A stretch of DNA of 64,000 nt. Source: Hydractinia symbiolongicarpus. Its lineage: Eukaryota > Cnidaria > Hydrozoa > Anthoathecata > Hydractiniidae. The position numbers and the translations under genes are program-made. The stretch is taken from contig NC_079876.1 in assembly GCF_029227915.1 (NCBI RefSeq), positions 27,627,828 through 27,691,827 on the forward strand. The letters are read 5' to 3'. The notes beneath the pieces are model-generated. The model did not search any database. It saw nothing but the letters and a program-made list of their open reading frames with translations, and had not been told where the DNA came from. Position 1 is the first letter of the stretch. Each line of letters opens with the position of its first letter. Of this stretch, positions 1-64,000 are shown piece by piece.

Positions 1-1589
1 GATATTTTCGATACATATTTGAAGGTAAATATGGAAGTAGTTCGTAATTTCGACCATTGTGGTTGTTTCCATACAAAATCTTTTAAGGGAATCGATTTCT
101 CCTTGATTCGAGCTGCTATTGAAGAGAAAAACAAACATAGTGATTCAACTTTCGATTTGGTTGCTGTAGCATCACTTACGACGTTTCGTGGTTTAGTTGG
201 CATTATTTTCTTTATCGTATCCCAAAATTTCTTTGGATTATGACAATTCTGTGCTAGTAAGTTTTTACTAAATTGGGACTTCGATTCTCGTATTTTACGT
301 GTACATAAGTTTCGAACTTTGCAGTAAGCCTTCCAGTCGCTTGGCTTTTTCGATTTTCGCGCTTTTCGTAAAGCCTTATCTCTTTTGTTCATCAATTTAT
401 ATATCTCATTGTTAAGCCACGGACAAAATTGTCCTTTGACTGTCTTCCCGATGATAGGGGCATGTTTGTTGAACAATGCGGTGAGAGTAGTTTTGAAATA
501 TGACCATGCGATGTTCACATCGTTCATTCCATAAAGTTCACCCCAGTCGTGTTTACTAATTTCGTCAACCATTTGCTCACTAGAGTACTTGGCATAATTC
601 CTAGTCTTGATAATTTTTGGTGGTAACTTATCTCTTCTTAATTTTCTGACGAAACCGACCATATCGTGATCGCTGATACCGATGGGGATGACGTCATTTT
701 GGTATGTCGTATCATTTCGAGTAGTCAGAATACAATCAATTAGCGTTTGTGTATTATCGGTAATTCTAGTCGGTTTTTCAATAAGCTGTTTCAATCCATA
801 AAGACGTAAAAGTTCTTTAATGTCTTTATCATCTGATTTCTTTAAGAAATTAATATTCAGATCTCCCAAAAGGTTCACTTCTTTTGATTCAGACATAACA
901 AGCTGTAACAAGTCATTAAGATGAGTTTTAAATTCCCTTGGTAGATATTTAGAACCTACCGGTGGTCTATACATAGTACCGACTAAAAAACTCTTTGCGT
1001 TTTTTTGGAAAATTTCCACCCATAAACTTTCTAGCTCATTATGTTCCAAATTTGTCCGATGTTTCCACTTAACTCGATCCGATATATACATGGCTACACC
1101 GCCGCATTTGCCTTTTTTTCTGGCACGGTATATAAAACTATAGCCCGGTATGTGATAAAGGTCCGGGTTGTCATTATATGAATCTTTTGTAATATGAATT
1201 TCAGATAAAGTTAAAATATCAATATCTTTAAAATCATGCAACAAAATTCCAATTTGATCGATATTATTTAATAATCCACGCACATTGAGATGGAATATCT
1301 TTATACCTCGTTTGGATAGGAGATTTTTCAGTTCAGGTAAAAAAGGTCCTGGCTGTGTTTCAATGTCGCCGGACAACAAAATAAGTATGAATAAGTGTTT
1401 ACCAGCTTTTGTGGATATTTTCTTTCGTGTGATCCATAAACTAGACGATGCATAATTGTCCTTCTTTTCCAGGAAATCTTCGGTAGGGAATATTCCATTA
1501 CCTTCTTTTACGAGCTTTCTCTTCGCAATATAACATAATAAAATCAACACAAAAAGAGCAAATCGAAACACGTCTGACCTCGCCGCCAT
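1..1589 (-). CDS. LINE ORF2-type protein: AP-endonuclease and linker, 3' part outside window
   Basis: Non-LTR retrotransposon polyprotein, 529 codons open without a stop from the ATG at 1587-1589 to the window edge, so the reverse transcriptase must lie beyond position 1. The N-terminus starts MAARSDV followed by a hydrophobic stretch (residues ~10-20). A 2A-like motif lies at residues 74-82. The endonuclease/exonuclease/phosphatase domain runs from ~96 to ~320: Asn102, Glu130 (LSE), YRPP at 207-210, GDLN at 242-245 and SDHD at 306-309 are all present. This domain nicks target DNA to prime reverse transcription. The basic linker after it (CPWLN and KKFWDTIKK motifs) is typical of the CR1/L2 group. 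I translated every codon and found no break, unlike the other LINEs here, so this is probably a younger copy. Clade assignment is tentative. Confidence 0.88.
   Translation of the reverse strand, partial: MAARSDVFRFALFVLILLCYIAKRKLVKEGNGIFPTEDFLEKKDNYASSSLWITRKKISTKAGKHLFILILLSGDIETQPGPFLPELKNLLSKRGIKIFHLNVRGLLNNIDQIGILLHDFKDIDILTLSEIHITKDSYNDNPDLYHIPGYSFIYRARKKGKCGGVAMYISDRVKWKHRTNLEHNELESLWVEIFQKNAKSFLVGTMYRPPVGSKYLPREFKTHLNDLLQLVMSESKEVNLLGDLNINFLKKSDDKDIKELLRLYGLKQLIEKPTRITDNTQTLIDCILTTRNDTTYQNDVIPIGISDHDMVGFVRKLRRDKLPPKIIKTRNYAKYSSEQMVDEISKHDWGELYGMNDVNIAWSYFKTTLTALFNKHAPIIGKTVKGQFCPWLNNEIYKLMNKRDKALRKARKSKKPSDWKAYCKVRNLCTRKIRESKSQFSKNLLAQNCHNPKKFWDTIKKIMPTKPRNVVSDATATKSKVESLCLFFSSIAARIKEKSIPLKDFVWKQPQWSKLRTTSIFTFKYVSKI
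1344..1370 (-). other. 2A-like motif in LINE N-terminus
   Basis: The reading frame encodes GDIETQPGP preceded by a hydrophobic run ending in LILLS. The 2A ribosome-skipping consensus is D-x-E-x-N-P-G-P. Only the Asn is changed (Gln). 2A-like sequences at the N-terminus of AP-endonuclease LINEs are established. The N-to-Q change makes skipping activity here uncertain. Confidence 0.65.
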
Positions 1590-1610
1590 CAATGCCTTCT
1601 ACCCTAAAAA

Positions 1611-2570
1611 ATGACGGATAAATTTCATGAATTGGACGACATCGATCTTGATATGTTAATGAGTGGTTTTTGCATGAATGCTAAATCCAAAAAAGAATGG
1701 AAAAAATTGTACCAGTCAGACAGATTAAACAGTTTCAGAAATGGATGGCAACGTTTTTTTAAAGAAAATGGAAGAAAAATAAATATAAAAACAGAGGAAC
1801 AATTCCAAAAATCGAAACAAGTGTTAGCAAGTAAAAGAAAACAGTTGACACGTATGGGAACGGGAAACAAACCCAATGCAACCAGGCCATTGGATGCATC
1901 AGAGGTCGACGAACTCTTTAAGAAAGGTTTTTTCGGAATCAGTAACCCATTTACTTTACAAAGAACAATGTGGTGGAAAATTACAAAACATTGCGGGTTC
2001 AGGGCGCGAGACGAATCTCGTAAGTTACTGTTTGGCGAACTTTAAAAAAGGACGCAAACGGGCGCTCTTTTCTTAAATGGGACAAAGAAAGAGGCACAAA
2101 TAGCCGAACAGAAGATAACAGTTTTTCCCACCACAGAGCCTGTAATCCCAGAGCTTTGAAACAGAAGGACCTAGATGCCCTGTTCACATTTATCAACAAT
2201 TTATTTCCCATCGACCCATTGAAAGCACAAATGAAAACTCACCTTTTTTTCTAGCTGTAATTCCAACACATTTACTTACGTCCATCGTGTGGTATTTCAA
2301 TCGCCTATTGGAAGAAAATTCTTTGGGTATAATTATGACGGAAGCGTCCAATGCTCTTGGAATAAAAAACCGTGTCGGCTTTTCAAGGAAGTAGATCAAA
2401 AATAACTAATCATTCAGCTAGGAAAACTTCGATTTCTGCCCTCCTTGATAACGACGTGCATCCAATACATGTGTCACAACTAAGTGGACATAAGAACTTG
2501 AAAAGTCGTATCATACTGCACAGAACAAGCACCAACAGGTCATGTCAGATGTCCTTAGCGTAGCTGATAG
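1611..2570 (+). pseudogene. Crypton-type tyrosine recombinase (DUF3504-like), frameshifted
   Basis: The first piece (1611-2045, 144 codons) ends in the stretch ...NPFTLQRTMWWKITKHCGFRARDE, the typical DUF3504/Crypton core entry. Later pieces in other frames carry the C-terminal half: H-S-A-R at ~2411-2422 (the HxxR box of tyrosine recombinases), GHKN at ~2486-2497, and a candidate nucleophile Tyr at 2509-2511 that is in a different frame from the HxxR box. At least three frame breaks separate the parts, so it cannot make an active enzyme. Cryptons move by tyrosine-recombinase chemistry; host genes KIAA1958, QRICH1 and ZMYM derive from them. The start ATG is only 21 nt from the start codon of the divergent LINE, so the LINE inserted just upstream. 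Confidence 0.75.
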
Positions 2571-2959
2571 TGGTGGAAACATCAATGTTTATATAAATCG
2601 TCTTCTATTCCCTTTCTCAAATTCATCAGTTACACAAATCACAACAACAAAATCCCTATTGTTTTCGGCTGATCAATTCCATTCATTATTATTATTATTA
2701 TTATTATTCATGAATTTTTACTCAGGATATGTACAATTCAGTATTTAAGTATATACTGCTATTAATTTGTGTCCTGCGTTAAAGAAAAAGAAAAAGGAAA
2801 AAGAAAAAGTTGAACTGAATAAAAAAAAGAAAAAAATAAGAAAAAAAATGGATACTGTGAACTCCCAGCAGCATGGACAATTAGACTGGGGTATGCATGG
2901 ATTAGGCTGGACTATCAATGTAACAATGTAGGAAGGTCACAGATTAATTTAAATATTTA
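2571..2959. other. Non-coding spacer with simple repeats
   Basis: Contains an (ATT)n run at ~2688-2709 and purine-rich AAAAG/AAAAA blocks at ~2781-2850. I see no gene. The ATT run may be the tail of an older retroelement, but nothing upstream proves it. Confidence 0.5.
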
Positions 2960-2970
2960 CAAGTTTAGTT

Positions 2971-4296
2971 TTATTTACAATAAAAATTCTTCAGAAGTTT
3001 CTTGTAGATAACGATAGAGTTTTCCTTCCAAATGACAATTGGTAAGGCGTTATATAATTTTGCGCCGAAGATGTAGAACGATTTTCTCGCAAACTCTAGT
3101 TTAACTTTGGGTAATGTGATTTGGAAGTTCTGATTCCGAGTTCCTTTTGCGTGACGATTTATCTCAAAATACGAGTGGAAATTGCTACACAGTGTTTGAT
3201 CAAGCGATTGTCTAACAACTATATTTGCTCGTTTTTCAATCCGATTTTGTATGGGTGTCAAATTATCGGTTTCTGTAATATTACGCGCTCTATTTTCAAT
3301 TGACTCCAATTTTGATTTTTGGGAACGATTCAGATTTAAATTTAATGTAGCTAGCAAGTGAGTATTGGCACAATCATTGCATTATATATCATAACTGAAG
3401 CAGATTTCGTGACATATTGTCGTAATTTATTAAGGAGTTGCAATCTGTTAGATGCTTTTCGATATCTACTTTCAAAATTATCATTCAATGACAGGTTTGG
3501 ATCCACAAGATTACGCAAGTACTTATACTCACAGTCATTCAAAATGCTCGTTGATCGATACTTAACCTCAGTTTTATTTTTTTGGCTAATTCTTTTCGCA
3601 GTTCCAAACAATAAGGATTCGGTTTTGCCCCTTTTAAGATCAATGACAAGTTCGTTTTTATCGAGTAAGTCTGCAATACGTAAGAAATTATCATTGAGGC
3701 TTTCTTCTATAAAGTGGACATTCTTGTGAGCATGATAAATTACTGCATCTGCATATAAAATAATTCTAGAGTGATGCAGACAGTCTACAATATCGTTAAA
3801 AAAATACGATAAACAACAAAGGTCCCAATATCGACCCTTGAGGGACACCAGTATAAACAGGTTGCTCCAAAGATTGAATACCGTTGATTTCAACGAGTTG
3901 CGTGCGGTTAAATAGGTAGTTAGTAAACCAATTCAGTTCATTATCTCTGACACCATATGCTTGGAGTTTATTTACAAGATGACTAGGAATTATGGTGTCA
4001 AAGGCACGTGAAAGATCCATGAAAACGGAACCCTCTAGCTTTCCATTATCTACTTCACGCCTGATGTTGTCAATAAAAAGAGTGGATGCAAGCTCCGTTG
4101 ATCTGTTTGGACGGAATCCAAATTGGAAGTCAGATAGTAGGTTTTCATTTTCGAAGAAATCAGAAAGTTGGGCATACACTGTTCTTTCCAGTATTTTGGA
4201 CAGAATCGGGAGTACCGAAATAGGGTTGTAGTTCTCCGGGTTATTGGCATCCCCTGTTTTAAATATCGGTGTAACTTTGGCTTTTTTCCAGACCAA
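2971..4296 (-). pseudogene. LINE 2 reverse transcriptase half, active site mutated
   Basis: Reverse transcriptase motifs are present in two overlapping frames: VTPIFKTGD, NYNPISVLP, FGFRPNRST, FMDLSRAFDT (first catalytic Asp) and GVPQGSILGPLLF up to ~3800. After a frameshift the fingers/palm continue with the box that should read YADD. At 3744-3755 it reads Y-A-D-A, so the last catalytic Asp is lost. The thumb and C-terminal region continue to 2971. The RT N-terminus between linker and VTPIFK is deleted. Confidence 0.82.
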
Positions 4297-5507
4297 TCGA
4301 GAAGATTTCTATTGAATCTGCTCTTTGCATACTTCATTAAGTTGTTACAACGATTCCGTAAAGCCTTGTATACGTTCCAGTCATTTAGGGTTTTCGATCG
4401 TCTGGCTCTGCGTAATACTTGATCCCGATTACTCATAACAGATTTAGTTTCATTATCAAGCCAAGGGCATGGAGTACATTTAACACGTTTTTTTATAAAA
4501 GCAGCGTGGCGCTTAAAAGTTTGATCTAAAATCTCGTTTAATCGGGACAAGGCGGAGTTTAAGTTATCGGTGTTATAAATGACTGACCAGTCGACAACCT
4601 TAAGTTCGTTAATTAGATTTGTTGGGTTGAACTTCGAGTAATCCCGAATTTGAATAGTTTTTGGCGGATACCTCATATAATTACGTTTACGAACACACGC
4701 CACCATTTGATGGTCTGATAAACTAGTTGCGAAAACGGTAACATCTTTAATAACATCTGTACGCAATGACGCGATTATATCAATTATTGATGACGTGTCT
4801 TTTGTTATTCTCGTTGGTTTATTTACGAGTTATGTATAGCCATTTACTGACAATAGCGACTTAAAATCTTTATTATCGCTTTTCTTTCCATAGTCAACAT
4901 TTGAGTCACCCAAGAGAATTGTTTCTAAAGATGTTTCGCATATTGCAATTAACAACTTATTTAAATCTTCGCTCCCATTTGATGTTGTTCTTTATGTAGG
5001 CTGCAACCCCTCCACCTTGTCCATTAATCCTATTCCGTTTTACAAAAGTATAATTTGGAATATCGTAGAGACTGTTGTTGTTGTTGTGGAAACCAGAGTC
5101 TGTTAAGTGAGTTTCGGATAGCGTAACTATATCAAAGTTGTGATTTTGCAACAACTATGAAAACATTGTAAAATTTGATGAACAATCTTAAGTCCACGTT
5201 GTTTGCAAAATTCAGACAGATCTCCTCTAAACGGTCTGGGACCAGGCTCGATATCTCCACATAATAACAAACATAATAAAATCAGTTTCTTTCTTGTTGG
5301 TCGTTGAAAGTTTATTTTATTTTTGTTGACATAAATATTCCAAAATACGGAATTAAAATAGCTCTCACTTATCTTTCCAAGATCAGCTTCGATTAATTTT
5401 GAACTAATTCCATCTCAGGTGATAACGCATCTTTTGCAGATACATAAACTCAGCAAAATCAAAACAAAAATGCCAAACCCATTTAGCACGTCCGTACGCG
5501 ACGCCAT
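4297..5507 (-). pseudogene. LINE 2 endonuclease half
   Basis: Starts MASRTDV plus a hydrophobic FVLILL run, then after a frameshift (~5417) a second hydrophobic run ending CGDIEPGP (5237-5260), a degenerate 2A-like motif. Endonuclease pieces follow: LSETHL at ~5100-5120, GGGVAAYI, then a deletion that removes the YRPP region. Next come GDSN (~4900), SLSDHQMV (~4710) and the CPWLDNE linker. There are several frame breaks and one in-frame stop near 4830. Compared with LINE 1, about 50 residues of endonuclease are gone. Confidence 0.75.
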
Positions 5508-5524
5508 CTCGAACCAATCATACG

Positions 5525-7185
5525 TAAGTATAATAGTGCAGATTCGTTTGCTTCATTTGGAGCAAATCTTCGGCCTCCCCTGGCCGTGGACCACCATGCT
5601 TTCGTATCTGTGTTCAAATATGGCATCGTGTTGGGGATCTTCACCCTCCTGAGGGCCAAACTCCTGTTTTTAACCAACTTTATATTTTTGAAGCAGGTAG
5701 AGCACTCAATGAAAGAATAGCACGTCCTGAAAATAATGGCTGTGGAGAAGATGTGACGCAAATTGTTCAAGATGTAATGAATAGTGTTAGCCCTTTTGCT
5801 GCTGCATACAGGTACATGGCTGAAGTGGAAGCTGATGAAATAGCTCGGGCAGCTTCTGAAAACCGTGTCCCATAGAAGTACGCATGTGCATGAGTGTTGG
5901 CAGTGATCGAAGGCGATACAACTTGCCACATTATGACGAAGTAGCCGCAGGTTTTGTTGGCCAAGATGGATCCCTCCTGGAAACAGGGATATTGTTACCT
6001 ACCCACTTGGAGTCAATTTGCAAAATATTTCTACGTTATCTGCAAATTTGGAGCCAATGGTTTATCCTCTATTTTTTCCTAGGGGTGAACCAGGCTGGTA
6101 TTATGGGATACCCAAAGTTGCCGAACGTGCAACCCATACTCCAAACACTACTACAATGTTGCAGTATTATACTTACCGTGTAGCTGTTTGGGAAAATTTT
6201 AGCCCAATCCATTATGGTAAGAAATTATTTTAACAGTATTGTGTTGATTCTCATGTTAAAGTTGAGGGTAACAACTTAAATTACATTCGTGTGAATCAAA
6301 CAAACCTGCGTGTTGACAGTTATGAAGGTTTAGCTGACCACTTGAATGCACGAACTGAAGAGAGAGGTCTTCAACCAGGACGTATTGTTGTCCTTCCTTC
6401 GAGTTTTCAAGGAAGTCCACGTGCCATGAATCAAAACTACCAAGATGCTATGGCTGTGATTGGTAAATTTGGAAAACCAGATTTTTTTCTGACTTTTACC
6501 TGCAATCCAAAATGGCGTGAGATTACAAAAAATTTGTTTGCAGGCCAACATGCACATGATCGACCTGATTTAGTTTTTTTGAGTTTTTAAATTGAAACTA
6601 AATGAAATCCTAAAAGATGTTACTGAAAGGGGTGTTTTAGGTAAAACTGTATCACATGTTTACGTTATAGAATTTCAAAAGAGGGGTTTACCTCATTGTC
6701 ATTTGTTACTTCATTTAGATCCCAATGATAAACTTCGGGATGCAAATGACATAGACAGTGTTATTTCAGCCGAAATTCCTAATCAACAGGATAATCTGAG
6801 CTGTTTGAAATTATTCGGTCGTGTATGATTCATGGACCATGTGGCTATCTGAATCCTAATTCCTTGTGTATGGAGGATGGTGTTTGCACAAAAAATTTCC
6901 AAAAACTTTTTTAGCATCTACCGTTGCTAAAATTGATTAGATTAACAGCTTGGTTTGTGCTAAATGGAGAGAATCACAATGCTCGCCAATATTTGTATCC
7001 AGACATTCCCCTTCATTTGTTTTTAATAAGGACAGGAAAGTTTGGACATCAAAACGAAACTTTAACCTTAAAATTGTCTCTAGAATGTATAGCGTGAGTC
7101 CTCGCGCAGGTGAGCTTTTTTATTTACGTATGCTATTATTGCATACGTGTGGTGCAACATCTTATGAAGATTTAAGAAATGTGGA
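5525..7185 (+). pseudogene. Helitron 1 Rep (HUH) domain, decayed
   Basis: Helitron_like_N similarity starts near 5680 (NQLYIFEAGRALNER...) and continues through PMVYPLFFPRGEPGWYYG (~6060) and the block at 6291-6590 (GLQPGRIVVLPSSFQGSPR, FFLTFTCNPKW). The HUH box sits at ~6694-6702 within GLPHCHLLLHL, where the two His would bind the metal for rolling-circle cleavage. An in-frame stop at 6588-6590 and several frameshifts break it. Between the end of the HUH region (~6925) and the next conserved block (LTAWFVLNGENHNARQYLYP, ~6955) the stretch that normally holds the two catalytic tyrosines is absent, so this Rep is dead. LINE 3 interrupts at 7186. Confidence 0.8.
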
Positions 7186-7212
7186 TTTGAACATTTGAAC
7201 ATAACTTCAAAG

Positions 7213-8716
7213 ATGGCAGCACGGGCAGACGTGCGTTCGATAATGCTACTTGCTGTTTTGTTTATGGTTTCTAATTATGGTATTTCTTGTTATGGTTGTG
7301 GTGAAAGTATTAGAAGAAATGAAACCTCTGAGAAATGCTGCTCCAGTGGAAATATTTTCCATCTTAAATGCCTTACAGACAGAATAGATGAAAACATAGA
7401 GAAATTTTACTGCAGCGAATGTATCCCACCAGATGAACCGAAAATTCCGTATACCTTTGATCCTGTTATGTCAGACTTCATTGCAAAGAGAGGCATGAAA
7501 TTTCTACATCAAAACATAAATGGGATCTGCGGAAAGTTGGATATTATAAAATCTTTCTTATCCGACGCGAAAAAATGTTTTCATATCGTTAGTTTCTCTG
7601 AGACACACACAAACGACACTGTATTAAATTCGGAGCTATTTGTCCCGGGGTATATACTTGAGAGAAAGGATCGCGAGAATGGTCGTGATGGTGGTGTTTC
7701 TTTTTATATTCGGGAAGATTTACAATATCGCAGAAGGTGTGATTTAGAGATCGATGGAATTGAGTTTTTGAGGATAGAATTATTTATTCCGAAATCAAAA
7801 TCTTTGTTACTCTGCTCAGCTTATCGACCCCCGGATTCCTCAAAGTTTCTTGATAAAAACTTCATCTCAAAGTTTGATAATATGTTGGATACAATATCAG
7901 TCGAAAATAAAGAAACAATTATATGTGGTGATTTCAATTGTGATTACAATCTCCCAAGAGTACACTCTAACATAAAAGATCTGGTTTAACTGTATAACTA
8001 CAGTCAGGTCATTAAATCGTCTACACGCATCTCAAAAGAAAGTAGAACACTAATTGATTTAATTTTTACAACCGATAAATCAAAAATAAACGACTCTTTA
8101 GTGTACACTAACTCTCTCAGCGATCACTGCCTAATCGGAATCAGCCGAAAAGCAAACTGTAAACGATATCCTCAAAAGAACATCAAAGCACGTGATTACT
8201 CAAAATACAACAAAGAAGATCTAAAGAATGAAATTCGCAACGTGCCATGGGAGAATTGTTAAAACTGTCACCGACTTAAACCAAGCATGGAACTTATTCA
8301 AATACTACTTATCAACCGCAATCAATAAACATGCGCCACTTAAAGAAAAAACTGTACGTGGAAAATCCAACCCCTGGATAACCAGAGAAATCAGAAACTT
8401 AATGAATACGCGAGATTATCATCATCGCCGTTTTAAACGACCAAATTCTATCGGAGATTGGGAAAGTTATAAATCTCACCGAAACTCTGTAACCAATCGC
8501 ATTCGTGTTGCAAAGGCAAACCACGTTCGTGCTGTTCTGAAAGAATCTTCAGCAAATCCAAGAGATTTTTGGAAACAAATTAAGTCGTGCTACCCTACTA
8601 AAGATTCGTCAAGTCCGAGCAAAACATTCGTAATCAATGGAACAGTAACATCCAATATTCGATCAATTGCGAACAATTTTTGCTCTTTTTTACCAAAGTT
8701 GGTTCAAGTCTCATGA
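7213..8716 (+). pseudogene. LINE 3: PHD-like finger plus AP-endonuclease and linker
   Basis: The N-terminus MAARADV is followed by a hydrophobic segment, then a Cys/His cluster (CYGC...KCC...HLKC...CSEC, ~7288-7424) with PHD-finger-like spacing; CR1-type elements are known to carry such fingers. The endonuclease follows: HQNING (~7510), SFSETH (~7600), YRPP (~7830), CGDFNCDYN (~7925) and SLSDHCLIG (~8115). An in-frame TAA at 7987-7989 interrupts the domain, a frame change follows near 8240, and the linker (NPWITREI, DFWKQIKSCYP) ends at 8716. Not functional. Confidence 0.8.
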
Positions 8717-9460
8717 AATCATCAATAACCAACTTTACTTGGAAACTGTTCAACATACGTAATTATATGCGCACGATTAATAAAAGGAATGTATCATTTA
8801 AATTCCAACCAGTGACAATTAATCAGGTGAATAGAGTACTAAAATCGGTTAAAACGGCTAAAGCTGCTGGTATTGACACTATCCCCGGTAGGATAATTAA
8901 AGACATCTCAAACGAACTAGCTGCACCTGTCATGTTCTTGATAAACAAGAGTTTGGAAACTGGTACATTTCCAACCTGTAAAAAATCTGCAAAAATAACA
9001 CCATTGCATAAATCTGGCGATCGCTCAAACATATATAACTACCGACCCATTTCCGTACTAAATGTGTTGTCTAAAGTCATTGAACGAATCGTCTACGACC
9101 AGCTAGCTGATTATTTAGAAAATCAAGATCTATTGAGTGAACACCAATATGGTTTTCGACGAAAAAGATCTACACGTAAAGCGGTTAAATCACTTGTTGA
9201 CGATATAAGATACAATATGGATAAAAGTAAGACAACCGGAGCTCTATTCATGGATTTGAGAAAGACCTTTGATACCGTAAACCATGGCTGCCTTCTCCAG
9301 AAACTGCCTTATTATGGTATTACTAGCACTGAAATTGATTGGTTAAGCAGTTATCTTTTTAATCGAAGTCAAACTGTTTTCATTGATGGAGCATACTCAG
9401 ATCCTGAAAATATGACGCATGGTGTACCCCAAGGTTCCATTCTGGGTCCATTGCTATTTA
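8680..9460 (+). pseudogene. LINE 3 reverse transcriptase, 5' half
   Basis: RT fingers and palm: AKAAGIDTIPGRIIKD, ITPLHKSGD, NYRPISVLN, YGFRRKRST, FMDLRKTFDT (first catalytic Asp) and GVPQGSILGPLL, up to the TA where the pogo-like transposon inserted. The frame differs from the upstream linker by one shift near 8690. The matching 3' half resumes at 12938. Confidence 0.88.
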
Positions 9461-9475
9461 CCTTAAGGGAACTTA

Positions 9476-9680
9476 TTTTGGCGGGAACTAATTTTGGCGG
9501 ACGAAGGAAATCTAAAAAAAATTTAATTTTGGCGGGAACTAATTTTGGCGGATCAACGAAATTTTTAATTTTGGCGGGAACTTATTTTGGCGGGTGGCGG
9601 TTTTTTTTAATTTTGGCGGGAACTTATTTTGGCGGGTCAGCGGATTTTTTAATTTTGGCGGGAACTAATTTTGGCGAGTG
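9476..9680. promoter_or_regulatory. Left array of E2F-like sites
   Basis: Five full copies of TTTTGGCGGGAAC at ~9476, 9527, 9569, 9611 and 9653, each followed by a shorter half-site TTTTGGCGG, spaced by ~42-51 bp. The core matches the animal E2F/DP binding consensus (TTTSGCGGGAA-type). All copies point the same way. They may also be transposase binding sites. The E2F reading is inferred from sequence identity only. Confidence 0.6.
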
Positions 9681-9774
9681 AAGGATTTTTTCAAATTTCA
9701 ACGAAAATTTTCTTTGGTAAAGATGTAGAAATAAGCATTACAAAGCAAAGAATTTTAAAACAAATACTAAAAAT

Positions 9775-11615
9775 CTACTCTTCTTCATCGTCTATGATAA
9801 TGTCAAATGCATTCCGACTAAAGTCTATGTCATCCTCGTCACGCGTGTACTCCTCTTCTTTGTCATCGTCATTTTCGACTCGCACGTTGATGAAGCTATC
9901 CTTTAATAAATCTGGCGCATTGATTATGTCGGTTATGGGCTGAGTAATTACACTATTGCTTTCTGGCAGCGGTGATAGATCTTGAAAAGGGTCAAGGGAT
10001 TCAAGTGAAGTGGATCCCATGCGAACTGCGTCGTAAATTCCAGATGCTTTCCACCCATTCAAAACGACTTCACGGCCATCTGCCGAAGTGATATGGTTAT
10101 AAAACTGGAGGAGCCAACTTGCATGAAGAGGCTTGATGGTGGTCAGCTTTAATTGAATATTTATATCTTCGATCTTTTTGTTAAGGGATAGCTCTTTCTC
10201 GATCTGTTTTGAATACCATTCAGTGAACAAATTTCTCATGAATTGCTTGCAATGATTATTCACAGTAAGATCCAAGGGCTGGAATATATGTGTCATGTTA
10301 CTTGGAACCAAAACCAGGAAGATGTTGTTCTTCTTCAGCAATTCGGTAACTTCCTCAGTAATTTGTCCTCGAAAGACATCGAATATTAGAAGAGCAGCTT
10401 GCTTTGGGTTATTTAACTTCTTCCTCTGGTCTTCAACGTGCTTTAGAACGATCTCTTTGATGACTTTGATGGATTCTTGTGTATTGCTGTAGTGTTTGGG
10501 ATTAACGCTTAGTGAGAACGATTCGGGGAATTCAAACTTTGGGAGGCTTTGATTTGTTTTCCCCCCATATATCAGTTGCATTGGCAGAAAAGAACCATCA
10601 AGCGTAATAATAAAGGTACCAGTAAGGCATCTTTTGTCGGAAGATCCAACGATAGGGACGGACGATGAACCCTTTTTCGCCATGGTGTGATTCATTCTTG
10701 GAACAAACTTAAGAGGTGTCTGGTCCAGATTCATAACAAGTTGGTGAGGGATGCTGTGTTGTTCGATGGTCGAAACAATATCGTGAAGAAATAGTAATTC
10801 GCACTCCTTTTTGGCTCCTTCAGTGATTTCAACTTTGGAGGTCGTTTTCATTCTTTTCTTGAAACCCATTCTCTTGAAGAGGCTTTTTGCCCAACTGTTA
10901 TCAATTTTAATATGCCCCAACTCAAATTGAGGGTTTCGTGATATTAGAGCTTTCGCTGCAGCGGTTGCAACTGTTCTTGAAACAACACCTCCTCGATTTC
11001 TCAGTGCAATTAAAAATCTTTGTACCATCTCATCTAGACTGCCAAGGAACAGAGGTCTACCGCGTTTCAAAGGAACAAATTTGGTTACCACGCTACGTTT
11101 TTCTCGGGTTGAATCTTTCAGCTCTTTTTTGTAAAGATTGCCAAATCTTCGAGCTGTACTCTCACTTAACGGCCTGTCTTTGGTTTGAAACTTTGTGATT
11201 GCAGCCGCACCACCATGAATCGCAACATATTTTCCGATATCAAATCTTTCTTTTTCTGACCAACGGTTGTATGATTTTTTGCCACTGGATTTAACATTTT
11301 CAGTCGCGTCTGTAACAGCTTCGTAGTCTAACGAACCAAGGGATGATTCTTGCTGGAAGTCAGTTGGTTGTGGGCCTAAAATGAATAAAACGAACCACTA
11401 TGTAATTGCGAATTTTGACCAAAAATTAAAAATTTTCAAACAAAGAAAGAAACTTCTTCGCAGGTAGGTATAACAAAAAAAAACATCAAAGAGAAATACT
11501 TACTTTGTTCCCTAGAACTGTTTGAAGGTGTTTCGTCTGAAGTTTTTTCCTTTTCAGCGGCCCTTTGTTGAGCTTCTTTCTCTTGTAATTTAGCTAACTT
11601 CCTGATGTAAGACAT
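9775..11615 (-). CDS. Pogo-like transposase, two exons
   Basis: Predicted 570 aa: exon 1 11504-11615 (start ATG at 11613-11615), intron 11376-11503 (GTAAGT...TTTAG, 128 bp), exon 2 9775-11375. The splice joins in frame and adds ~133 N-terminal residues to the long open frame. A first helix-turn-helix-like segment (~70-120, RWSEKERFDIGKYV) is followed by a CENP-B-type DNA-binding domain (~140-215, SWAKSLFKRMGFKKRM). The DDE_1 catalytic core has Asp255 (NLDQTP), Asp370 (LLIFDVF) and Asp406 (QPLDLTVN), all present. The C-terminus is strongly acidic. It would cut and paste the element at TA sites. No stops or frameshifts, so it may be competent. It converges with the HIRAN gene. Confidence 0.88.
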
Positions 11616-11689
11616 TTTGAAAGCCGGGAGATAAAAAAGGAAACGTAAGTTATCTGTATCCTGTATATTTACTCGAACATAAACATTCC

Positions 11690-11900
11690 ATTCACTTGGC
11701 CTATATTTACACTAAAAATCGAACAAAAACATTCTTTTTTTCTTGGCTAAGGCCCGTTTAGACTACCCAATCGAACAAAAACATTCTTTTTTTCTTCGCT
11801 AAGGCCCGTTTAGACTAACCAATCGAACAAAAACATTCTATTTAATTGGGAAAGTTCGGTCTACACTGACAAATAGAACAAAAACGTTCTATTTTCATGC
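11690..11900. repeat. Short tandem repeat upstream of the HIRAN gene
   Basis: Three to four imperfect ~60-bp units containing TCGAACAAAAACATTCT and GGCCCGTTTAGACTA (11708-11880). They lie between the divergent 5' ends of the transposase (11615) and the HIRAN gene (11971), so they occupy the shared promoter region. A regulatory role is possible but unproven. Confidence 0.6.
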
Positions 11901-11970
11901 TAGGCAATTAAAAAATCGATCGATTGACATTTTTGTTTTTCATCAGAGCTAGAAAAGAAAAGACGTCCAT

Positions 11971-12621
11971 ATGGCTTACAACAAGACGTTCGAGTTTACA
12001 GCTGCTGTCAGAGGATTCCATTATTATAAAACTTATTGGAAACCTGAGGAAAATCAATCACTGGACTGCTTTCATGAGAACAACAATGTTTTCGATAGAT
12101 TTGCAATCAAAGTTTGTGAATTCGGAAATGACAAACCAGTTGGCCATTTACCCAAAGAAATCTCAAGGGTTACAAAATTTCTTCTGGACAGAGGAGCGTC
12201 TATGAAATCCACGTTGACAAGTGTACACTATCGAAGATCACCTCTCGTTCAAGGAGGCTTGGAGATCCCCTGTAAAATAACTGTTACTTTACCAGGGACA
12301 GTAAACAATCTTTTGGTTCTTGCAAGATACCAACAACTTGTAGAAGCCTTGTATACAGAGCCGAAAGAGGAATTGATTCTTGGTTCGTTCTTACATATTG
12401 CAGTTATTTTAGATGTCGTGGTTCCAACCGAAGAGAGACCAAAGCGTAAAAAAAATACAGCCAAAAGCCAAAGCAAAGAGACGAAAAAGCAAAAAGATAT
12501 TCGAAACTTTTTTGGAAACACCTCAGCTGCACCAGCCCCAAAAAGGCAAAAAGTTAACAACAAACCTAAAAAGTCGTCACCATCGTCAAGCAAGGACTTA
12601 GAAATCATAAATATTGATTAA
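11971..12621 (+). CDS. Transposon-borne HIRAN-domain protein with PIP box
   Basis: 216 aa, intact, ATG at 11971 following AT-rich sequence. Residues ~8-110 match the HIRAN domain: an aromatic-rich start (VRGFHYYKTYWKP), the N..FDRFAIKV block, VGHLPKEISRV and a LLDRG strand. In HLTF and Rad5 this domain binds 3'-OH single-strand DNA ends at stalled forks. A basic NLS-like linker (~155-172) follows, then QKDIRNFF at residues 174-181, an exact QxxIxxFF PCNA-interacting box. The last residues DLEIINID after a serine cluster resemble a SUMO-interacting motif. There is no ATPase or nuclease domain. The gene lies inside the transposon, convergent with the transposase. The PIP and SIM readings are motif matches; function is inferred. 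Confidence 0.8.
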   Translation: MAYNKTFEFTAAVRGFHYYKTYWKPEENQSLDCFHENNNVFDRFAIKVCEFGNDKPVGHLPKEISRVTKFLLDRGASMKSTLTSVHYRRSPLVQGGLEIPCKITVTLPGTVNNLLVLARYQQLVEALYTEPKEELILGSFLHIAVILDVVVPTEERPKRKKNTAKSQSKETKKQKDIRNFFGNTSAAPAPKRQKVNNKPKKSSPSSSKDLEIINID

Positions 12622-12729
12622 AAATTATCTTGTATTAGAGGTTTATTATGACATAATATTTCTAGCGCAAAGGTATATTTCTAAAAGATATAAAAAATTG
12701 AAAAAAAGTTGATTTTTGTCGATTTTTTA

Positions 12730-12937
12730 AGGGGAACTTATTTTGGCGGATCAACGAAATTTTTAATTTTGGCGGGAACTTATTTTGGCGGGTGGCGATT
12801 TTTTTTAATTTTGGCGGGAACTAATTTTGGCGGGTGAGTAAAATATTTAATTTTGGCGGGAACTAATTTTGGCGGATTTTGCCCCAATCCGCCAAATCCG
12901 CCAAAATTAGTTCCCGCCAAAATAAGTTCCCTTAAGG
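12730..12937. promoter_or_regulatory. Right array of E2F-like sites and inverted terminus
   Basis: Three direct copies of TTTTGGCGGGAAC plus one inverted copy at the extreme end (GTTCCCGCCAAAA at ~12910-12922), with several TTTTGGCGG half-sites. Most of the array is in the same orientation as the left array; only the outermost ~55 bp are inverted. The intervening segment TTTTGGCGGATCAACGAAAT occurs in both arrays. Confidence 0.6.
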
Positions 12938-13763
12938 TATTCTTCTTATCAATGACTTACCGTGCCAATTGAAACACTGTCGAGTATTGATGTATGCTGA
13001 TGACACAGTCATATATTCATCAAGCAAGTCGTTGGATGAAATTGAACATTGTATAAATTTGGATGCAAGTATCATTCACGATTGGATGAAGGAAAATTGC
13101 CTAATTCTTAATCCAAAAAAGGGCAAAACAGAATTTGTCGTCTTTGCGTCCCGAAAACCACAAGCCTCTGTCAATATTGTGATCGATCAAAATGATATAA
13201 ACCAACCAGATTATTACGAATACCTTGGGATTCAACTGGATACTCACCTTAACATGAACCATCACCTTAAAAAAACATACAAGCGTATAACCTCACGCAT
13301 CAAACTTTTATATAAAATACGTTACAAAATTTCTCCAAATGTTGCTGAAACCATCTTTAACGCAATGATCCATCCACTGTTCTTTTACTGTTACGACGTA
13401 TTTGGTGGAATGAATAAAACATGGATTGGAAAATTTGAGTCCCTGCTGAGAAGAGCTAAGCACATCATCAAAACCCGCAAGAATTGGTCAACATTCGTCA
13501 CTCAAAGAAAACGGAAAGTAGCAATTGATGTGTTCAAAGCCGTTAACGATATTACTGTTGACAGCAATTACAAATTGGTTAGCCATTCGATTAACACCAG
13601 AGGAAATAGATCTAAATTAGTCTTACCTATCATCAAGACGGAAGCTGGTCGGAAGCTTACGTATTATCAAGGAGCTTTAGTTTTTAATAGTCTCCCCTCT
13701 AATATCAGGGAAGAAAAGAGTATGATAAATTTTAAAAAGTTTTTGAAACAAAGTGAGTTCTAG
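12938..13763 (+). pseudogene. LINE 3 reverse transcriptase, 3' half
   Basis: The RT continues immediately after the transposon: VLMYADDTVIYSS (catalytic YADD at ~12987-12998), WMKENCLILNPKKGKTE, YLGIQLD, then thumb and a C-terminal region to the stop at 13761-13763. This half is a single uninterrupted frame of 264 codons from 12969. It belongs to the frame ending at 9460. Confidence 0.9.
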
Positions 13764-14193
13764 GTCTATTACCTTAGCTTGATTAATTTTTTGCTGAGAT
13801 ACCCTGTAGATACAAGGCTTTGTAATTTTAGAATCCTATTTTTCAAATTCGATTTTGGCAACTTACCTTAGCTTGATCCTATACGTTACAGGGTGTCTCG
13901 GAGATACGCTATTGTTTCTCTGATTTCTAATGTTGAGAAGTTTGAATCCTAAACTCAAATTTTTTCTAATTCCCATTTTTGCTATTTTTCTGTTCATAGT
14001 CTGCTATTTGATTTTTATTTTCTTTTCTTTCTTTTTTTTCTAACATTCTCATAATTTTATATATATTATTTAAAAACAAAAAACAATTTTTGGCTCTTTG
14101 TTTACTTTGTTTATTTTTGTTTTAACAGGTCACTCGTTGATAACAGTGCAGATATATTATATCATACTGAAGATGTAAACCTGTATAAATATG

Positions 14194-14229
<36 letters not shown>
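13764..14229 (+). other. LINE 3 3' UTR and TAA-repeat tail
   Basis: AT-rich 3' UTR ending in about ten AAT/TAA units (14198-14227), then Helitron coding sequence resumes. A microsatellite tail rather than poly(A) is usual for the CR1/L2/RTE groups. Confidence 0.7.
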
Positions 14230-15111
14230 GATGGTAATGTCGCTGAGACATTTCGTTAAACCTGTTTATTGCGTGGACTACTGCAAGATGATACCGAATG
14301 GAACAATATTTTGGAGGAGGCTGTCAACTTTCAGATGCCTCGGCAATTAAGACAATTGTTTGCAATAATACTTATTCACTGTGAACCTTCTGATCCTTTT
14401 ACTTTGTGGACAAGGTACAACGGTTCTATGTGTGAGGATTATCTTCGCCAAGTGAACGAGGATCAAGCTGAGTACAGGGTGCTTCAAGATATTCATTCTG
14501 TACTGAGACAATTTGGTAAATCTCTTACTGATTTTAATCTTCCAAGTTTAGATGAAATACCTCGGGCTGAAAACATTGACATAGCTATGGAGGCTGAAAG
14601 AGCTTCTCAACTAAGGGCTCAACTTACTGAAGAACAGACAGCACTAGCTGATGCAGTTATAGAAGCGGTTGTAAATGTTGCTAACAATGCGGTCCAAATG
14701 GTGGCAGCGGTAAAACCTTTACTTATAATTACATTATTTCTGAACTTTTAGGTAGAGGTTTTCAAGTCGGAACTGCTCATTTACTGGTATAGCAGCAACT
14801 TTCTTGAAGGGTACCACCATACATAAACTGTTTCGGTTGCCAGTTCCTATTTTAGAAAACAGTACATGCAGCACAACTCCAGTGTCTGCTTATGCTGCAG
14901 AGCTACGACAAAAAAAATCTCTTTTTACTTGATGAATCTTCAATGATCGTCTTCTTAAAGACATTTGCAATAGCGAACTTCAATTTGGAGGTAAAGTTGT
15001 TCTTTTAGGTGGTGATTTTCACAGTTATTGCCTGTTGTCAGAAAAGGAAAACCAACTGAGATTGTTGACGTGCGCTTAAAAAGTTCTCAACTATGGCATT
15101 TGGTAACAGAA
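14230..15111 (+). pseudogene. Helitron 1 helicase, N-terminal half
   Basis: Begins in the frame that follows the Helitron Rep end, with LLRGLLQDDTEWNNILEEAV and CEPSDPFTLWTRY, typical of the Rep-to-helicase linker. The open part runs to 14751. Walker A is not readable (the frame is lost after VAAVKPLLIITL). Later pieces are FRLPVPILENSTCS (~14835), the motif around GGDFH (~15010, helicase motif with Gly-Asp) and PTEIVDVRLKSSQLWHLVTE up to 15111. Many frame breaks. Interrupted at 15111/15112 by a small Helitron. Confidence 0.8.
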
Positions 15112-17670
15112 TCTTATATATTAATTCCCTTGCGTGAGTAAAACTGTGAGTCCACGACACGGAAATCACGGGTCACTTTCTTATGACGTGGCCGTACGCT
15201 AAAATTTAACTAAAAAAATTAGGGATGTACTGCATAGAAATCGCACATAAGGTGTAAATATATAACCCGCTGCTAATAACGATATAAATATATATACCCT
15301 TATGCCAAAAAACTCTATGTTAGCATACATATATAGGTATCGCTACATATGAAACGGTATTAGATATTCACAAAGCATACGGACTGTTAAATGAAGTTCC
15401 TAGCATAAAACGGAAATTGTGTTTACGAAAAAGATGGCTGTTCTTTTTGAGTATTCTCTACTCTTTCATTCAAAATAAATCTTTAAAAAAACATTTGAAG
15501 AAGAGCATGGTTTTATAAATTAATCATAGCAAGGTTCTGTAAGGTTTTTTCATGTTTTATTTTCAGTTTTGATTATATTATTGTTGCCAGACATGTTTTA
15601 TAGCTAGCATCATAAAAAGCCAACCACCACCAACAACTAGCTAGCTAGCTAGGAATATATATATATATATGTAGCCATGTTCTTTATACCTAGCTAAGTC
15701 TCCAGTTTATATTTAAGTGACTAGCTATTAGCTGCTGTAGCTAGCTAATGCTAGCTTTAAACTGAAGATTCCCAGTATATATATATTCCCACAAAACACA
15801 TCAAACGTTATTAACCCTGAAAATTTTAAACATTTTCCTAGGTTTTTTTTGGTTTGCGAAGTTCTTTTCCTCCAAATATTCTGAAAATAAAGTTCAGAAA
15901 TTACTTATTTTTAAAATGAAAATTTAATTTGTTTCAAATTGTGGGCAAAAACCTTAATCAGCATGCTAAAAGAACTGACTTTTCTTAATTTAGAATTACT
16001 AAACACAACCATTTTCTTACAATTAGTGTAAACTTTTGTGCGTATGGCTTATATTTAATACACCAAAAGAGCTACTTTGTTGATTTCAATTTTATACTCT
16101 TCGTAAGCTATTTTTTTTGACATTTCTGTTTTACCACTCAATTTTTACATTTTATAAGTTATTTGGAACAGAATGGTATGAAATAGACCAAAACACCTGA
16201 TGTTAGTTGTTTTTAATTTACAGGCTGTGTCTGTGAAACTTTAAGGGGAACATTTGGTGGAAGACAATGGCATGACATATACTGATAGAACTGATTTTTG
16301 TTGTGTTAGATGTTATATCTGAACCTTTTTGACATTTTATGTTAATTTTGCGAGGAAGGACCATATATATATACACAGAAGAAGAATTCAATTTTACACC
16401 TTGCAAGCTTTGTTTTTCTATATTTTGTATAAATTCTTACTGGGGAGGACTCCATGCAATATATCGAAATGACTGATCCTTCTCGATTTAAATTTGATGT
16501 GTTCTAAATCGTATATAGTTTTGGAAATTTTGTGTAAGATTTAATGGGTAAGGGCTAGATGCAATATGTCAAAAAAACTTTTTTTGTTGAATCAGAAGCA
16601 CTCCCTACAACCATTCTTTTTTTTACAGTTTGTGAAGCTTTTGTGAGGAAAGAGTGTATGCAATATTATCGAAATAACTGATTTTTGTTGCAAACTGTTT
16701 TTCTTTGGCATTTTGGATTAAAATATTGTTTTAGAGGGCATATGCAGTAGATATATGTACTGAAATAGTTAAATTTTGCAAACTTTGATTTTGTCGTTAC
16801 CTCTCATTTTTTACATTTTGATTAAACTTTTGTGGGAGACCGTCGGTATGCGAAGGACCAAAATAAGAGATTTTAGTATTATTTAGAATTTGTATTTTGT
16901 GTTGCAAAATTGGTGCAAAAATTGACATAAAATGAACTTATATACAGATTGATTGCTGTTGTTTAACATGACTTATTATGACTTATATATATATTTTATG
17001 AACATTTGTGACAGAATACTATGTGAGATTTGAAATTTTGTTTACTTTATTGATGGTAAAACAGCATGCAAATTGCTAAAAAGACTTTATTAATTTTAGG
17101 TTTAAACACCGTTATTTTGTTGGCATTTTGTCTAAAGTTTGGTGAGGAGGGACTGTATGCAATATATCAAATAATGTTTTATTGCATTATAATTTGTCCT
17201 TGCAAATCCCTTTTTTTACACCTTAGATAAAAAATTCTGTCAGAGGCACAATTTATTGTTTATTTTTCACATTGTGTGTCAACCTTTGGCAGGGTTTGCA
17301 ATAAACTAACTGATTTTAACATATACAATGAGAGAGATTTGTGTTTGACATTGATCAGCTTTTTTGTATATATGTGGCGTTTTAAGTGATTTAAATTTTA
17401 TGGGTGAGATGTATGTTGAAATGCTTTTGGAAACTTCTTTCCGAATAATTTTCGCATTTGTCAGATGGTCAGAGCAAGTAATTTTAGTAGATTTAGATTT
17501 TGAATGTCACATAAATACTGCAGTTGTTGAAAACCTTTAATTTTTTTGGTCATTTATATAATAATGCAGATGTAAGATGCGCACTGCTGTATTGTTTGTT
17601 TTTTGATGGACATATATCTGCTACATAAATTAAATGGAATACAGTGGATTCTTCCACGGGAAACAGCTAG
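15112..17670 (+). mobile_element. Non-autonomous Helitron with TC...CTAG ends
   Basis: Starts TCTTATATATTAATTCCC and ends GTGGATTCTTCCACGGGAAACAGCTAG (shown in two parts: hairpin GTGGA-TTCT-TCCAC at 17644-17657, then CTAG at 17667-17670). It is inserted between A (15111) and T (17671), the canonical Helitron target. Joining the flanks restores the helicase reading frame exactly with no duplication, as expected for Helitrons. It has no coding capacity; the interior holds a decayed tandem repeat. Confidence 0.85.
16100..17350. repeat. Decayed ~115-bp tandem repeat array
   Basis: Around ten imperfect units sharing blocks such as TTTTTTACATTTTG, AACTTTTGTG(G/A)GGA, TATGCAATATATCGAAAT and ACTGATTTTTGTTG (clear examples near 16260, 16390, 16440, 16560, 16660, 16740, 16830, 17100). 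Units are too diverged to give an exact period by eye. It lies entirely within the small Helitron. A related fragment occurs at ~51388-51470. Confidence 0.6.
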
Positions 17671-18518
17671 TTTAGATTAACTTGCAACACGAGAACAAGG
17701 TCAGGAGAACAAGAATTTGCTGCATGGCTTCTGTAACTTGGGAAAGGTGTTTTACCTGTTCGGGAACAACCACTATTCCAAGCTGCAATTGAAGTGTTAC
17801 CTAATTGTGTGTTACAACAAAATCAATGTATTGTTGATAGTTTGTATATTTTCACCCATAAAATATGGCATCATCTGTAATACTAACACCTACAAATGAT
17901 GGTTCACTTCTCATTAATGATCAGGTGCTGGCGTTATTGCCGGATGAAGAAAAAACTTATTTCAGTGCAGATGATGTTGTTTGTTATGATGAGGAGGAAC
18001 GGAATCAATATCCGGTGGAATTTTTACATAGTATCACACCCTCAGGTATGCCTCCTCATTGTCTAAAATTAAAATCTGGCGTTATTGTTATGTTATTAGG
18101 AAACATAAACATAAATAAAGGTTTATGTAATGGCACTCGCCTTATTGTAAAACATCTTAACGACAACTGTGTCGATGCTGAAGTTCTCACTGGAAATGCC
18201 ATTGGTGATCGAGTACTTATTCCAAGGTTGGAACTTGCACCTTCGCATACAGGTATGCCTTTTGTTTTGCGTCGAAGACAACTTCCACTAAGGCTCTCTT
18301 ATGCTATGACAATAAACAAGGCACAAGGTCAAACTTTTGAAAAGGTTGGTATATTGTTGCGCAGGCCATGTTTTTCTCATGGCCAGTTATATGTTGCTTT
18401 TTCTAGAGCAAGATCATTTGAAGATGTTAAAGTTAGCATTGTCCCAACCTTCAAACAACGATGCATTGATGGGAAATGGTATACTCCAAATGTGGTTTTT
18501 AGCCAAATTCTGAATTGA
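17671..18518 (+). pseudogene. Helitron 1 helicase, C-terminal half
   Basis: Resumes with FRLTCNTRTRSGEQEFAA, the block directly after the point of interruption. The main open part is 17865-18518 (217 aa): ILTPTNDGSLLINDQVLALL, FLHSITPSGMPPHCLKLK, NINKGLCNGTRLIVKHL, then AMTINKAQGQT (motif V region) and GQLYVAFSRAR (motif VI with catalytic Arg). This is the PIF1-family helicase C-terminus of Helitrons, which unwinds DNA during rolling-circle transposition. A frame change separates 17671-17860 from the main part. Confidence 0.87.
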
Positions 18519-18622
18519 GAATATTTTTCTTACCATTTGGATCATAGCATGTATATATTACATTTTCAGCACACTTCTATCGTCTATATGTTCACATGTT
18601 ATGTACAACCTTGCTGACGTGG
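18519..18622. other. Sequence between Helitron helicase stop and Polinton
   Basis: About 100 bp of AT-rich sequence ending in CGTGG (18618-18622), which is repeated directly after the right Polinton end (40796-40800). The five identical bases are taken as the target duplication; Polintons usually give 6 bp. Confidence 0.6.
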
Positions 18623-18810
18623 AGTAGTAGTAAGGAGTGAATATACCCAGTTTTTATAAATACAGTCGACGACCAAGGGAAATTCCCTAAATATTAATAC
18701 GCAATAATATTAAATGTAATATATATGACGTCATCAACGCACGCGCAATAGCATATATATTATATATGCTGACATCAACAAAATTAGAATTGAGTAAAGG
18801 GAAATTCCCT
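18623..18810 (+). repeat. Polinton left terminal inverted repeat
   Basis: Matches the reverse complement of 40604-40795 with scattered substitutions and small indels; identical blocks include GAATATACCCAGTTTTTATA and AATAGCATATATATTATATA. It contains TGACGTCA at ~18727. Preceded by CGTGG. Confidence 0.92.
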
Positions 18811-19033
18811 ACTGCTAGTTACCAGAGTTCTATCAAATAAATATCACCAAGGAATATTGCGACGAATGCGGGATTGATCTTGATAAGTACGATCGCTGTA
18901 AATGTGGCAGAAGGTTAATCATAAAAGGAAGGATGCTCTGTTGGCAACACTATATTATGTATGTGACATACAATAATGGGTGGTGTAATTGTGAAAATTC
19001 CTAGTTGGGGGTTCAATTTCCATAAATAAGGGG

Positions 19034-19623
19034 ATGTTCAAATTTTATGGAAATAATATCGAAACCAGGGATTTTTACAGAGAACCAACAGTACTAAACA
19101 TCGAGGAGGTTCAAATTGAGAAAATTATACTAAACGATCCCATCCAAGCCAACAAGGGTAAGGATGAACGGTTCGTAGTGGGCTACAAGAATGACAGTAA
19201 GATATCATCGCTAATAATTCAAACACCAAAGGGTTTATATAGCAGGGGTGCCTCGCGTTATGTAGATGGCTCGTCGCTTACCATGTCATTTGACATACAT
19301 CAACATCCAGAATGGTTGGAGAAATATCAGATCATCCTAGACAGGATCGAGAAACTATATGGTAGTGAATTCACAGCCTCGCCAGTAAAGAATGATCGGT
19401 ATCTGAACGCAAAGGTCAAGAAATAGAATGGGGGAGGTAACGACCGATTTCTATGATGCTATAGTACCAGCAACCGTGTGAATGTACGGCTATCATCAAG
19501 CTATCCAGCATTTATAAGCAAAGCTCCAAGCACTATCTGCAGGTACTACTCGAAGAGTGTAAGTATAAACCAGTGGAACTTTCCAGGACCAGGCACCTTA
19601 TTGATTCAGATGACGACTACTAG
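19034..19623 (+). pseudogene. Polinton conserved protein, unknown function
   Basis: An open frame of 130 codons (19034-19426) starting MFKFYGNNIETRDFY. After its stop, further coding-like sequence continues in other frames (TDFYDAIVPA near 19445, then CECTAIIKLSSIYKQSSKHY to a stop after IDSDDDY at 19623). The mutated frames look like one protein of ~195 aa. No enzymatic motif is visible. It is the leftmost gene of the Polinton, on the plus strand. I do not recognise the family beyond its association with Polintons. Confidence 0.5.
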
Positions 19624-19672
19624 GAGCCATTCGTTGTAGTATACTTAAAACTTGATAGATTTTTGTATATTA

Positions 19673-19786
19673 ATGTTGTATACAAAATTAACTATAAATG
19701 ATTTGAAAAGAGAAGCCGAAGAATTGGGTATTGTGGGCTACTCCACTATGAATCGTAGTCACCCTTCATATAATATTTTTTACTAG
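19673..19786 (+). CDS. Short SAP/Rho-N-like protein, truncated
   Basis: 37 aa: TINDLKREAEELGIVGYSTM matches the two-helix SAP/Rho-N pattern (LK..A...GI.GYS.M) used for DNA binding. A normal version would continue with a second helix (ELI..L); here the frame runs into a stop. It overlaps the 3' end of the minus-strand gene at 19746. Confidence 0.45.
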   Translation: MLYTKLTINDLKREAEELGIVGYSTMNRSHPSYNIFY

Positions 19787-20131
19787 GATCATAGGGTAGA
19801 CCCAAGAGCTCTTGCAGTTGTCGATGAATCACCACCGTGTACCCGTCATTAACACGTAGCCTGCAGAGTCCATTTTTCAGAACAAAAAGTTGTACCTTGC
19901 CCTGTGCCTGACTGTTGACGATACTCGCTAAATCCTCGATCTTGTACAACCCATTCATTATTTCAATTCGAGTAACCGTCTGATCGGGCCCTACCTTACG
20001 GGTCGTAAAATCGTTGTTACTGTAGAGATTCAGCCATGTAGATCGAATACTAAAGCAATCCTCGTGCCCTGCCCTAGATAGTCTTCAAATATCGTAGGCT
20101 TTTCGATATCAGTGATATACAGTTGCTTCAT
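19746..20131 (-). pseudogene. Polinton conserved protein, unknown function, one frameshift
   Basis: Starts at ATG 20129-20131 (MKQLYITDIEKPTIFEDY), shifts frame near 20075, and continues as IRSTWLNLYSNNDFT, RKVGPDQTVTRIEI, then the open 70-codon segment ending KGDYDS at 19746. About 128 aa if intact. No known domain. Its start is 17 bp from the start of the divergent gene at 20149, implying a shared promoter. Confidence 0.5.
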
Positions 20132-20148
20132 GTTTCTTTAAAGAAAGA

Positions 20149-21230
20149 ATGAGTATATATTCGTACAACCCACGGGCAAAGTATGCCCCTAATCATGGCA
20201 GGTATTTGGAACGGCTTAAAGGCTCGGATCTCATAGTGCAGGATATAGAAATAGACGCGAAAGGCTCGTCATTTAAAGTAAGATTTCCCGATATTTTCGT
20301 TGACTATGTTTTCCACAGTAATCCTCCGATTAATGCTTGGAGGACTCATCCATTTAGCATTTGGTCGACACAATTGAATTTTGCGCTATTTTGCGCTACA
20401 TCGTCTTGTGGGATATCAATGCAGCACTTTAATTCTCCTTTACCGCTCGTGCGCGCCGTTTACCGATTCCATATATACTTCCAAATTCGGAAGATCCTCG
20501 AAGAGCTAAAGATTCCTTTACCAGGCTCTTCCCGCTTTAATCGTTTGAATAACCCCTTCAATAATCAAAAGCTCCAGCAATTAGCACGTGAATTTGGAGT
20601 ATCTCCAAATGAGCAAGAATGGAAAAATGATAGTATTTTCAGTTCATGGCAATCCAAACGTAAAGACTTCCCCGGTGCAGGACCTAGTTACGTCGATGAA
20701 AATTCATGGAGTAGGTGGATAATCGAAAATAGTCAGGGTCTTACACGTATTGGTATAGAGAAGATTTCCCAAAGTGTACGACGCTACGCGTATTTGATTT
20801 TGGAGTCCCAAGCCAATGCGCGATCAGCCAACGGCTTTACTTGACGACCTTTGAACAGCTGTTGATTAGACCTACAAATACAGGTCAAGAGATTGCGGAG
20901 TTGGTGAATGTTTTGAAATATGCAAGATCCAAGGTCGATTATAGTGTTGCCCATGGTGTCTACATGATCCCCTCAGATATGAACCTGAGGATCGGAAATG
21001 TACAACGATTTAACAACAAAATCCTGATTAGTCAAGATCACTTCGATATCGGTGTTAATCCGACTATCAACGCTCCGCATGCTGTTTCAAAGCCCATAGA
21101 AAGGAAGCAGGCACATGATATACCCCTCCCTCTACCATCCTCCGAGGAAGCTGCTGTTCATGAGGATAAAAAAGACATAGTTATCACGTTGGGAGTAGGG
21201 CTAATCCTCGCACATATTTGGATGAAATAG
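20149..21230 (+). pseudogene. Polinton conserved protein with C-terminal membrane segment, split by a frameshift
   Basis: First part 20149-20844 (231 codons, MSIYSYNPRAKYAPNHGRYL...; LNFALFCATSSCGISMQ; YRFHIYFQIRKILEEL). The second part (20841-21230) has no ATG of its own and begins in the +1 frame exactly where the first ends (TTFEQLLIRPTNTGQEI, SKVDYSVAHGVYMIPSDMN), ending with a hydrophobic helix IVITLGVGLILAHIWMK. I read them as one ~360-aa gene broken at ~20840. Role unknown; placement next to structural genes suggests a virion component (inference). Confidence 0.5.
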
Positions 21231-21260
21231 GTCTAATGTGTTGATCAACATACTAGACTC

Positions 21261-21827
21261 TCATCGATTATTTCCACTCCTTCTGTTACCTACATAGGCA
21301 ACGATGATACCTACAGCACCTGCTATGGCCATGTACAAATGCCCTGCTACAAATTCCACGACTTTAGCAGCTACTCGGAAGAAAAATGAAACGATACTAA
21401 CAATAATGCCCGGTAAAGCAGCCCCTGCTTTGCCAGCAAGGTACTTCAGGAACCGTCCTAATCTCTCCAGCTGCTTTCTCACAAACCCTTTGCCTGCAGC
21501 ACTACTTCGTCCGGCAGCACCTCCACCACCCGTGAGTGCTAGGACCAAGGTTAAAAAGAGCAAGCCAATGGTACTCACGATGCATGCTATAGTTATCCCT
21601 TGCTCTTTGAATAGAATGCTGAGCTTTTCTCGTAGGGAGTGATCGTCCCCAGCAATCTTCATCAGCTCGGATTTAATGGATCTCAGTTGCTTAAAAACCT
21701 CGGAGGAAAGACCGTGCCTACCTAGTTCATCCTTCTTATCTTCCTTCAATTTCTTCAATTCCTTCTCAAGATCATTAATATCCTCAAACCTTCGTACCCC
21801 GCGCTTTTGTTTTTTAAATTCTTTCAA
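21261..21827 (-). CDS. Polinton membrane protein with several hydrophobic helices
   Basis: 188 aa with no ATG at its 5' end; it overlaps the stop of the upstream frame (21824) and may be its continuation after a frameshift. The N-terminal third is a charged coiled coil (EDINDLEKELKKLKEDKKDEL). It is followed by hydrophobic helices: ACIVSTIGLLFLTLVLAL (~81-98), a Gly/Ala-rich loop, ALPGIIVSIVSFFF (~136-149) and a C-terminal one (LYMAIAGAVGIIVAYV). Such proteins are common in cnidarian Polintons. Function unknown. Confidence 0.55.
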   Translation of the reverse strand: MKEFKKQKRGVRRFEDINDLEKELKKLKEDKKDELGRHGLSSEVFKQLRSIKSELMKIAGDDHSLREKLSILFKEQGITIACIVSTIGLLFLTLVLALTGGGGAAGRSSAAGKGFVRKQLERLGRFLKYLAGKAGAALPGIIVSIVSFFFRVAAKVVEFVAGHLYMAIAGAVGIIVAYVGNRRSGNNR

Positions 21828-22249
21828 CTTACATCTTTCATATTTATCTCGCTATTATATTGTACAAGTTTATCCTTCACCCCCTTAGTAGTCTTTTGAA
21901 GATTTTCAATGTCGAGCTTTAACTTTCTCATATCAGGGATCTCGATCTCATCGTCGATGCCCGCGAACGAAGTGTCTGCATAACCCTCTATGTCATGAGC
22001 AAAATTTTGAATGCTATCAATTGTTTCAATTTCAATAATCTCACCATCCTCTTTACCCGAAGTCTCCTCACCCTTCTTAACAAGAACATCAATCTCCAGC
22101 GCGAGGTTCTGAGCCTGTGCCCGACCACAATTATTGGGGGTAGAGACATACTTGGTGAAGCCCAAATCGCGAATATCTCGAGCCGTAAGGCCATATTTGT
22201 GTAATGTACTTAATGCTAGGAACCCTGTCCCATTCTCCTTCGTAAGCAT
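21824..22249 (-). CDS. Polinton hypothetical protein
   Basis: 141 aa starting at ATG 22247-22249 (MLTKENGTGFLALSTLHKYG), which overlaps the TAA of the upstream gene. The middle is acidic (GKEDGEIIEIETI) and the C-terminal part has coiled-coil character (MRKLKLDIENLQKTTKGVKD). It could form one polypeptide with the downstream membrane protein if the frame break at ~21825 is a mutation. Confidence 0.5.
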   Translation of the reverse strand: MLTKENGTGFLALSTLHKYGLTARDIRDLGFTKYVSTPNNCGRAQAQNLALEIDVLVKKGEETSGKEDGEIIEIETIDSIQNFAHDIEGYADTSFAGIDDEIEIPDMRKLKLDIENLQKTTKGVKDKLVQYNSEINMKDVS

Positions 22250-22575
22250 TATACTTTGAAAAAAAGCTGTTCGCCTTCACGTGTAAAACTACCCCTAGTG
22301 ATATTAATATCTATCAGGGTTTTATTAAGAGGTCCCAGATCTTGATTATTAAGATATGTGTAAAAAGCACTGACCTCTTCCTCTAGTATAGATTTTGTTA
22401 TTCTATCAAGTGTATCTTCCTGCTGGTTCGTCGTGGTATCTCCCGCTGTGCTGGATACGTCTTCGAGCCCACGGAACTCCTGAGGCACAAGGAGTTCACT
22501 AGGGACATTCTCGGGCCCAAAATCATCCATCTGAATACCTTCAAAGTCTCCTTCGTATCCTGGATTATCAGCCAT
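22249..22575 (-). CDS. Polinton hypothetical acidic protein
   Basis: 108 aa (MADNPGYEGDFEGIQMDDFG...), ATG at 22573-22575, ending FFKV. It is rich in Asp and Glu, with no domain recognised. Its start is divergent from the capsid gene start at 22606 with a 30-bp gap, another compact bidirectional promoter. The stop overlaps the next start codon. Confidence 0.5.
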   Translation of the reverse strand: MADNPGYEGDFEGIQMDDFGPENVPSELLVPQEFRGLEDVSSTAGDTTTNQQEDTLDRITKSILEEEVSAFYTYLNNQDLGPLNKTLIDINITRGSFTREGEQLFFKV

Positions 22576-22864
22576 TTATTTCAATCCACAATTGCCTATT
22601 AATAAATGTACGGAACTATTTTAAATCCCAATAAAGAATTGAAGACCATGATGGCGATGAAGGGGAAAAACAAAGAGTGAAAATATCTCACGTGCCATCC
22701 ACAATCAACCCGAACGAGCATCTATATGTTGATGTACCCAACCATGGTCAAAATAATGTAATTTTTCCAGGTTCTCTCAAACTCCTTTTTGACCTTGAGC
22801 TAACTGGTACAAACAGCAAGCGTACAATTGTGAGCAATATCGGCAAGTCCCTGGTTCAAAATCT

Positions 22865-25137
22865 CGGAAAATCTCGGAAAGTCGTGTCCGTGGCTCTCTG
22901 GTGAAATTAAAACAAAAATGAGAGAAAGGGACCATTTTTTGAGAAAAGCAAGGAAATATAACAACAGTTTTGACTGGGAAAGCTATAAAAGAATCCGTAA
23001 TAAAGTCACCACTCTTTTATTCGTCAAAGTAAAAAGAAATATCACCAAAACATTTTTACTGAAAACGTAAATGATTCTAAAACATTTTGGAATGAGATTA
23101 AAAAGGTTTACCCGGTTAAACCAAAAAAAGGTGTTAGTAATGTTATCGATGTTGATGGATGCTTAATAAGTAATAAATCGAGGATAGCTGGTTGTTTCTG
23201 TAAATTTTTCTCAAGTATCGGTTCCAAACTTGCGAATACTATTACTTCCATTGGTGATCGGAGATGGATGTATTATGAGTCGAGCAAGCTTTCCCTTAAC
23301 AAGAATATGTCAGTGTTCAAATTTAATGCAGTTACTCCTGATTTACTTAAAAAACGACTAAAGAAACTGAAAGTGTCAAAAGGTGCCGGACCGGATGGAA
23401 TACCGCCTCGTCTCATAAAGGATTGCACCGATGAAATTGTACTTCCATTATGCTACCTACCTTAACTTGAGTCTTCGGTCTCATACGTTTCCATCGGCTG
23501 AAAAAGTAGCACGCGTGACTCCAGTATACAAATCGGACGATAAATCAAAACTTGATAACTATCGACCAATTTCCGCGCTAAATGTATTCTCAAAGATTAT
23601 TGAACAAATTGTACATCACAACTGTACAATTATCTAGAAGAAAACAACCTTCTTCAATGCCAACAATTCGGATTTCGTAAACAGCGATCTACGCAACAAG
23701 CGGTGTCATTGTTTGTCGAAACTATTCGCAAAAATGCAGATAAAGGAGAATGCACTGGGGCGATTTATCTCGACTTGCGAAAAGCCTTCGACACTGTGAA
23801 CCACTCGCGGCTTTTACACAAACTCCAACTGCATGGCATCCATGATATCGAGTTGCAGTGGTTCGAAGATTATTTATTCAATCGTACCCAATATGTCACA
23901 TACGATAACATAAATTCATCACCTCAACAGATTACTTATGGTGCACCCCAGGGTTCAACCCTGGGTCCATTACTATTCCTTCTACTCGTTAACGACTTAC
24001 ACCAATTACTAAGTAAATCGAAAGTACTTTTGTATGCCGATGACACTGTTGTATATTACTCATCAAAATCGAGCAAAGAAGTTGAATCAGTTCTTAATAA
24101 CGAAGTCCAACGTATTGCAGACTGGATGAATGAAAACTGTTTAATAATAAATCTTAAAAAGGGAAAGACTGAGTTTGTCATGTATGGAGCTCATCAAAAC
24201 CTACGTAAACAGGAAGAATGTACCATCAAGATAAATGCTACGTCCATTAACAAAGAAGATAATTATATCTCTCTGGGGGTTTATCTGGACAACCATCTGA
24301 CACTACAGGAACATCTCAACACAACGTACAAAAAGGCATCTGGGAAGCTCAAATTACTCAAAAGTATTCGATATCTTTTGACAGCTGACATAGTAAAATC
24401 GGTTTATAATACTGTTATCCTGCCGAATTTACTTTATTGTTATCCAATAATGCTGTCTTTATCGAGAACCCAGGAAGACAAGCTACAATATTTACACAAT
24501 CGAGCGTTTAAAATTTGTGGTGGTACCCATCAATGGGATTCTATTGCAACAATCAAGAAACAAAGAGCTGCGGTTTAAGTTTTCAAAAGCATCAATGGCA
24601 TCACTGAAAACCACTTCAATTTCGAGCAAATCAACCACACAATGAATACTCGAAGAAATCAATCAAACATCAAACTTGGCCATCTTAGGACTGAATTCGC
24701 AAGAAAATCTTTCGGTCATCAAGGTGGTATGATTTTTAACGAATTACCAACTGTACTGCAGAAAGAATCATCATTGTTTTTATTTAAAAGAAGCATTAGG
24801 GTTATTAAATTTTGAATTTTACTTTTGTTCCCACACAGCGTCGCGTCTAATTACCTCTGCACACTTAGATTTCCTTTCCATCAGTTTTGTATTTCCTCTT
24901 CATGTCTTTTTCAGTGTGGTGTCGAAACTATCTATCCCAGCACATTCGCCTATTCTACTATCTTGTATATTTCATTTTTTGTCTTATAGATAATACATTT
25001 TTTTTATCATTTTTAAAATTTTTAAAATTATTTATTATATACTTGTATATACAGGAACCTTATTGATACCAGGATTGTCTTTATGAACCCTGATTAGGAC
25101 ACCTGTAAATAAATATGAATAATAATAATAATGAAAT
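22865..25137 (+). mobile_element. LINE 4, 5'-truncated, inserted in the Polinton capsid gene
   Basis: LINE homology starts in the linker after the endonuclease (a CPWLSGEIKTKM-like segment at ~22885), so the endonuclease is missing: a typical 5' truncation. It ends in an AATAAT tail at ~25115-25134, then capsid sequence continues. Exact edges are uncertain by ~10 bp; I could not define a target duplication. Confidence 0.8.
22885..24815 (+). pseudogene. LINE 4 linker and reverse transcriptase, frameshifted
   Basis: Linker (LRKARKYNNSFDWESYKR, KTFWNEIKKVYP) then RT: KGAGPDGIPPRLIKD (23385), VTPVYKSDDKSKLDNYRPIS, FGFRKQRST (~23660), IYLDLRKAFDT (first Asp, ~23775), APQGSTLGPLLF and LLYADDTVVY (catalytic YADD ~24030). 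Thumb and C-terminal parts continue to a stop at ~24813 after an in-frame stop at 24576-24578. At least four frame breaks. Closest in this window to LINE 3. Confidence 0.82.
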
Positions 25138-26187
25138 AATCCGCATAAGCCTGAATGGTAATGAAATACAAAACATACAAGATTACAACGTGCTCGCAGT
25201 GTACCGTGATCTCTGGATTTCAAAATTTGACAGGGACAATAATTCTACAGGGTATCAACCCTAACGACGGCACCGTAAGAGCTCTGCAAGTCAAAGCCAT
25301 GTTGGGAACAACGAAGAAAAGGCGATCGCTGAGGCCTACGGCAACACATTTTTTATTCCTATCGGCAAATTTTTTGAGTTGACTCGTGATCTCCCATTCT
25401 ACAAGGCGGGAATCCATGATCGACTCCAGTTCATCCTGCACTTTGCACCGTACGGTGACGTGATCAAGGACTCCGGAACCCCAGCTGCGGGGTCAACCGC
25501 AGCCAAACCAGCCGATGCTGCCTACAAGATCAGTAATATATCGCTAGAATTTGATAAGGTGACCAACGAAGAATTGGCAGGTGCCATGATGTTGCGGTAC
25601 TCGAGGCTAGCTGTACCATACGAGAAGGTTCTGAGATCGAAAGTGGTGACCTTGAAAAAGGCTGACACATCCTACAACCTACAATTAGATACACCTGCAA
25701 GGAAGTCTTAAAGGTATCCTCTTATTATTTCAGGATCCTGCGGTGGTTAAGGCGTATGCTGGTAACAACGAGAAATTCTACAACCCCAAGATCGAGAAAT
25801 TCTTGATCACTATCGAGGGTGAGCCTAATCAACTGTATAGCCACGCGATGATGCCAAAGGACCACCTAGAGCAAGTAGCGGAGCTCTTCGGTCAGCATGA
25901 TTCCATAGTGACCATTGGGCAGTTTTTTACGGAAAGATATGGGCTATTTATCGACTTCAGAGCAAGCCCGGATCCTACCTTACACGGGAGCGGGCGGCCT
26001 CTGCAGAGGTTATCGGATGGTATAAGCCTACATATCAGCAAGAAAAACGATGGCAATGGAGATATCAAATGCTACGTGTATCTCTTAATGGACGCGCAAT
26101 TGAATATCCTAGGGGGTAGGTTCCATTCTGTTGAGTATTGATCAATATGTTCATAACATTATTTTATGGTAATACCATAGAATAAAC

Positions 26188-26651
26188 ATGGCAAGCATTA
26201 TGGTACTCACGGGCGGGGCGATAATCAACGCGCTCGCATTTTCAGGAACTAACTTTTTATTCTAAAAAATAAATGGGCACGGGGAAGCGGAAAGGAAGCG
26301 ACATCACCTGACTCTTGAAAAGCTTCAAGCTGACCAAGCAGCTTGGGTCCGGGATAGACAGAAAAAATAGACTGGTATAACCGACGGCGGGAGGAACAAA
26401 AGCAAGCTGATGAAGATTTGAAGGAACTCGATAAGGGTATGAGACAATATTTCATCGCGACCATAGAGAAAGCTGCAAAATTATCCGATTTTTATACACC
26501 TTCGAAGCAGCAACCAGACGGTAAACTCACCTTCGTTCTCGGCTCCTTAGCTCTTTTGGGGTTCGTAGCGTACAAGTATATGTTACGTGTTTTTGATATG
26601 TATAATAAATGTCAAAGCATATTGTTACTCCAGAAGAAGCGAAAAAATTAA
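26188..26651 (+). pseudogene. Small conserved Polinton protein (coiled coil plus C-terminal helix)
   Basis: Starts MASIMVLTGGAIINALAF (26188), a hydrophobic N-terminus, then a frameshift at ~26263. A charged helical region (LEKLQADQAAWVRDRQKK, 26290-26370), another shift, and KELDKGMRQYFIATIEKAAKL..LSDFYTPS with a C-terminal hydrophobic helix (FVLGSLALLGFVAYKYM) complete it. This order is familiar from cnidarian Polintons between capsid and integrase. Function unknown. Its 3' end overlaps the integrase start. Confidence 0.6.
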
Positions 26652-27611
26652 GCAACATCTATTACCAACCAGAAAATCTATGTATCGGAAGAAAAGCGAT
26701 CAAACTACTCGCTGAAAACTCTGGTCTTTCCAAAAAGAGAGTTATACACTGGCTATCTAGGCAACTACTATGGCTCAGACATATCAAAGGCCTGAAAAAG
26801 ATCAATTACCCTCATTTCACTATTACAAAACCTAATGAGATCCACCAATTTGACTTGCTACACATGCCACATGACAAGCTGTATGGAAACACTTATAAAT
26901 ACATCCTCACGGGTATTGATGTAGCTTCGTGCTACAAAGTGACAAGGCCATTACGTACCAAGAAAGCCAGCGAGGTAGCCGACATGCTCAAGGATATTTA
27001 TAAAGCAGGACCTCTCAAATATCCGAGTATATTTCAATGCGATAACGGCTCGGAATTCAAGTCAGATGTGACGAAGCTGTTGGAGAGCCAAGGAACCGAT
27101 ATTAAACGGGCTACCACCAAATACCACCATACTTTCACGGCTTTCGTCGAAAGCTACAACAAGGTACTCGCGGAAAGATTGTTCAAGCCTCAAGATGCCC
27201 AGGAATTGGTCACTGATGAAACAAGTACTACATGGGTCAAACACCTATACAATATCGTGAAAAGCATGAACAACACCAAGACTATTATGATAGATATAAA
27301 ACCTTCAAAGGCCATTAAACTCGATGAAGTACCGCTTGCGAAAAGCGAGGAATATCCTGAGGAAAAGCCTCTACCCGACGATGGCCTTTACCTCTATCTC
27401 CTACAGCCTGGAGAAGAACATGGGGATGCAAGGAGACGTGCGACGGATGCCTATTGGAGCAAGAAAACATATAGACTCGACTATATAGTGACAGGTACGA
27501 GGTTATTATATTACTTGACAAAATGACCCCTCACGTAGTTTCGTGTCAGATGAGCTCATGCTAATACCAAAGGATGTAGAACTACCTCCCGAGCACGTTA
27601 AAAATTGGTAA
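26609..27611 (+). pseudogene. Polinton integrase (rve/DDE), C-terminus frameshifted
   Basis: Open for 305 codons from 26609. After an N-terminal helical region the catalytic core shows HQFDLLHMP (first Asp), FQCDNGSEF (second Asp) and AFVESYNK (Glu): the complete D,D,E triad. Downstream the chromodomain-like C-terminal part (WSKKTYRLDYIV) runs into a stop at 27524-27526; the remainder (SDELMLIPKDVELPPEHV) continues in another frame to 27611. It would catalyse insertion of the Polinton. The catalytic core itself is intact. Confidence 0.88.
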
Positions 27612-27661
27612 TATTTCTCGATTTTTGTGGCTCATAAGAGCTACAAAAACCATATAAGAGA

Positions 27662-28414
27662 TTATGTCATGCTGATATCATACACGCCCTCGAATAACTC
27701 GCGCGTGGCGTCATCTGGTATACTAAAACGATTTCGCCATGAATTAGCTATACCAAGATTATCATCCTTGAACCTATTCCATGTATGTACGGCGTTTGGA
27801 TCATCGCATATTGGATGTCTCTCGATCATATTAGGATACATCTCCCGTAGGGTGCGGAGTTGTTCATTTAAGGATCTACGTTGGCAACGAATAATATAGT
27901 GGGGATGTTGGCCTTTTTTCCCACATTCATTAGAATCATTTTTATCAATAACACAGAGTACATTATCGTATGGATAACCATTAGGAACATACCGATCACG
28001 AAGCTCCGCAATTTCCAATGTTCGTAGATATAGCTGGTTCTCTCTCTCTTGAAGGTCATCAGTGAGCATTGCCAGGGCTTGACGATGTTCTTTGACGGTT
28101 TCTTGTAATTTTTCGATACCCTTTAGCGCAAGCCATCTCATAATCTCAACGGCCTTTGGTTTTTTTGAACGCGCACAAATCTCAAGAGCAGCGTCCAATG
28201 TAATGAAAGCATCATGAGGATATTTTCCTTTGCCAAGGGGTTGGTTTGAAACCAACCCTATTTCATTACGTGAAATGATTGGAATATCCCGATACGACTC
28301 TGAAATATTAGCAATACCCAAGAACCTTCCAAGATCTACACGTTTAAAAAGAGGCTGATTTTGCGCATCGAATATAGTCTCAATGGCAGGTAATGTGTTT
28401 AACGTGAGTGACAT
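27662..28414 (-). CDS. BRO-N-like protein with central coiled coil and viral-type C-terminal domain
   Basis: 250 aa, intact, ATG 28412-28414. Residues ~10-105 fit the BRO-N/ANT domain (PLFKRVDLGRFLGIANI; HDAFITLDAALEICARS; VEIMRWLALKGIEKLQ), a DNA-binding module of large DNA viruses and phages. The coiled coil ~105-140 (LTDDLQERENQLYLRTLEIAE) is followed by a C-terminal domain with VLCVIDKND and HYIIRCQRRSLNEQL, similar to the DUF3627 region that follows such domains in insect DNA viruses. It lies convergent with the integrase and is unbroken in a mostly broken element. Confidence 0.72.
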   Translation of the reverse strand: MSLTLNTLPAIETIFDAQNQPLFKRVDLGRFLGIANISESYRDIPIISRNEIGLVSNQPLGKGKYPHDAFITLDAALEICARSKKPKAVEIMRWLALKGIEKLQETVKEHRQALAMLTDDLQERENQLYLRTLEIAELRDRYVPNGYPYDNVLCVIDKNDSNECGKKGQHPHYIIRCQRRSLNEQLRTLREMYPNMIERHPICDDPNAVHTWNRFKDDNLGIANSWRNRFSIPDDATRELFEGVYDISMT

Positions 28415-28420
28415 TTTTAT

Positions 28421-28610
28421 TTAACTAATACTACAACCAAGATCACAATGAGTAGGACGGTTATGAAAAAATACTTGGTATTCCTTTTCCTTTCTAATAC
28501 ATCCCTTAGCTCTTCGTCAAGAGCCTCTAATTGAGATTCAAGGTAGGTATTCTGTCCATCGCCTCATAGCAAGCCCCCAGCTGTTGTTTTAATGTTCTGA
28601 TATATGACAT
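28421..28610 (-). pseudogene. Small Polinton membrane protein, one frameshift
   Basis: ATG at 28608-28610 (MSYIRTLKQQLGACYEAMDR) directly overlaps the ATPase stop. A frameshift at ~28550 leads to a coiled coil (LESQLEALDEELRDVLERK) and a single transmembrane helix (YFFITVLLIVILVVVLV) before the stop at 28421. About 64 aa if intact. Too short and broken to appear as one frame. Confidence 0.55.
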
Positions 28611-29204
28611 TTATTCTAGAACATTCCAAGCCCCGGGGTGCTCGAGACGAATATATAGGCACGCGTGCTTGGACTTTTTCAACTGATTCTTTATAGGCTC
28701 CCAGTCGTTAATTATGTTTGCCTCTTGATCCAGCAAAACAAGATCACTTTTCTCATGTGTGTACCAGAGAAATAACTGCTTCTTTTGTCTCCTCAGATTT
28801 TTGGGAATCGCAGTATACGATTGAGTAAGGAGCCAGAGACTGTGTCTTTTATGTCTTCCGGAGATTGCGAGCTCTAGCAGGGGTTGCCTTTTTTTATCGA
28901 GATTTTCATCGGCTATCGTGTCGTCGACAATAAACAAGCTTTCTTCGCCAGCCAACAGCGACGACAGTTTGCCTATCCAATGGAACAAATTATCACCTGA
29001 ATCAATAAGAAATACATAATCGTCTTTCCAAAGCAATGGTCTATCGAGATAAGAGGCATTCCATCGGAGAGTAGGGCAGAGTAAAACGATATTGTGGAAT
29101 TGTCCCCTGTACTCATGCTCAAGCAGATCAAGAACTCTTTGAGTTTTACCGCACGACGTAGGGCCTGTAAATATCGCTGTATGGGGTTCTTTAACAGTAC
29201 CCAA
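28611..29204 (-). CDS. Polinton DNA-packaging ATPase (FtsK/HerA-like)
   Basis: 197 codons open. Walker A GPTSCGKT at residues ~14-21; Walker B SLFIVDDT at ~89-96. Sensor-like elements follow (AISGRHKRHSLWLLTQSY). Length and motifs match the A32-like packaging ATPases of Polintons and related DNA viruses, which pump DNA into capsids. No ATG is present at the expected N-terminus (frame opens ...NILGTVKEPHTA), so the start codon may be mutated. Confidence 0.85.
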   Translation of the reverse strand: MGTVKEPHTAIFTGPTSCGKTQRVLDLLEHEYRGQFHNIVLLCPTLRWNASYLDRPLLWKDDYVFLIDSGDNLFHWIGKLSSLLAGEESLFIVDDTIADENLDKKRQPLLELAISGRHKRHSLWLLTQSYTAIPKNLRRQKKQLFLWYTHEKSDLVLLDQEANIINDWEPIKNQLKKSKHACLYIRLEHPGAWNVLE

Positions 29205-29250
29205 TATGTTTGTTGTATACCATAGGCATACAACAAAACCTTGAAGGTGC

Positions 29251-29502
29251 TTACTTAGGCTTGGGGACGATAGAGGCTGGCAACCACCCCTTGCTTACGG
29301 CCATCTCACGGCTTCCTCGACCAGCTGTAAAATATGCTACCATTTTCATAACGTCATTTGTGTCCAACTTTGTGCTGGGACTCGAGATCCCAAGGAACCT
29401 CTTCCCAACCATAGCATATCCAATTGTGAACCCGAGGTCCACTATTGTCTCATATATCATATCGATGATTTCCTTTTGCTGAGGGGTAACATTTGAACTC
29501 AT
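29251..29502 (-). CDS. Small conserved Polinton protein
   Basis: 83 aa, intact, ATG 29500-29502. MSSNVTPQQKEIIDMIYETI, then LGFTIGYAMVGKRFLGISSP and AYFTAGRGSREMAV. One weakly hydrophobic helix; no enzyme motif. I recognise it only as a recurrent small Polinton gene near the ATPase. Confidence 0.5.
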   Translation of the reverse strand: MSSNVTPQQKEIIDMIYETIVDLGFTIGYAMVGKRFLGISSPSTKLDTNDVMKMVAYFTAGRGSREMAVSKGWLPASIVPKPK

Positions 29503-29516
29503 GCTTTATTATATGC

Positions 29517-29873
29517 CTATCGCATATGAAAAACATCAATATCTGCCTTAGGCTCCTGCCTCACGCTTGGTTGTTGAACCGCTGGTGCAGGCTGCTGGGT
29601 ACCCGCGGGTCTCTTACGGATAAAATAGTAGGCACCTACCACGAAAATTATTATAGTGGCCAGGCTTCAACCAATGTATATTCCACTTCCTGACTGTACA
29701 GAACTCACTCCAGAAGAGGTTTTGACTGGAGGTTGTACAGCACCCTTTTGTTGTCTAAGATCTTCTTTCCTCTTCTTCATCAGTGCGGCTAACTTGTGAC
29801 TCTGTGCGACTCTCCCTGGGTGCTTTACTGGTTTTGTTATTACCCTCTCTTCTTGTAACTGTTCGTTGCTCAC
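29517..29873 (-). pseudogene. Polinton single-pass membrane protein, in-frame stop
   Basis: Starts MSNEQLQEERVITKPVKHPG (29873), basic N-terminus (LAALMKKRKEDLRQQK), then a TGA after SGSGIYIG at 29667-29669. The same frame continues uninterrupted through a transmembrane segment (LATIIIFVVGAYYF) and a Pro/Gln-rich tail to TAG at 29517-29519. One nonsense mutation is the simplest explanation. Likely minor virion or membrane protein (inference). Confidence 0.55.
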
Positions 29874-29906
29874 TTTTATAAACCACAGGGCTTATAAAAT
29901 CTTCTT

Positions 29907-30415
29907 TTATGATGGAGAGCTTGTATCATTCACCAGTTCACCCTGTTTAGACATCTGCGTATGGTTGATGGTATGGGCAGCTACCAACAGAGGCGCTAAA
30001 AATTTTCCGAATGCTGTATAAACGAGGATTCCAAGCTCAGTCATAGATTCGCGGATGATCAAATCATTTTCCAGATCATTACGGAGAGCCTCTACATCAT
30101 CGATTGGTACAAAATTGCTTATGGTTTTGCTATATAACCCGAGCGCGTGAGTTGACAATGCCTTTGCAATTTTTATTCCTTTCTCATGGAGGTCCTTTTC
30201 AAAAAATTCAGCATGTATTTTGTCAACTGCTTCATCTGGTGCCTTGTCAACAAAACCTTACAGTACAGTACAGTACACTTCTTCGGTAAGAGATGCTGTT
30301 TATTTTTGTGTATTGCATCTTTCAAAACCTGACGTTTGTCGATGGGTTTTGGGCGGTGTTCAAAAGCTTCTGCTGGGGTATCAACTTCATCGAAAATAGC
30401 GGCTAGATTAGACAT
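29907..30415 (-). pseudogene. Polinton conserved protein, frameshift at a pentanucleotide repeat
   Basis: N-terminus MSNLAAIFDEVDTPAEAFEH from ATG 30413-30415, basic region (PKPIDKRQVLKDAIHKNKQH), then a frame change at a TACTG/CAGTA microsatellite (30258-30280). The rest continues in another frame: DKAPDEAVDKIHAEFFEKD, THALGLYSKTISNFVPIDD, LGILVYTAFGKFLAPLLVAA (hydrophobic) to the stop at 29907. Function unknown. Confidence 0.55.
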
Positions 30416-30508
30416 CTTTATTAATAGCTTTCTATACATACAAAAGCAGAACACGATCAATACGTACGGCAGGAGTACAGCGAGACATAGGGATATCTCG
30501 CATAGCAT
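30416..30508 (-). CDS. Tiny hydrophobic N-terminal segment or separate micro-protein
   Basis: ATG at 30506-30508 opens a frame encoding CLAVLLPYVLIVFCFCMY, one transmembrane helix, in frame with the downstream protein starting at 30415. It is either an alternative longer N-terminus of that protein or a ~31-aa protein whose stop was lost. Polintons elsewhere carry a tiny membrane protein of this kind; I cannot decide. Confidence 0.35.
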
Positions 30509-30540
30509 GTTTATTTTTCAAAACAAAACCCTCGTAAGGG

Positions 30541-30597
30541 AACCCTCTGGGTGCTTTGTTGTTTTTGTTGTTGTTGTTGTTTGAACCCAGAGGGTTT
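30541..30597. terminator. Inverted repeat between Polinton gene blocks
   Basis: AACCCTCTGGGT (30541-30552) pairs with ACCCAGAGGGTT (30586-30597), a 12-bp perfect stem with a loop containing (GTT)n/(TTTGTTG). It lies just upstream of the minus-strand block starting at 30508. A terminator or transcript-processing role is inferred. Confidence 0.45.
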
Positions 30598-30599
30598 TT

Positions 30600-31108
30600 G
30601 ATTCTGAGAGTATACCACTCAGAGCCTTTGGTTTTCCATATCCGAGGTGTTTTTCAGTGCTGTCCTGCTTTGCAGGCTTAGTGTATTTGCTCTTTATACT
30701 CTATACAGAATGTCGTGCTTGTACTACGCATTAACGAAACCCACCCTGTAAGTGAGCACTTTCAGAAGCCGTTCCTAGCACTGACATTTAACCGGCATTT
30801 TGGCACAATTTTCCCCGACTGGGACAGTGTGTGGTAGAAACCGGGGCGAGACGGCCGTCTCCAGGTAAGGCATGGTCTCGCCAGCCCATCCGTACCCTTC
30901 AGCCAGGTCTAAGCATGCTACCACAATTTTACTATATATCAAGCTTCGTATATAGCTATTCAGTATCACCTTGAGTATTACCTGTGTGAAAATTCACGCA
31001 TCACCGGTTAGGTCGTTCACGCATCATGTAGAAAACCTCTTGATCATTCAGAAATGTTATCATTTCTGAATGGACGAGGCAAATGAGTTTGTTCTTGTTT
31101 TTACCGAC
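30600..31108. other. Polinton intergenic region with hairpin
   Basis: No gene supported. Holds a perfect 12-bp hairpin (CATTCAGAAATG at 31045-31056, TTAT loop, CATTTCTGAATG at 31061-31072) and a near repeat of TTCACGCATCA (30991-31001 and 31017-31026). It separates the HNH-like gene from the small-protein block. Confidence 0.45.
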
Positions 31109-31669
31109 TCATACTGAAAAGGAGATATATCTACAACCTTTCTTTTGATTCTCCGCGATCCACATTGGATGCATGTTGGTGTAGTGGAGCCTCGCGAGTT
31201 GCACTTCTTCGCTTGGATATTCACCATTATCTCGATACTTGAGTGGTACCTTGTGATTTAGTTCCCACTGTCTCCGGTTGCTCCAGCTCATCCCATCTCT
31301 GAATTGATCTTGGATATGGCCAATGAAAGTGCAGATATTGCATCCAAGGTACTCGGTAGAGGCTATCTCCGTGTCATTGTTTAGAGCAACGCGAATCCTG
31401 GGTAGAATGCGGTGATACTGATACCCAGGAAAATCACAATCCTTGCAGTGTGATTTCTCTTTTTTATGCGGGCATTTGGTACGTTCCCGTGACGTATTAT
31501 GACTATCCAAGCATTTGATACATTGTTTTGTCCGTTGCCCCTTACGCTTGTTGATCTTGAAATTATCAAAAGATAAAGTTTTTTTAGAGTTTGAACATTG
31601 CTTAAACTCCATTTTATTGTTGCTTTTGTGAAGTAGTGCTTCACAAAACTCCGGACAAACGCCCACCAT
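31109..31669 (-). CDS. HNH-like nuclease with N-terminal zinc ribbon
   Basis: 186 aa from ATG 31667-31669; the conserved part starts at a second Met (31612, MEFKQC). The N-terminal Cys cluster (KQCSNSKKTL, TKQCIKCL, KCPH, CKDC) suggests one or two zinc sites. The central block YLGCNICTFIGHIQ...WELNHKVPL has the Cys pair and the E-x-N-H core of an HNH/treble-clef nuclease; the C-terminal NMHPMWIAENQKKG completes the fold pattern seen in nucleases of large DNA viruses. Intact frame. It lies just 8 bp from the polB stop. Confidence 0.6.
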   Translation of the reverse strand: MVGVCPEFCEALLHKSNNKMEFKQCSNSKKTLSFDNFKINKRKGQRTKQCIKCLDSHNTSRERTKCPHKKEKSHCKDCDFPGYQYHRILPRIRVALNNDTEIASTEYLGCNICTFIGHIQDQFRDGMSWSNRRQWELNHKVPLKYRDNGEYPSEEVQLARLHYTNMHPMWIAENQKKGCRYISFSV

Positions 31670-31676
31670 TCTTACA

Positions 31677-31785
31677 TAAGTGGAGAGGTGTGCACGTTAT
31701 CCTCATGTACAACTCTCTTATCATAGAACGCTGATAGACCCAGCTTATTTTGATGATATGTGACCATCTCTTGATTATGTACCGG
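31677..31785 (-). pseudogene. PolB C-terminal tail, cut off by Ginger
   Basis: About 36 codons (HNQEMVTYHQNKLGLSAFYD, then KRVVHEDNVHTSPL and stop) matching the conserved end of Polinton PolB. The rest of the gene starts again at 36534 on the other side of the Ginger insertion. The CCGG copy of the duplication is at 31782-31785. Confidence 0.8.
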
Positions 31786-31965
31786 TGTAGCAGAAAATAA
31801 GTACTCCCTGAAAAAAAGTACTCCCGGAGTACTTATTTCCCGGAAATAAATACTTCCGGAGTACTTTTATCCTGGGAAAAAAGTACTCCCTCTAGGAAAT
31901 AAGTACTCCCCCGATTAAAGCTACGGAGTACTTTTTTCCTAGGAAAAAAGCACTCCCAGAAGAAG
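31786..31965 (+). repeat. Ginger left terminal region: AGTACT-motif array
   Basis: About seven copies of AAGTACTCCC or its complement GGAGTACTT in alternating orientation, interspersed with GGAAATAA/TTATTTCC. The same motif set occupies the right end (36355-36533). Likely transposase binding sites. Confidence 0.75.
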
Positions 31966-32034
31966 ACTCTCCATTGCATGTGTATGAAAAAATTTGAATG
32001 TTTATGTTATTCAAGCTTCTTAATTTTAATCAAC

Positions 32035-33617
32035 ATGTCGACGAATAAGCATGTGAAATTGCAAGATATTAAGAATTATATTAGAAATGGGCAGTACCCT
32101 GCTCATATAAAAAAAAAGGAGACAAAAGTAACTTTAGGAAATCGAGTAAAAACTTTTCAATTGTTGATGGTCATCTGACGTTTAAAGGGACCAGAAGAGT
32201 TATTTTTGAAAATCAAAGAAAGAATGCCATCATTCACGACATACACGAGGGCATCAATGAAACTGTCGAGTCAGTGGCAATGAGTGGTGATAGAGGACGC
32301 GACTCGACCTACCAAAAAGTATCCGAGAGATTTTATTGGCTTGGTATGGTCGATGATGTTAAAAACTATATTCGAACTTGTCAAAAATGCCAAAAACAAG
32401 GGAAAATAGTCAAGAAGATCTCACCTGAACTTCAAAGTATCCATGTCGATTCAAATGTTATGCAACAAGTTGGGGTGGATATATGCAATCTATCCGAAAT
32501 GAATGGCTACAAACACTTGATTGTATTGATTGACTATTTTTCAAAATGGTCAGAAGCCAAACCTGTTCAAGACAAAACTGCCCCAACTGTAGCAAGATTT
32601 TTGTACGAAATGATCTGTCGTCATGGCTGTTTTAAGACACAAATTAACGACCAAGGGAGAGAATTTGTGAACCAAGTATCTGATGCCTTGCTTAAACTGA
32701 CAGGGACAGACCAAAGGGTGACCTCAGCTTACCACCCTCAGGCCAATGGATTGTGCGAACGGCAGAATCGGACTATTAAAGATACGTTAATTAAAGTCTT
32801 GGAAGAAAATCCAGCAAAATGGGTAGATGTTATCGATGGTGTTCTTTTTGCACACCGCGCAAGTATTCACTTTTCGACAAAATTTTCGCCTTTCTTTTTA
32901 CTGTATAATCGACACCCTACTTTACCCATTGACGTAAAGTACGACTTGATCAAGGAACCTGCAGAACTTGGCAAATGTGATGATCCTTTCGACATTGAGT
33001 CATTCAAAGATATCCTAAATTCGAGCTTGAAGCTACGAGAAGTATCACACTGTATTGCAGGGGAAAAAATCGAAAAGGCCCAGAAGAAGCAACAAAGAGA
33101 TTACAATAGACGCCAAAGTCAGCCTGAATCAACCATACCCATTGGCTCACAAGTACTCCTTCAAGATCTGAAACGACAAGATCGAAAGGGTGGGAAATTC
33201 AAATTCAAATGGGTTGGTCCATACACTCTAACATCGATATCAAAAAGAGGCTTATGTGAACTCAGTAATGCAAAAGGGGTTACATTGAAAAAAAAGTATA
33301 ATGTTTCCCTCATAAAACCTTTTTATGCAAGTGAACCGCAAAAGTTTGAAGATACCAGTAAACCGCAAGAGTCTGGAGACGAAGGTCAACCGCAAGAGTC
33401 TGGAGACGAAGGTGAACTGCAAGAGTCTGGAGACGAGGGTGAACCGCACGAAGGTGGACCGCAAGAGTCTGGAGACGAAGGTAAACCGCAAGAGTCTGGA
33501 GACGAAGGTAAATCGTTCGGAGGTGAACCAGAAGCTGAAACAACCCACACCAATCTCAGTTCACGTAAAAACAGAAAAATTATTTTGATCTTCTTCCCAC
33601 TGAGATCGTCGTCTTGA
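32035..33617 (+). pseudogene. Ginger transposase (integrase-like), one frameshift
   Basis: First part from ATG 32035 (MSTNKHVKLQDIKNYIRN) shifts frame at ~32150. The main frame continues from ~32150 through the annotated open part 32274-33617. Zinc-binding region IHDIHEG...YIRTCQKCQKQ (one His of H2C2 replaced by Asp in GDRGRD). Catalytic core VGVDICN (Asp), INDQGREF (Asp), NGLCERQNRT (Glu): complete D,D,E triad. GPY/F-like module GPYTLTSISKRGLCELS follows near 33215. The C-terminal tail has five ~27-bp repeats encoding PQESGDEG (33360-33520). Confidence 0.88.
33360..33520 (+). repeat. 27-bp coding tandem repeat in Ginger C-terminus
   Basis: Five near-identical units of CCGCAAGAGTCTGGAGACGA plus linker, one partial (CCGCACGAAGGTGGA), coding for an acidic PQESGDEG repeat. 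Copies are nearly identical, which suggests recent expansion. Confidence 0.85.
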
Positions 33618-33949
33618 TTTTAGAATATTCAATTAAACATGATTTTGGTGCTTTCAAATCCATTGCAAATACTTGTTTCAGATTTCGAACAATCATCCAA
33701 CCAAGAAGAAGTAGCCTCTTGCCATCCGTCTACCTGAATTTCTACAGTGATTTTCTGGAAAAGCAACCATTCTATGGAAACAAAGTGAAAGTGAGTGTAA
33801 TCAAACTTTCTCGACATTTTGGTTCAGGAAGTGGCACGATCGATGATGTCTGTAAAGCAATCTCACACAAAAATTGGAAATCGGCTTGGTTGATTCTTGA
33901 GAAGCAAAAGCACAGCTGGTTTCTAATTGATCGTGTCTTTTGGAGATAA
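33555..33949 (+). pseudogene. F-box-like segment of Ginger second region
   Basis: Overlapping the transposase end in another frame: NYFDLLPTEIVVLILEYS followed by AFKSIANTCFRFRTII fits an F-box (LP.E....IL......L......C..F). It continues to 33949 (FYGNKVKVSVIKLSRHFGSG). F-boxes link substrates to SCF ubiquitin ligases. The match is by pattern only, and the relation to the transposase frame (fusion or separate ORF) is unclear. Confidence 0.45.
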
Positions 33950-34018
33950 TCGTTTCCCAAAACAAGCCAGTTACCCGAAACCGAATCAAACGAGTGGCTT
34001 CGTAACCGTCTCTATATC

Positions 34019-34285
34019 TTGAAACAAAAAGATAAGGATATCTTGATCTCTAAAGATAGTTGGTTGAACGACAACCTAATGGATGCGGCTCAAAAGCTGA
34101 TTTGTCAAGAAATCGGAACCCCTCTGACGTTCCAGACAGTCCTGAATTCCCAAAAGAAAGATGTTGAGCCATATGAAGCCGTTAACCAAGAGCACATCCA
34201 ACTACTTCATGATGGTCGCAATCACTGGATCCTCAGCTTTTGCTCTAATGGTCGCAATGGTATATTTGTTGATTATTTTTCTTGA
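34019..34285 (+). pseudogene. Ulp1-like cysteine protease fragment
   Basis: WLNDNLMDAAQKLICQEIG and VNQEHIQLLHDGRNHWILS: the entry helix and the catalytic His strand (GRNHW) of Ulp1/SENP-type proteases found in many cnidarian transposons. The protein ends shortly after (GIFVDYFS); the catalytic Asp and Cys regions are absent, so it is truncated. Ginger1 elements are known to carry Ulp1-like domains. Confidence 0.65.
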
Positions 34286-34519
34286 TTGAATTTTTTCTTT
34301 TCTTCATTACCTTTTATAGTTTTATAGTTTTATAGCTAGAGAGACTTTTATTTGGTTTTGGTTTATTGCAATCTTTGAGAACAGGAACTACACATTTTCG
34401 AATTGATTAACAAAACAAAAAATAATTTCTATTTCGTTTTTCTATTTTAAACGATAAGGCTAATCATATATAAATTACGGTACGTTTCATTCGTTAGATT
34501 TGTTGTATTATTTTATACT
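34286..34519. other. Non-coding Ginger interior
   Basis: AT-rich, with a short TTTTATAG triplication at ~34310-34337. No gene seen. Confidence 0.5.
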
Positions 34520-35255
34520 AGTCGATAAAGCCCGTTGAAAAATCCACTTAGGCAGGAGGACAATGTAAAAATTGATTATTTTAGACTTTTTGCTGACGTC
34601 AACAGTGCAGATACAAAAAAGAATTAGCGAAGTTTAGTTTATTGGTTGCCTGTAATGTGTAGAGGCTAAAACCCTCATGAGAAAAATGTATAGGATCATG
34701 GGTTTTCGACGAACGTATAAGGAAATATAAGGGTTTGAAAATTTGGCTGATGTCAGCAAAGACCCGCAATCACACATAAAAATTTTTTCCAGAATTTTAT
34801 ATATCTAATGTCTTCATTGTATAGATCTTGAAAAGCTGATCAAGAAAATGTATAGGATTATGTACTTTTGACAAACAGTTTCAGAGATATTAAGGTTTGA
34901 AGATTTTTTGATGACGTCATCAACCCGTCTATTCCGAAACGGATTCGGGGACCCAGGTTTGGGAAAATAACCCAAATTGGTCCTAGGTGGTCCCTAGTTA
35001 CCCACGCAGTGAAAAATCATTGACGTCACCACCTCGTTTCCTAGTTATTTGGCCTCAAAGTTTTAGGTGCACTGTGATGGCTTCATTAATTTAATATAGG
35101 ATATTGACGTTAAAGTAGTGTTATTTTCGTCGCGCCGTAACGTCAGAAAATTTGACATATTAGAGTTGCATTTTTCGGCAACATCAAAGGAAAATGAAGA
35201 CATCCACTTTGCCTGTCACAGACACACAGACACACTTAGCGTATTATTATATAGA
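34520..35255 (-). mobile_element. Small non-autonomous Helitron inside Ginger
   Basis: Minus strand: starts TCTATATAATAATACGC (35255), includes a GTGTCTGTG run, and ends with hairpin-like GTGGATTTTTCAAC and CTAG (34520-34523), flanked by A and T. Same family as the elements at 44.2-45.6 kb. Interior has repeated blocks with ATGTATAGGAT and TGACGTCA-like sites. No coding capacity. Confidence 0.8.
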
Positions 35256-36354
35256 TGTTTTTTACTTACCTTAACTTACCATTTTTTGATTGAAATGAAG
35301 GCTAAAATGCCAAAATTTACTTACGCTTTTAGATACCGAAAAACACCCCTTTTTGAGCTAAAGAGCAACAATTGAAAAAGAGTAAGATTTGATTGTAAAT
35401 TTCCCTTTTTTATCTGACTTTAGTTTTGATTTTTTTCGCAACTTGTTTGATTTTTACACTGCGAAATTTTAACAATTATTATGCATTAAAGTAGTTTTTA
35501 TTTCGTTTTTCTTTTATTCTTTATCTTTATTATGTTGAGTTTTTGTGATGTCGGATAACACTAATCATTCTTCACAGAAAACATTTTTCTCTTTTTTCAT
35601 TCTTTCATTTCCCATAATGATTTTGCCATCAATTAAATACTTTCGTCACAAACAAGTTTATGGCAAAAAAAAAACAAGACGACTGAAAAGTCGAAAATTT
35701 CGCTAGAAATTAATAATGACGGCTTATATTCGATCAAAAGTTATCGCAAATTGTTCTCCCAGTACCAAAACTTCCCAAATCGTGACGTCATCAAAAAAAT
35801 TTCGAATTTTTTTTTACATCACGTGTTACCTTTCATAACAAAGATCCTTTGTGCAAAATTTCATGCGAATCGGTTCATCCAATCAAAAGTTATCGCGAAT
35901 TGTTCTCCCAGTACCAAAACTTCCCAAATCGTGACGTCATCAAAAAAATTTCGAAATATTTTTACATCACGTGATAGCTTTCATAACAATTCATAATTAT
36001 TGTCAAAACTATACTTCAAGGTTCAGTTTACCCTCGTACTTAGGGATCGTTCACATATGACGGCAGCCTTCATAGGGGAGGGGGGTCTAAAAGTCTGACA
36101 AAATCTGACTTAAGAGGGGGAATCCATTTTCGCGGTCAAAAAATAAAATCAGAAAAATTGCATTTTGCGTGAGCTAATTTTCCTGGTTTTGACCTATTGG
36201 GGACGAGTTTCTTTTATTTTCCTAGGGGTTTGTGAAGAATTTTCAAGAACTTTTCAAAATAATATACTTCGCTGGTTCAAATCTTGGCAAAGAAAACCCG
36301 CAAATAAGCGAAAATTAATTCCCTCAATTTCTATTTCATGTCTTAAGCGTGCTT
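35256..36354. other. Ginger non-coding interior with a ~149-bp tandem pair
   Basis: No gene supported. At ~35733-35990 a unit starting ATCAAAAGTTATCGC and containing GTGACGTCATCAAAAAAATT is present twice with ~149-bp spacing. The rest is AT-rich; 36000-36350 has a short purine-rich patch (GGGGAGGGGGG at ~36076). Confidence 0.6.
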
Positions 36355-36533
36355 ATTTCCTAGGAAATTTATACTCCCGGAAGTACTTATTTCCCGAAGG
36401 AGTCTTTATTTCCTATACTAAGAGTACTCCCGGGAGTATCAATTTCCTGGGAAATATATACTTGGGAGTACTTTTTTCCCGGAAATAAATACTGGGGAGT
36501 ACTTTTTTAGGGGAGTACTTATTTTCCGCGACA
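36355..36533 (-). repeat. Ginger right terminal region: AGTACT-motif array
   Basis: Repeated GGAGTACTT/AAGTACTCC in both orientations, ending TTATTTTCCGCGACA. It pairs with the left end over the outer ~25 bp and shares the motif content further in. Confidence 0.75.
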
Positions 36534-39500
36534 CCGGGAAGCCTACGTTTTTTGCAATATCCAAATCTCCCTTCAGTGCTCCCATATATCTCAACCATGT
36601 CACTTCATTCTGCCTTTTAGACATTCCTTTACATGAAAATTTCGTGCCGTATTTACCTTCGACGAAGTAGCACTTGGCTGTCAGCGCTATCATTCTGGAT
36701 CCGATGAATTCTTCTTTGAACAAACCTCCGGTTCGGCTCGAGTGCTTGTCAGTAACGAGCCAATGAGCTACATTCTTATCGTACTGCTCGAGTAATTCGG
36801 GACGAACAACATTACGTAGGTTATCTCCAGATATGGCAAAATACGCGGAGTCGGTGTCCATATAAATGTACTCAAAATCTCGGCGATCTACGTACTTGTC
36901 GAGAAAATTATAGTAAAATTCAAGCATCCGCAATTTAGCTAATTGATATACTAGGATTCCACATTGATACGCCCTATTTATGGAAACGCCTTGTTTAAGC
37001 CGCCTTACTTCGTACGCGTCTCCAATTTCTTCAAGATCCTCCAAGTAAGGGCTTCTCATTGCTGCATCTACTACCTTTTCATCCTTGTGGTATTGTTATG
37101 TCTCGCCAGGTCTTCTATCATTTTTCCATAGAAGCTATTACCTTTCAATTTTGCTGTATCGTCCGCAATACGTTTATCAGTGTTCTTATCAGCTTGGCGC
37201 CGCGCATCCGCGATTTCTTCCGGGAACCATGCGAATGGTTTACCGCGTTTGTATTTGAGTATTTGATAGCAAGCCGTAATATTTAAACCATGCTCCAGGT
37301 ACCATTTAAGCAGGTCAGTACAAAGCAGGATCTTATCAGATCTCATCACTCCCAACAGCTTTTTAGTGCCCGGTATACGTTTTCGCCTTGTCTTGTTTAA
37401 ATAATTGTGCATATGCTGCGGAATTTGATTGTCAGCGATCTCTCTAACCACAAATAACGGTGACATCTCACTAAATTTGTCGTACAACTCAGTAGGCACC
37501 TCAATATCAACTTGAGCAAACCCGAAAAGCGATCCATCACAAATGTCTCGCACCAGATCATCTATCTTTTCAGCAGGGTCTGCCATTTTTATTAGCTTCT
37601 CCTTACCACAAGGGAAGTCCTGCAGCAGGGTGCTTGGGTAGAGCATATTGGCGTCATACCCGAGTATCGTCTTGCACTTTTTTGGGTCGGTATAAATATG
37701 TGAGCGAATACCCGTCACATCACTCTCATGATACCTGCAAAATACGATCGCGAAACCACCTACCATGCCTGTTTGGAGGAGTTCATAGGCCTCGTTCTTT
37801 GCACACTGCGTACAATCTTTTTGAACCTGTTTACAATCCTCGCATCGGGCTTTGGTGCAACGAGCCTCACATTTATGCTTACAGGGATCCCCTGGGGCAT
37901 AAAGATTTATATCATGGTTCAACCGCAGATACTTGTTCAGAACGTAGCGCATCGACACACCTGGAATGCTCACGGCATCCTTCAAAATGTCAATGTCATC
38001 CTCGTAGTATGTATTGCGGGTCTTGTCGACGGCCTCGATAAATGGTATTACGTCCGCCATATCGTATTCGGCTGACCAATCCAGCGTCGTCACGCATTCT
38101 CTTTAAAAAAACTCATCCCGGAAATCCTGATAATCTTCGGGTGATAGGGAGTTTTTACCACTGAGAGTGCTATAAAATGCCTCATGATCGACTGGGCCCA
38201 TATGGTTCAACTTTTCGTAGCTTTTTAAACACTCGCACGGAAACACTAATTTTTTGAGATTGCAATCCAGCGATTTGCACCATTTTTCATAACTCAGGCC
38301 TGGTGCGAGGAAATTCTTAATATCGATAAATTTGAACTTTAAAGTGGTTAGAAACATATAATCGTTGTCTTTTTTCGCCACTTTGATATTATCATCATCC
38401 GCAATTTGTTCGACAAAATACCGCTTTATCATGTTGGTATCGTACTTGCCACTATTGAAACCTATCACCGTCACTTGATTTACCCATTCGTGCCAAGCAT
38501 TTTGAGTTTGTTCCGGGAGCATATCGAAATCATCCGGCTTGGGATATATACGTTCGACTTCTTGGACAATACGGATCTGTCTCTGCTCTAGTTGCTCAAA
38601 AATTTTTTGCACAAGCACCTTTGGGTCTTCGTTCATGATGAAGGTAGGATGTTCCTGCAGACTATCGTGTATTGCTACGCTGACGGGTATATGCTCGGAG
38701 ATATATGTCAAATCAAACGTTTGCTGCTGGTTCAATGGTGCAAGGAGAGCCTCAAAATCAAATACAATAAAATGGGGACATGCTCGAAATTCTTTCTTGA
38801 ATACCCTCTTAACCTTTGGAGGATTTTCACACTCCCATGCAGTGACAAGATTGTACCCCAGCCCCCGAATGTGGTCCTCTTTGAATTTGGTACGTTTGAA
38901 ATTATTTTTATCTGCGTTGGTTAGCTGTGGTTGACATGGGCATCCATGCCATTTACAGCCGTGGTATTCGTATACTGTTTTTGTCTGAGGATCATACCCA
39001 TCTACCCTATAAATTTCCTTACTACCCTCACGTATCACACGCTCTCCCCCATGCCCGCAAAGAGCATGATGTATATGTCTACCTGTTTGCTCTGACATGG
39101 CCTCAAGCCATTGACAACGCGCGTAACTGAAACCTTTATCGGGGTAGAATACCCTCTCCGAGCTACTCTGCATCCGTTCGATCTTTTCACCTCTGCAAAT
39201 GATCTTGGTCTTGATACCTTCGCATTTGTTATTCTTGTGTCGTGTGAGGTTCTCCGATCTAGTAAATCTTTGTGTGCAAGGATCGCATTCCCAATGCTGC
39301 GTTAGGACCTCCATTTTCTTGATATAAAAACAGTGACCACCTAACATACCAATATTGATCGTGTATAAGTCTTTTTTGTATTGGCCTTGTCCATATACGA
39401 GACGCCATGGGGCCTTATCGTTGTTTATTTTTGGTTCAAACACTCTTATGTTAATTTTGAATTTTTTGGCGATACCCTCCAAATCCACGAGCCTCGTGGC

Positions 39501-40515
39501 ACGTACCTCTTCCCTCTTTAATTTAGGTTTGTCATAGTATTCACGAGCTAATTTTAGGGCCGTTTTTGTGAGGAACTCTGTCCCTCCTTTTACATCCGCT
39601 CACTCCCTTACAGCTAAGCATCTCCAAAAGAATAGATTGTCCGTTCTAGCATCTTCATCGTCCATGGCATAGATACAGCCAATCAGGTAGGGGTGCACAT
39701 CCAAGTAGGGGTTCCCTTGTAGAAATTATCTTGATCTGTACATGCTTGAATATTATTTTACCTTCATATGCACCTGGTGTTTCAATAGTTCTATCGGGTG
39801 GCAAGTAGGCTTTCGTCCAAAACTCCGCATCTTCCAAATCAAGGCGTTTCATCTCACATTGTTCTATGAAGGCTTCGATTTCGGCCATACTTGATATTGA
39901 CCCGGAACTCTTGGTTTTGTGATAATTGGCCACATCGCCACCACCTCGGTAAATATCGCAGCGAAATGAGTATATCACCTTCACACGCATGTCTACGTGT
40001 GGTGTGATTTTTCGCATGATGGCCTCCGTCAATGGTTGGTTAATGGTATTACTAAGTCGCCATGTTTTGATTCGATTTCCTTCTTCAAACATTTCACCGT
40101 CATCATCATCCCTCGCTTTTTCTTCAACTTCACCCTTCAACGTATTTTTTGTACCGTTGTAGAGTGAAAGGATACGATTTTTTATCGATTTAAAGGCTTC
40201 ATGTACCGGTTTCTTAATACCCTCCGGTACATACGATAATAGCCAGACCGACCATTCTCGCAGCTTGCTCTTAACTACAGGACGTGTCCTTTTCATCTCC
40301 TGATGTTCCAACATGTTCATTGCCTCGAGCGTGGGTACGTGTGGCTCGATCTTACTCCTAATAGGTCGGGATCTGGTCATCTCTTGTTGCTCAAAGATAT
40401 CCATAGCTTGTGATGAAAATGGGGTAGGAGCGGGTCCTGGAGCATTCTTTAACAAAGCAACGAGGTCCGCTTTACGTTTACGAGAATAGCCCGTATTCTC
40501 CTCGGGTTTTCGCAA
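36534..40515 (-). pseudogene. Polinton DNA polymerase B, frameshifted
   Basis: N-terminal region from 40515 (SAP-like GYSRKRKADLVALLKN; basic and acidic stretches; LPDWL near 39670), frame changes and a stop at ~39600 around DNLFFWRCLAV. Frame 39488-38103: C2H2-like finger CDPCTQRF...H, YEYHGCKWHGCPC, exonuclease motifs FIVFDFEA (~38755) and GFNSGKYDT (~38450). Then 38093-37071 with YDANMLYPS (motif A) and KGNSFYGKM (motif B), and 37059-36539 with YMDTDSAYF (motif C) and KFSCKGMSKRQ. All catalytic motifs survive, but frames break near 39650, 39600, 38100 and 37070, and Ginger cuts the C-terminus. It would replicate the element by protein priming. Confidence 0.9.
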
Positions 40516-40603
40516 TGACGTGTAATTGCTTTACAGTATATGAATTCATATTTATTTATATACAGACCCCAACCAAAACATTATGCACATCATTTGAATA
40601 ATT
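40516..40603. other. Polinton right subterminal spacer
   Basis: Short AT-rich spacer between the polB start codon and the right inverted repeat; probable polB promoter region. No specific motif recognised. Confidence 0.4.
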
Positions 40604-40795
40604 AGGGAATTCCCCCTTACTCAATTCTAATTTTGTTGATGTCAGCATATATAATATATATGCTATTGCGCATGCGTAGATGATTTCATAAATATTACAT
40701 TTAATATTATGTGTTGGTATTAATATTTAGGGGAATTTTCTTTGGTCGTCGACTGTATTTATAAAAACTGGGTATATTCACACCTTACTACTACT
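40604..40795 (-). repeat. Polinton right terminal inverted repeat
   Basis: Inverted copy of 18623-18810, ending CCTTACTACTACT at 40795 and followed by CGTGG (40796-40800). It differs from the left copy at several positions (for example ATGAAATCATC instead of ATGACGTCATC), consistent with age. Confidence 0.92.
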
Positions 40796-40800
40796 CGTGG

Positions 40801-41504
40801 ACGTTATAGGTGTGTCGTGCTATTGTACACTATTTGTGCGTCTGTCAGTCCTACTGTTCAGGGACAGGAGAACAGATGTATTAGTGGTTTTTAATTACAA
40901 TGACATGTCAATGCAGTATAAACATTCTTTTGAAGTGTCATTTACTTGGCTTGGTTGCTCCTTTAATTACGGTATACCTTTTTTTGTAAGAAATGATTTT
41001 TGGCATGTTTTTAGTATTTTCTATTTTTTTTAAATTTTATTAAAAAAATATCTAATCCTACAATTTTCCGCCTTTGTTATCAATAAAATTAATTTCCACC
41101 AATTCTACCTAATTTTCTCTTTTCATTAATTTAGTCTTCTCTAAGTTATTAAGTGACTTAAAATGTGATTTTTATGCGTTTTTATGCATTGTAAACACGA
41201 AGCTTAAACTCTTCTGATACAATGTTCGCAACATTTTTTAAGACCTACATAAAAATACTCCATGTATTTTTTCCGGCGTTATTGAATTTAAAAGTAGTAG
41301 ATTTTTTTTATTTCATAGTTTTATTTCTGCCTTGGAAGTTTAAAATTAATTTTTCTTCGCCTTGACTAAACAGATTTAGGAGTTTTACCAAGTTTTCATA
41401 TTTTTACTTTTCAGTTTTGTGATTGTAAGTATTTCTTCTTCTTTTTCCTTGATTATTTTTCATATTATCTATTTATGCTTTTCTAACACTTGCGTTTTTT
41501 CTTT
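40801..41504. other. AT-rich sequence right of the Polinton
   Basis: No supported gene. It should continue the sequence left of 18618 (end of Helitron 1) if the Polinton is excised, but I cannot recognise a Helitron 3' end here. Confidence 0.45.
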
Positions 41505-41625
41505 TTAGGTGAAGCACAAAGTCCCATGGCTTGCCTTCCCGTGGCGTGCTTCGTTACGTGAATTATTTCTATTTCTAAAAGAAATAATTCACAAACTAAA
41601 AGCCAGGGCAGTGGCATGTTAAAGT
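41505..41625 (+). repeat. Hairpin repeat, copy 1
   Basis: Starts after TTTTTCTTTTTAG; shares ~105 bp with 43862-43972, including CTTGCCTTCCCGTGGC and CTTCGTTA. Contains a perfect inverted repeat GTGAATTATTTCT...AGAAATAATTCAC (41558-41592). It looks like a small MITE or structured-RNA-derived repeat. Confidence 0.6.
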
Positions 41626-41995
41626 GATTTAACCGTCAGTTAAAGCTAAAAAACTGTCTAAAAGTGTTTCATACTAAACATGTCACTATAAAATATAAAA
41701 ATCACATTTGTCAAACTAAATGTAAGTGTAATTAAAGATAAAATATGATTTTAGCTTTATTCTAAAAAAAAATTCCTACATAAGTGGAAGTGCGTTGTTT
41801 GTTGGTCCCATTATTTTAATAAATATTATATATAACTCTTAACCTATTCTGATAACTACTATTTTTTCTTCATGTTTTTCAATATATAGTTTGTTTTTAT
41901 TCTTTATGTTTATTTTTAAACCTCTATATTCTCAACTTCTACTTAATAGGTGTCATAGAATAATAATACTAATAATAACAATAATAAAAACGGGA

Positions 41996-42885
<890 letters not shown>

Positions 42886-42929
42886 CTATTAATTTATTTA
42901 TTTATTTAATCAGTTTTTATATTTGATAT

Positions 42930-43860
42930 AAAACAGTTTACTTAACCGTTTAAAAAACTGGTAACAGAAATTTTTTGGCCTTCAAAATTATGCTTGATTT
43001 ATTTTATCTATTTGTCTTCCCGAGTCATATAACTAAAAAGTATATCCATACTGTATTTTCTTCATTACAAGAAAACAATCTCATTTGGAAAAATTGAGAA
43101 AATGTAAATAACATTTTACAAAAATAAATAAATGCGCCCCAAGCAATGCCAACTAGAAAATATTTAACATTTACTTTACGCTCAAGCCGTTAAATGAAAA
43201 ACAAAAATCCTAAATCATTTTTGACAAAATTTAATGTAATTGTAGTTATAAAATGTTAAAAAATATTGTTAGTAACCTAATGTCAAGTTGTTGTTTTTTT
43301 TATTAAAATTGTTACCTTGTTTTTTACAGTTAGCATGAAAAACGGGTTGTTAACGGCATCCCAATATCTCTGCAACCGTTCATCAAAAGAAATGATCATA
43401 TACATTTTCTTAATCAGCGCTTTAAATTTTACACAATAGAGAAATTGTGAAAACAAGTTCTAAATTTTTTTGTGCATGAGTTGCTGACGTCATCAAAATT
43501 CAAATCTAAATTCTTTTTTATTTTTATGCTGTTTTTATTGACAAAACCACCCTATTCACTTTTTATTAATAGCATTTTCAATGGTTGTATATTTACTCAT
43601 ATTGTTTTTCCGTACTTCGTGATATTGTCAAAGACTTAAATTTTATTAACATGTTGTAAATGTTTGGGCCTCTGAAGTCATATGTTCAAACATTTTGTTC
43701 TTATAAAAAACTGTTAATGTTATCTATATTATGCATTCAATATTCACTTCAACATTCACTGGTATTGGGGTCTCACAAGCTACTGGAATTGGTTATATTG
43801 CCCAAAGCTTACCTTATTACCTCTCTTTAGTACAAAAGCATACTACGTACTTTTCTTTTT
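42930..43860. other. AT-rich non-coding sequence with a Helitron-family relic
   Basis: No gene. At ~43350-43500 the blocks CCAATATCTCTGCAACCGTT, ATACATTTTCTTAATCAGC and GCTGACGTCATCAAAATT match the interior of the small Helitrons at 44.2-45.6 kb, so a decayed relative lies here. Confidence 0.5.
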
Positions 43861-43861
43861 C

Positions 43862-43975
43862 TTTTTTAGGTTGAAGCGCAAAGCCCCATGACTTGCCTTC
43901 CCGTGGCACGCTTCGTTAGGTGAATTATTTTCTTTTTAAGGAGATAATTCATGAACTAAAAGTCAGGGCATAAAA
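43862..43975 (+). repeat. Hairpin repeat, copy 2
   Basis: Diverged copy of 41505-41625 (shared CTTGCCTTCCCGTGGC, CTTCGTTA, GTGAATTATTT and ATAATTCA arms, AACTAAAAG). Like copy 1 it directly follows a CTTTTTTAG polypyrimidine-AG. Confidence 0.6.
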
Positions 43976-44026
43976 TTGCATCACATATTTGTGGTATTGA
44001 AAAGACTCAAGAAGCATCAACGGCAG
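43967..44026 (+). other. Possible further phase-1 exon
   Basis: 60-bp open segment between CAG and GTAACT encoding roughly HKIASHICGIEKTQEASTA in the same phase (1-1) as the exons at 42.0-42.4 kb. It may belong to that gene, past the microsatellite. Evidence is only the splice sites and open frame. Confidence 0.25.
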
Positions 44027-44235
44027 GTAACTTACCAATATATTAATATTATACGATCTGTATGTAACCATTGAATTATCAGGAAACAAAAATAGGAAAG
44101 TATTATCATAATAATTTATTATTTTTTAGGTTTATGGAGGTTTATGGAAAACAAAATCCCAAGTTTTCTTTTTCGTAACATTATCGTTTTCGTAAGTTAT
44201 CCTTATTTTTACTGCTTTCTTGTCATTTTTCCACA

Positions 44236-44371
44236 GGCCTTTCCAACTATCAAAAACGCATTCAATTTTTATGTAGATGGATACTGCTAACGTCATCAAA
44301 ATTCCTAAAATCTTCTAATTTTTCATTGTTCTTCTGCCTGAGTGGATTTTTCCACGGGCCTAATCGACTAG
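44236..44371 (+). mobile_element. 3' end of small Helitron X (first of a tandem chain)
   Basis: Truncated at its 5' side. Ends with GTGGATTTTTCCAC hairpin (44343-44356) and CTAG (44368-44371). The next base starts Helitron Y without any spacer. Confidence 0.75.
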
Positions 44372-45079
44372 TCTTATATAATAAAACGCCAGTTCCGTGT
44401 CTCTGTGACAGGCAAAGTGGAAGTGCTCATTTTCCTTTGATGTTGCCGAAATGTGCATGTGTCATATGTTAAATTTTTTGAAGTTACGGCGCGACGTTAA
44501 TAACACTACTTTAACGTCAATATACTTTATTAAATTAACGAAGCCGTTACAGTGCACTTAAAACTTTGAGGTCAAATAACTTGGAAACAAGGCGGTGTCG
44601 TCAATGATTTTTCAGCGCGTGGGTAACTAGGGACCACCTGGAACTAATTTGGCTAAGTTTCTCAAACCTTGGTCCCCGAATCCGTTTCGGAATGGACGGG
44701 TTGATGACGTAATCACAAAACCTTTGTCAAAGATACGTGATCCTATACATATTCTTGATCAGCGTTTCAAGATCTATACAATAAAGGAAAAAAGTATACA
44801 AATTTCCTAAAAAGTTTTTTTGTGTCTTCACGGGCCATTGCTGACGTCAGCAAATTTTTAAACCCTTATATCTCATTAATTACCCAACAAAAGCACATAA
44901 TCATGTACATTTTCTGGATCAGCAGTTTAAGCTCTACACAATAGGATGCAACGGATAAACTGAATTTCGTCAGTTTGTTTTTCCATATGCACTGCTGACA
45001 TCAGCAAAAAGTCTAAAATAACCAATTTTTACATTGTCCTCCTGCCTAAGTGGATTTTTCCACAGGCTCTATCGACTAG
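44372..45079 (+). mobile_element. Small non-autonomous Helitron Y, 708 bp
   Basis: Starts TCTTATATAATAAAACGCC, ends with GTGGATTTTTCCAC hairpin and CTAG (45076-45079). Directly abuts X on the left and Z on the right. Interior contains GACAGGCAAAGTGGA, TCCGTTTCGGAATGGACGGG and several TGACGTCA-like sites. Same family as 34520-35255. Confidence 0.85.
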
Positions 45080-45621
45080 TCTATATAATAATACGGAGCT
45101 TCTGTCTGTGACTTTTGCAAAGTGGATAAAATTTCTTTGATAAAGTCTATAAAACATCGCTTACAAATTTGTTGTGTAAATTATAAAACCTCGACGTTAG
45201 AGCAATATTGACGTCAAAGGAAAGAATATTAAGATTAGTGAAGCCATTGCATTGCACTTTTAAATTTAAGGCTAAATAACTTGAAAACCCTCCTGCGTGG
45301 GTAACTAGGGACTACCTGGGACCAATTTGGGTAAGTTTTTCAAACCTGGTTTACCAAAGCCGTTTCGGAATGGACGGGGTAATGACGTCGTAAAACAACC
45401 TTTAAACCCTAATATCTCTGTATCCGTCACAAGTACACGATCCTATACTATTTCTTGATCAGCGTTTCAAGATCTACACGATGAAGGCAACAGGCATACA
45501 CATTTCTGAAAAAAAAATTTGTGTTCTGACATGTCTCTGCTGACGTCATCAAAATTTAAATGACGGTTGTTTTTCTCTGTTATCCTGCCTAAGGGATTTT
45601 TCCACGGGCCTTATCGACTAG
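45080..45621 (+). mobile_element. Small non-autonomous Helitron Z, 542 bp
   Basis: Starts TCTATATAATAATACGGAGC right after the CTAG of Y; ends with TTTTTCCACGGGCC and CTAG (45618-45621), followed by T. It is shorter than Y through internal loss. Confidence 0.85.
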
Positions 45622-45689
45622 TAGTTTAAATAAACAACAACGAGACATTTTTGACATGGTCTATGCTTAGGGTAAGAACTCTATTAAAT

Positions 45690-47156
45690 GTGCTTATAGT
45701 AAAAGCAAGAAAGTAATCAAACCATTGAACATCTTTATAAGCGAAGGAGCTGGCGTTAAAAATCGTATTTGATCAATACTATATATCTATCTGTTTCTAA
45801 GTGCCTCTGTTTTCATAGTAGTGCTCCTAAAAATATCAAAGTTTTGAAAATTTCTCCTAATGGCATAGCAGCGATCAATATTCATGGAACAACCATTAAT
45901 ACCGCATTAGGGATTCCTTTCAAGTCACCACTCCAGACAAAAATAAACTTAGTGATCAGCTAAAATGCAAGTTAAAAGAAAAATATTCAGAACTACGTCT
46001 TATCATAATCGATGAAATATCCATGGTATCTAATAATAGGCTACATCATAATCACAAGCGTTTGTGTGATATATTTGTTGTAGCACTTGACAAATTATTT
46101 GCTGGTGTGTGTGTTGTCGTTGTTGGTGATTTATATCAATTACCAACAATTCGGCAACCTACTGTTTTCAGTCCGTTCAAGAATGACTTACTCAACTTTT
46201 GCCACCCCTGGAAAAATTTAATTTTTTATAAATTGACTGAAACTATGCGTCAGCAAGGCGATGACCGGTTTGTGAATTTACTGAATAATGTAAGATTTGG
46301 AACTTTTGCTGAAGATGATCTAGCATTGCTGAAAAAGCAACAGAAAGATGCTCCCATCAGACATTGTCTTCATTTATGCTGAAAATTCCCTGAAAGATGA
46401 TTTAAATGCTTCTGAGCTTGCTGAAATATCACATTCCGAAATTCGAATACCTGTTATTGATAAAATTCCTACAGGTATTCCACGAAGTAAATTGGATAAA
46501 TTGCTGAATTTAATCAAAGTCAAACTGGTGGTCTTGCACAATGTTTGGTCATAAAAAAAGATGCTAAAGTGATGTTAACGAATAATATCGACATAGATGA
46601 TCGTTTGATTAATGGTCAATTGGGTAAAATTTTCTGCGTTAAGTATGATAAAAGTTGTTCTGTTCAGGTTATTTATGTAAAGTTTTCATCTTACTGCTGG
46701 TACGAAAATAAAAAGAACTGATTAATATGCTTACGAAAATGCAGTTGTCCCTATCAAAATGATCAAAGCTAGTGTCCCTCTGAGTAACAATGCTTCATCA
46801 CCATTCATTGTGCGTACATAGTTCCCTTTGATGTTAGCATGGGGCTGTACAGTGCATAAACTACAGGGCTTGACTCTCCCTAATGCTGTAATATCATTTG
46901 AATTAAAACGGCAACAACAATTCAACCATGGTCAAATTTATGTTGCCTTCAGCCGAGTAAGAAGTCTCAAGAATCTTTTCATTGCTGGTGAAGTGACTCT
47001 AGAAGCTGTCACCTGCAATCAAAATGTGTCTTTGGAGTATAATAGACCAAGATCTGAAGCAGCTGTAGCGAATAGATGTTTCCCTCCTGTTTCCATAACT
47101 CTAGCTAATATCAGAAAATTTGCTAAACATGCACCAGATTTAGTGGGGCATTCTAT
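45690..47156 (+). pseudogene. Helentron-type PIF1 helicase, decayed
   Basis: Pieces of a helicase of the RepHel-EN type. A degenerate Walker A (ISEGAGV then frame loss, ~45740), APKNIKVLKISPNGIAAINI (45825-45885), Walker B LIIIDEISMVS (~46000), VVVGDLYQLPTI (46115-46155, motif III), LTETMRQQGD, then after frame changes LAWGCTVHKLQGLTLP (46830-46880) and NHGQIYVAFSRVRSLKNLF (motif VI). Several stops and frameshifts. The N-terminal Rep is absent; the fragment starts ~70 bp after the Helitron chain. It leads directly into an endonuclease domain. Confidence 0.82.
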
Positions 47157-47720
47157 TTGCAATCCAATGTTATTTGCTTAACAGAAACTCAATTGTTGCC
47201 TGATTACAACACTAGTGAATTCCAAGCATTATTTCCTTCATATAACCTATCTTTCAATAATCATCAGGACAAGTACAAGAGCATACTCATTAAGAATAAT
47301 CGTTTAACTTCATTGAAAGCACTTGAACACTATGATGCAATATCTTTTGCAGAAATCAAATTTGAAAATTCTGCCCAATGCAACTCTATAAAAATGCTGC
47401 TTCTTTACAGAAGTCATGAAGTCTCCACAGACGAATTTGCTGAACTATTATCATATTTAATTCTTTCTAACTCACCGCATGTCATTCTTGGTGACTTCAA
47501 TCTCAATTACTTAGATCAACCAGTCAATACTATGATTTCAATGATTGAGCAATGTGGCTACATGCAACTTGTGTACACAACCCAACTCATAAATCTGGTG
47601 GTGTTTGACTATTTCATGGATTCTGAAATATTTAACTGTACCAATCTTTGTATTATCATTACACAGTTGGGACATGCACACCTTGTGCAGAGTTACACTC
47701 ACACACAAAATGGATCATGG
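47157..47720 (+). pseudogene. Helentron C-terminal AP-like endonuclease
   Basis: VICLTETQLLP (Glu motif) at ~47168, then LLLYRSHE, HVILGDFNLNYLD (~47480-47520; GDFN motif) and a degraded C-terminus after ~47600 (FDYFMDSEIF). This is the EEP endonuclease that Helentrons carry behind the helicase, as opposed to LINE endonucleases which start the protein. No RT follows. The open frame is 224 codons long, but the final catalytic SDH is not visible. Confidence 0.75.
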
Positions 47721-47891
47721 AGCCTGTTCATGTACTTAACAGATTGTTTAATAACCATGTTCTCAAAGCTCCTCACATTGTACTGTTCTGATGATACTGT
47801 GCATTTTTATTATAACTCAATCTCTTTTTAGGTCACCCGTTGTTTTCATTTTGTTTCAAATTTATTTGTTCTGCTTTTTCAGCTTCGCGTT

Positions 47892-48980
47892 ATGTCTACT
47901 TACAAAAGTTACACTCACAGGAAAGAAAACGGTAAGTTCATTTTCTTCAAAATTTCCTTGCAAACAAATTTTATTAATTCAATTGTATCAAACGACTCCT
48001 TATCTTTTACAGCTCCTCTTGAAGTTTTGGTTGGGTACATCTCGAATGTGTCACCTATTAAATGCTCTAGAGACAAGAAAAGGAAGTATTTTTTGTGGAC
48101 AGAGGACAGTTTGTTTTTCTCCAGAAAAACATAAATTTGGTAATAAACTTTCTTCACATAATTCTGGTTGTGAACTTCAAAGAAGTTTACAAAACGATGT
48201 GTTGATAACTGATTACATATCTGTCAAGAAGAAAAAGCTTGAATTTGACCCTCCAAAGCACGAATTACCTTCGCAACAATATCTGAAGTCATGAGTTGTT
48301 TGACATTTTAATGTTAAAGGGATTGTCACGAAAGTTGGAGATATGGAGCATGTGGAGAAAGATGGTAAAAACCTCTCCTTTATGAAAGTGGTTTTGCAGG
48401 GCCAAATTGATCGCATCCAAGTGACATTGTTTGGTTTGGTGGACCTCATAACGTCGAACTTGAAAAGTGTTATGTCATAACGAAAATACGCATGTCAACC
48501 AGACTTCTAAAAACAACTGATTTTTCCACTCTTACGGAAAATACTGATGACACCATTGAGCTTCATCATGAGGATTTCAACGATTCAACTTGACGTTTTT
48601 TGCAATAATTTTTAGCGTGGATATGAAATCATTGTCATTGAAACTGTGCCGTAGTAGATGACTTCGCCATTTGCAATTCTTGTCAACACATGTTCTGTGC
48701 AGATGGTTGCATCAAAGTATCAAAGTATCAAGCGTAGCCTTTACAGTAGTAGATAGTGACCATATCAAAAGCAATACGAACGCATCATACTACACATTAA
48801 AGAAGTGCTTTGCCATACCCTTGACAAAAAAAGTGGCACTTGCCCAAAGTATGCTGCGTGCTAAAGTCACAATAACGTGTGATGCATCAGATCTTCGTGT
48901 CGAAAATATCTCACTTGATGATAGAAACGAAAAATCAGAATTAGTTGGAAGTGACGAAACTACGAAGAATAATGCTTGAC
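47892..48980 (+). pseudogene. RPA-like single-strand DNA-binding protein of the Helentron, spliced
   Basis: Exon 1 47892-47931 (MSTYKSYTHRKEN), intron 47932-48012 (GTAAGT...TTTTACAG), exon 2 from 48013 (PLEVLVGYISNVSPIKCSRD), in phase. After a frameshift at ~48090: TVCFSPEKHKFGNKL, DYISVKKKKLEFDP (first OB fold). Then VKGIVTKVGDMEHVEKDGKN and LQGQIDRIQVTLFG (second OB fold, 48318-48440), TTDFSTLTENTDDT, and a C-terminal part to 48980 with CKVTITCDASDL-like strand. Helitrons in plants and animals are known to encode such RPA-like proteins. Multiple breaks. Confidence 0.72.
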
Positions 48981-49842
48981 CTGCGGCTGATGATACCAGC
49001 CAAACCGATGAAGATGCCCTCTTGATAGACAGTTGAATCTGGTTGTTTATTTTTGTACTTTTTGTTAGCATTTTGTTTTATTTTTAAACGATTTATAGCG
49101 CTGAAGTTTGTTATGCCCAAATTTTAGTGACATCATCTCGCGCATCGATTTTTAAGTTGTTGCCTTTTGGTAAGTTTATTATTTTTTGACATTTGTTCGA
49201 CTTTGTGTGACTTTCGATTTTGCTCAACTTCTGAACTTCCGAGTCTTTAAAATTCTGGTTATGGTTGCATATATTTTTAAAATTTTTTGTGTGGTTGCAT
49301 ATATCAATTTCATTTATTACACGCAGATTATTGTATCTCAGGATTTTCGTAATTTTCCAAACCAGAACTACTCTATTTTACCGTACACGCGCATGAAGTT
49401 TATATATAGCGTACGAGTGTTTTTGTTTCCTTTTGTAATTCCTTTTTTTCGAAAAAAAGTTCCCTTATGTGTTCCACAGTTCTTAAACCGCCTGGTTTTC
49501 TTGTTTTAAATTAAATGTCCTTATTTTCAGAGATCTGTGCTTACTCTTGAAAGCCTCTTCTTTCGACACTTCCGATTGAAATATTGGGTTTTTAACATAA
49601 TCACAAAATAGGATGTATATATATTTGAGATGTGTTGTTTCAGACATTGTTATTATTGTTGTCGTAACTGTCGGTGTTGTGACTGTCGGTGTTCTTATTG
49701 TTGGTTTTGTGAGTATTGGTGGTGTGAGTGTCGTTGTTGTAACTTAAGAATGAAAATTACAAAGTGCACGCACAATGATAAACTCGACCAGTTAAGTCTT
49801 AAAATTTAAATTCTAGAGGTTTTGCTCCTCTAAAGAATATGC
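48981..49842. other. AT-rich intergenic with degenerate GTTGTT repeat
   Basis: No gene supported. 49645-49745 is a degenerate repeat of GTTGTxGTGACTGTCGGT-like units. Confidence 0.5.
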
Positions 49843-51400
49843 TCATATGAAGAAACACAATCCTTCCTTTTTCCAAGGAGATAATTGGCACAAAAATTGA
49901 ACAAACAAACAGACAGAGAGAGTAGGACAGGACTTCTGTGAAGGGTACAAGGGTTTCGACTCATATTCCTGAACCAAGGTACCCAAAATGTCTAACTGAG
50001 TCAACTGCTCTGTTGTTGCAATGAAACCACTTACCATGCACTTGGTTATAGGCAACAGTAGTGTAATGGCCATTGTTCAAATTTCCAGAGTGGTTAATTA
50101 CAGCCCTTAAGTTGTAGTGTTGGCGAGTTAATTCAAGGATAATTACAGCTTTGGTCATGGCAGAAGTTAAAAGTATGTCCGGACGAAGTTGAGTTACAGC
50201 AAGATAAGGTGGTACTATTAAGGTCGAATCTAAGTCTGACAATAATCTCCAATCAGAGGCCAGGGGAAGGATTCCCTGAATTTTTAAACGCTTTTTGGTG
50301 GGAAGCCGTGTCTGGTACACGTCTTCCCAAAGAACAAAGCATATTTTATGACATCTAGATGGTTTTGCTGGCTCATAATTAGATAAGAACTTCTGAATGG
50401 CTGTCAGTAACACACGTAGAACAGTATCGTGGCGGTACGTAAATCTACCTTGTGAAAGGGCTAATTTACAAGCGCCTAAAATGTGGGACACGTTACAAGA
50501 GGGTATTTCACATAGGGTGCAACTTTTGTCATTTTGAATTCCCCACTTGACAAGGTTTGTAGGAGAAGGAAGCGTGTCATAGGTTGCGCTGATGCAAAAC
50601 GAAGATGAACTTTGCGGCAGAGAAAGTTCTTCCAAGAAAGATCGGATTTAATAAACGAGCACCACTTAGTCCAGTTACCTTGGACATGAAGCTGGACGGC
50701 TCGAGCATAATAGATGTCTTCCTCATTGTCCTGCACAACATCTGATGCAAGTTTGCGGTAAGAATGGGTACCAATTGGTGGGACACTCTTATGGCTTACC
50801 AGTCCTAAGCCTGCTCTACCAAACTGGTGGAAACCAAGTATTTTCTTGAACTCGAGTTGACTCTCTGCTGATTTTACTGTCTGATCTACCTTCCAGTGTC
50901 CAGCCTTTAAGTCTGGAGGAGTCTGAGACTAGAGGATCAGCCAAATCTCGCAGGAGAAGATGACCGCTGATCTTAGCAGATTTTAGTACAGAGGATAGGC
51001 TTTTTAAAGGTAACGGGCATGACGATGAAGCGGAATACAAACTTATGTTAGAAATAGAGTGATGGAGTCTCAGCCACTTTCTTATAAAGAAAGAAATCTT
51101 TTGTTCTAGTGAAACAATACGACATATCGAAACTTCGTAAATTAAAAAAGGCCATCGTGTTCGGGGAATTAGGTGATGCAAAAACCACACTTTGTGAATG
51201 CCTCTATGGGAAGAATTATCTATGAGTTCGACTTGCTCTACAGCGTAATAACCTGTTGGACAACAGCTGAGTCTGACAATGTTGAATTTACCGTCCGGCC
51301 AAGAAACTTAACAGGGTTTGCGTGAATAGATGGGATTGGTTCTTGCAGGACATAAAAAGGAGACTGATCTAAAACTTTTCCATTAGTCTTTCAACTAGAT
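49843..51400 (-). pseudogene. R2/NeSL-type LINE C-terminus joined to a ubiquitin-protease fragment
   Basis: Minus strand pieces: WPFLIYEVS..EQKISFFIRKWLRLHHSI (51160-51060), CPLPLKSLSSVLKSAKISG, after frame changes QDNEEDIYYARAVQLHVQGN, and the open part 50635-49961: FCISATYDTLPSPTNLVKW, zinc knuckle CTLCEIPSCNVSHILGAC, then RPDILLTSAMTKAVIILELT (restriction-like endonuclease core). Instead of the usual end, the frame continues NLRAVINHSGNLNNGHYTTV and GKWFHCNNRAVDSV, the His box of ubiquitin-specific proteases (H-x-G...GHY). The junction lies at ~50120. The element is broken upstream by several frameshifts. Confidence 0.7.
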
Positions 51401-51470
51401 TTTACACCTTGCAAGCCGTTGTTTTTTACATTTTGTCTGAAGTTTTCTTAGGAGGATTTCATTCGATTTG
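51385..51470 (+). repeat. Isolated copy of the 115-bp repeat unit
   Basis: ATTTTACACCTTGCAAGC, TTTTTTACATTTTGTCTGAA and GGAGGATTTCAT match units of the array at 16390-16470. A fragment of the same Helitron-borne repeat family. Confidence 0.55.
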
Positions 51471-51733
51471 ACATTTGATTTAACACTAGTAACTAATAAC
51501 ATAATCCATTTTCATTTTCTTTTTTCATTATTATTAACTCTTTGGGTACTATTGTGGTCGTAAACGACCATATGAAACATTACGTCATGTTACGGCCGTT
51601 TCCTTCATTTTGAAGCGGAAAAAAACTATGTGCAGGGTAGTAGGAGGCCTATCAATGCTTTTCACGGCTTTTTATTAGGGGTTTACAAATTTGTGTACTT
51701 AGTATTAGCTTCTAGAAATCATTGAAATTTAAG

Positions 51734-53985
51734 ATGGCGGACAGGAAGAAGAGTTATAATTTAGCAGAAGCTGTAGAATTTATTTTGAACTCTGACGATG
51801 AATACATGGATGAAATAACATCAGAAGAAGAGTCTGAAGAAGAAATAGAACCCTGCTTTAGAGTTTCAGTTATTGATTTTGTTGATGAAGAGGAGATTGA
51901 AGCAACAAATGGCTCACCGGTGAGTAGGTAGTACCCTAAAAAATATATAAAACTCCCATGCTCTAAGGAATGCGATTTTGGTGATGTACTTTTGTTTTTA
52001 TGAAGTTATAAGATCCTTTTCATTCTCTTCAGGTGGAAGAGGCTGAAGTGGAATTGCCCCGCTGCGAGTCTCCTACCATAGTTCCTCTCCGCCGGAATAC
52101 GCCATCGCCACCGTTGTCAACCACAAAAGATTCCGAAAGCGAAAATCAATCTGCTTCAGAAACAGGCACTTCCGATCTTTCAAATCAGTCAGATGATGAA
52201 CCTGGAGATGTACAGGGTGCACAAAGGCAGGGTGATGTGAACCCAGTAGGGGCTAGCAGAGTGCGCAAAGGACGTGGTGCTGGTCGTGGACGTGGTGCTG
52301 GTCGTGGACGCGGTGCTGGTCATGGACGCGGTGCTGGTCGTGGACGCGGTGCTGGTCGTGGACGCGGTGCTGGTCGTGGACGTGGTGCTGGTCGTGGACG
52401 CGGTGCTGGTTGTGGACGCGGCATCAGACGTGGACGAGGTAGAGCAAGGAACCAAAATGGAATTGATCAAGTTGATTGGAGACCAGAAATTGAGTACACA
52501 AACCCTAATGCTGATGAACCATTTCTCGAATCAGTTGGTCCGACACGCGAAACTCATTTTGCTTCAACTCCTTTAGAATTTTTTTAATTGCTTTTCCCTG
52601 AGGAGCTTCTGCAAACAATAGTTGACCAATCAAATCTGTATTATCATCAATCTAGAGATCAGAATAAACCTGTAAGTAATGATGTTTCCATGCCTGAAAT
52701 GAAAGCATTCTTGGGAATAGTTCTTGCAATCGGAATTGTTGATTTGCCAAAGTTCCACGATTACTGGTCCTGCAACGATCCTATAATCGCAGTGCCTTGG
52801 TTCGCAGGCATTATGCCAAGGGATAGGTTTTTCTTTATCCTCAGATATTTGCACCTGTCAGACAGAACAAAAGAACCAGCCCGAGACGACCCAGCATTCA
52901 AGCTTTACAAAGTCGGCTGTTTGTCGGAGATAGCAAACAACAATTTTTTGAAGTATTATAAACCTGGGCAGTGTTTATCTGTTGATGAACAAATGATTGG
53001 AACCGGGTGCAGAATCAGCTTTATTCAATACATGCCCAAAAAACCAAAGAAATTTGGTATCAAATTGTGGGTGCTGTGTGAGGCAGTAACCGGGTATTGT
53101 TTGAAATTTCAAATATATACAGGGAAAGGAGAAGGCGGTCAAGAGAAAGGTCTTGCGCACAGGGTGGTTTTTGACCTTATGGATCCTATTCTTGACCTAA
53201 ATCACCATGTATACTTTGATAACTTTTACTCAACCGTAAAGCTTTTTCAGGATCTTGAGGCAAGATACACATAAGCCTGCGGAACGATCAGACGAGATCG
53301 CGGGCGCTTTCCGTCAGAATTTCAACAAGCCAACCTAGAACGAGGTGAATCAGCCTATCTACGATCGGTAAATTTGATCGCTGTCCACTGGAAAGACAAA
53401 CGAGATGTATATTGTCTTTCTACCATTCACGGTACAGGTGAATCAGTTGTACAAAGGAAAGCAGGAGATGACATCACCAAGCCGGAGATAGTAATTCAGT
53501 ATAACAATTACATGAATGGCATTGACCGGTGCGACCAATATTTAGCGAGCTATACGTTTTGCCGCAAAACCATCAAATGGTGGAAGAAAATTTTCATCAG
53601 AGTGTTTGAGCTGTCAGTAATCAATGCCATGATTCTCTACCACCTAAACTATCCTGAGAAAGAAGCCAAATACCAGTCACATAAAAAGTTTCGCCTTGAG
53701 CTCGTCCATCAACTTGTGCAGCCGCTGCTTGACGTAAAAGCAGAACGTAACGTTTACGGAATGCCCGGGAAATGTCCAGCTGCCAATGCAGCAAGGCTGC
53801 AAGGCAAACATTTTCCAGAAAGCAAACACCCTGAAAGAAAGTGTTGTGTAGTGTGTGGTTATAAGAAGAAAAGAAATGGAAAAATTTCTTATACAAAAAC
53901 ATCTAACTATCGCGTCGAATGCGAAAAGTTTCTCTGTAAAAATTGCTTTGCGGGGTACCACACCAAAAGTAATCCCAAAATATAG
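51734..53985 (+). pseudogene. piggyBac transposase, two exons, two in-frame stops
   Basis: Exon 1 51734-51919 (MADRKKSYNLAEAVEFIL, acidic), intron 51920-52032 (GTGAGT...TTCAG, phase 0), exon 2 52033-53985. After a Ser-rich acidic region there is an Arg/Gly tract of RGRGAG repeats (52265-52435). In-frame TAA at 52585-52587 and 53272-53274; otherwise the frame is unbroken. Catalytic Asp triad: SVDEQMIG (52984), VYFDNFYS (53218) and NGIDRCDQ (53524). C-terminal Cys/His-rich domain CCVVCGYK...CKNCFAGYH (53845-53965) that binds the ends in piggyBac. Without suppression of two stops no transposase is made. Confidence 0.92.
52265..52435 (+). repeat. 18-bp coding repeat (RGRGAG)
   Basis: About nine tandem copies of CGTGGACGCGGTGCTGGT with C/T and G/A variants. 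Eight to nine copies in this and the first inverted copy, four fewer (72 bp) in the second inverted copy. Antisense open frames across it are artefacts. Confidence 0.93.
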
Positions 53986-54115
53986 GTTTTTACTTTTATT
54001 TCCTTGTATGTATAACATTCCAAATGACATTTTAGAGTGAAAACTCAATGTAAAATAGGTTATTTATGTTAGTATTTTGATTTGTTTATATTCCATGAAA
54101 GTTGATTTCTGCGGT

Positions 54116-55143
54116 ACCAAAATTTGATTTTACCGGTGTTTACATTTTGACTCATAAAAATTGAAATATACATGATAATTCCGTTCTGTAAAGTTTCTGT
54201 GAGAGCCAACATAATTGCCCTACTCCCTATGGAGTTTTAAACGATTTCTCAGTGTAGTTTTTTCTCTATATTGTGTCAAAGTTAAAAAATATTTTTTTTG
54301 CCAGTTTTTTCGGAATTTTTTTTGGAATTTGATCTTTGACCGAGGCTACCATTTTGAATTTTGAAATTATTTTTTTTGATTTTCTAAAACTTCAATATAT
54401 TTGCTTTCAAAATATATATAGTTATATGGAGGTATTTAGAGTATTTATATGAGTTTCTTACATTTAAAAAATTGATGTACCAAAAACTGAAAAACGTTAA
54501 AATTTAATGCCGTACCCAAAGAGTTAAGCACGACATAGACGTAAGAATATTCATGACGATTATTGCTTTTTTCAATTAGTTTTCAACGTTTTGCACGTAA
54601 AAATATTGACAAAAGAAAAACAATATTATATTATCTTTTAAATACACTTCATGATATTATATGAAAAAATGAAAACTAAATAACTGAATATGCTCAATCT
54701 TTCAGCAGACTTTCGAACAACTGTTATATAAAACAAAAGAACCTTTGTGAACTATTTTGAAATATTTGATATCGATAAGAATATTGAAACACGTCTATTT
54801 GCGCATTTTTCTATCCTATCCTAGATTCTTCAACTATATACATGCAAAAAATGCAAGAATACAAAAAAATTCAAAACTGAGTAATAATCTTCCTGATTAT
54901 TCTGTCGCATGGGTCCACTTCTAGTATGATTTCAGTATCCAATATCCGGAGAAACCACCTGTAATAACTTAGTAGGTTGGGAAATGCTCCTCCACAGGTT
55001 AGTCAGGTCGCCGTGTAATGAATATTTTGCAAAGTTAGAACAGTTATCTCAGCAGGAGACATTCCCCTTTGTTACCGTAAGCATGGTTATTTTTATCAAT
55101 CAATGTGACTTTACTACTTTCTTAACAATGATGAATAAGAACC
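54116..55143 (+). repeat. 1,028-bp direct repeat, copy A1
   Basis: Begins ACCAAAATTTGATTTTACC inside the piggyBac 3' non-coding region, includes the right inverted repeat and TTAA, and continues 616 bp into flanking DNA to AGAACC. Repeated at 57034-58061 and 59880-60907. Confidence 0.95.
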
Positions 55144-57033
55144 AAAATACTAACATAAATAACCTATTTTACATTGAGTTTTCACTCTAAAATGTCATTT
55201 GGAATGTTATACATACAAGGAAATAAAAGTAAAAACCTATATTTTGGGATTACTTTTGGTGTGGTACCCCGCAAAGCAATTTTTACAGAGAAACTTTTCG
55301 CATTCGACGCGATAGTTAGATGTTTTTGTATAAGAAATTTTTCCATTTCTTTTCTTCTTATAACCACACACTACACAACACTTTCTTTCAGGGTGTTTGC
55401 TTTCTGGAAAATGTTTGCCTTGCAGCCTTGCTGCATTGGCAGCTGGACATTTCCCGGGCATTCCGTAAACGTTACGTTCTGCTTTTACGTCAAGCAGCGG
55501 CTGCACAAGTTGATGGACGAGCTCAAGGCGAAACTTTTTATGTGACTGGTATTTGGCTTCTTTCTCAGGATAGTTTAGGTGGTAGAGAATCATGGCATTG
55601 ATTACTGACAGCTCAAACACTCTGATGAAAATTTTCTTCCACCATTTGATGGTTTTGCGGCAAAACGTATAGCTCGCTAAATATTGGTCGCACCGGTCAA
55701 TGCCATTCATGTAATTGTTATACTGAATTACTATCTCCGGCTTGGTGATGTCATCTCCTGCTTTCCTTTGTACAACTGATTCACCTGTACCGTGAATGGT
55801 AGAAAGACAATATACATCTCGTTTGTCTTTCCAGTGGACAGCGATCAAATTTACCGATCGTAGATAGGCTGATTCACCTCGTTCTAGGTTGGCTTGTTGA
55901 AATTCTGACGGAAAGCGCCCGCGATCTCGTCTGATCGTTCCGCAGGCTTATGTGTATCTTGCCTCAAGATCCTGAAAAAGCTTTACGGTTGAGTAAAAGT
56001 TATCAAAGTATACATGGTGATTTAGGTCAAGAATAGGATCCATAAGGTCAAAAACCACCCTGTGCGCAAGACCTTTCTCTTGACCGCCTTCTCCTTTCCC
56101 TGTATATATTTGAAATTTCAAACAATACCCGGTTACTGCCTCACACAGCACCCACAATTTGATACCAAATTTCTTTGGTTTTTTGGGCATGTATTGAATA
56201 AAGCTGATTCTGCACCCGGTTCCAATCATTTGTTCATCAACAGATAAACACTGCCCAGGTTTATAATACTTCAAAAAATTGTTGTTTGCTATCTCCGACA
56301 AACAGCCGACTTTGTAAAGCTTGAATGCTGGGTCGTCTCGGGCTGGTTCTTTTGTTCTGTCTGACAGGTGCAAATATCTGAGGATAAAGAAAAACCTATC
56401 CCTTGGCATAATGCCTGCGAACCAAGGCACTGCGATTATAGGATCGTTGCAGGACCAGTAATCGTGGAACTTTGGCAAATCAACAATTCCGATTGCAAGA
56501 ACTATTCCCAAGAATGCTTTCATTTCAGGCATGGAAACATCATTACTTACAGGTTTATTCTGATCTCTAGATTGATGATAATACAGATTTGATTGGTCAA
56601 CTATTGTTTGCAGAAGCTCCTCAGGGAAAAGCAATTAAAAAAATTCTAAAGGAGTTGAAGCAAAATGAGTTTCGCGTGTCGGACCAACTGATTCGAGAAA
56701 TGGTTCATCAGCATTAGGGTTTGTGTACTCAATTTCTGGTCTCCAATCAACTTGATCAATTCCATTTTGGTTCCTTGCTCTACCTCGTCCACGTCTGATG
56801 CCGCGTCCACAACCAGCACCGCGTCCACGACCAGCACCACGTCCACGACCAGCACCGCGTCCACGACCAGCACCGCGTCCACGACCAGCACCGCGTCCAT
56901 GACCAGCACCGCGTCCACGACCAGCACCACGTCCACGACCAGCACCACGTCCTTTGCGCACTCTGCTAGCCCCTACTGGGTTCACATCACCCTGCCTTTG
57001 TGCACCCTGTACATCTCCAGGTTCATCATCTGA
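55144..57033 (-). pseudogene. Inverted piggyBac fragment B1
   Basis: Exact-looking reverse complement of 52189-54078 (1,890 bp), carrying the transposase from SDDEPGDV to its stop plus 3' sequence, with both nonsense codons at the same places. It lacks exon 1, the left end and both inverted repeats, so it arrived by rearrangement, not transposition. Confidence 0.95.
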
Positions 57034-58061
57034 ACCAAAATTTGATTTTACCGGTGTTTACATTTTGACTCATAAAAATTGAAATATACATGATAATTCC
57101 GTTCTGTAAAGTTTCTGTGAGAGCCAACATAATTGCCCTACTCCCTATGGAGTTTTAAACGATTTCTCAGTGTAGTTTTTTCTCTATATTGTGTCAAAGT
57201 TAAAAAATATTTTTTTTGCCAGTTTTTTCGGAATTTTTTTTGGAATTTGATCTTTGACCGAGGCTACCATTTTGAATTTTGAAATTATTTTTTTTGATTT
57301 TCTAAAACTTCAATATATTTGCTTTCAAAATATATATAGTTATATGGAGGTATTTAGAGTATTTATATGAGTTTCTTACATTTAAAAAATTGATGTACCA
57401 AAAACTGAAAAACGTTAAAATTTAATGCCGTACCCAAAGAGTTAAGCACGACATAGACGTAAGAATATTCATGACGATTATTGCTTTTTTCAATTAGTTT
57501 TCAACGTTTTGCACGTAAAAATATTGACAAAAGAAAAACAATATTATATTATCTTTTAAATACACTTCATGATATTATATGAAAAAATGAAAACTAAATA
57601 ACTGAATATGCTCAATCTTTCAGCAGACTTTCGAACAACTGTTATATAAAACAAAAGAACCTTTGTGAACTATTTTGAAATATTTGATATCGATAAGAAT
57701 ATTGAAACACGTCTATTTGCGCATTTTTCTATCCTATCCTAGATTCTTCAACTATATACATGCAAAAAATGCAAGAATACAAAAAAATTCAAAACTGAGT
57801 AATAATCTTCCTGATTATTCTGTCGCATGGGTCCACTTCTAGTATGATTTCAGTATCCAATATCCGGAGAAACCACCTGTAATAACTTAGTAGGTTGGGA
57901 AATGCTCCTCCACAGGTTAGTCAGGTCGCCGTGTAATGAATATTTTGCAAAGTTAGAACAGTTATCTCAGCAGGAGACATTCCCCTTTGTTACCGTAAGC
58001 ATGGTTATTTTTATCAATCAATGTGACTTTACTACTTTCTTAACAATGATGAATAAGAACC
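57034..58061 (+). repeat. 1,028-bp direct repeat, copy A2
   Basis: Same length as A1; no difference found by eye. Includes the piggyBac right end (TTAA at ~57442). Confidence 0.95.
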
Positions 58062-59879
58062 AAAATACTAACATAAATAACCTATTTTACATTGAGTTTT
58101 CACTCTAAAATGTCATTTGGAATGTTATACATACAAGGAAATAAAAGTAAAAACCTATATTTTGGGATTACTTTTGGTGTGGTACCCCGCAAAGCAATTT
58201 TTACAGAGAAACTTTTCGCATTCGACGCGATAGTTAGATGTTTTTGTATAAGAAATTTTTCCATTTCTTTTCTTCTTATAACCACACACTACACAACACT
58301 TTCTTTCAGGGTGTTTGCTTTCTGGAAAATGTTTGCCTTGCAGCCTTGCTGCATTGGCAGCTGGACATTTCCCGGGCATTCCGTAAACGTTACGTTCTGC
58401 TTTTACGTCAAGCAGCGGCTGCACAAGTTGATGGACGAGCTCAAGGCGAAACTTTTTATGTGACTGGTATTTGGCTTCTTTCTCAGGATAGTTTAGGTGG
58501 TAGAGAATCATGGCATTGATTACTGACAGCTCAAACACTCTGATGAAAATTTTCTTCCACCATTTGATGGTTTTGCGGCAAAACGTATAGCTCGCTAAAT
58601 ATTGGTCGCACCGGTCAATGCCATTCATGTAATTGTTATACTGAATTACTATCTCCGGCTTGGTGATGTCATCTCCTGCTTTCCTTTGTACAACTGATTC
58701 ACCTGTACCGTGAATGGTAGAAAGACAATATACATCTCGTTTGTCTTTCCAGTGGACAGCGATCAAATTTACCGATCGTAGATAGGCTGATTCACCTCGT
58801 TCTAGGTTGGCTTGTTGAAATTCTGACGGAAAGCGCCCGCGATCTCGTCTGATCGTTCCGCAGGCTTATGTGTATCTTGCCTCAAGATCCTGAAAAAGCT
58901 TTACGGTTGAGTAAAAGTTATCAAAGTATACATGGTGATTTAGGTCAAGAATAGGATCCATAAGGTCAAAAACCACCCTGTGCGCAAGACCTTTCTCTTG
59001 ACCGCCTTCTCCTTTCCCTGTATATATTTGAAATTTCAAACAATACCCGGTTACTGCCTCACACAGCACCCACAATTTGATACCAAATTTCTTTGGTTTT
59101 TTGGGCATGTATTGAATAAAGCTGATTCTGCACCCGGTTCCAATCATTTGTTCATCAACAGATAAACACTGCCCAGGTTTATAATACTTCAAAAAATTGT
59201 TGTTTGCTATCTCCGACAAACAGCCGACTTTGTAAAGCTTGAATGCTGGGTCGTCTCGGGCTGGTTCTTTTGTTCTGTCTGACAGGTGCAAATATCTGAG
59301 GATAAAGAAAAACCTATCCCTTGGCATAATGCCTGCGAACCAAGGCACTGCGATTATAGGATCGTTGCAGGACCAGTAATCGTGGAACTTTGGCAAATCA
59401 ACAATTCCGATTGCAAGAACTATTCCCAAGAATGCTTTCATTTCAGGCATGGAAACATCATTACTTACAGGTTTATTCTGATCTCTAGATTGATGATAAT
59501 ACAGATTTGATTGGTCAACTATTGTTTGCAGAAGCTCCTCAGGGAAAAGCAATTAAAAAAATTCTAAAGGAGTTGAAGCAAAATGAGTTTCGCGTGTCGG
59601 ACCAACTGATTCGAGAAATGGTTCATCAGCATTAGGGTTTGTGTACTCAATTTCTGGTCTCCAATCAACTTGATCAATTCCATTTTGGTTCCTTGCTCTA
59701 CCTCGTCCACGTCTGATGCCGCGTCCACAACCAGCACCGCGTCCACGACCAGCACCACGTCCACGACCAGCACCACGTCCACGACCAGCACCACGTCCTT
59801 TGCGCACTCTGCTAGCCCCTACTGGGTTCACATCACCCTGCCTTTGTGCACCCTGTACATCTCCAGGTTCATCATCTGA
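58062..59879 (-). pseudogene. Inverted piggyBac fragment B2
   Basis: Same segment as B1 but 1,818 bp: 72 bp shorter through loss of four RGRGAG units. Same two stops. Same junction sequences on both sides as B1. Confidence 0.95.
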
Positions 59880-60907
59880 ACCAAAATTTGATTTTACCGG
59901 TGTTTACATTTTGACTCATAAAAATTGAAATATACATGATAATTCCGTTCTGTAAAGTTTCTGTGAGAGCCAACATAATTGCCCTACTCCCTATGGAGTT
60001 TTAAACGATTTCTCAGTGTAGTTTTTTCTCTATATTGTGTCAAAGTTAAAAAATATTTTTTTTGCCAGTTTTTTCGGAATTTTTTTTGGAATTTGATCTT
60101 TGACCGAGGCTACCATTTTGAATTTTGAAATTATTTTTTTTGATTTTCTAAAACTTCAATATATTTTCTTTCAAAATATATATAGTTATATGGAGGTATT
60201 TAGAGTATTTATATGAGTTTCTTACATTTAAAAAATTGATGTACCAAAAACTGAAAAACGTTAAAATTTAATGCCGTACCCAAAGAGTTAAGCACGACAT
60301 AGACGTAAGAATATTCATGACGATTATTGCTTTTTTCAATTAGTTTTCAACGTTTTGCACGTAAAAATATTGACAAAAGAAAAACAATATTATATTATCT
60401 TTTAAATACACTTCATGATACTATATGAAAAAATGAAAACTAAATAACTGAATATGCTCAATCTTTCAGCAGACTTTCGAACAACCGTTATATAAAACAA
60501 AAGAACCTTTGTGAACTATTTTGAAATATTTGATATCGATAAGAATATTGAAACACGTCTATTTGCGCATTTTTCTATCCTATCCTAGATTCTTCAACTA
60601 TATACATGCAAAAAATGCAAGAATACAAAAAAATTCAAAACTGAGTAATAATCTTCCTGATTATTCTGTCGCATGGGTCCACTTCTAGTATGATTTCAGT
60701 ATCCAATATCCGGAGAAACCACCTGTAATAACTTAGTAGGTTGGGAAATGCTCCTCCACAGGTTAGTCAGGTCGCCGTGTAATGAATATTTAGCAAAGTT
60801 AGAACAGTTATCTCAGCAGGAGACATTCCCCTTTGTTACCGTAAGCATGGTTATTTTTATCAATCAATGTGACTTTACTACTTTCTTAACAATGATGAAT
60901 AAGAACC
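59880..60907 (+). repeat. 1,028-bp direct repeat, copy A3
   Basis: Same length, with at least four substitutions versus A1/A2 (near 60166, 60421, 60486 and 60792). Followed by unique sequence. It ends at the same ACC boundary. Confidence 0.95.
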
Positions 60908-62555
60908 ATTGTTAAGGATACTTATCTGTGACCGCTATGGCTATAAACCAATGACATTTCCAGTAATTGTGAAAACATACGCACACAGCTTTAAGTTCTG
61001 CAGCAGAAAACTTCAAATCTTCCAAACAACAAATACTCATTTTAACTTTTTCCTAAATTATGTTGTGATAAAGTTAACGAAAGTTATAAATCACGTCACA
61101 TGGCTTCATACAAAAGCACAAGAACATGTCAGATGCAACCGTTTATTTGGTCTTTTGTTCACTTTTTTATTTGATAGTTTTATTAAACGTTACTAAATTA
61201 GCTCCTAATAATTGTTATGTGAAGAACAGATGTTCAATTACAGACGTCATAGTCTATTAAGATAAGAATAGTGTATAATAAACGGCATAGATTGGAAAGT
61301 AAACAACACATTAATTGAGATGACAGAGAATCATTAAATGATTACTATGTTTGTAAGGCCTGGTGTGTAGGACTACATTTCTGGAATAATTTTTAATATA
61401 CATTTCGGCATTTGAATTGTACATAGCATACAGCTTATTAGAGGGGAAAATTGTTTAAATTAAGGGTGTGGATGAAATCTTAGTGTGTCCCCTTGGCGCT
61501 ACTATGGTTTAATATCAGGTATAAATAATGCGAATTATGTATTACAAAATTTTATTTACGGTTGTGATCGTTAATTCGGTTGTAAAAAATTGCAAAATTG
61601 ATGGGAAATACATCCCCCCCTCTCCATGGTTGTGACAGAGCTGTAAAGTTTAACGTAACATTAGGTTTGTCGTCCCGTTATCAAAAAAATCTTACAGGTA
61701 CGACCAAAAAATTTTTTTTAAAAAAAGATTATTTTCTGTAGCAAGTTATTCCAATATACCAAACAGCAAAAATATTTGCATGTCACTATTTTTCATAAAA
61801 GACAAGCGTGCTAGATAAAGCTATGATGTTGAATGTTTTTCGGAAGAAGACATTACAATAGACTGCTTTTGAAATTAATCAATGTGGGTAGGCTAACAAA
61901 GGGCAAAGAATAACTAATATATTAAAGAAGAATTTCTTAATAATGTATATGGGAACGAAAAATGCGACTATCTGTATCTTACTCAAAAGTCAAAAGATTC
62001 CCTATATTTCTTTGTACGCTGCTCATAAAATATGAAACGTAAAATATCTCAGATTATACTTCCTCTATAGATATTTAATGAGAAACCAAACTGAGAACGA
62101 AGTTGTATGGTAGTTTGTATATATTAATCGTTCGTTTCAAAGAATATAAATCCCTAGTCAGAGATTTTGAGAGAGAATAAGATTATGTTCTTAAATTAAC
62201 ATATTAATATAAAAAAGTACCAATAAGGACATTTTTTGTTGTCTGATGTGCTTTTGTAGTTTCAGATATAACCAATTTCCTTTTCAGATTCGACAATTGA
62301 CAAGCAACATTCCACAACCTGTTTTTAAGATCTTAAAAACAGTTTTTAATGCAGTAAAATATATTTGTTGTTAATACAGTGTCGAGGTACAACCGCTAAC
62401 ACTCTGAAACAGTTAACAGTTGGTAACAATTGCCTGATGTGATTGTTTCGCTTTGAAACTCACTTGTAAATGTGGGCAGCACAGAAATATTCTGCTAAAA
62501 GAGTTTTATTTTAATCCTGTTGTATAAAAAACATATGTAGATACTTTGTACATAT
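60908..62555. other. AT-rich unique sequence, no gene supported
   Basis: Only short open frames without recognisable motifs. A perfect 24-bp palindrome CTGTTTTTAAGATCTTAAAA(ACAG) lies at 62319-62342. Confidence 0.5.
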
Positions 62556-62715
62556 TTGTAGTGCCCTTGGCAAGATGGGACAGTGGCAGCCATATTTGTC
62601 CTTAAGTCTTCTCCCATCTTGCTCTCCTTCGTTTGTGCTTTGTGGGGCCCAGTGCAGGAGTTCAGAGCTCTCTAGTCTCAGCCCCCTGTGTGGTTCTGAG
62701 CTCTGACCCTACATT
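62556..62715. other. GC-richer island with inverted repeats
   Basis: CAAGATGGGA (62571-62580) pairs with TCCCATCTTG (62612-62621), and CAGAGCTC with GAGCTCTG around 62664-62706. It stands out from the AT-rich surroundings. It could be a SINE or structured RNA fragment; box A/B matches are poor. Confidence 0.35.
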
Positions 62716-64000
62716 GGGAGTGGCAGTTGTTCATAGACTTTCAACCTGAAAGGACAGAAAACTTGTGAAAACCAGATTTAGTTAAGATAAAGTAATTTGC
62801 AACTTGAGTTTTTATTCTTTATGAATAAGACCAAGTCTACATAAACATCACGGAAATTCGAAAGTTACATTAGTTATTACAGTGCACAACTTTTCTGAAT
62901 TAAAAACTGACACTAAGTTTCACCTAGCCCCAGAGTGTTACAGTGCCAAGCCATTTGCCATTAGTCGCCGTGTCATCAAACTTAGTGATGTGGGAGAGGG
63001 GTTGGTAAAAGACATTATTGTCTACTACAAACGTTCTGTTTTAGAAAATAATGATAAAATAAATAATGACTAAATTTTTACTAAAGACATCGATATTTAA
63101 GTACTTTTAAAAACTTCGGGAAACGTGTATTTGCATATGCTAAAAGAGCTAGCCTGCCATGTCATTCGCCAACTAAAATCATTGACAAGATTAACGAAAC
63201 AAAAACAGTTTTTTCATCATTTTTTAAACACGACCAAAGGGTAAAATATTCACTTCCATACAGCCAGCAAGCTGCACAGTCGCTACTTTTGAGCACACGT
63301 AGAGCAGGTAGAGAGGGTGTGAAATTCGCTAAAAGTATCTTATAGCACACTGTCACAACGAATTAATACACGTCGCAGTCAATGAAGATTGCATATTACA
63401 ATTGGCATATTTCCTAAGGTCCAAAGTCCGCCATTGTAATTTTGAACATTAACAAGTTCGAAATGCGCGACTTTAAGTTTGACACAGCCAATGGGAGCCC
63501 CTCTTGGTGGCTAAGTTCAAAATTAGCTGTGCTGCTCCATCGTATTTTGTCTGTGATTGTAGACATTGCTGTCTTACATTTTGAAGGGAATGATTATGTG
63601 GTTTTACTCGTTAAGAGTATTACACGCTATATCTGGTAAAGTTATAAATAGCGGTCAGATACCTTGTATCGTGTGTAATTAAAAAAATATGATCCTTATT
63701 TCATTTCCTATATTATGCAAATTATGTAGTTATCAGCATAATAAAGAGACAGTAAAGGTCTTACAGTGTAGACTAAAGGGCTAATGCTAAAAATACTTAA
63801 AGTAATTTGTTTATTCGGATTAGTTATCGTAGGATGGGATCGCTATAATACCTCGATTACCCCACCCCCCGCCCTGAGAATAAGTGGCAAAGAGAGAAAG
63901 ATATAAATAATCCCTCTTCTGAAATAACTGCTTCCTTGAATCAACGCCCGATTTAGTAGCTCCAAAATTAAATAAGTGCTGGGGTACCTATTTATGAAAC
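62716..64000. other. AT-rich sequence to window end, no gene supported
   Basis: Short frames (for example 62882-63073 and 63442-63639) show no family motif and lack splice or neighbour support. Nothing else recognised. Confidence 0.45.

Follow-up and report, generated by a model that had tools for sequence, protein, structure and literature searches.

A pogo-superfamily transposon of Hydractinia symbiolongicarpus with a second gene for a predicted HIRAN and PIP-box protein

Transposons of the pogo superfamily belong to the IS630-Tc1-mariner transposons, and the one or two ORFs described for them encode transposases (PMC7386202). The transposases of pogo, Tigger and Lemi1 are reported to carry a PIP box, whose function is described as unclear (PMC5371812). 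In Tn7, target selection is assigned to a separate protein, TnsE, which is described as reading recessed 3' ends together with the beta clamp (PMC5371812). HLTF and Rad5 combine a HIRAN domain with a Snf2 motor and a RING domain. Rad5 is described as having no PIP box and as using an LxLF motif together with HIRAN (PMC13050448). Binding of PCNA by HLTF is disputed between papers: no detectable affinity is reported in one (PMC7804152), and a putative APIM is named as responsible for the affinity in another (PMC13050448). We describe here a transposon from a 64,000-nt stretch of the Hydractinia symbiolongicarpus genome (the window). Unlike the pogo superfamily as described in PMC7386202, its second gene encodes a non-transposase protein, predicted to join a HIRAN domain to a PIP box.

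The element is a complete pogo-superfamily DNA transposon of 3477 bp (9461..12937). Its terminal inverted repeats (TIRs) are perfect over 41 bp and lie at 9461..9501 on the plus strand and 12897..12937 on the minus strand; inspection of the flanks places the TA target duplication at 9459..9460 on the left and 12938..12939 on the right. The insertion site is a reverse-transcriptase gene, which we take for a LINE. The left piece of this interrupted gene matches RVT_1 at 81 bits (Pfam), while the match of the right piece, at 25.5 bits, does not reach the cutoff of 29.6. When the transposon and one TA are removed, a single open reverse-transcriptase frame, ..PLLFILLINDLP.., is obtained that runs through GPLLF-I-LLINDLP. 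Because the empty site restores the surrounding frame, there is good support for the boundaries of the element and for the TA duplication. The insertion looks young, as judged by the perfect TIRs. The whole analysis is based on this one copy of the transposon, and no second copy of either the transposase or the HIRAN-PIP protein was found within the window.

The transposase is encoded on the minus strand by a predicted exon 1 (11504..11615) and an exon 2 that includes the stop codon (9775..11375), separated by 128 nt (11376-11503) that are predicted to be a GT-AG intron. The predicted spliced product is 570 aa long and open throughout. Exon 2 contains a DDE_1 domain (Pfam E 2.3e-10, 40.8 bits, cutoff 22), in which the triad D255, D370 and D406 (spliced numbering) was assigned by eye from motifs as DD35D. 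The element thus has a DDE_1 catalytic domain, a DDD triad of known spacing that fits the superfamily (PMC7386202), a TA duplication and TIRs; the original prediction of a pogo-like element is borne out by the DDE_1 transposase, the duplication and the DD35D triad. Since the DNA-binding domain matches HTH_Tnp_Tc5 at 14.5 bits, under the cutoff of 22.2, the transposase is placed at the level of the pogo superfamily only.

A pattern search of the 570-aa transposase revealed neither a strict PIP box, Qxx[ILMV]xx[FYW][FYW], nor an APIM. Two relaxed PIP-like patterns match it, at LLQFY and KQFMRNLF. With the strict PIP box and APIM absent from the transposase, PCNA docking, if it is real, most likely resides on the second protein. 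The C-terminus of the transposase, FDIIIDDEEE (9775-9807, minus strand), is acidic with a hydrophobic core and appears somewhat SIM-like by eye; the SIM pattern does not match it.

The second gene is an ORF of 216 aa with an ATG start on the plus strand (11971..12621). It is divergent from the transposase gene, and the two share an intergenic region of 355 bp, the presumed promoter (11616..11970), in which a unit of 51-52 bp is repeated in tandem about four times (11686-11891), three of the units having GAACAAAAACATTCT or a sequence near it. Several origins for this ORF were considered and rejected. A chance ORF is rejected because none of 1000 first-order Markov simulations of the 1437 bp of local sequence contained an ORF of at least 216 aa, the longest being 175. 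The surrounding retrotransposon is rejected as the owner, since its own frame continues across the empty site, and a host gene adjoining the element is rejected because the ORF sits between the perfect TIRs. When codon use was compared with that of transposase exon 2, the ORF gave the best fit in its own frame among the six compared. Three pairs of weak, AT-rich inverted matches (20-30 nt, 73-80% complementary) bracket the ORF; it is unlikely to be an element of its own that was inserted into the transposon. In a copy as young as this one appears to be, the intact frame alone does not show selection. The kept HIRAN core and the PIP box argue for selection on this ORF.

The original prediction had assigned the protein a HIRAN domain and no enzymatic domain, and both parts agree with the Pfam results. 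Residues 8-86 (11992..12228, plus strand) match HIRAN (PF08797) with an E-value of 7.8e-8 and 32.5 bits, which passes the curated cutoff of 24.7; the match can be regarded as one of medium strength. No other Pfam family was found in the 216-aa protein at E-values up to 1, neither a Snf2 motor nor a RING domain. By-eye comparison with HLTF indicates that the full domain may extend to around residue 130. A sequence search against solved structures listed seven entries at E-values up to 10. The first five are all HLTF HIRAN domains (E 0.0073-0.01, weak when taken alone), the remaining two match less well and have names that point to no relation, and Rad5 is not among the seven. This list suggests a HIRAN domain of the HLTF type.

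In a pairwise alignment anchored on HLTF N90/N91, this pair corresponds to an identical N38/N39 in the transposon protein. Identical residues were also found for HLTF Y72 (Y18), D94 (D42), H110 (H59) and Y73. HLTF Y93 is replaced by F41 and R71 by H17, and beyond residue 75 the alignment is too gapped for use. The HLTF N90A/N91A double mutant is reported to have bound none of the DNAs tested, and Y72 and Y93 are reported to border the dinucleotide cavity (PMC4666394). Charge reversal at R71 is reported to block binding of 3'-OH ends (PMC11366124), and among the HLTF alanine changes described in PMC4666394, which include position 71, only the double change at 90/91 fully impaired HIRAN function. 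Because the DNA-binding residues of HLTF are mostly kept, binding of 3' ends by the transposon HIRAN domain is plausible. An AlphaFold model of the 216-aa protein calculated with no alignment had a mean pLDDT of 34.5 and was left unused; the fold of the HIRAN family is a six-stranded barrel. An APIM-like RFAIK is present at residues 43-47, inside the HIRAN domain and probably in a buried strand. Since it lies in the conserved HIRAN core, it is not read as a docking motif.

The tail of the protein (residues 155-216) comprises 62 residues, is basic (18 K/R vs 6 D/E) and is predicted from its composition to be flexible. It contains the PIP box QKDIRNFF at residues 174-181 (12490..12513, plus strand), exactly where it had been placed by the original prediction. 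The motif is canonical and fits the PIP consensus given in PMC5371812 and PMC13050448. The two phenylalanines of QKDIRNFF are the sole aromatic residues in the tail, and five of the six ILMV-class residues lie within the PIP box or the last seven residues. When the tail was shuffled 50,000 times, a PIP motif came up in 0.014% of cases; for whole-protein shuffles the figure was 0.7%. The proposal that a putative PCNA function has been moved to a second protein thus appears supported by a canonical PIP box there and by a transposase without a strict PIP box or APIM.

The protein ends in LEIINI, which was compared with the SIM consensus used here and gives two overlapping SIM-like matches, LEII at residues 210-213 and a weak IINI at residues 212-215 (12604..12615, plus strand). 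SIM-like motifs appeared in 3% of tail shuffles with one pattern and in 5.7% with either pattern. The predicted LEII is present, yet motifs this common are suggestive only, and the SIM reading is given little weight.

The transposon protein shares the HIRAN domain with HLTF and Rad5 and has most of the HLTF-type DNA-binding positions. Unlike them it is without the Snf2 motor and the RING domain and has a canonical PIP box, and by its domain content it is not a member of the HLTF/Rad5 family. It had been described as the targeting part of such a factor, a description that holds for the HIRAN domain and its largely kept DNA-contacting residues but does not simply extend to the PIP box. Since Rad5 is described without a PIP box and the reports on HLTF differ (PMC13050448, PMC7804152), an HLTF-type HIRAN domain joined to a PIP box is a different combination.

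Predicted proteins of marine invertebrates seem often to include HIRAN proteins with a PLVQGGLEI-like stretch, and PLVQGGLEI was for this reason chosen as a search pattern. If they are indeed common, the gene would be widespread rather than rare. The pattern occurred in 16 stretches of genome contigs; a tblastn search with the HIRAN protein against these 16 loci gave a best E-value of 0.035 and mostly short matches centered on the pattern, none of which was taken as a relative. In viral contigs, searches with the HIRAN protein, transposase exon 2 (438 aa), the terminal repeat, the PLVQGGLEI DNA pattern and a profile of the query and HLTF all found no relative. Phage and plasmid records gave no match at an E-value of 0.01, the best PHROGs match had an E-value of 0.12, and NCBIfam gave none. 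No eukaryotic transposon with a HIRAN domain was found in the titles and abstract openings of the open-licence literature on HIRAN and transposons or transposases; since only this literature was covered, the absence is weak evidence of novelty.

Arrays built from a 42-bp unit occupy both ends of the element. The left array consists of 42-bp units (9476..9698, plus strand), overlaps the left TIR and has five TTTTGGCGGGAA sites, at 9476, 9527, 9569, 9611 and 9653. The right subterminal array (12732..12876, plus strand) has the same orientation, is 94% identical to the left array over 143 bp and has three such sites, at 12767, 12809 and 12851. A ninth site lies inverted in the right TIR, at 12911. 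These sites match TTSSCGSSAA, which we take to be the E2F/DP consensus. All nine matches to it in the window are inside the terminal repeats (arrays and TIRs) of the transposon, and a Markov model of the window gave a mean of 0.58 sites and a maximum of 3 in 60 simulations. Being copies of a single repeat, the nine are not independent and amount to one event or a few.

The arrays are co-oriented at the two ends, whereas the TIRs are inverted. Symmetric binding sites for a transposase would be expected to be inverted, so the co-orientation speaks mildly for a different function, for example the binding of a host factor. Against such a function, the arrays are positioned past the 3' ends of both genes, away from their promoter. 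Alternatively, the array sites could simply be bound by the transposase. If E2F does bind them, the terminal sites would fit a link to S phase. Long co-oriented arrays next to a 41-bp TIR set this element apart from the pogo superfamily as described in PMC7386202. DNA transposons rich in E2F-type 10-mers have likewise been described in Brassicaceae, where E2F sites were amplified and the carriers are mainly plant MITEs, with Helitrons in addition (Henaff 2014, as reported in PMC12595863). In the present case the carrier is a complete pogo-type element, with the sites in its terminal repeats. The right end also contains a strong foldback (12850..12923) with 33-nt arms that are 97% complementary. 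The single-stranded DNA fold of 12840-12937 has a z of -10.2, and none of 200 shuffles was equally stable. Of the 26 inverted pairs 25 were listed, and in no listed pair do both arms fall within the left end. The E2F-like terminal repeats, the foldback and the parallel with TnsE go beyond the original prediction.

The intact element, its two ORFs, the HIRAN match, the PIP motif and a transposase without a strict PIP box are direct observations. To account for them we tentatively favor, at a little short of an even chance, a non-catalytic accessory factor that couples the transposase to DNA undergoing replication or repair synthesis and gives it a TnsE-like choice of time and target. The HLTF-type HIRAN domain would grip 3'-OH ends or fork-like DNA, and the flexible basic tail would dock on PCNA through the PIP box. 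The protein would also contact the transposase and so link it to replicating or repair-synthesizing DNA, and its most likely purpose would be the choice of time and target, as for TnsE of Tn7. This accessory role is favored because the ligand pair that the sequence suggests, a 3' end and PCNA, is the pair of TnsE. If the reading is right, the 216-aa protein is, like TnsE as described in PMC5371812, a separate reader of 3' ends and a sliding clamp; the parallel is a functional one, and the host kingdom and the transposase are different.

The features of the protein thus suggest that it may be made to hold DNA ends and the replication clamp, and that jumps may be timed or aimed by replication. 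Evidence for the accessory factor includes a HIRAN match above the cutoff, kept HLTF residues, the PIP box, a transposase with neither a strict PIP box nor an APIM, and the E2F-like terminal sites. Against it are the single copy, the change of R71 to His, a HIRAN match of medium strength and the low mean pLDDT, and also the relaxed PIP-like matches in the transposase and the RFAIK within HIRAN. The E2F-like sites count against it as well as for it, being non-independent and distant from the promoter. A wider version, in which a eukaryotic counterpart of TnsE built from HIRAN and PIP acts with terminal E2F-type arrays to tie expression, excision and targeting to S phase, is considered doubtful. 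Proteins of pogo, Tigger and Lemi1 likewise have a PCNA box, but there the box is described in the transposase (PMC5371812), whereas here a separate protein carries it together with a DNA-end domain. The PIP box can therefore be broken without touching the transposase, and the question becomes testable.

The main rival of the accessory factor is a shield or decoy, which we consider rather unlikely. The motorless HIRAN-PIP protein would cover the front face of PCNA and the 3' overhangs that transposase cleavage produces, and would thereby protect the post-cleavage complex and the excision gap from resection and from host remodelers of the HLTF/Rad5 type. Cleavage of the Tc1/mariner type leaves short 3' overhangs, which counts for such a role. 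The isolated HLTF HIRAN domain (residues 1-180) is reported to inhibit the removal of Cas9 post-cleavage complexes by HLTF, and also to be dominant negative against end resection, with a much weaker effect for N90A/N91A (PMC11237066). Since the isolated domain inhibits HLTF, the transposon protein, which likewise has HIRAN but no motor and retains the NN pair, could act as a shield. However, HLTF from which HIRAN had been deleted is reported to have regained fork reversal when an isolated HIRAN domain was supplied in trans (PMC4666394), and a PIP box would be superfluous for pure shielding. If replicating DNA is targeted, the element would provide a eukaryotic parallel to TnsE; if ends are shielded, it would encode an HLTF decoy.

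A helper in gap filling, which would bring PCNA-dependent synthesis or ligation to short strand-transfer gaps or to the donor site with no effect on target choice, has a distinctly smaller chance. The PIP box and 3'-end reading are what gap repair would need. Host repair is generally expected to fill integration gaps, though, and elements without such a gene would be expected to have theirs filled in this way. A post-insertion repair role is imagined in a review for the contact between LINE-1 ORF2p and PCNA (PMC5371812). The ORF could also be a passenger, that is, a captured fragment of a host gene or the gene of a nested insertion that is intact only through the youth of this copy. The young-looking insertion with its perfect 41-bp TIRs means that the intact frame proves little, only a single copy is at hand, and the weak AT-rich inverted matches around the ORF would fit such an origin. 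We regard it as improbable, because the HIRAN core is recognizable despite large divergence from HLTF with its DNA-binding positions mostly kept, the ORF shares the divergent intergenic region and codon use with the transposase, and a fragment in decay would not be expected to have a PIP box just where the tail has its only aromatic residues. Accessory factor, shield, repair helper and passenger are all four inferred readings.

Other mobile elements are present in the window. A Polinton/Maverick-like gene set (26609-40515) includes an rve integrase, a Bro-N protein and an A32-type ATPase. ORFs at 36-39.5 kb resemble a DNA polymerase by eye; a Pfam scan of two of them found nothing at 1e-3. A piggyBac-type transposase region (52189-59798) contains three copies with 99.8-100% identity, one forward and two inverted, and is either a recent duplication or an assembly artefact. 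The two inverted copies lie in tandem units of 2.8 kb.
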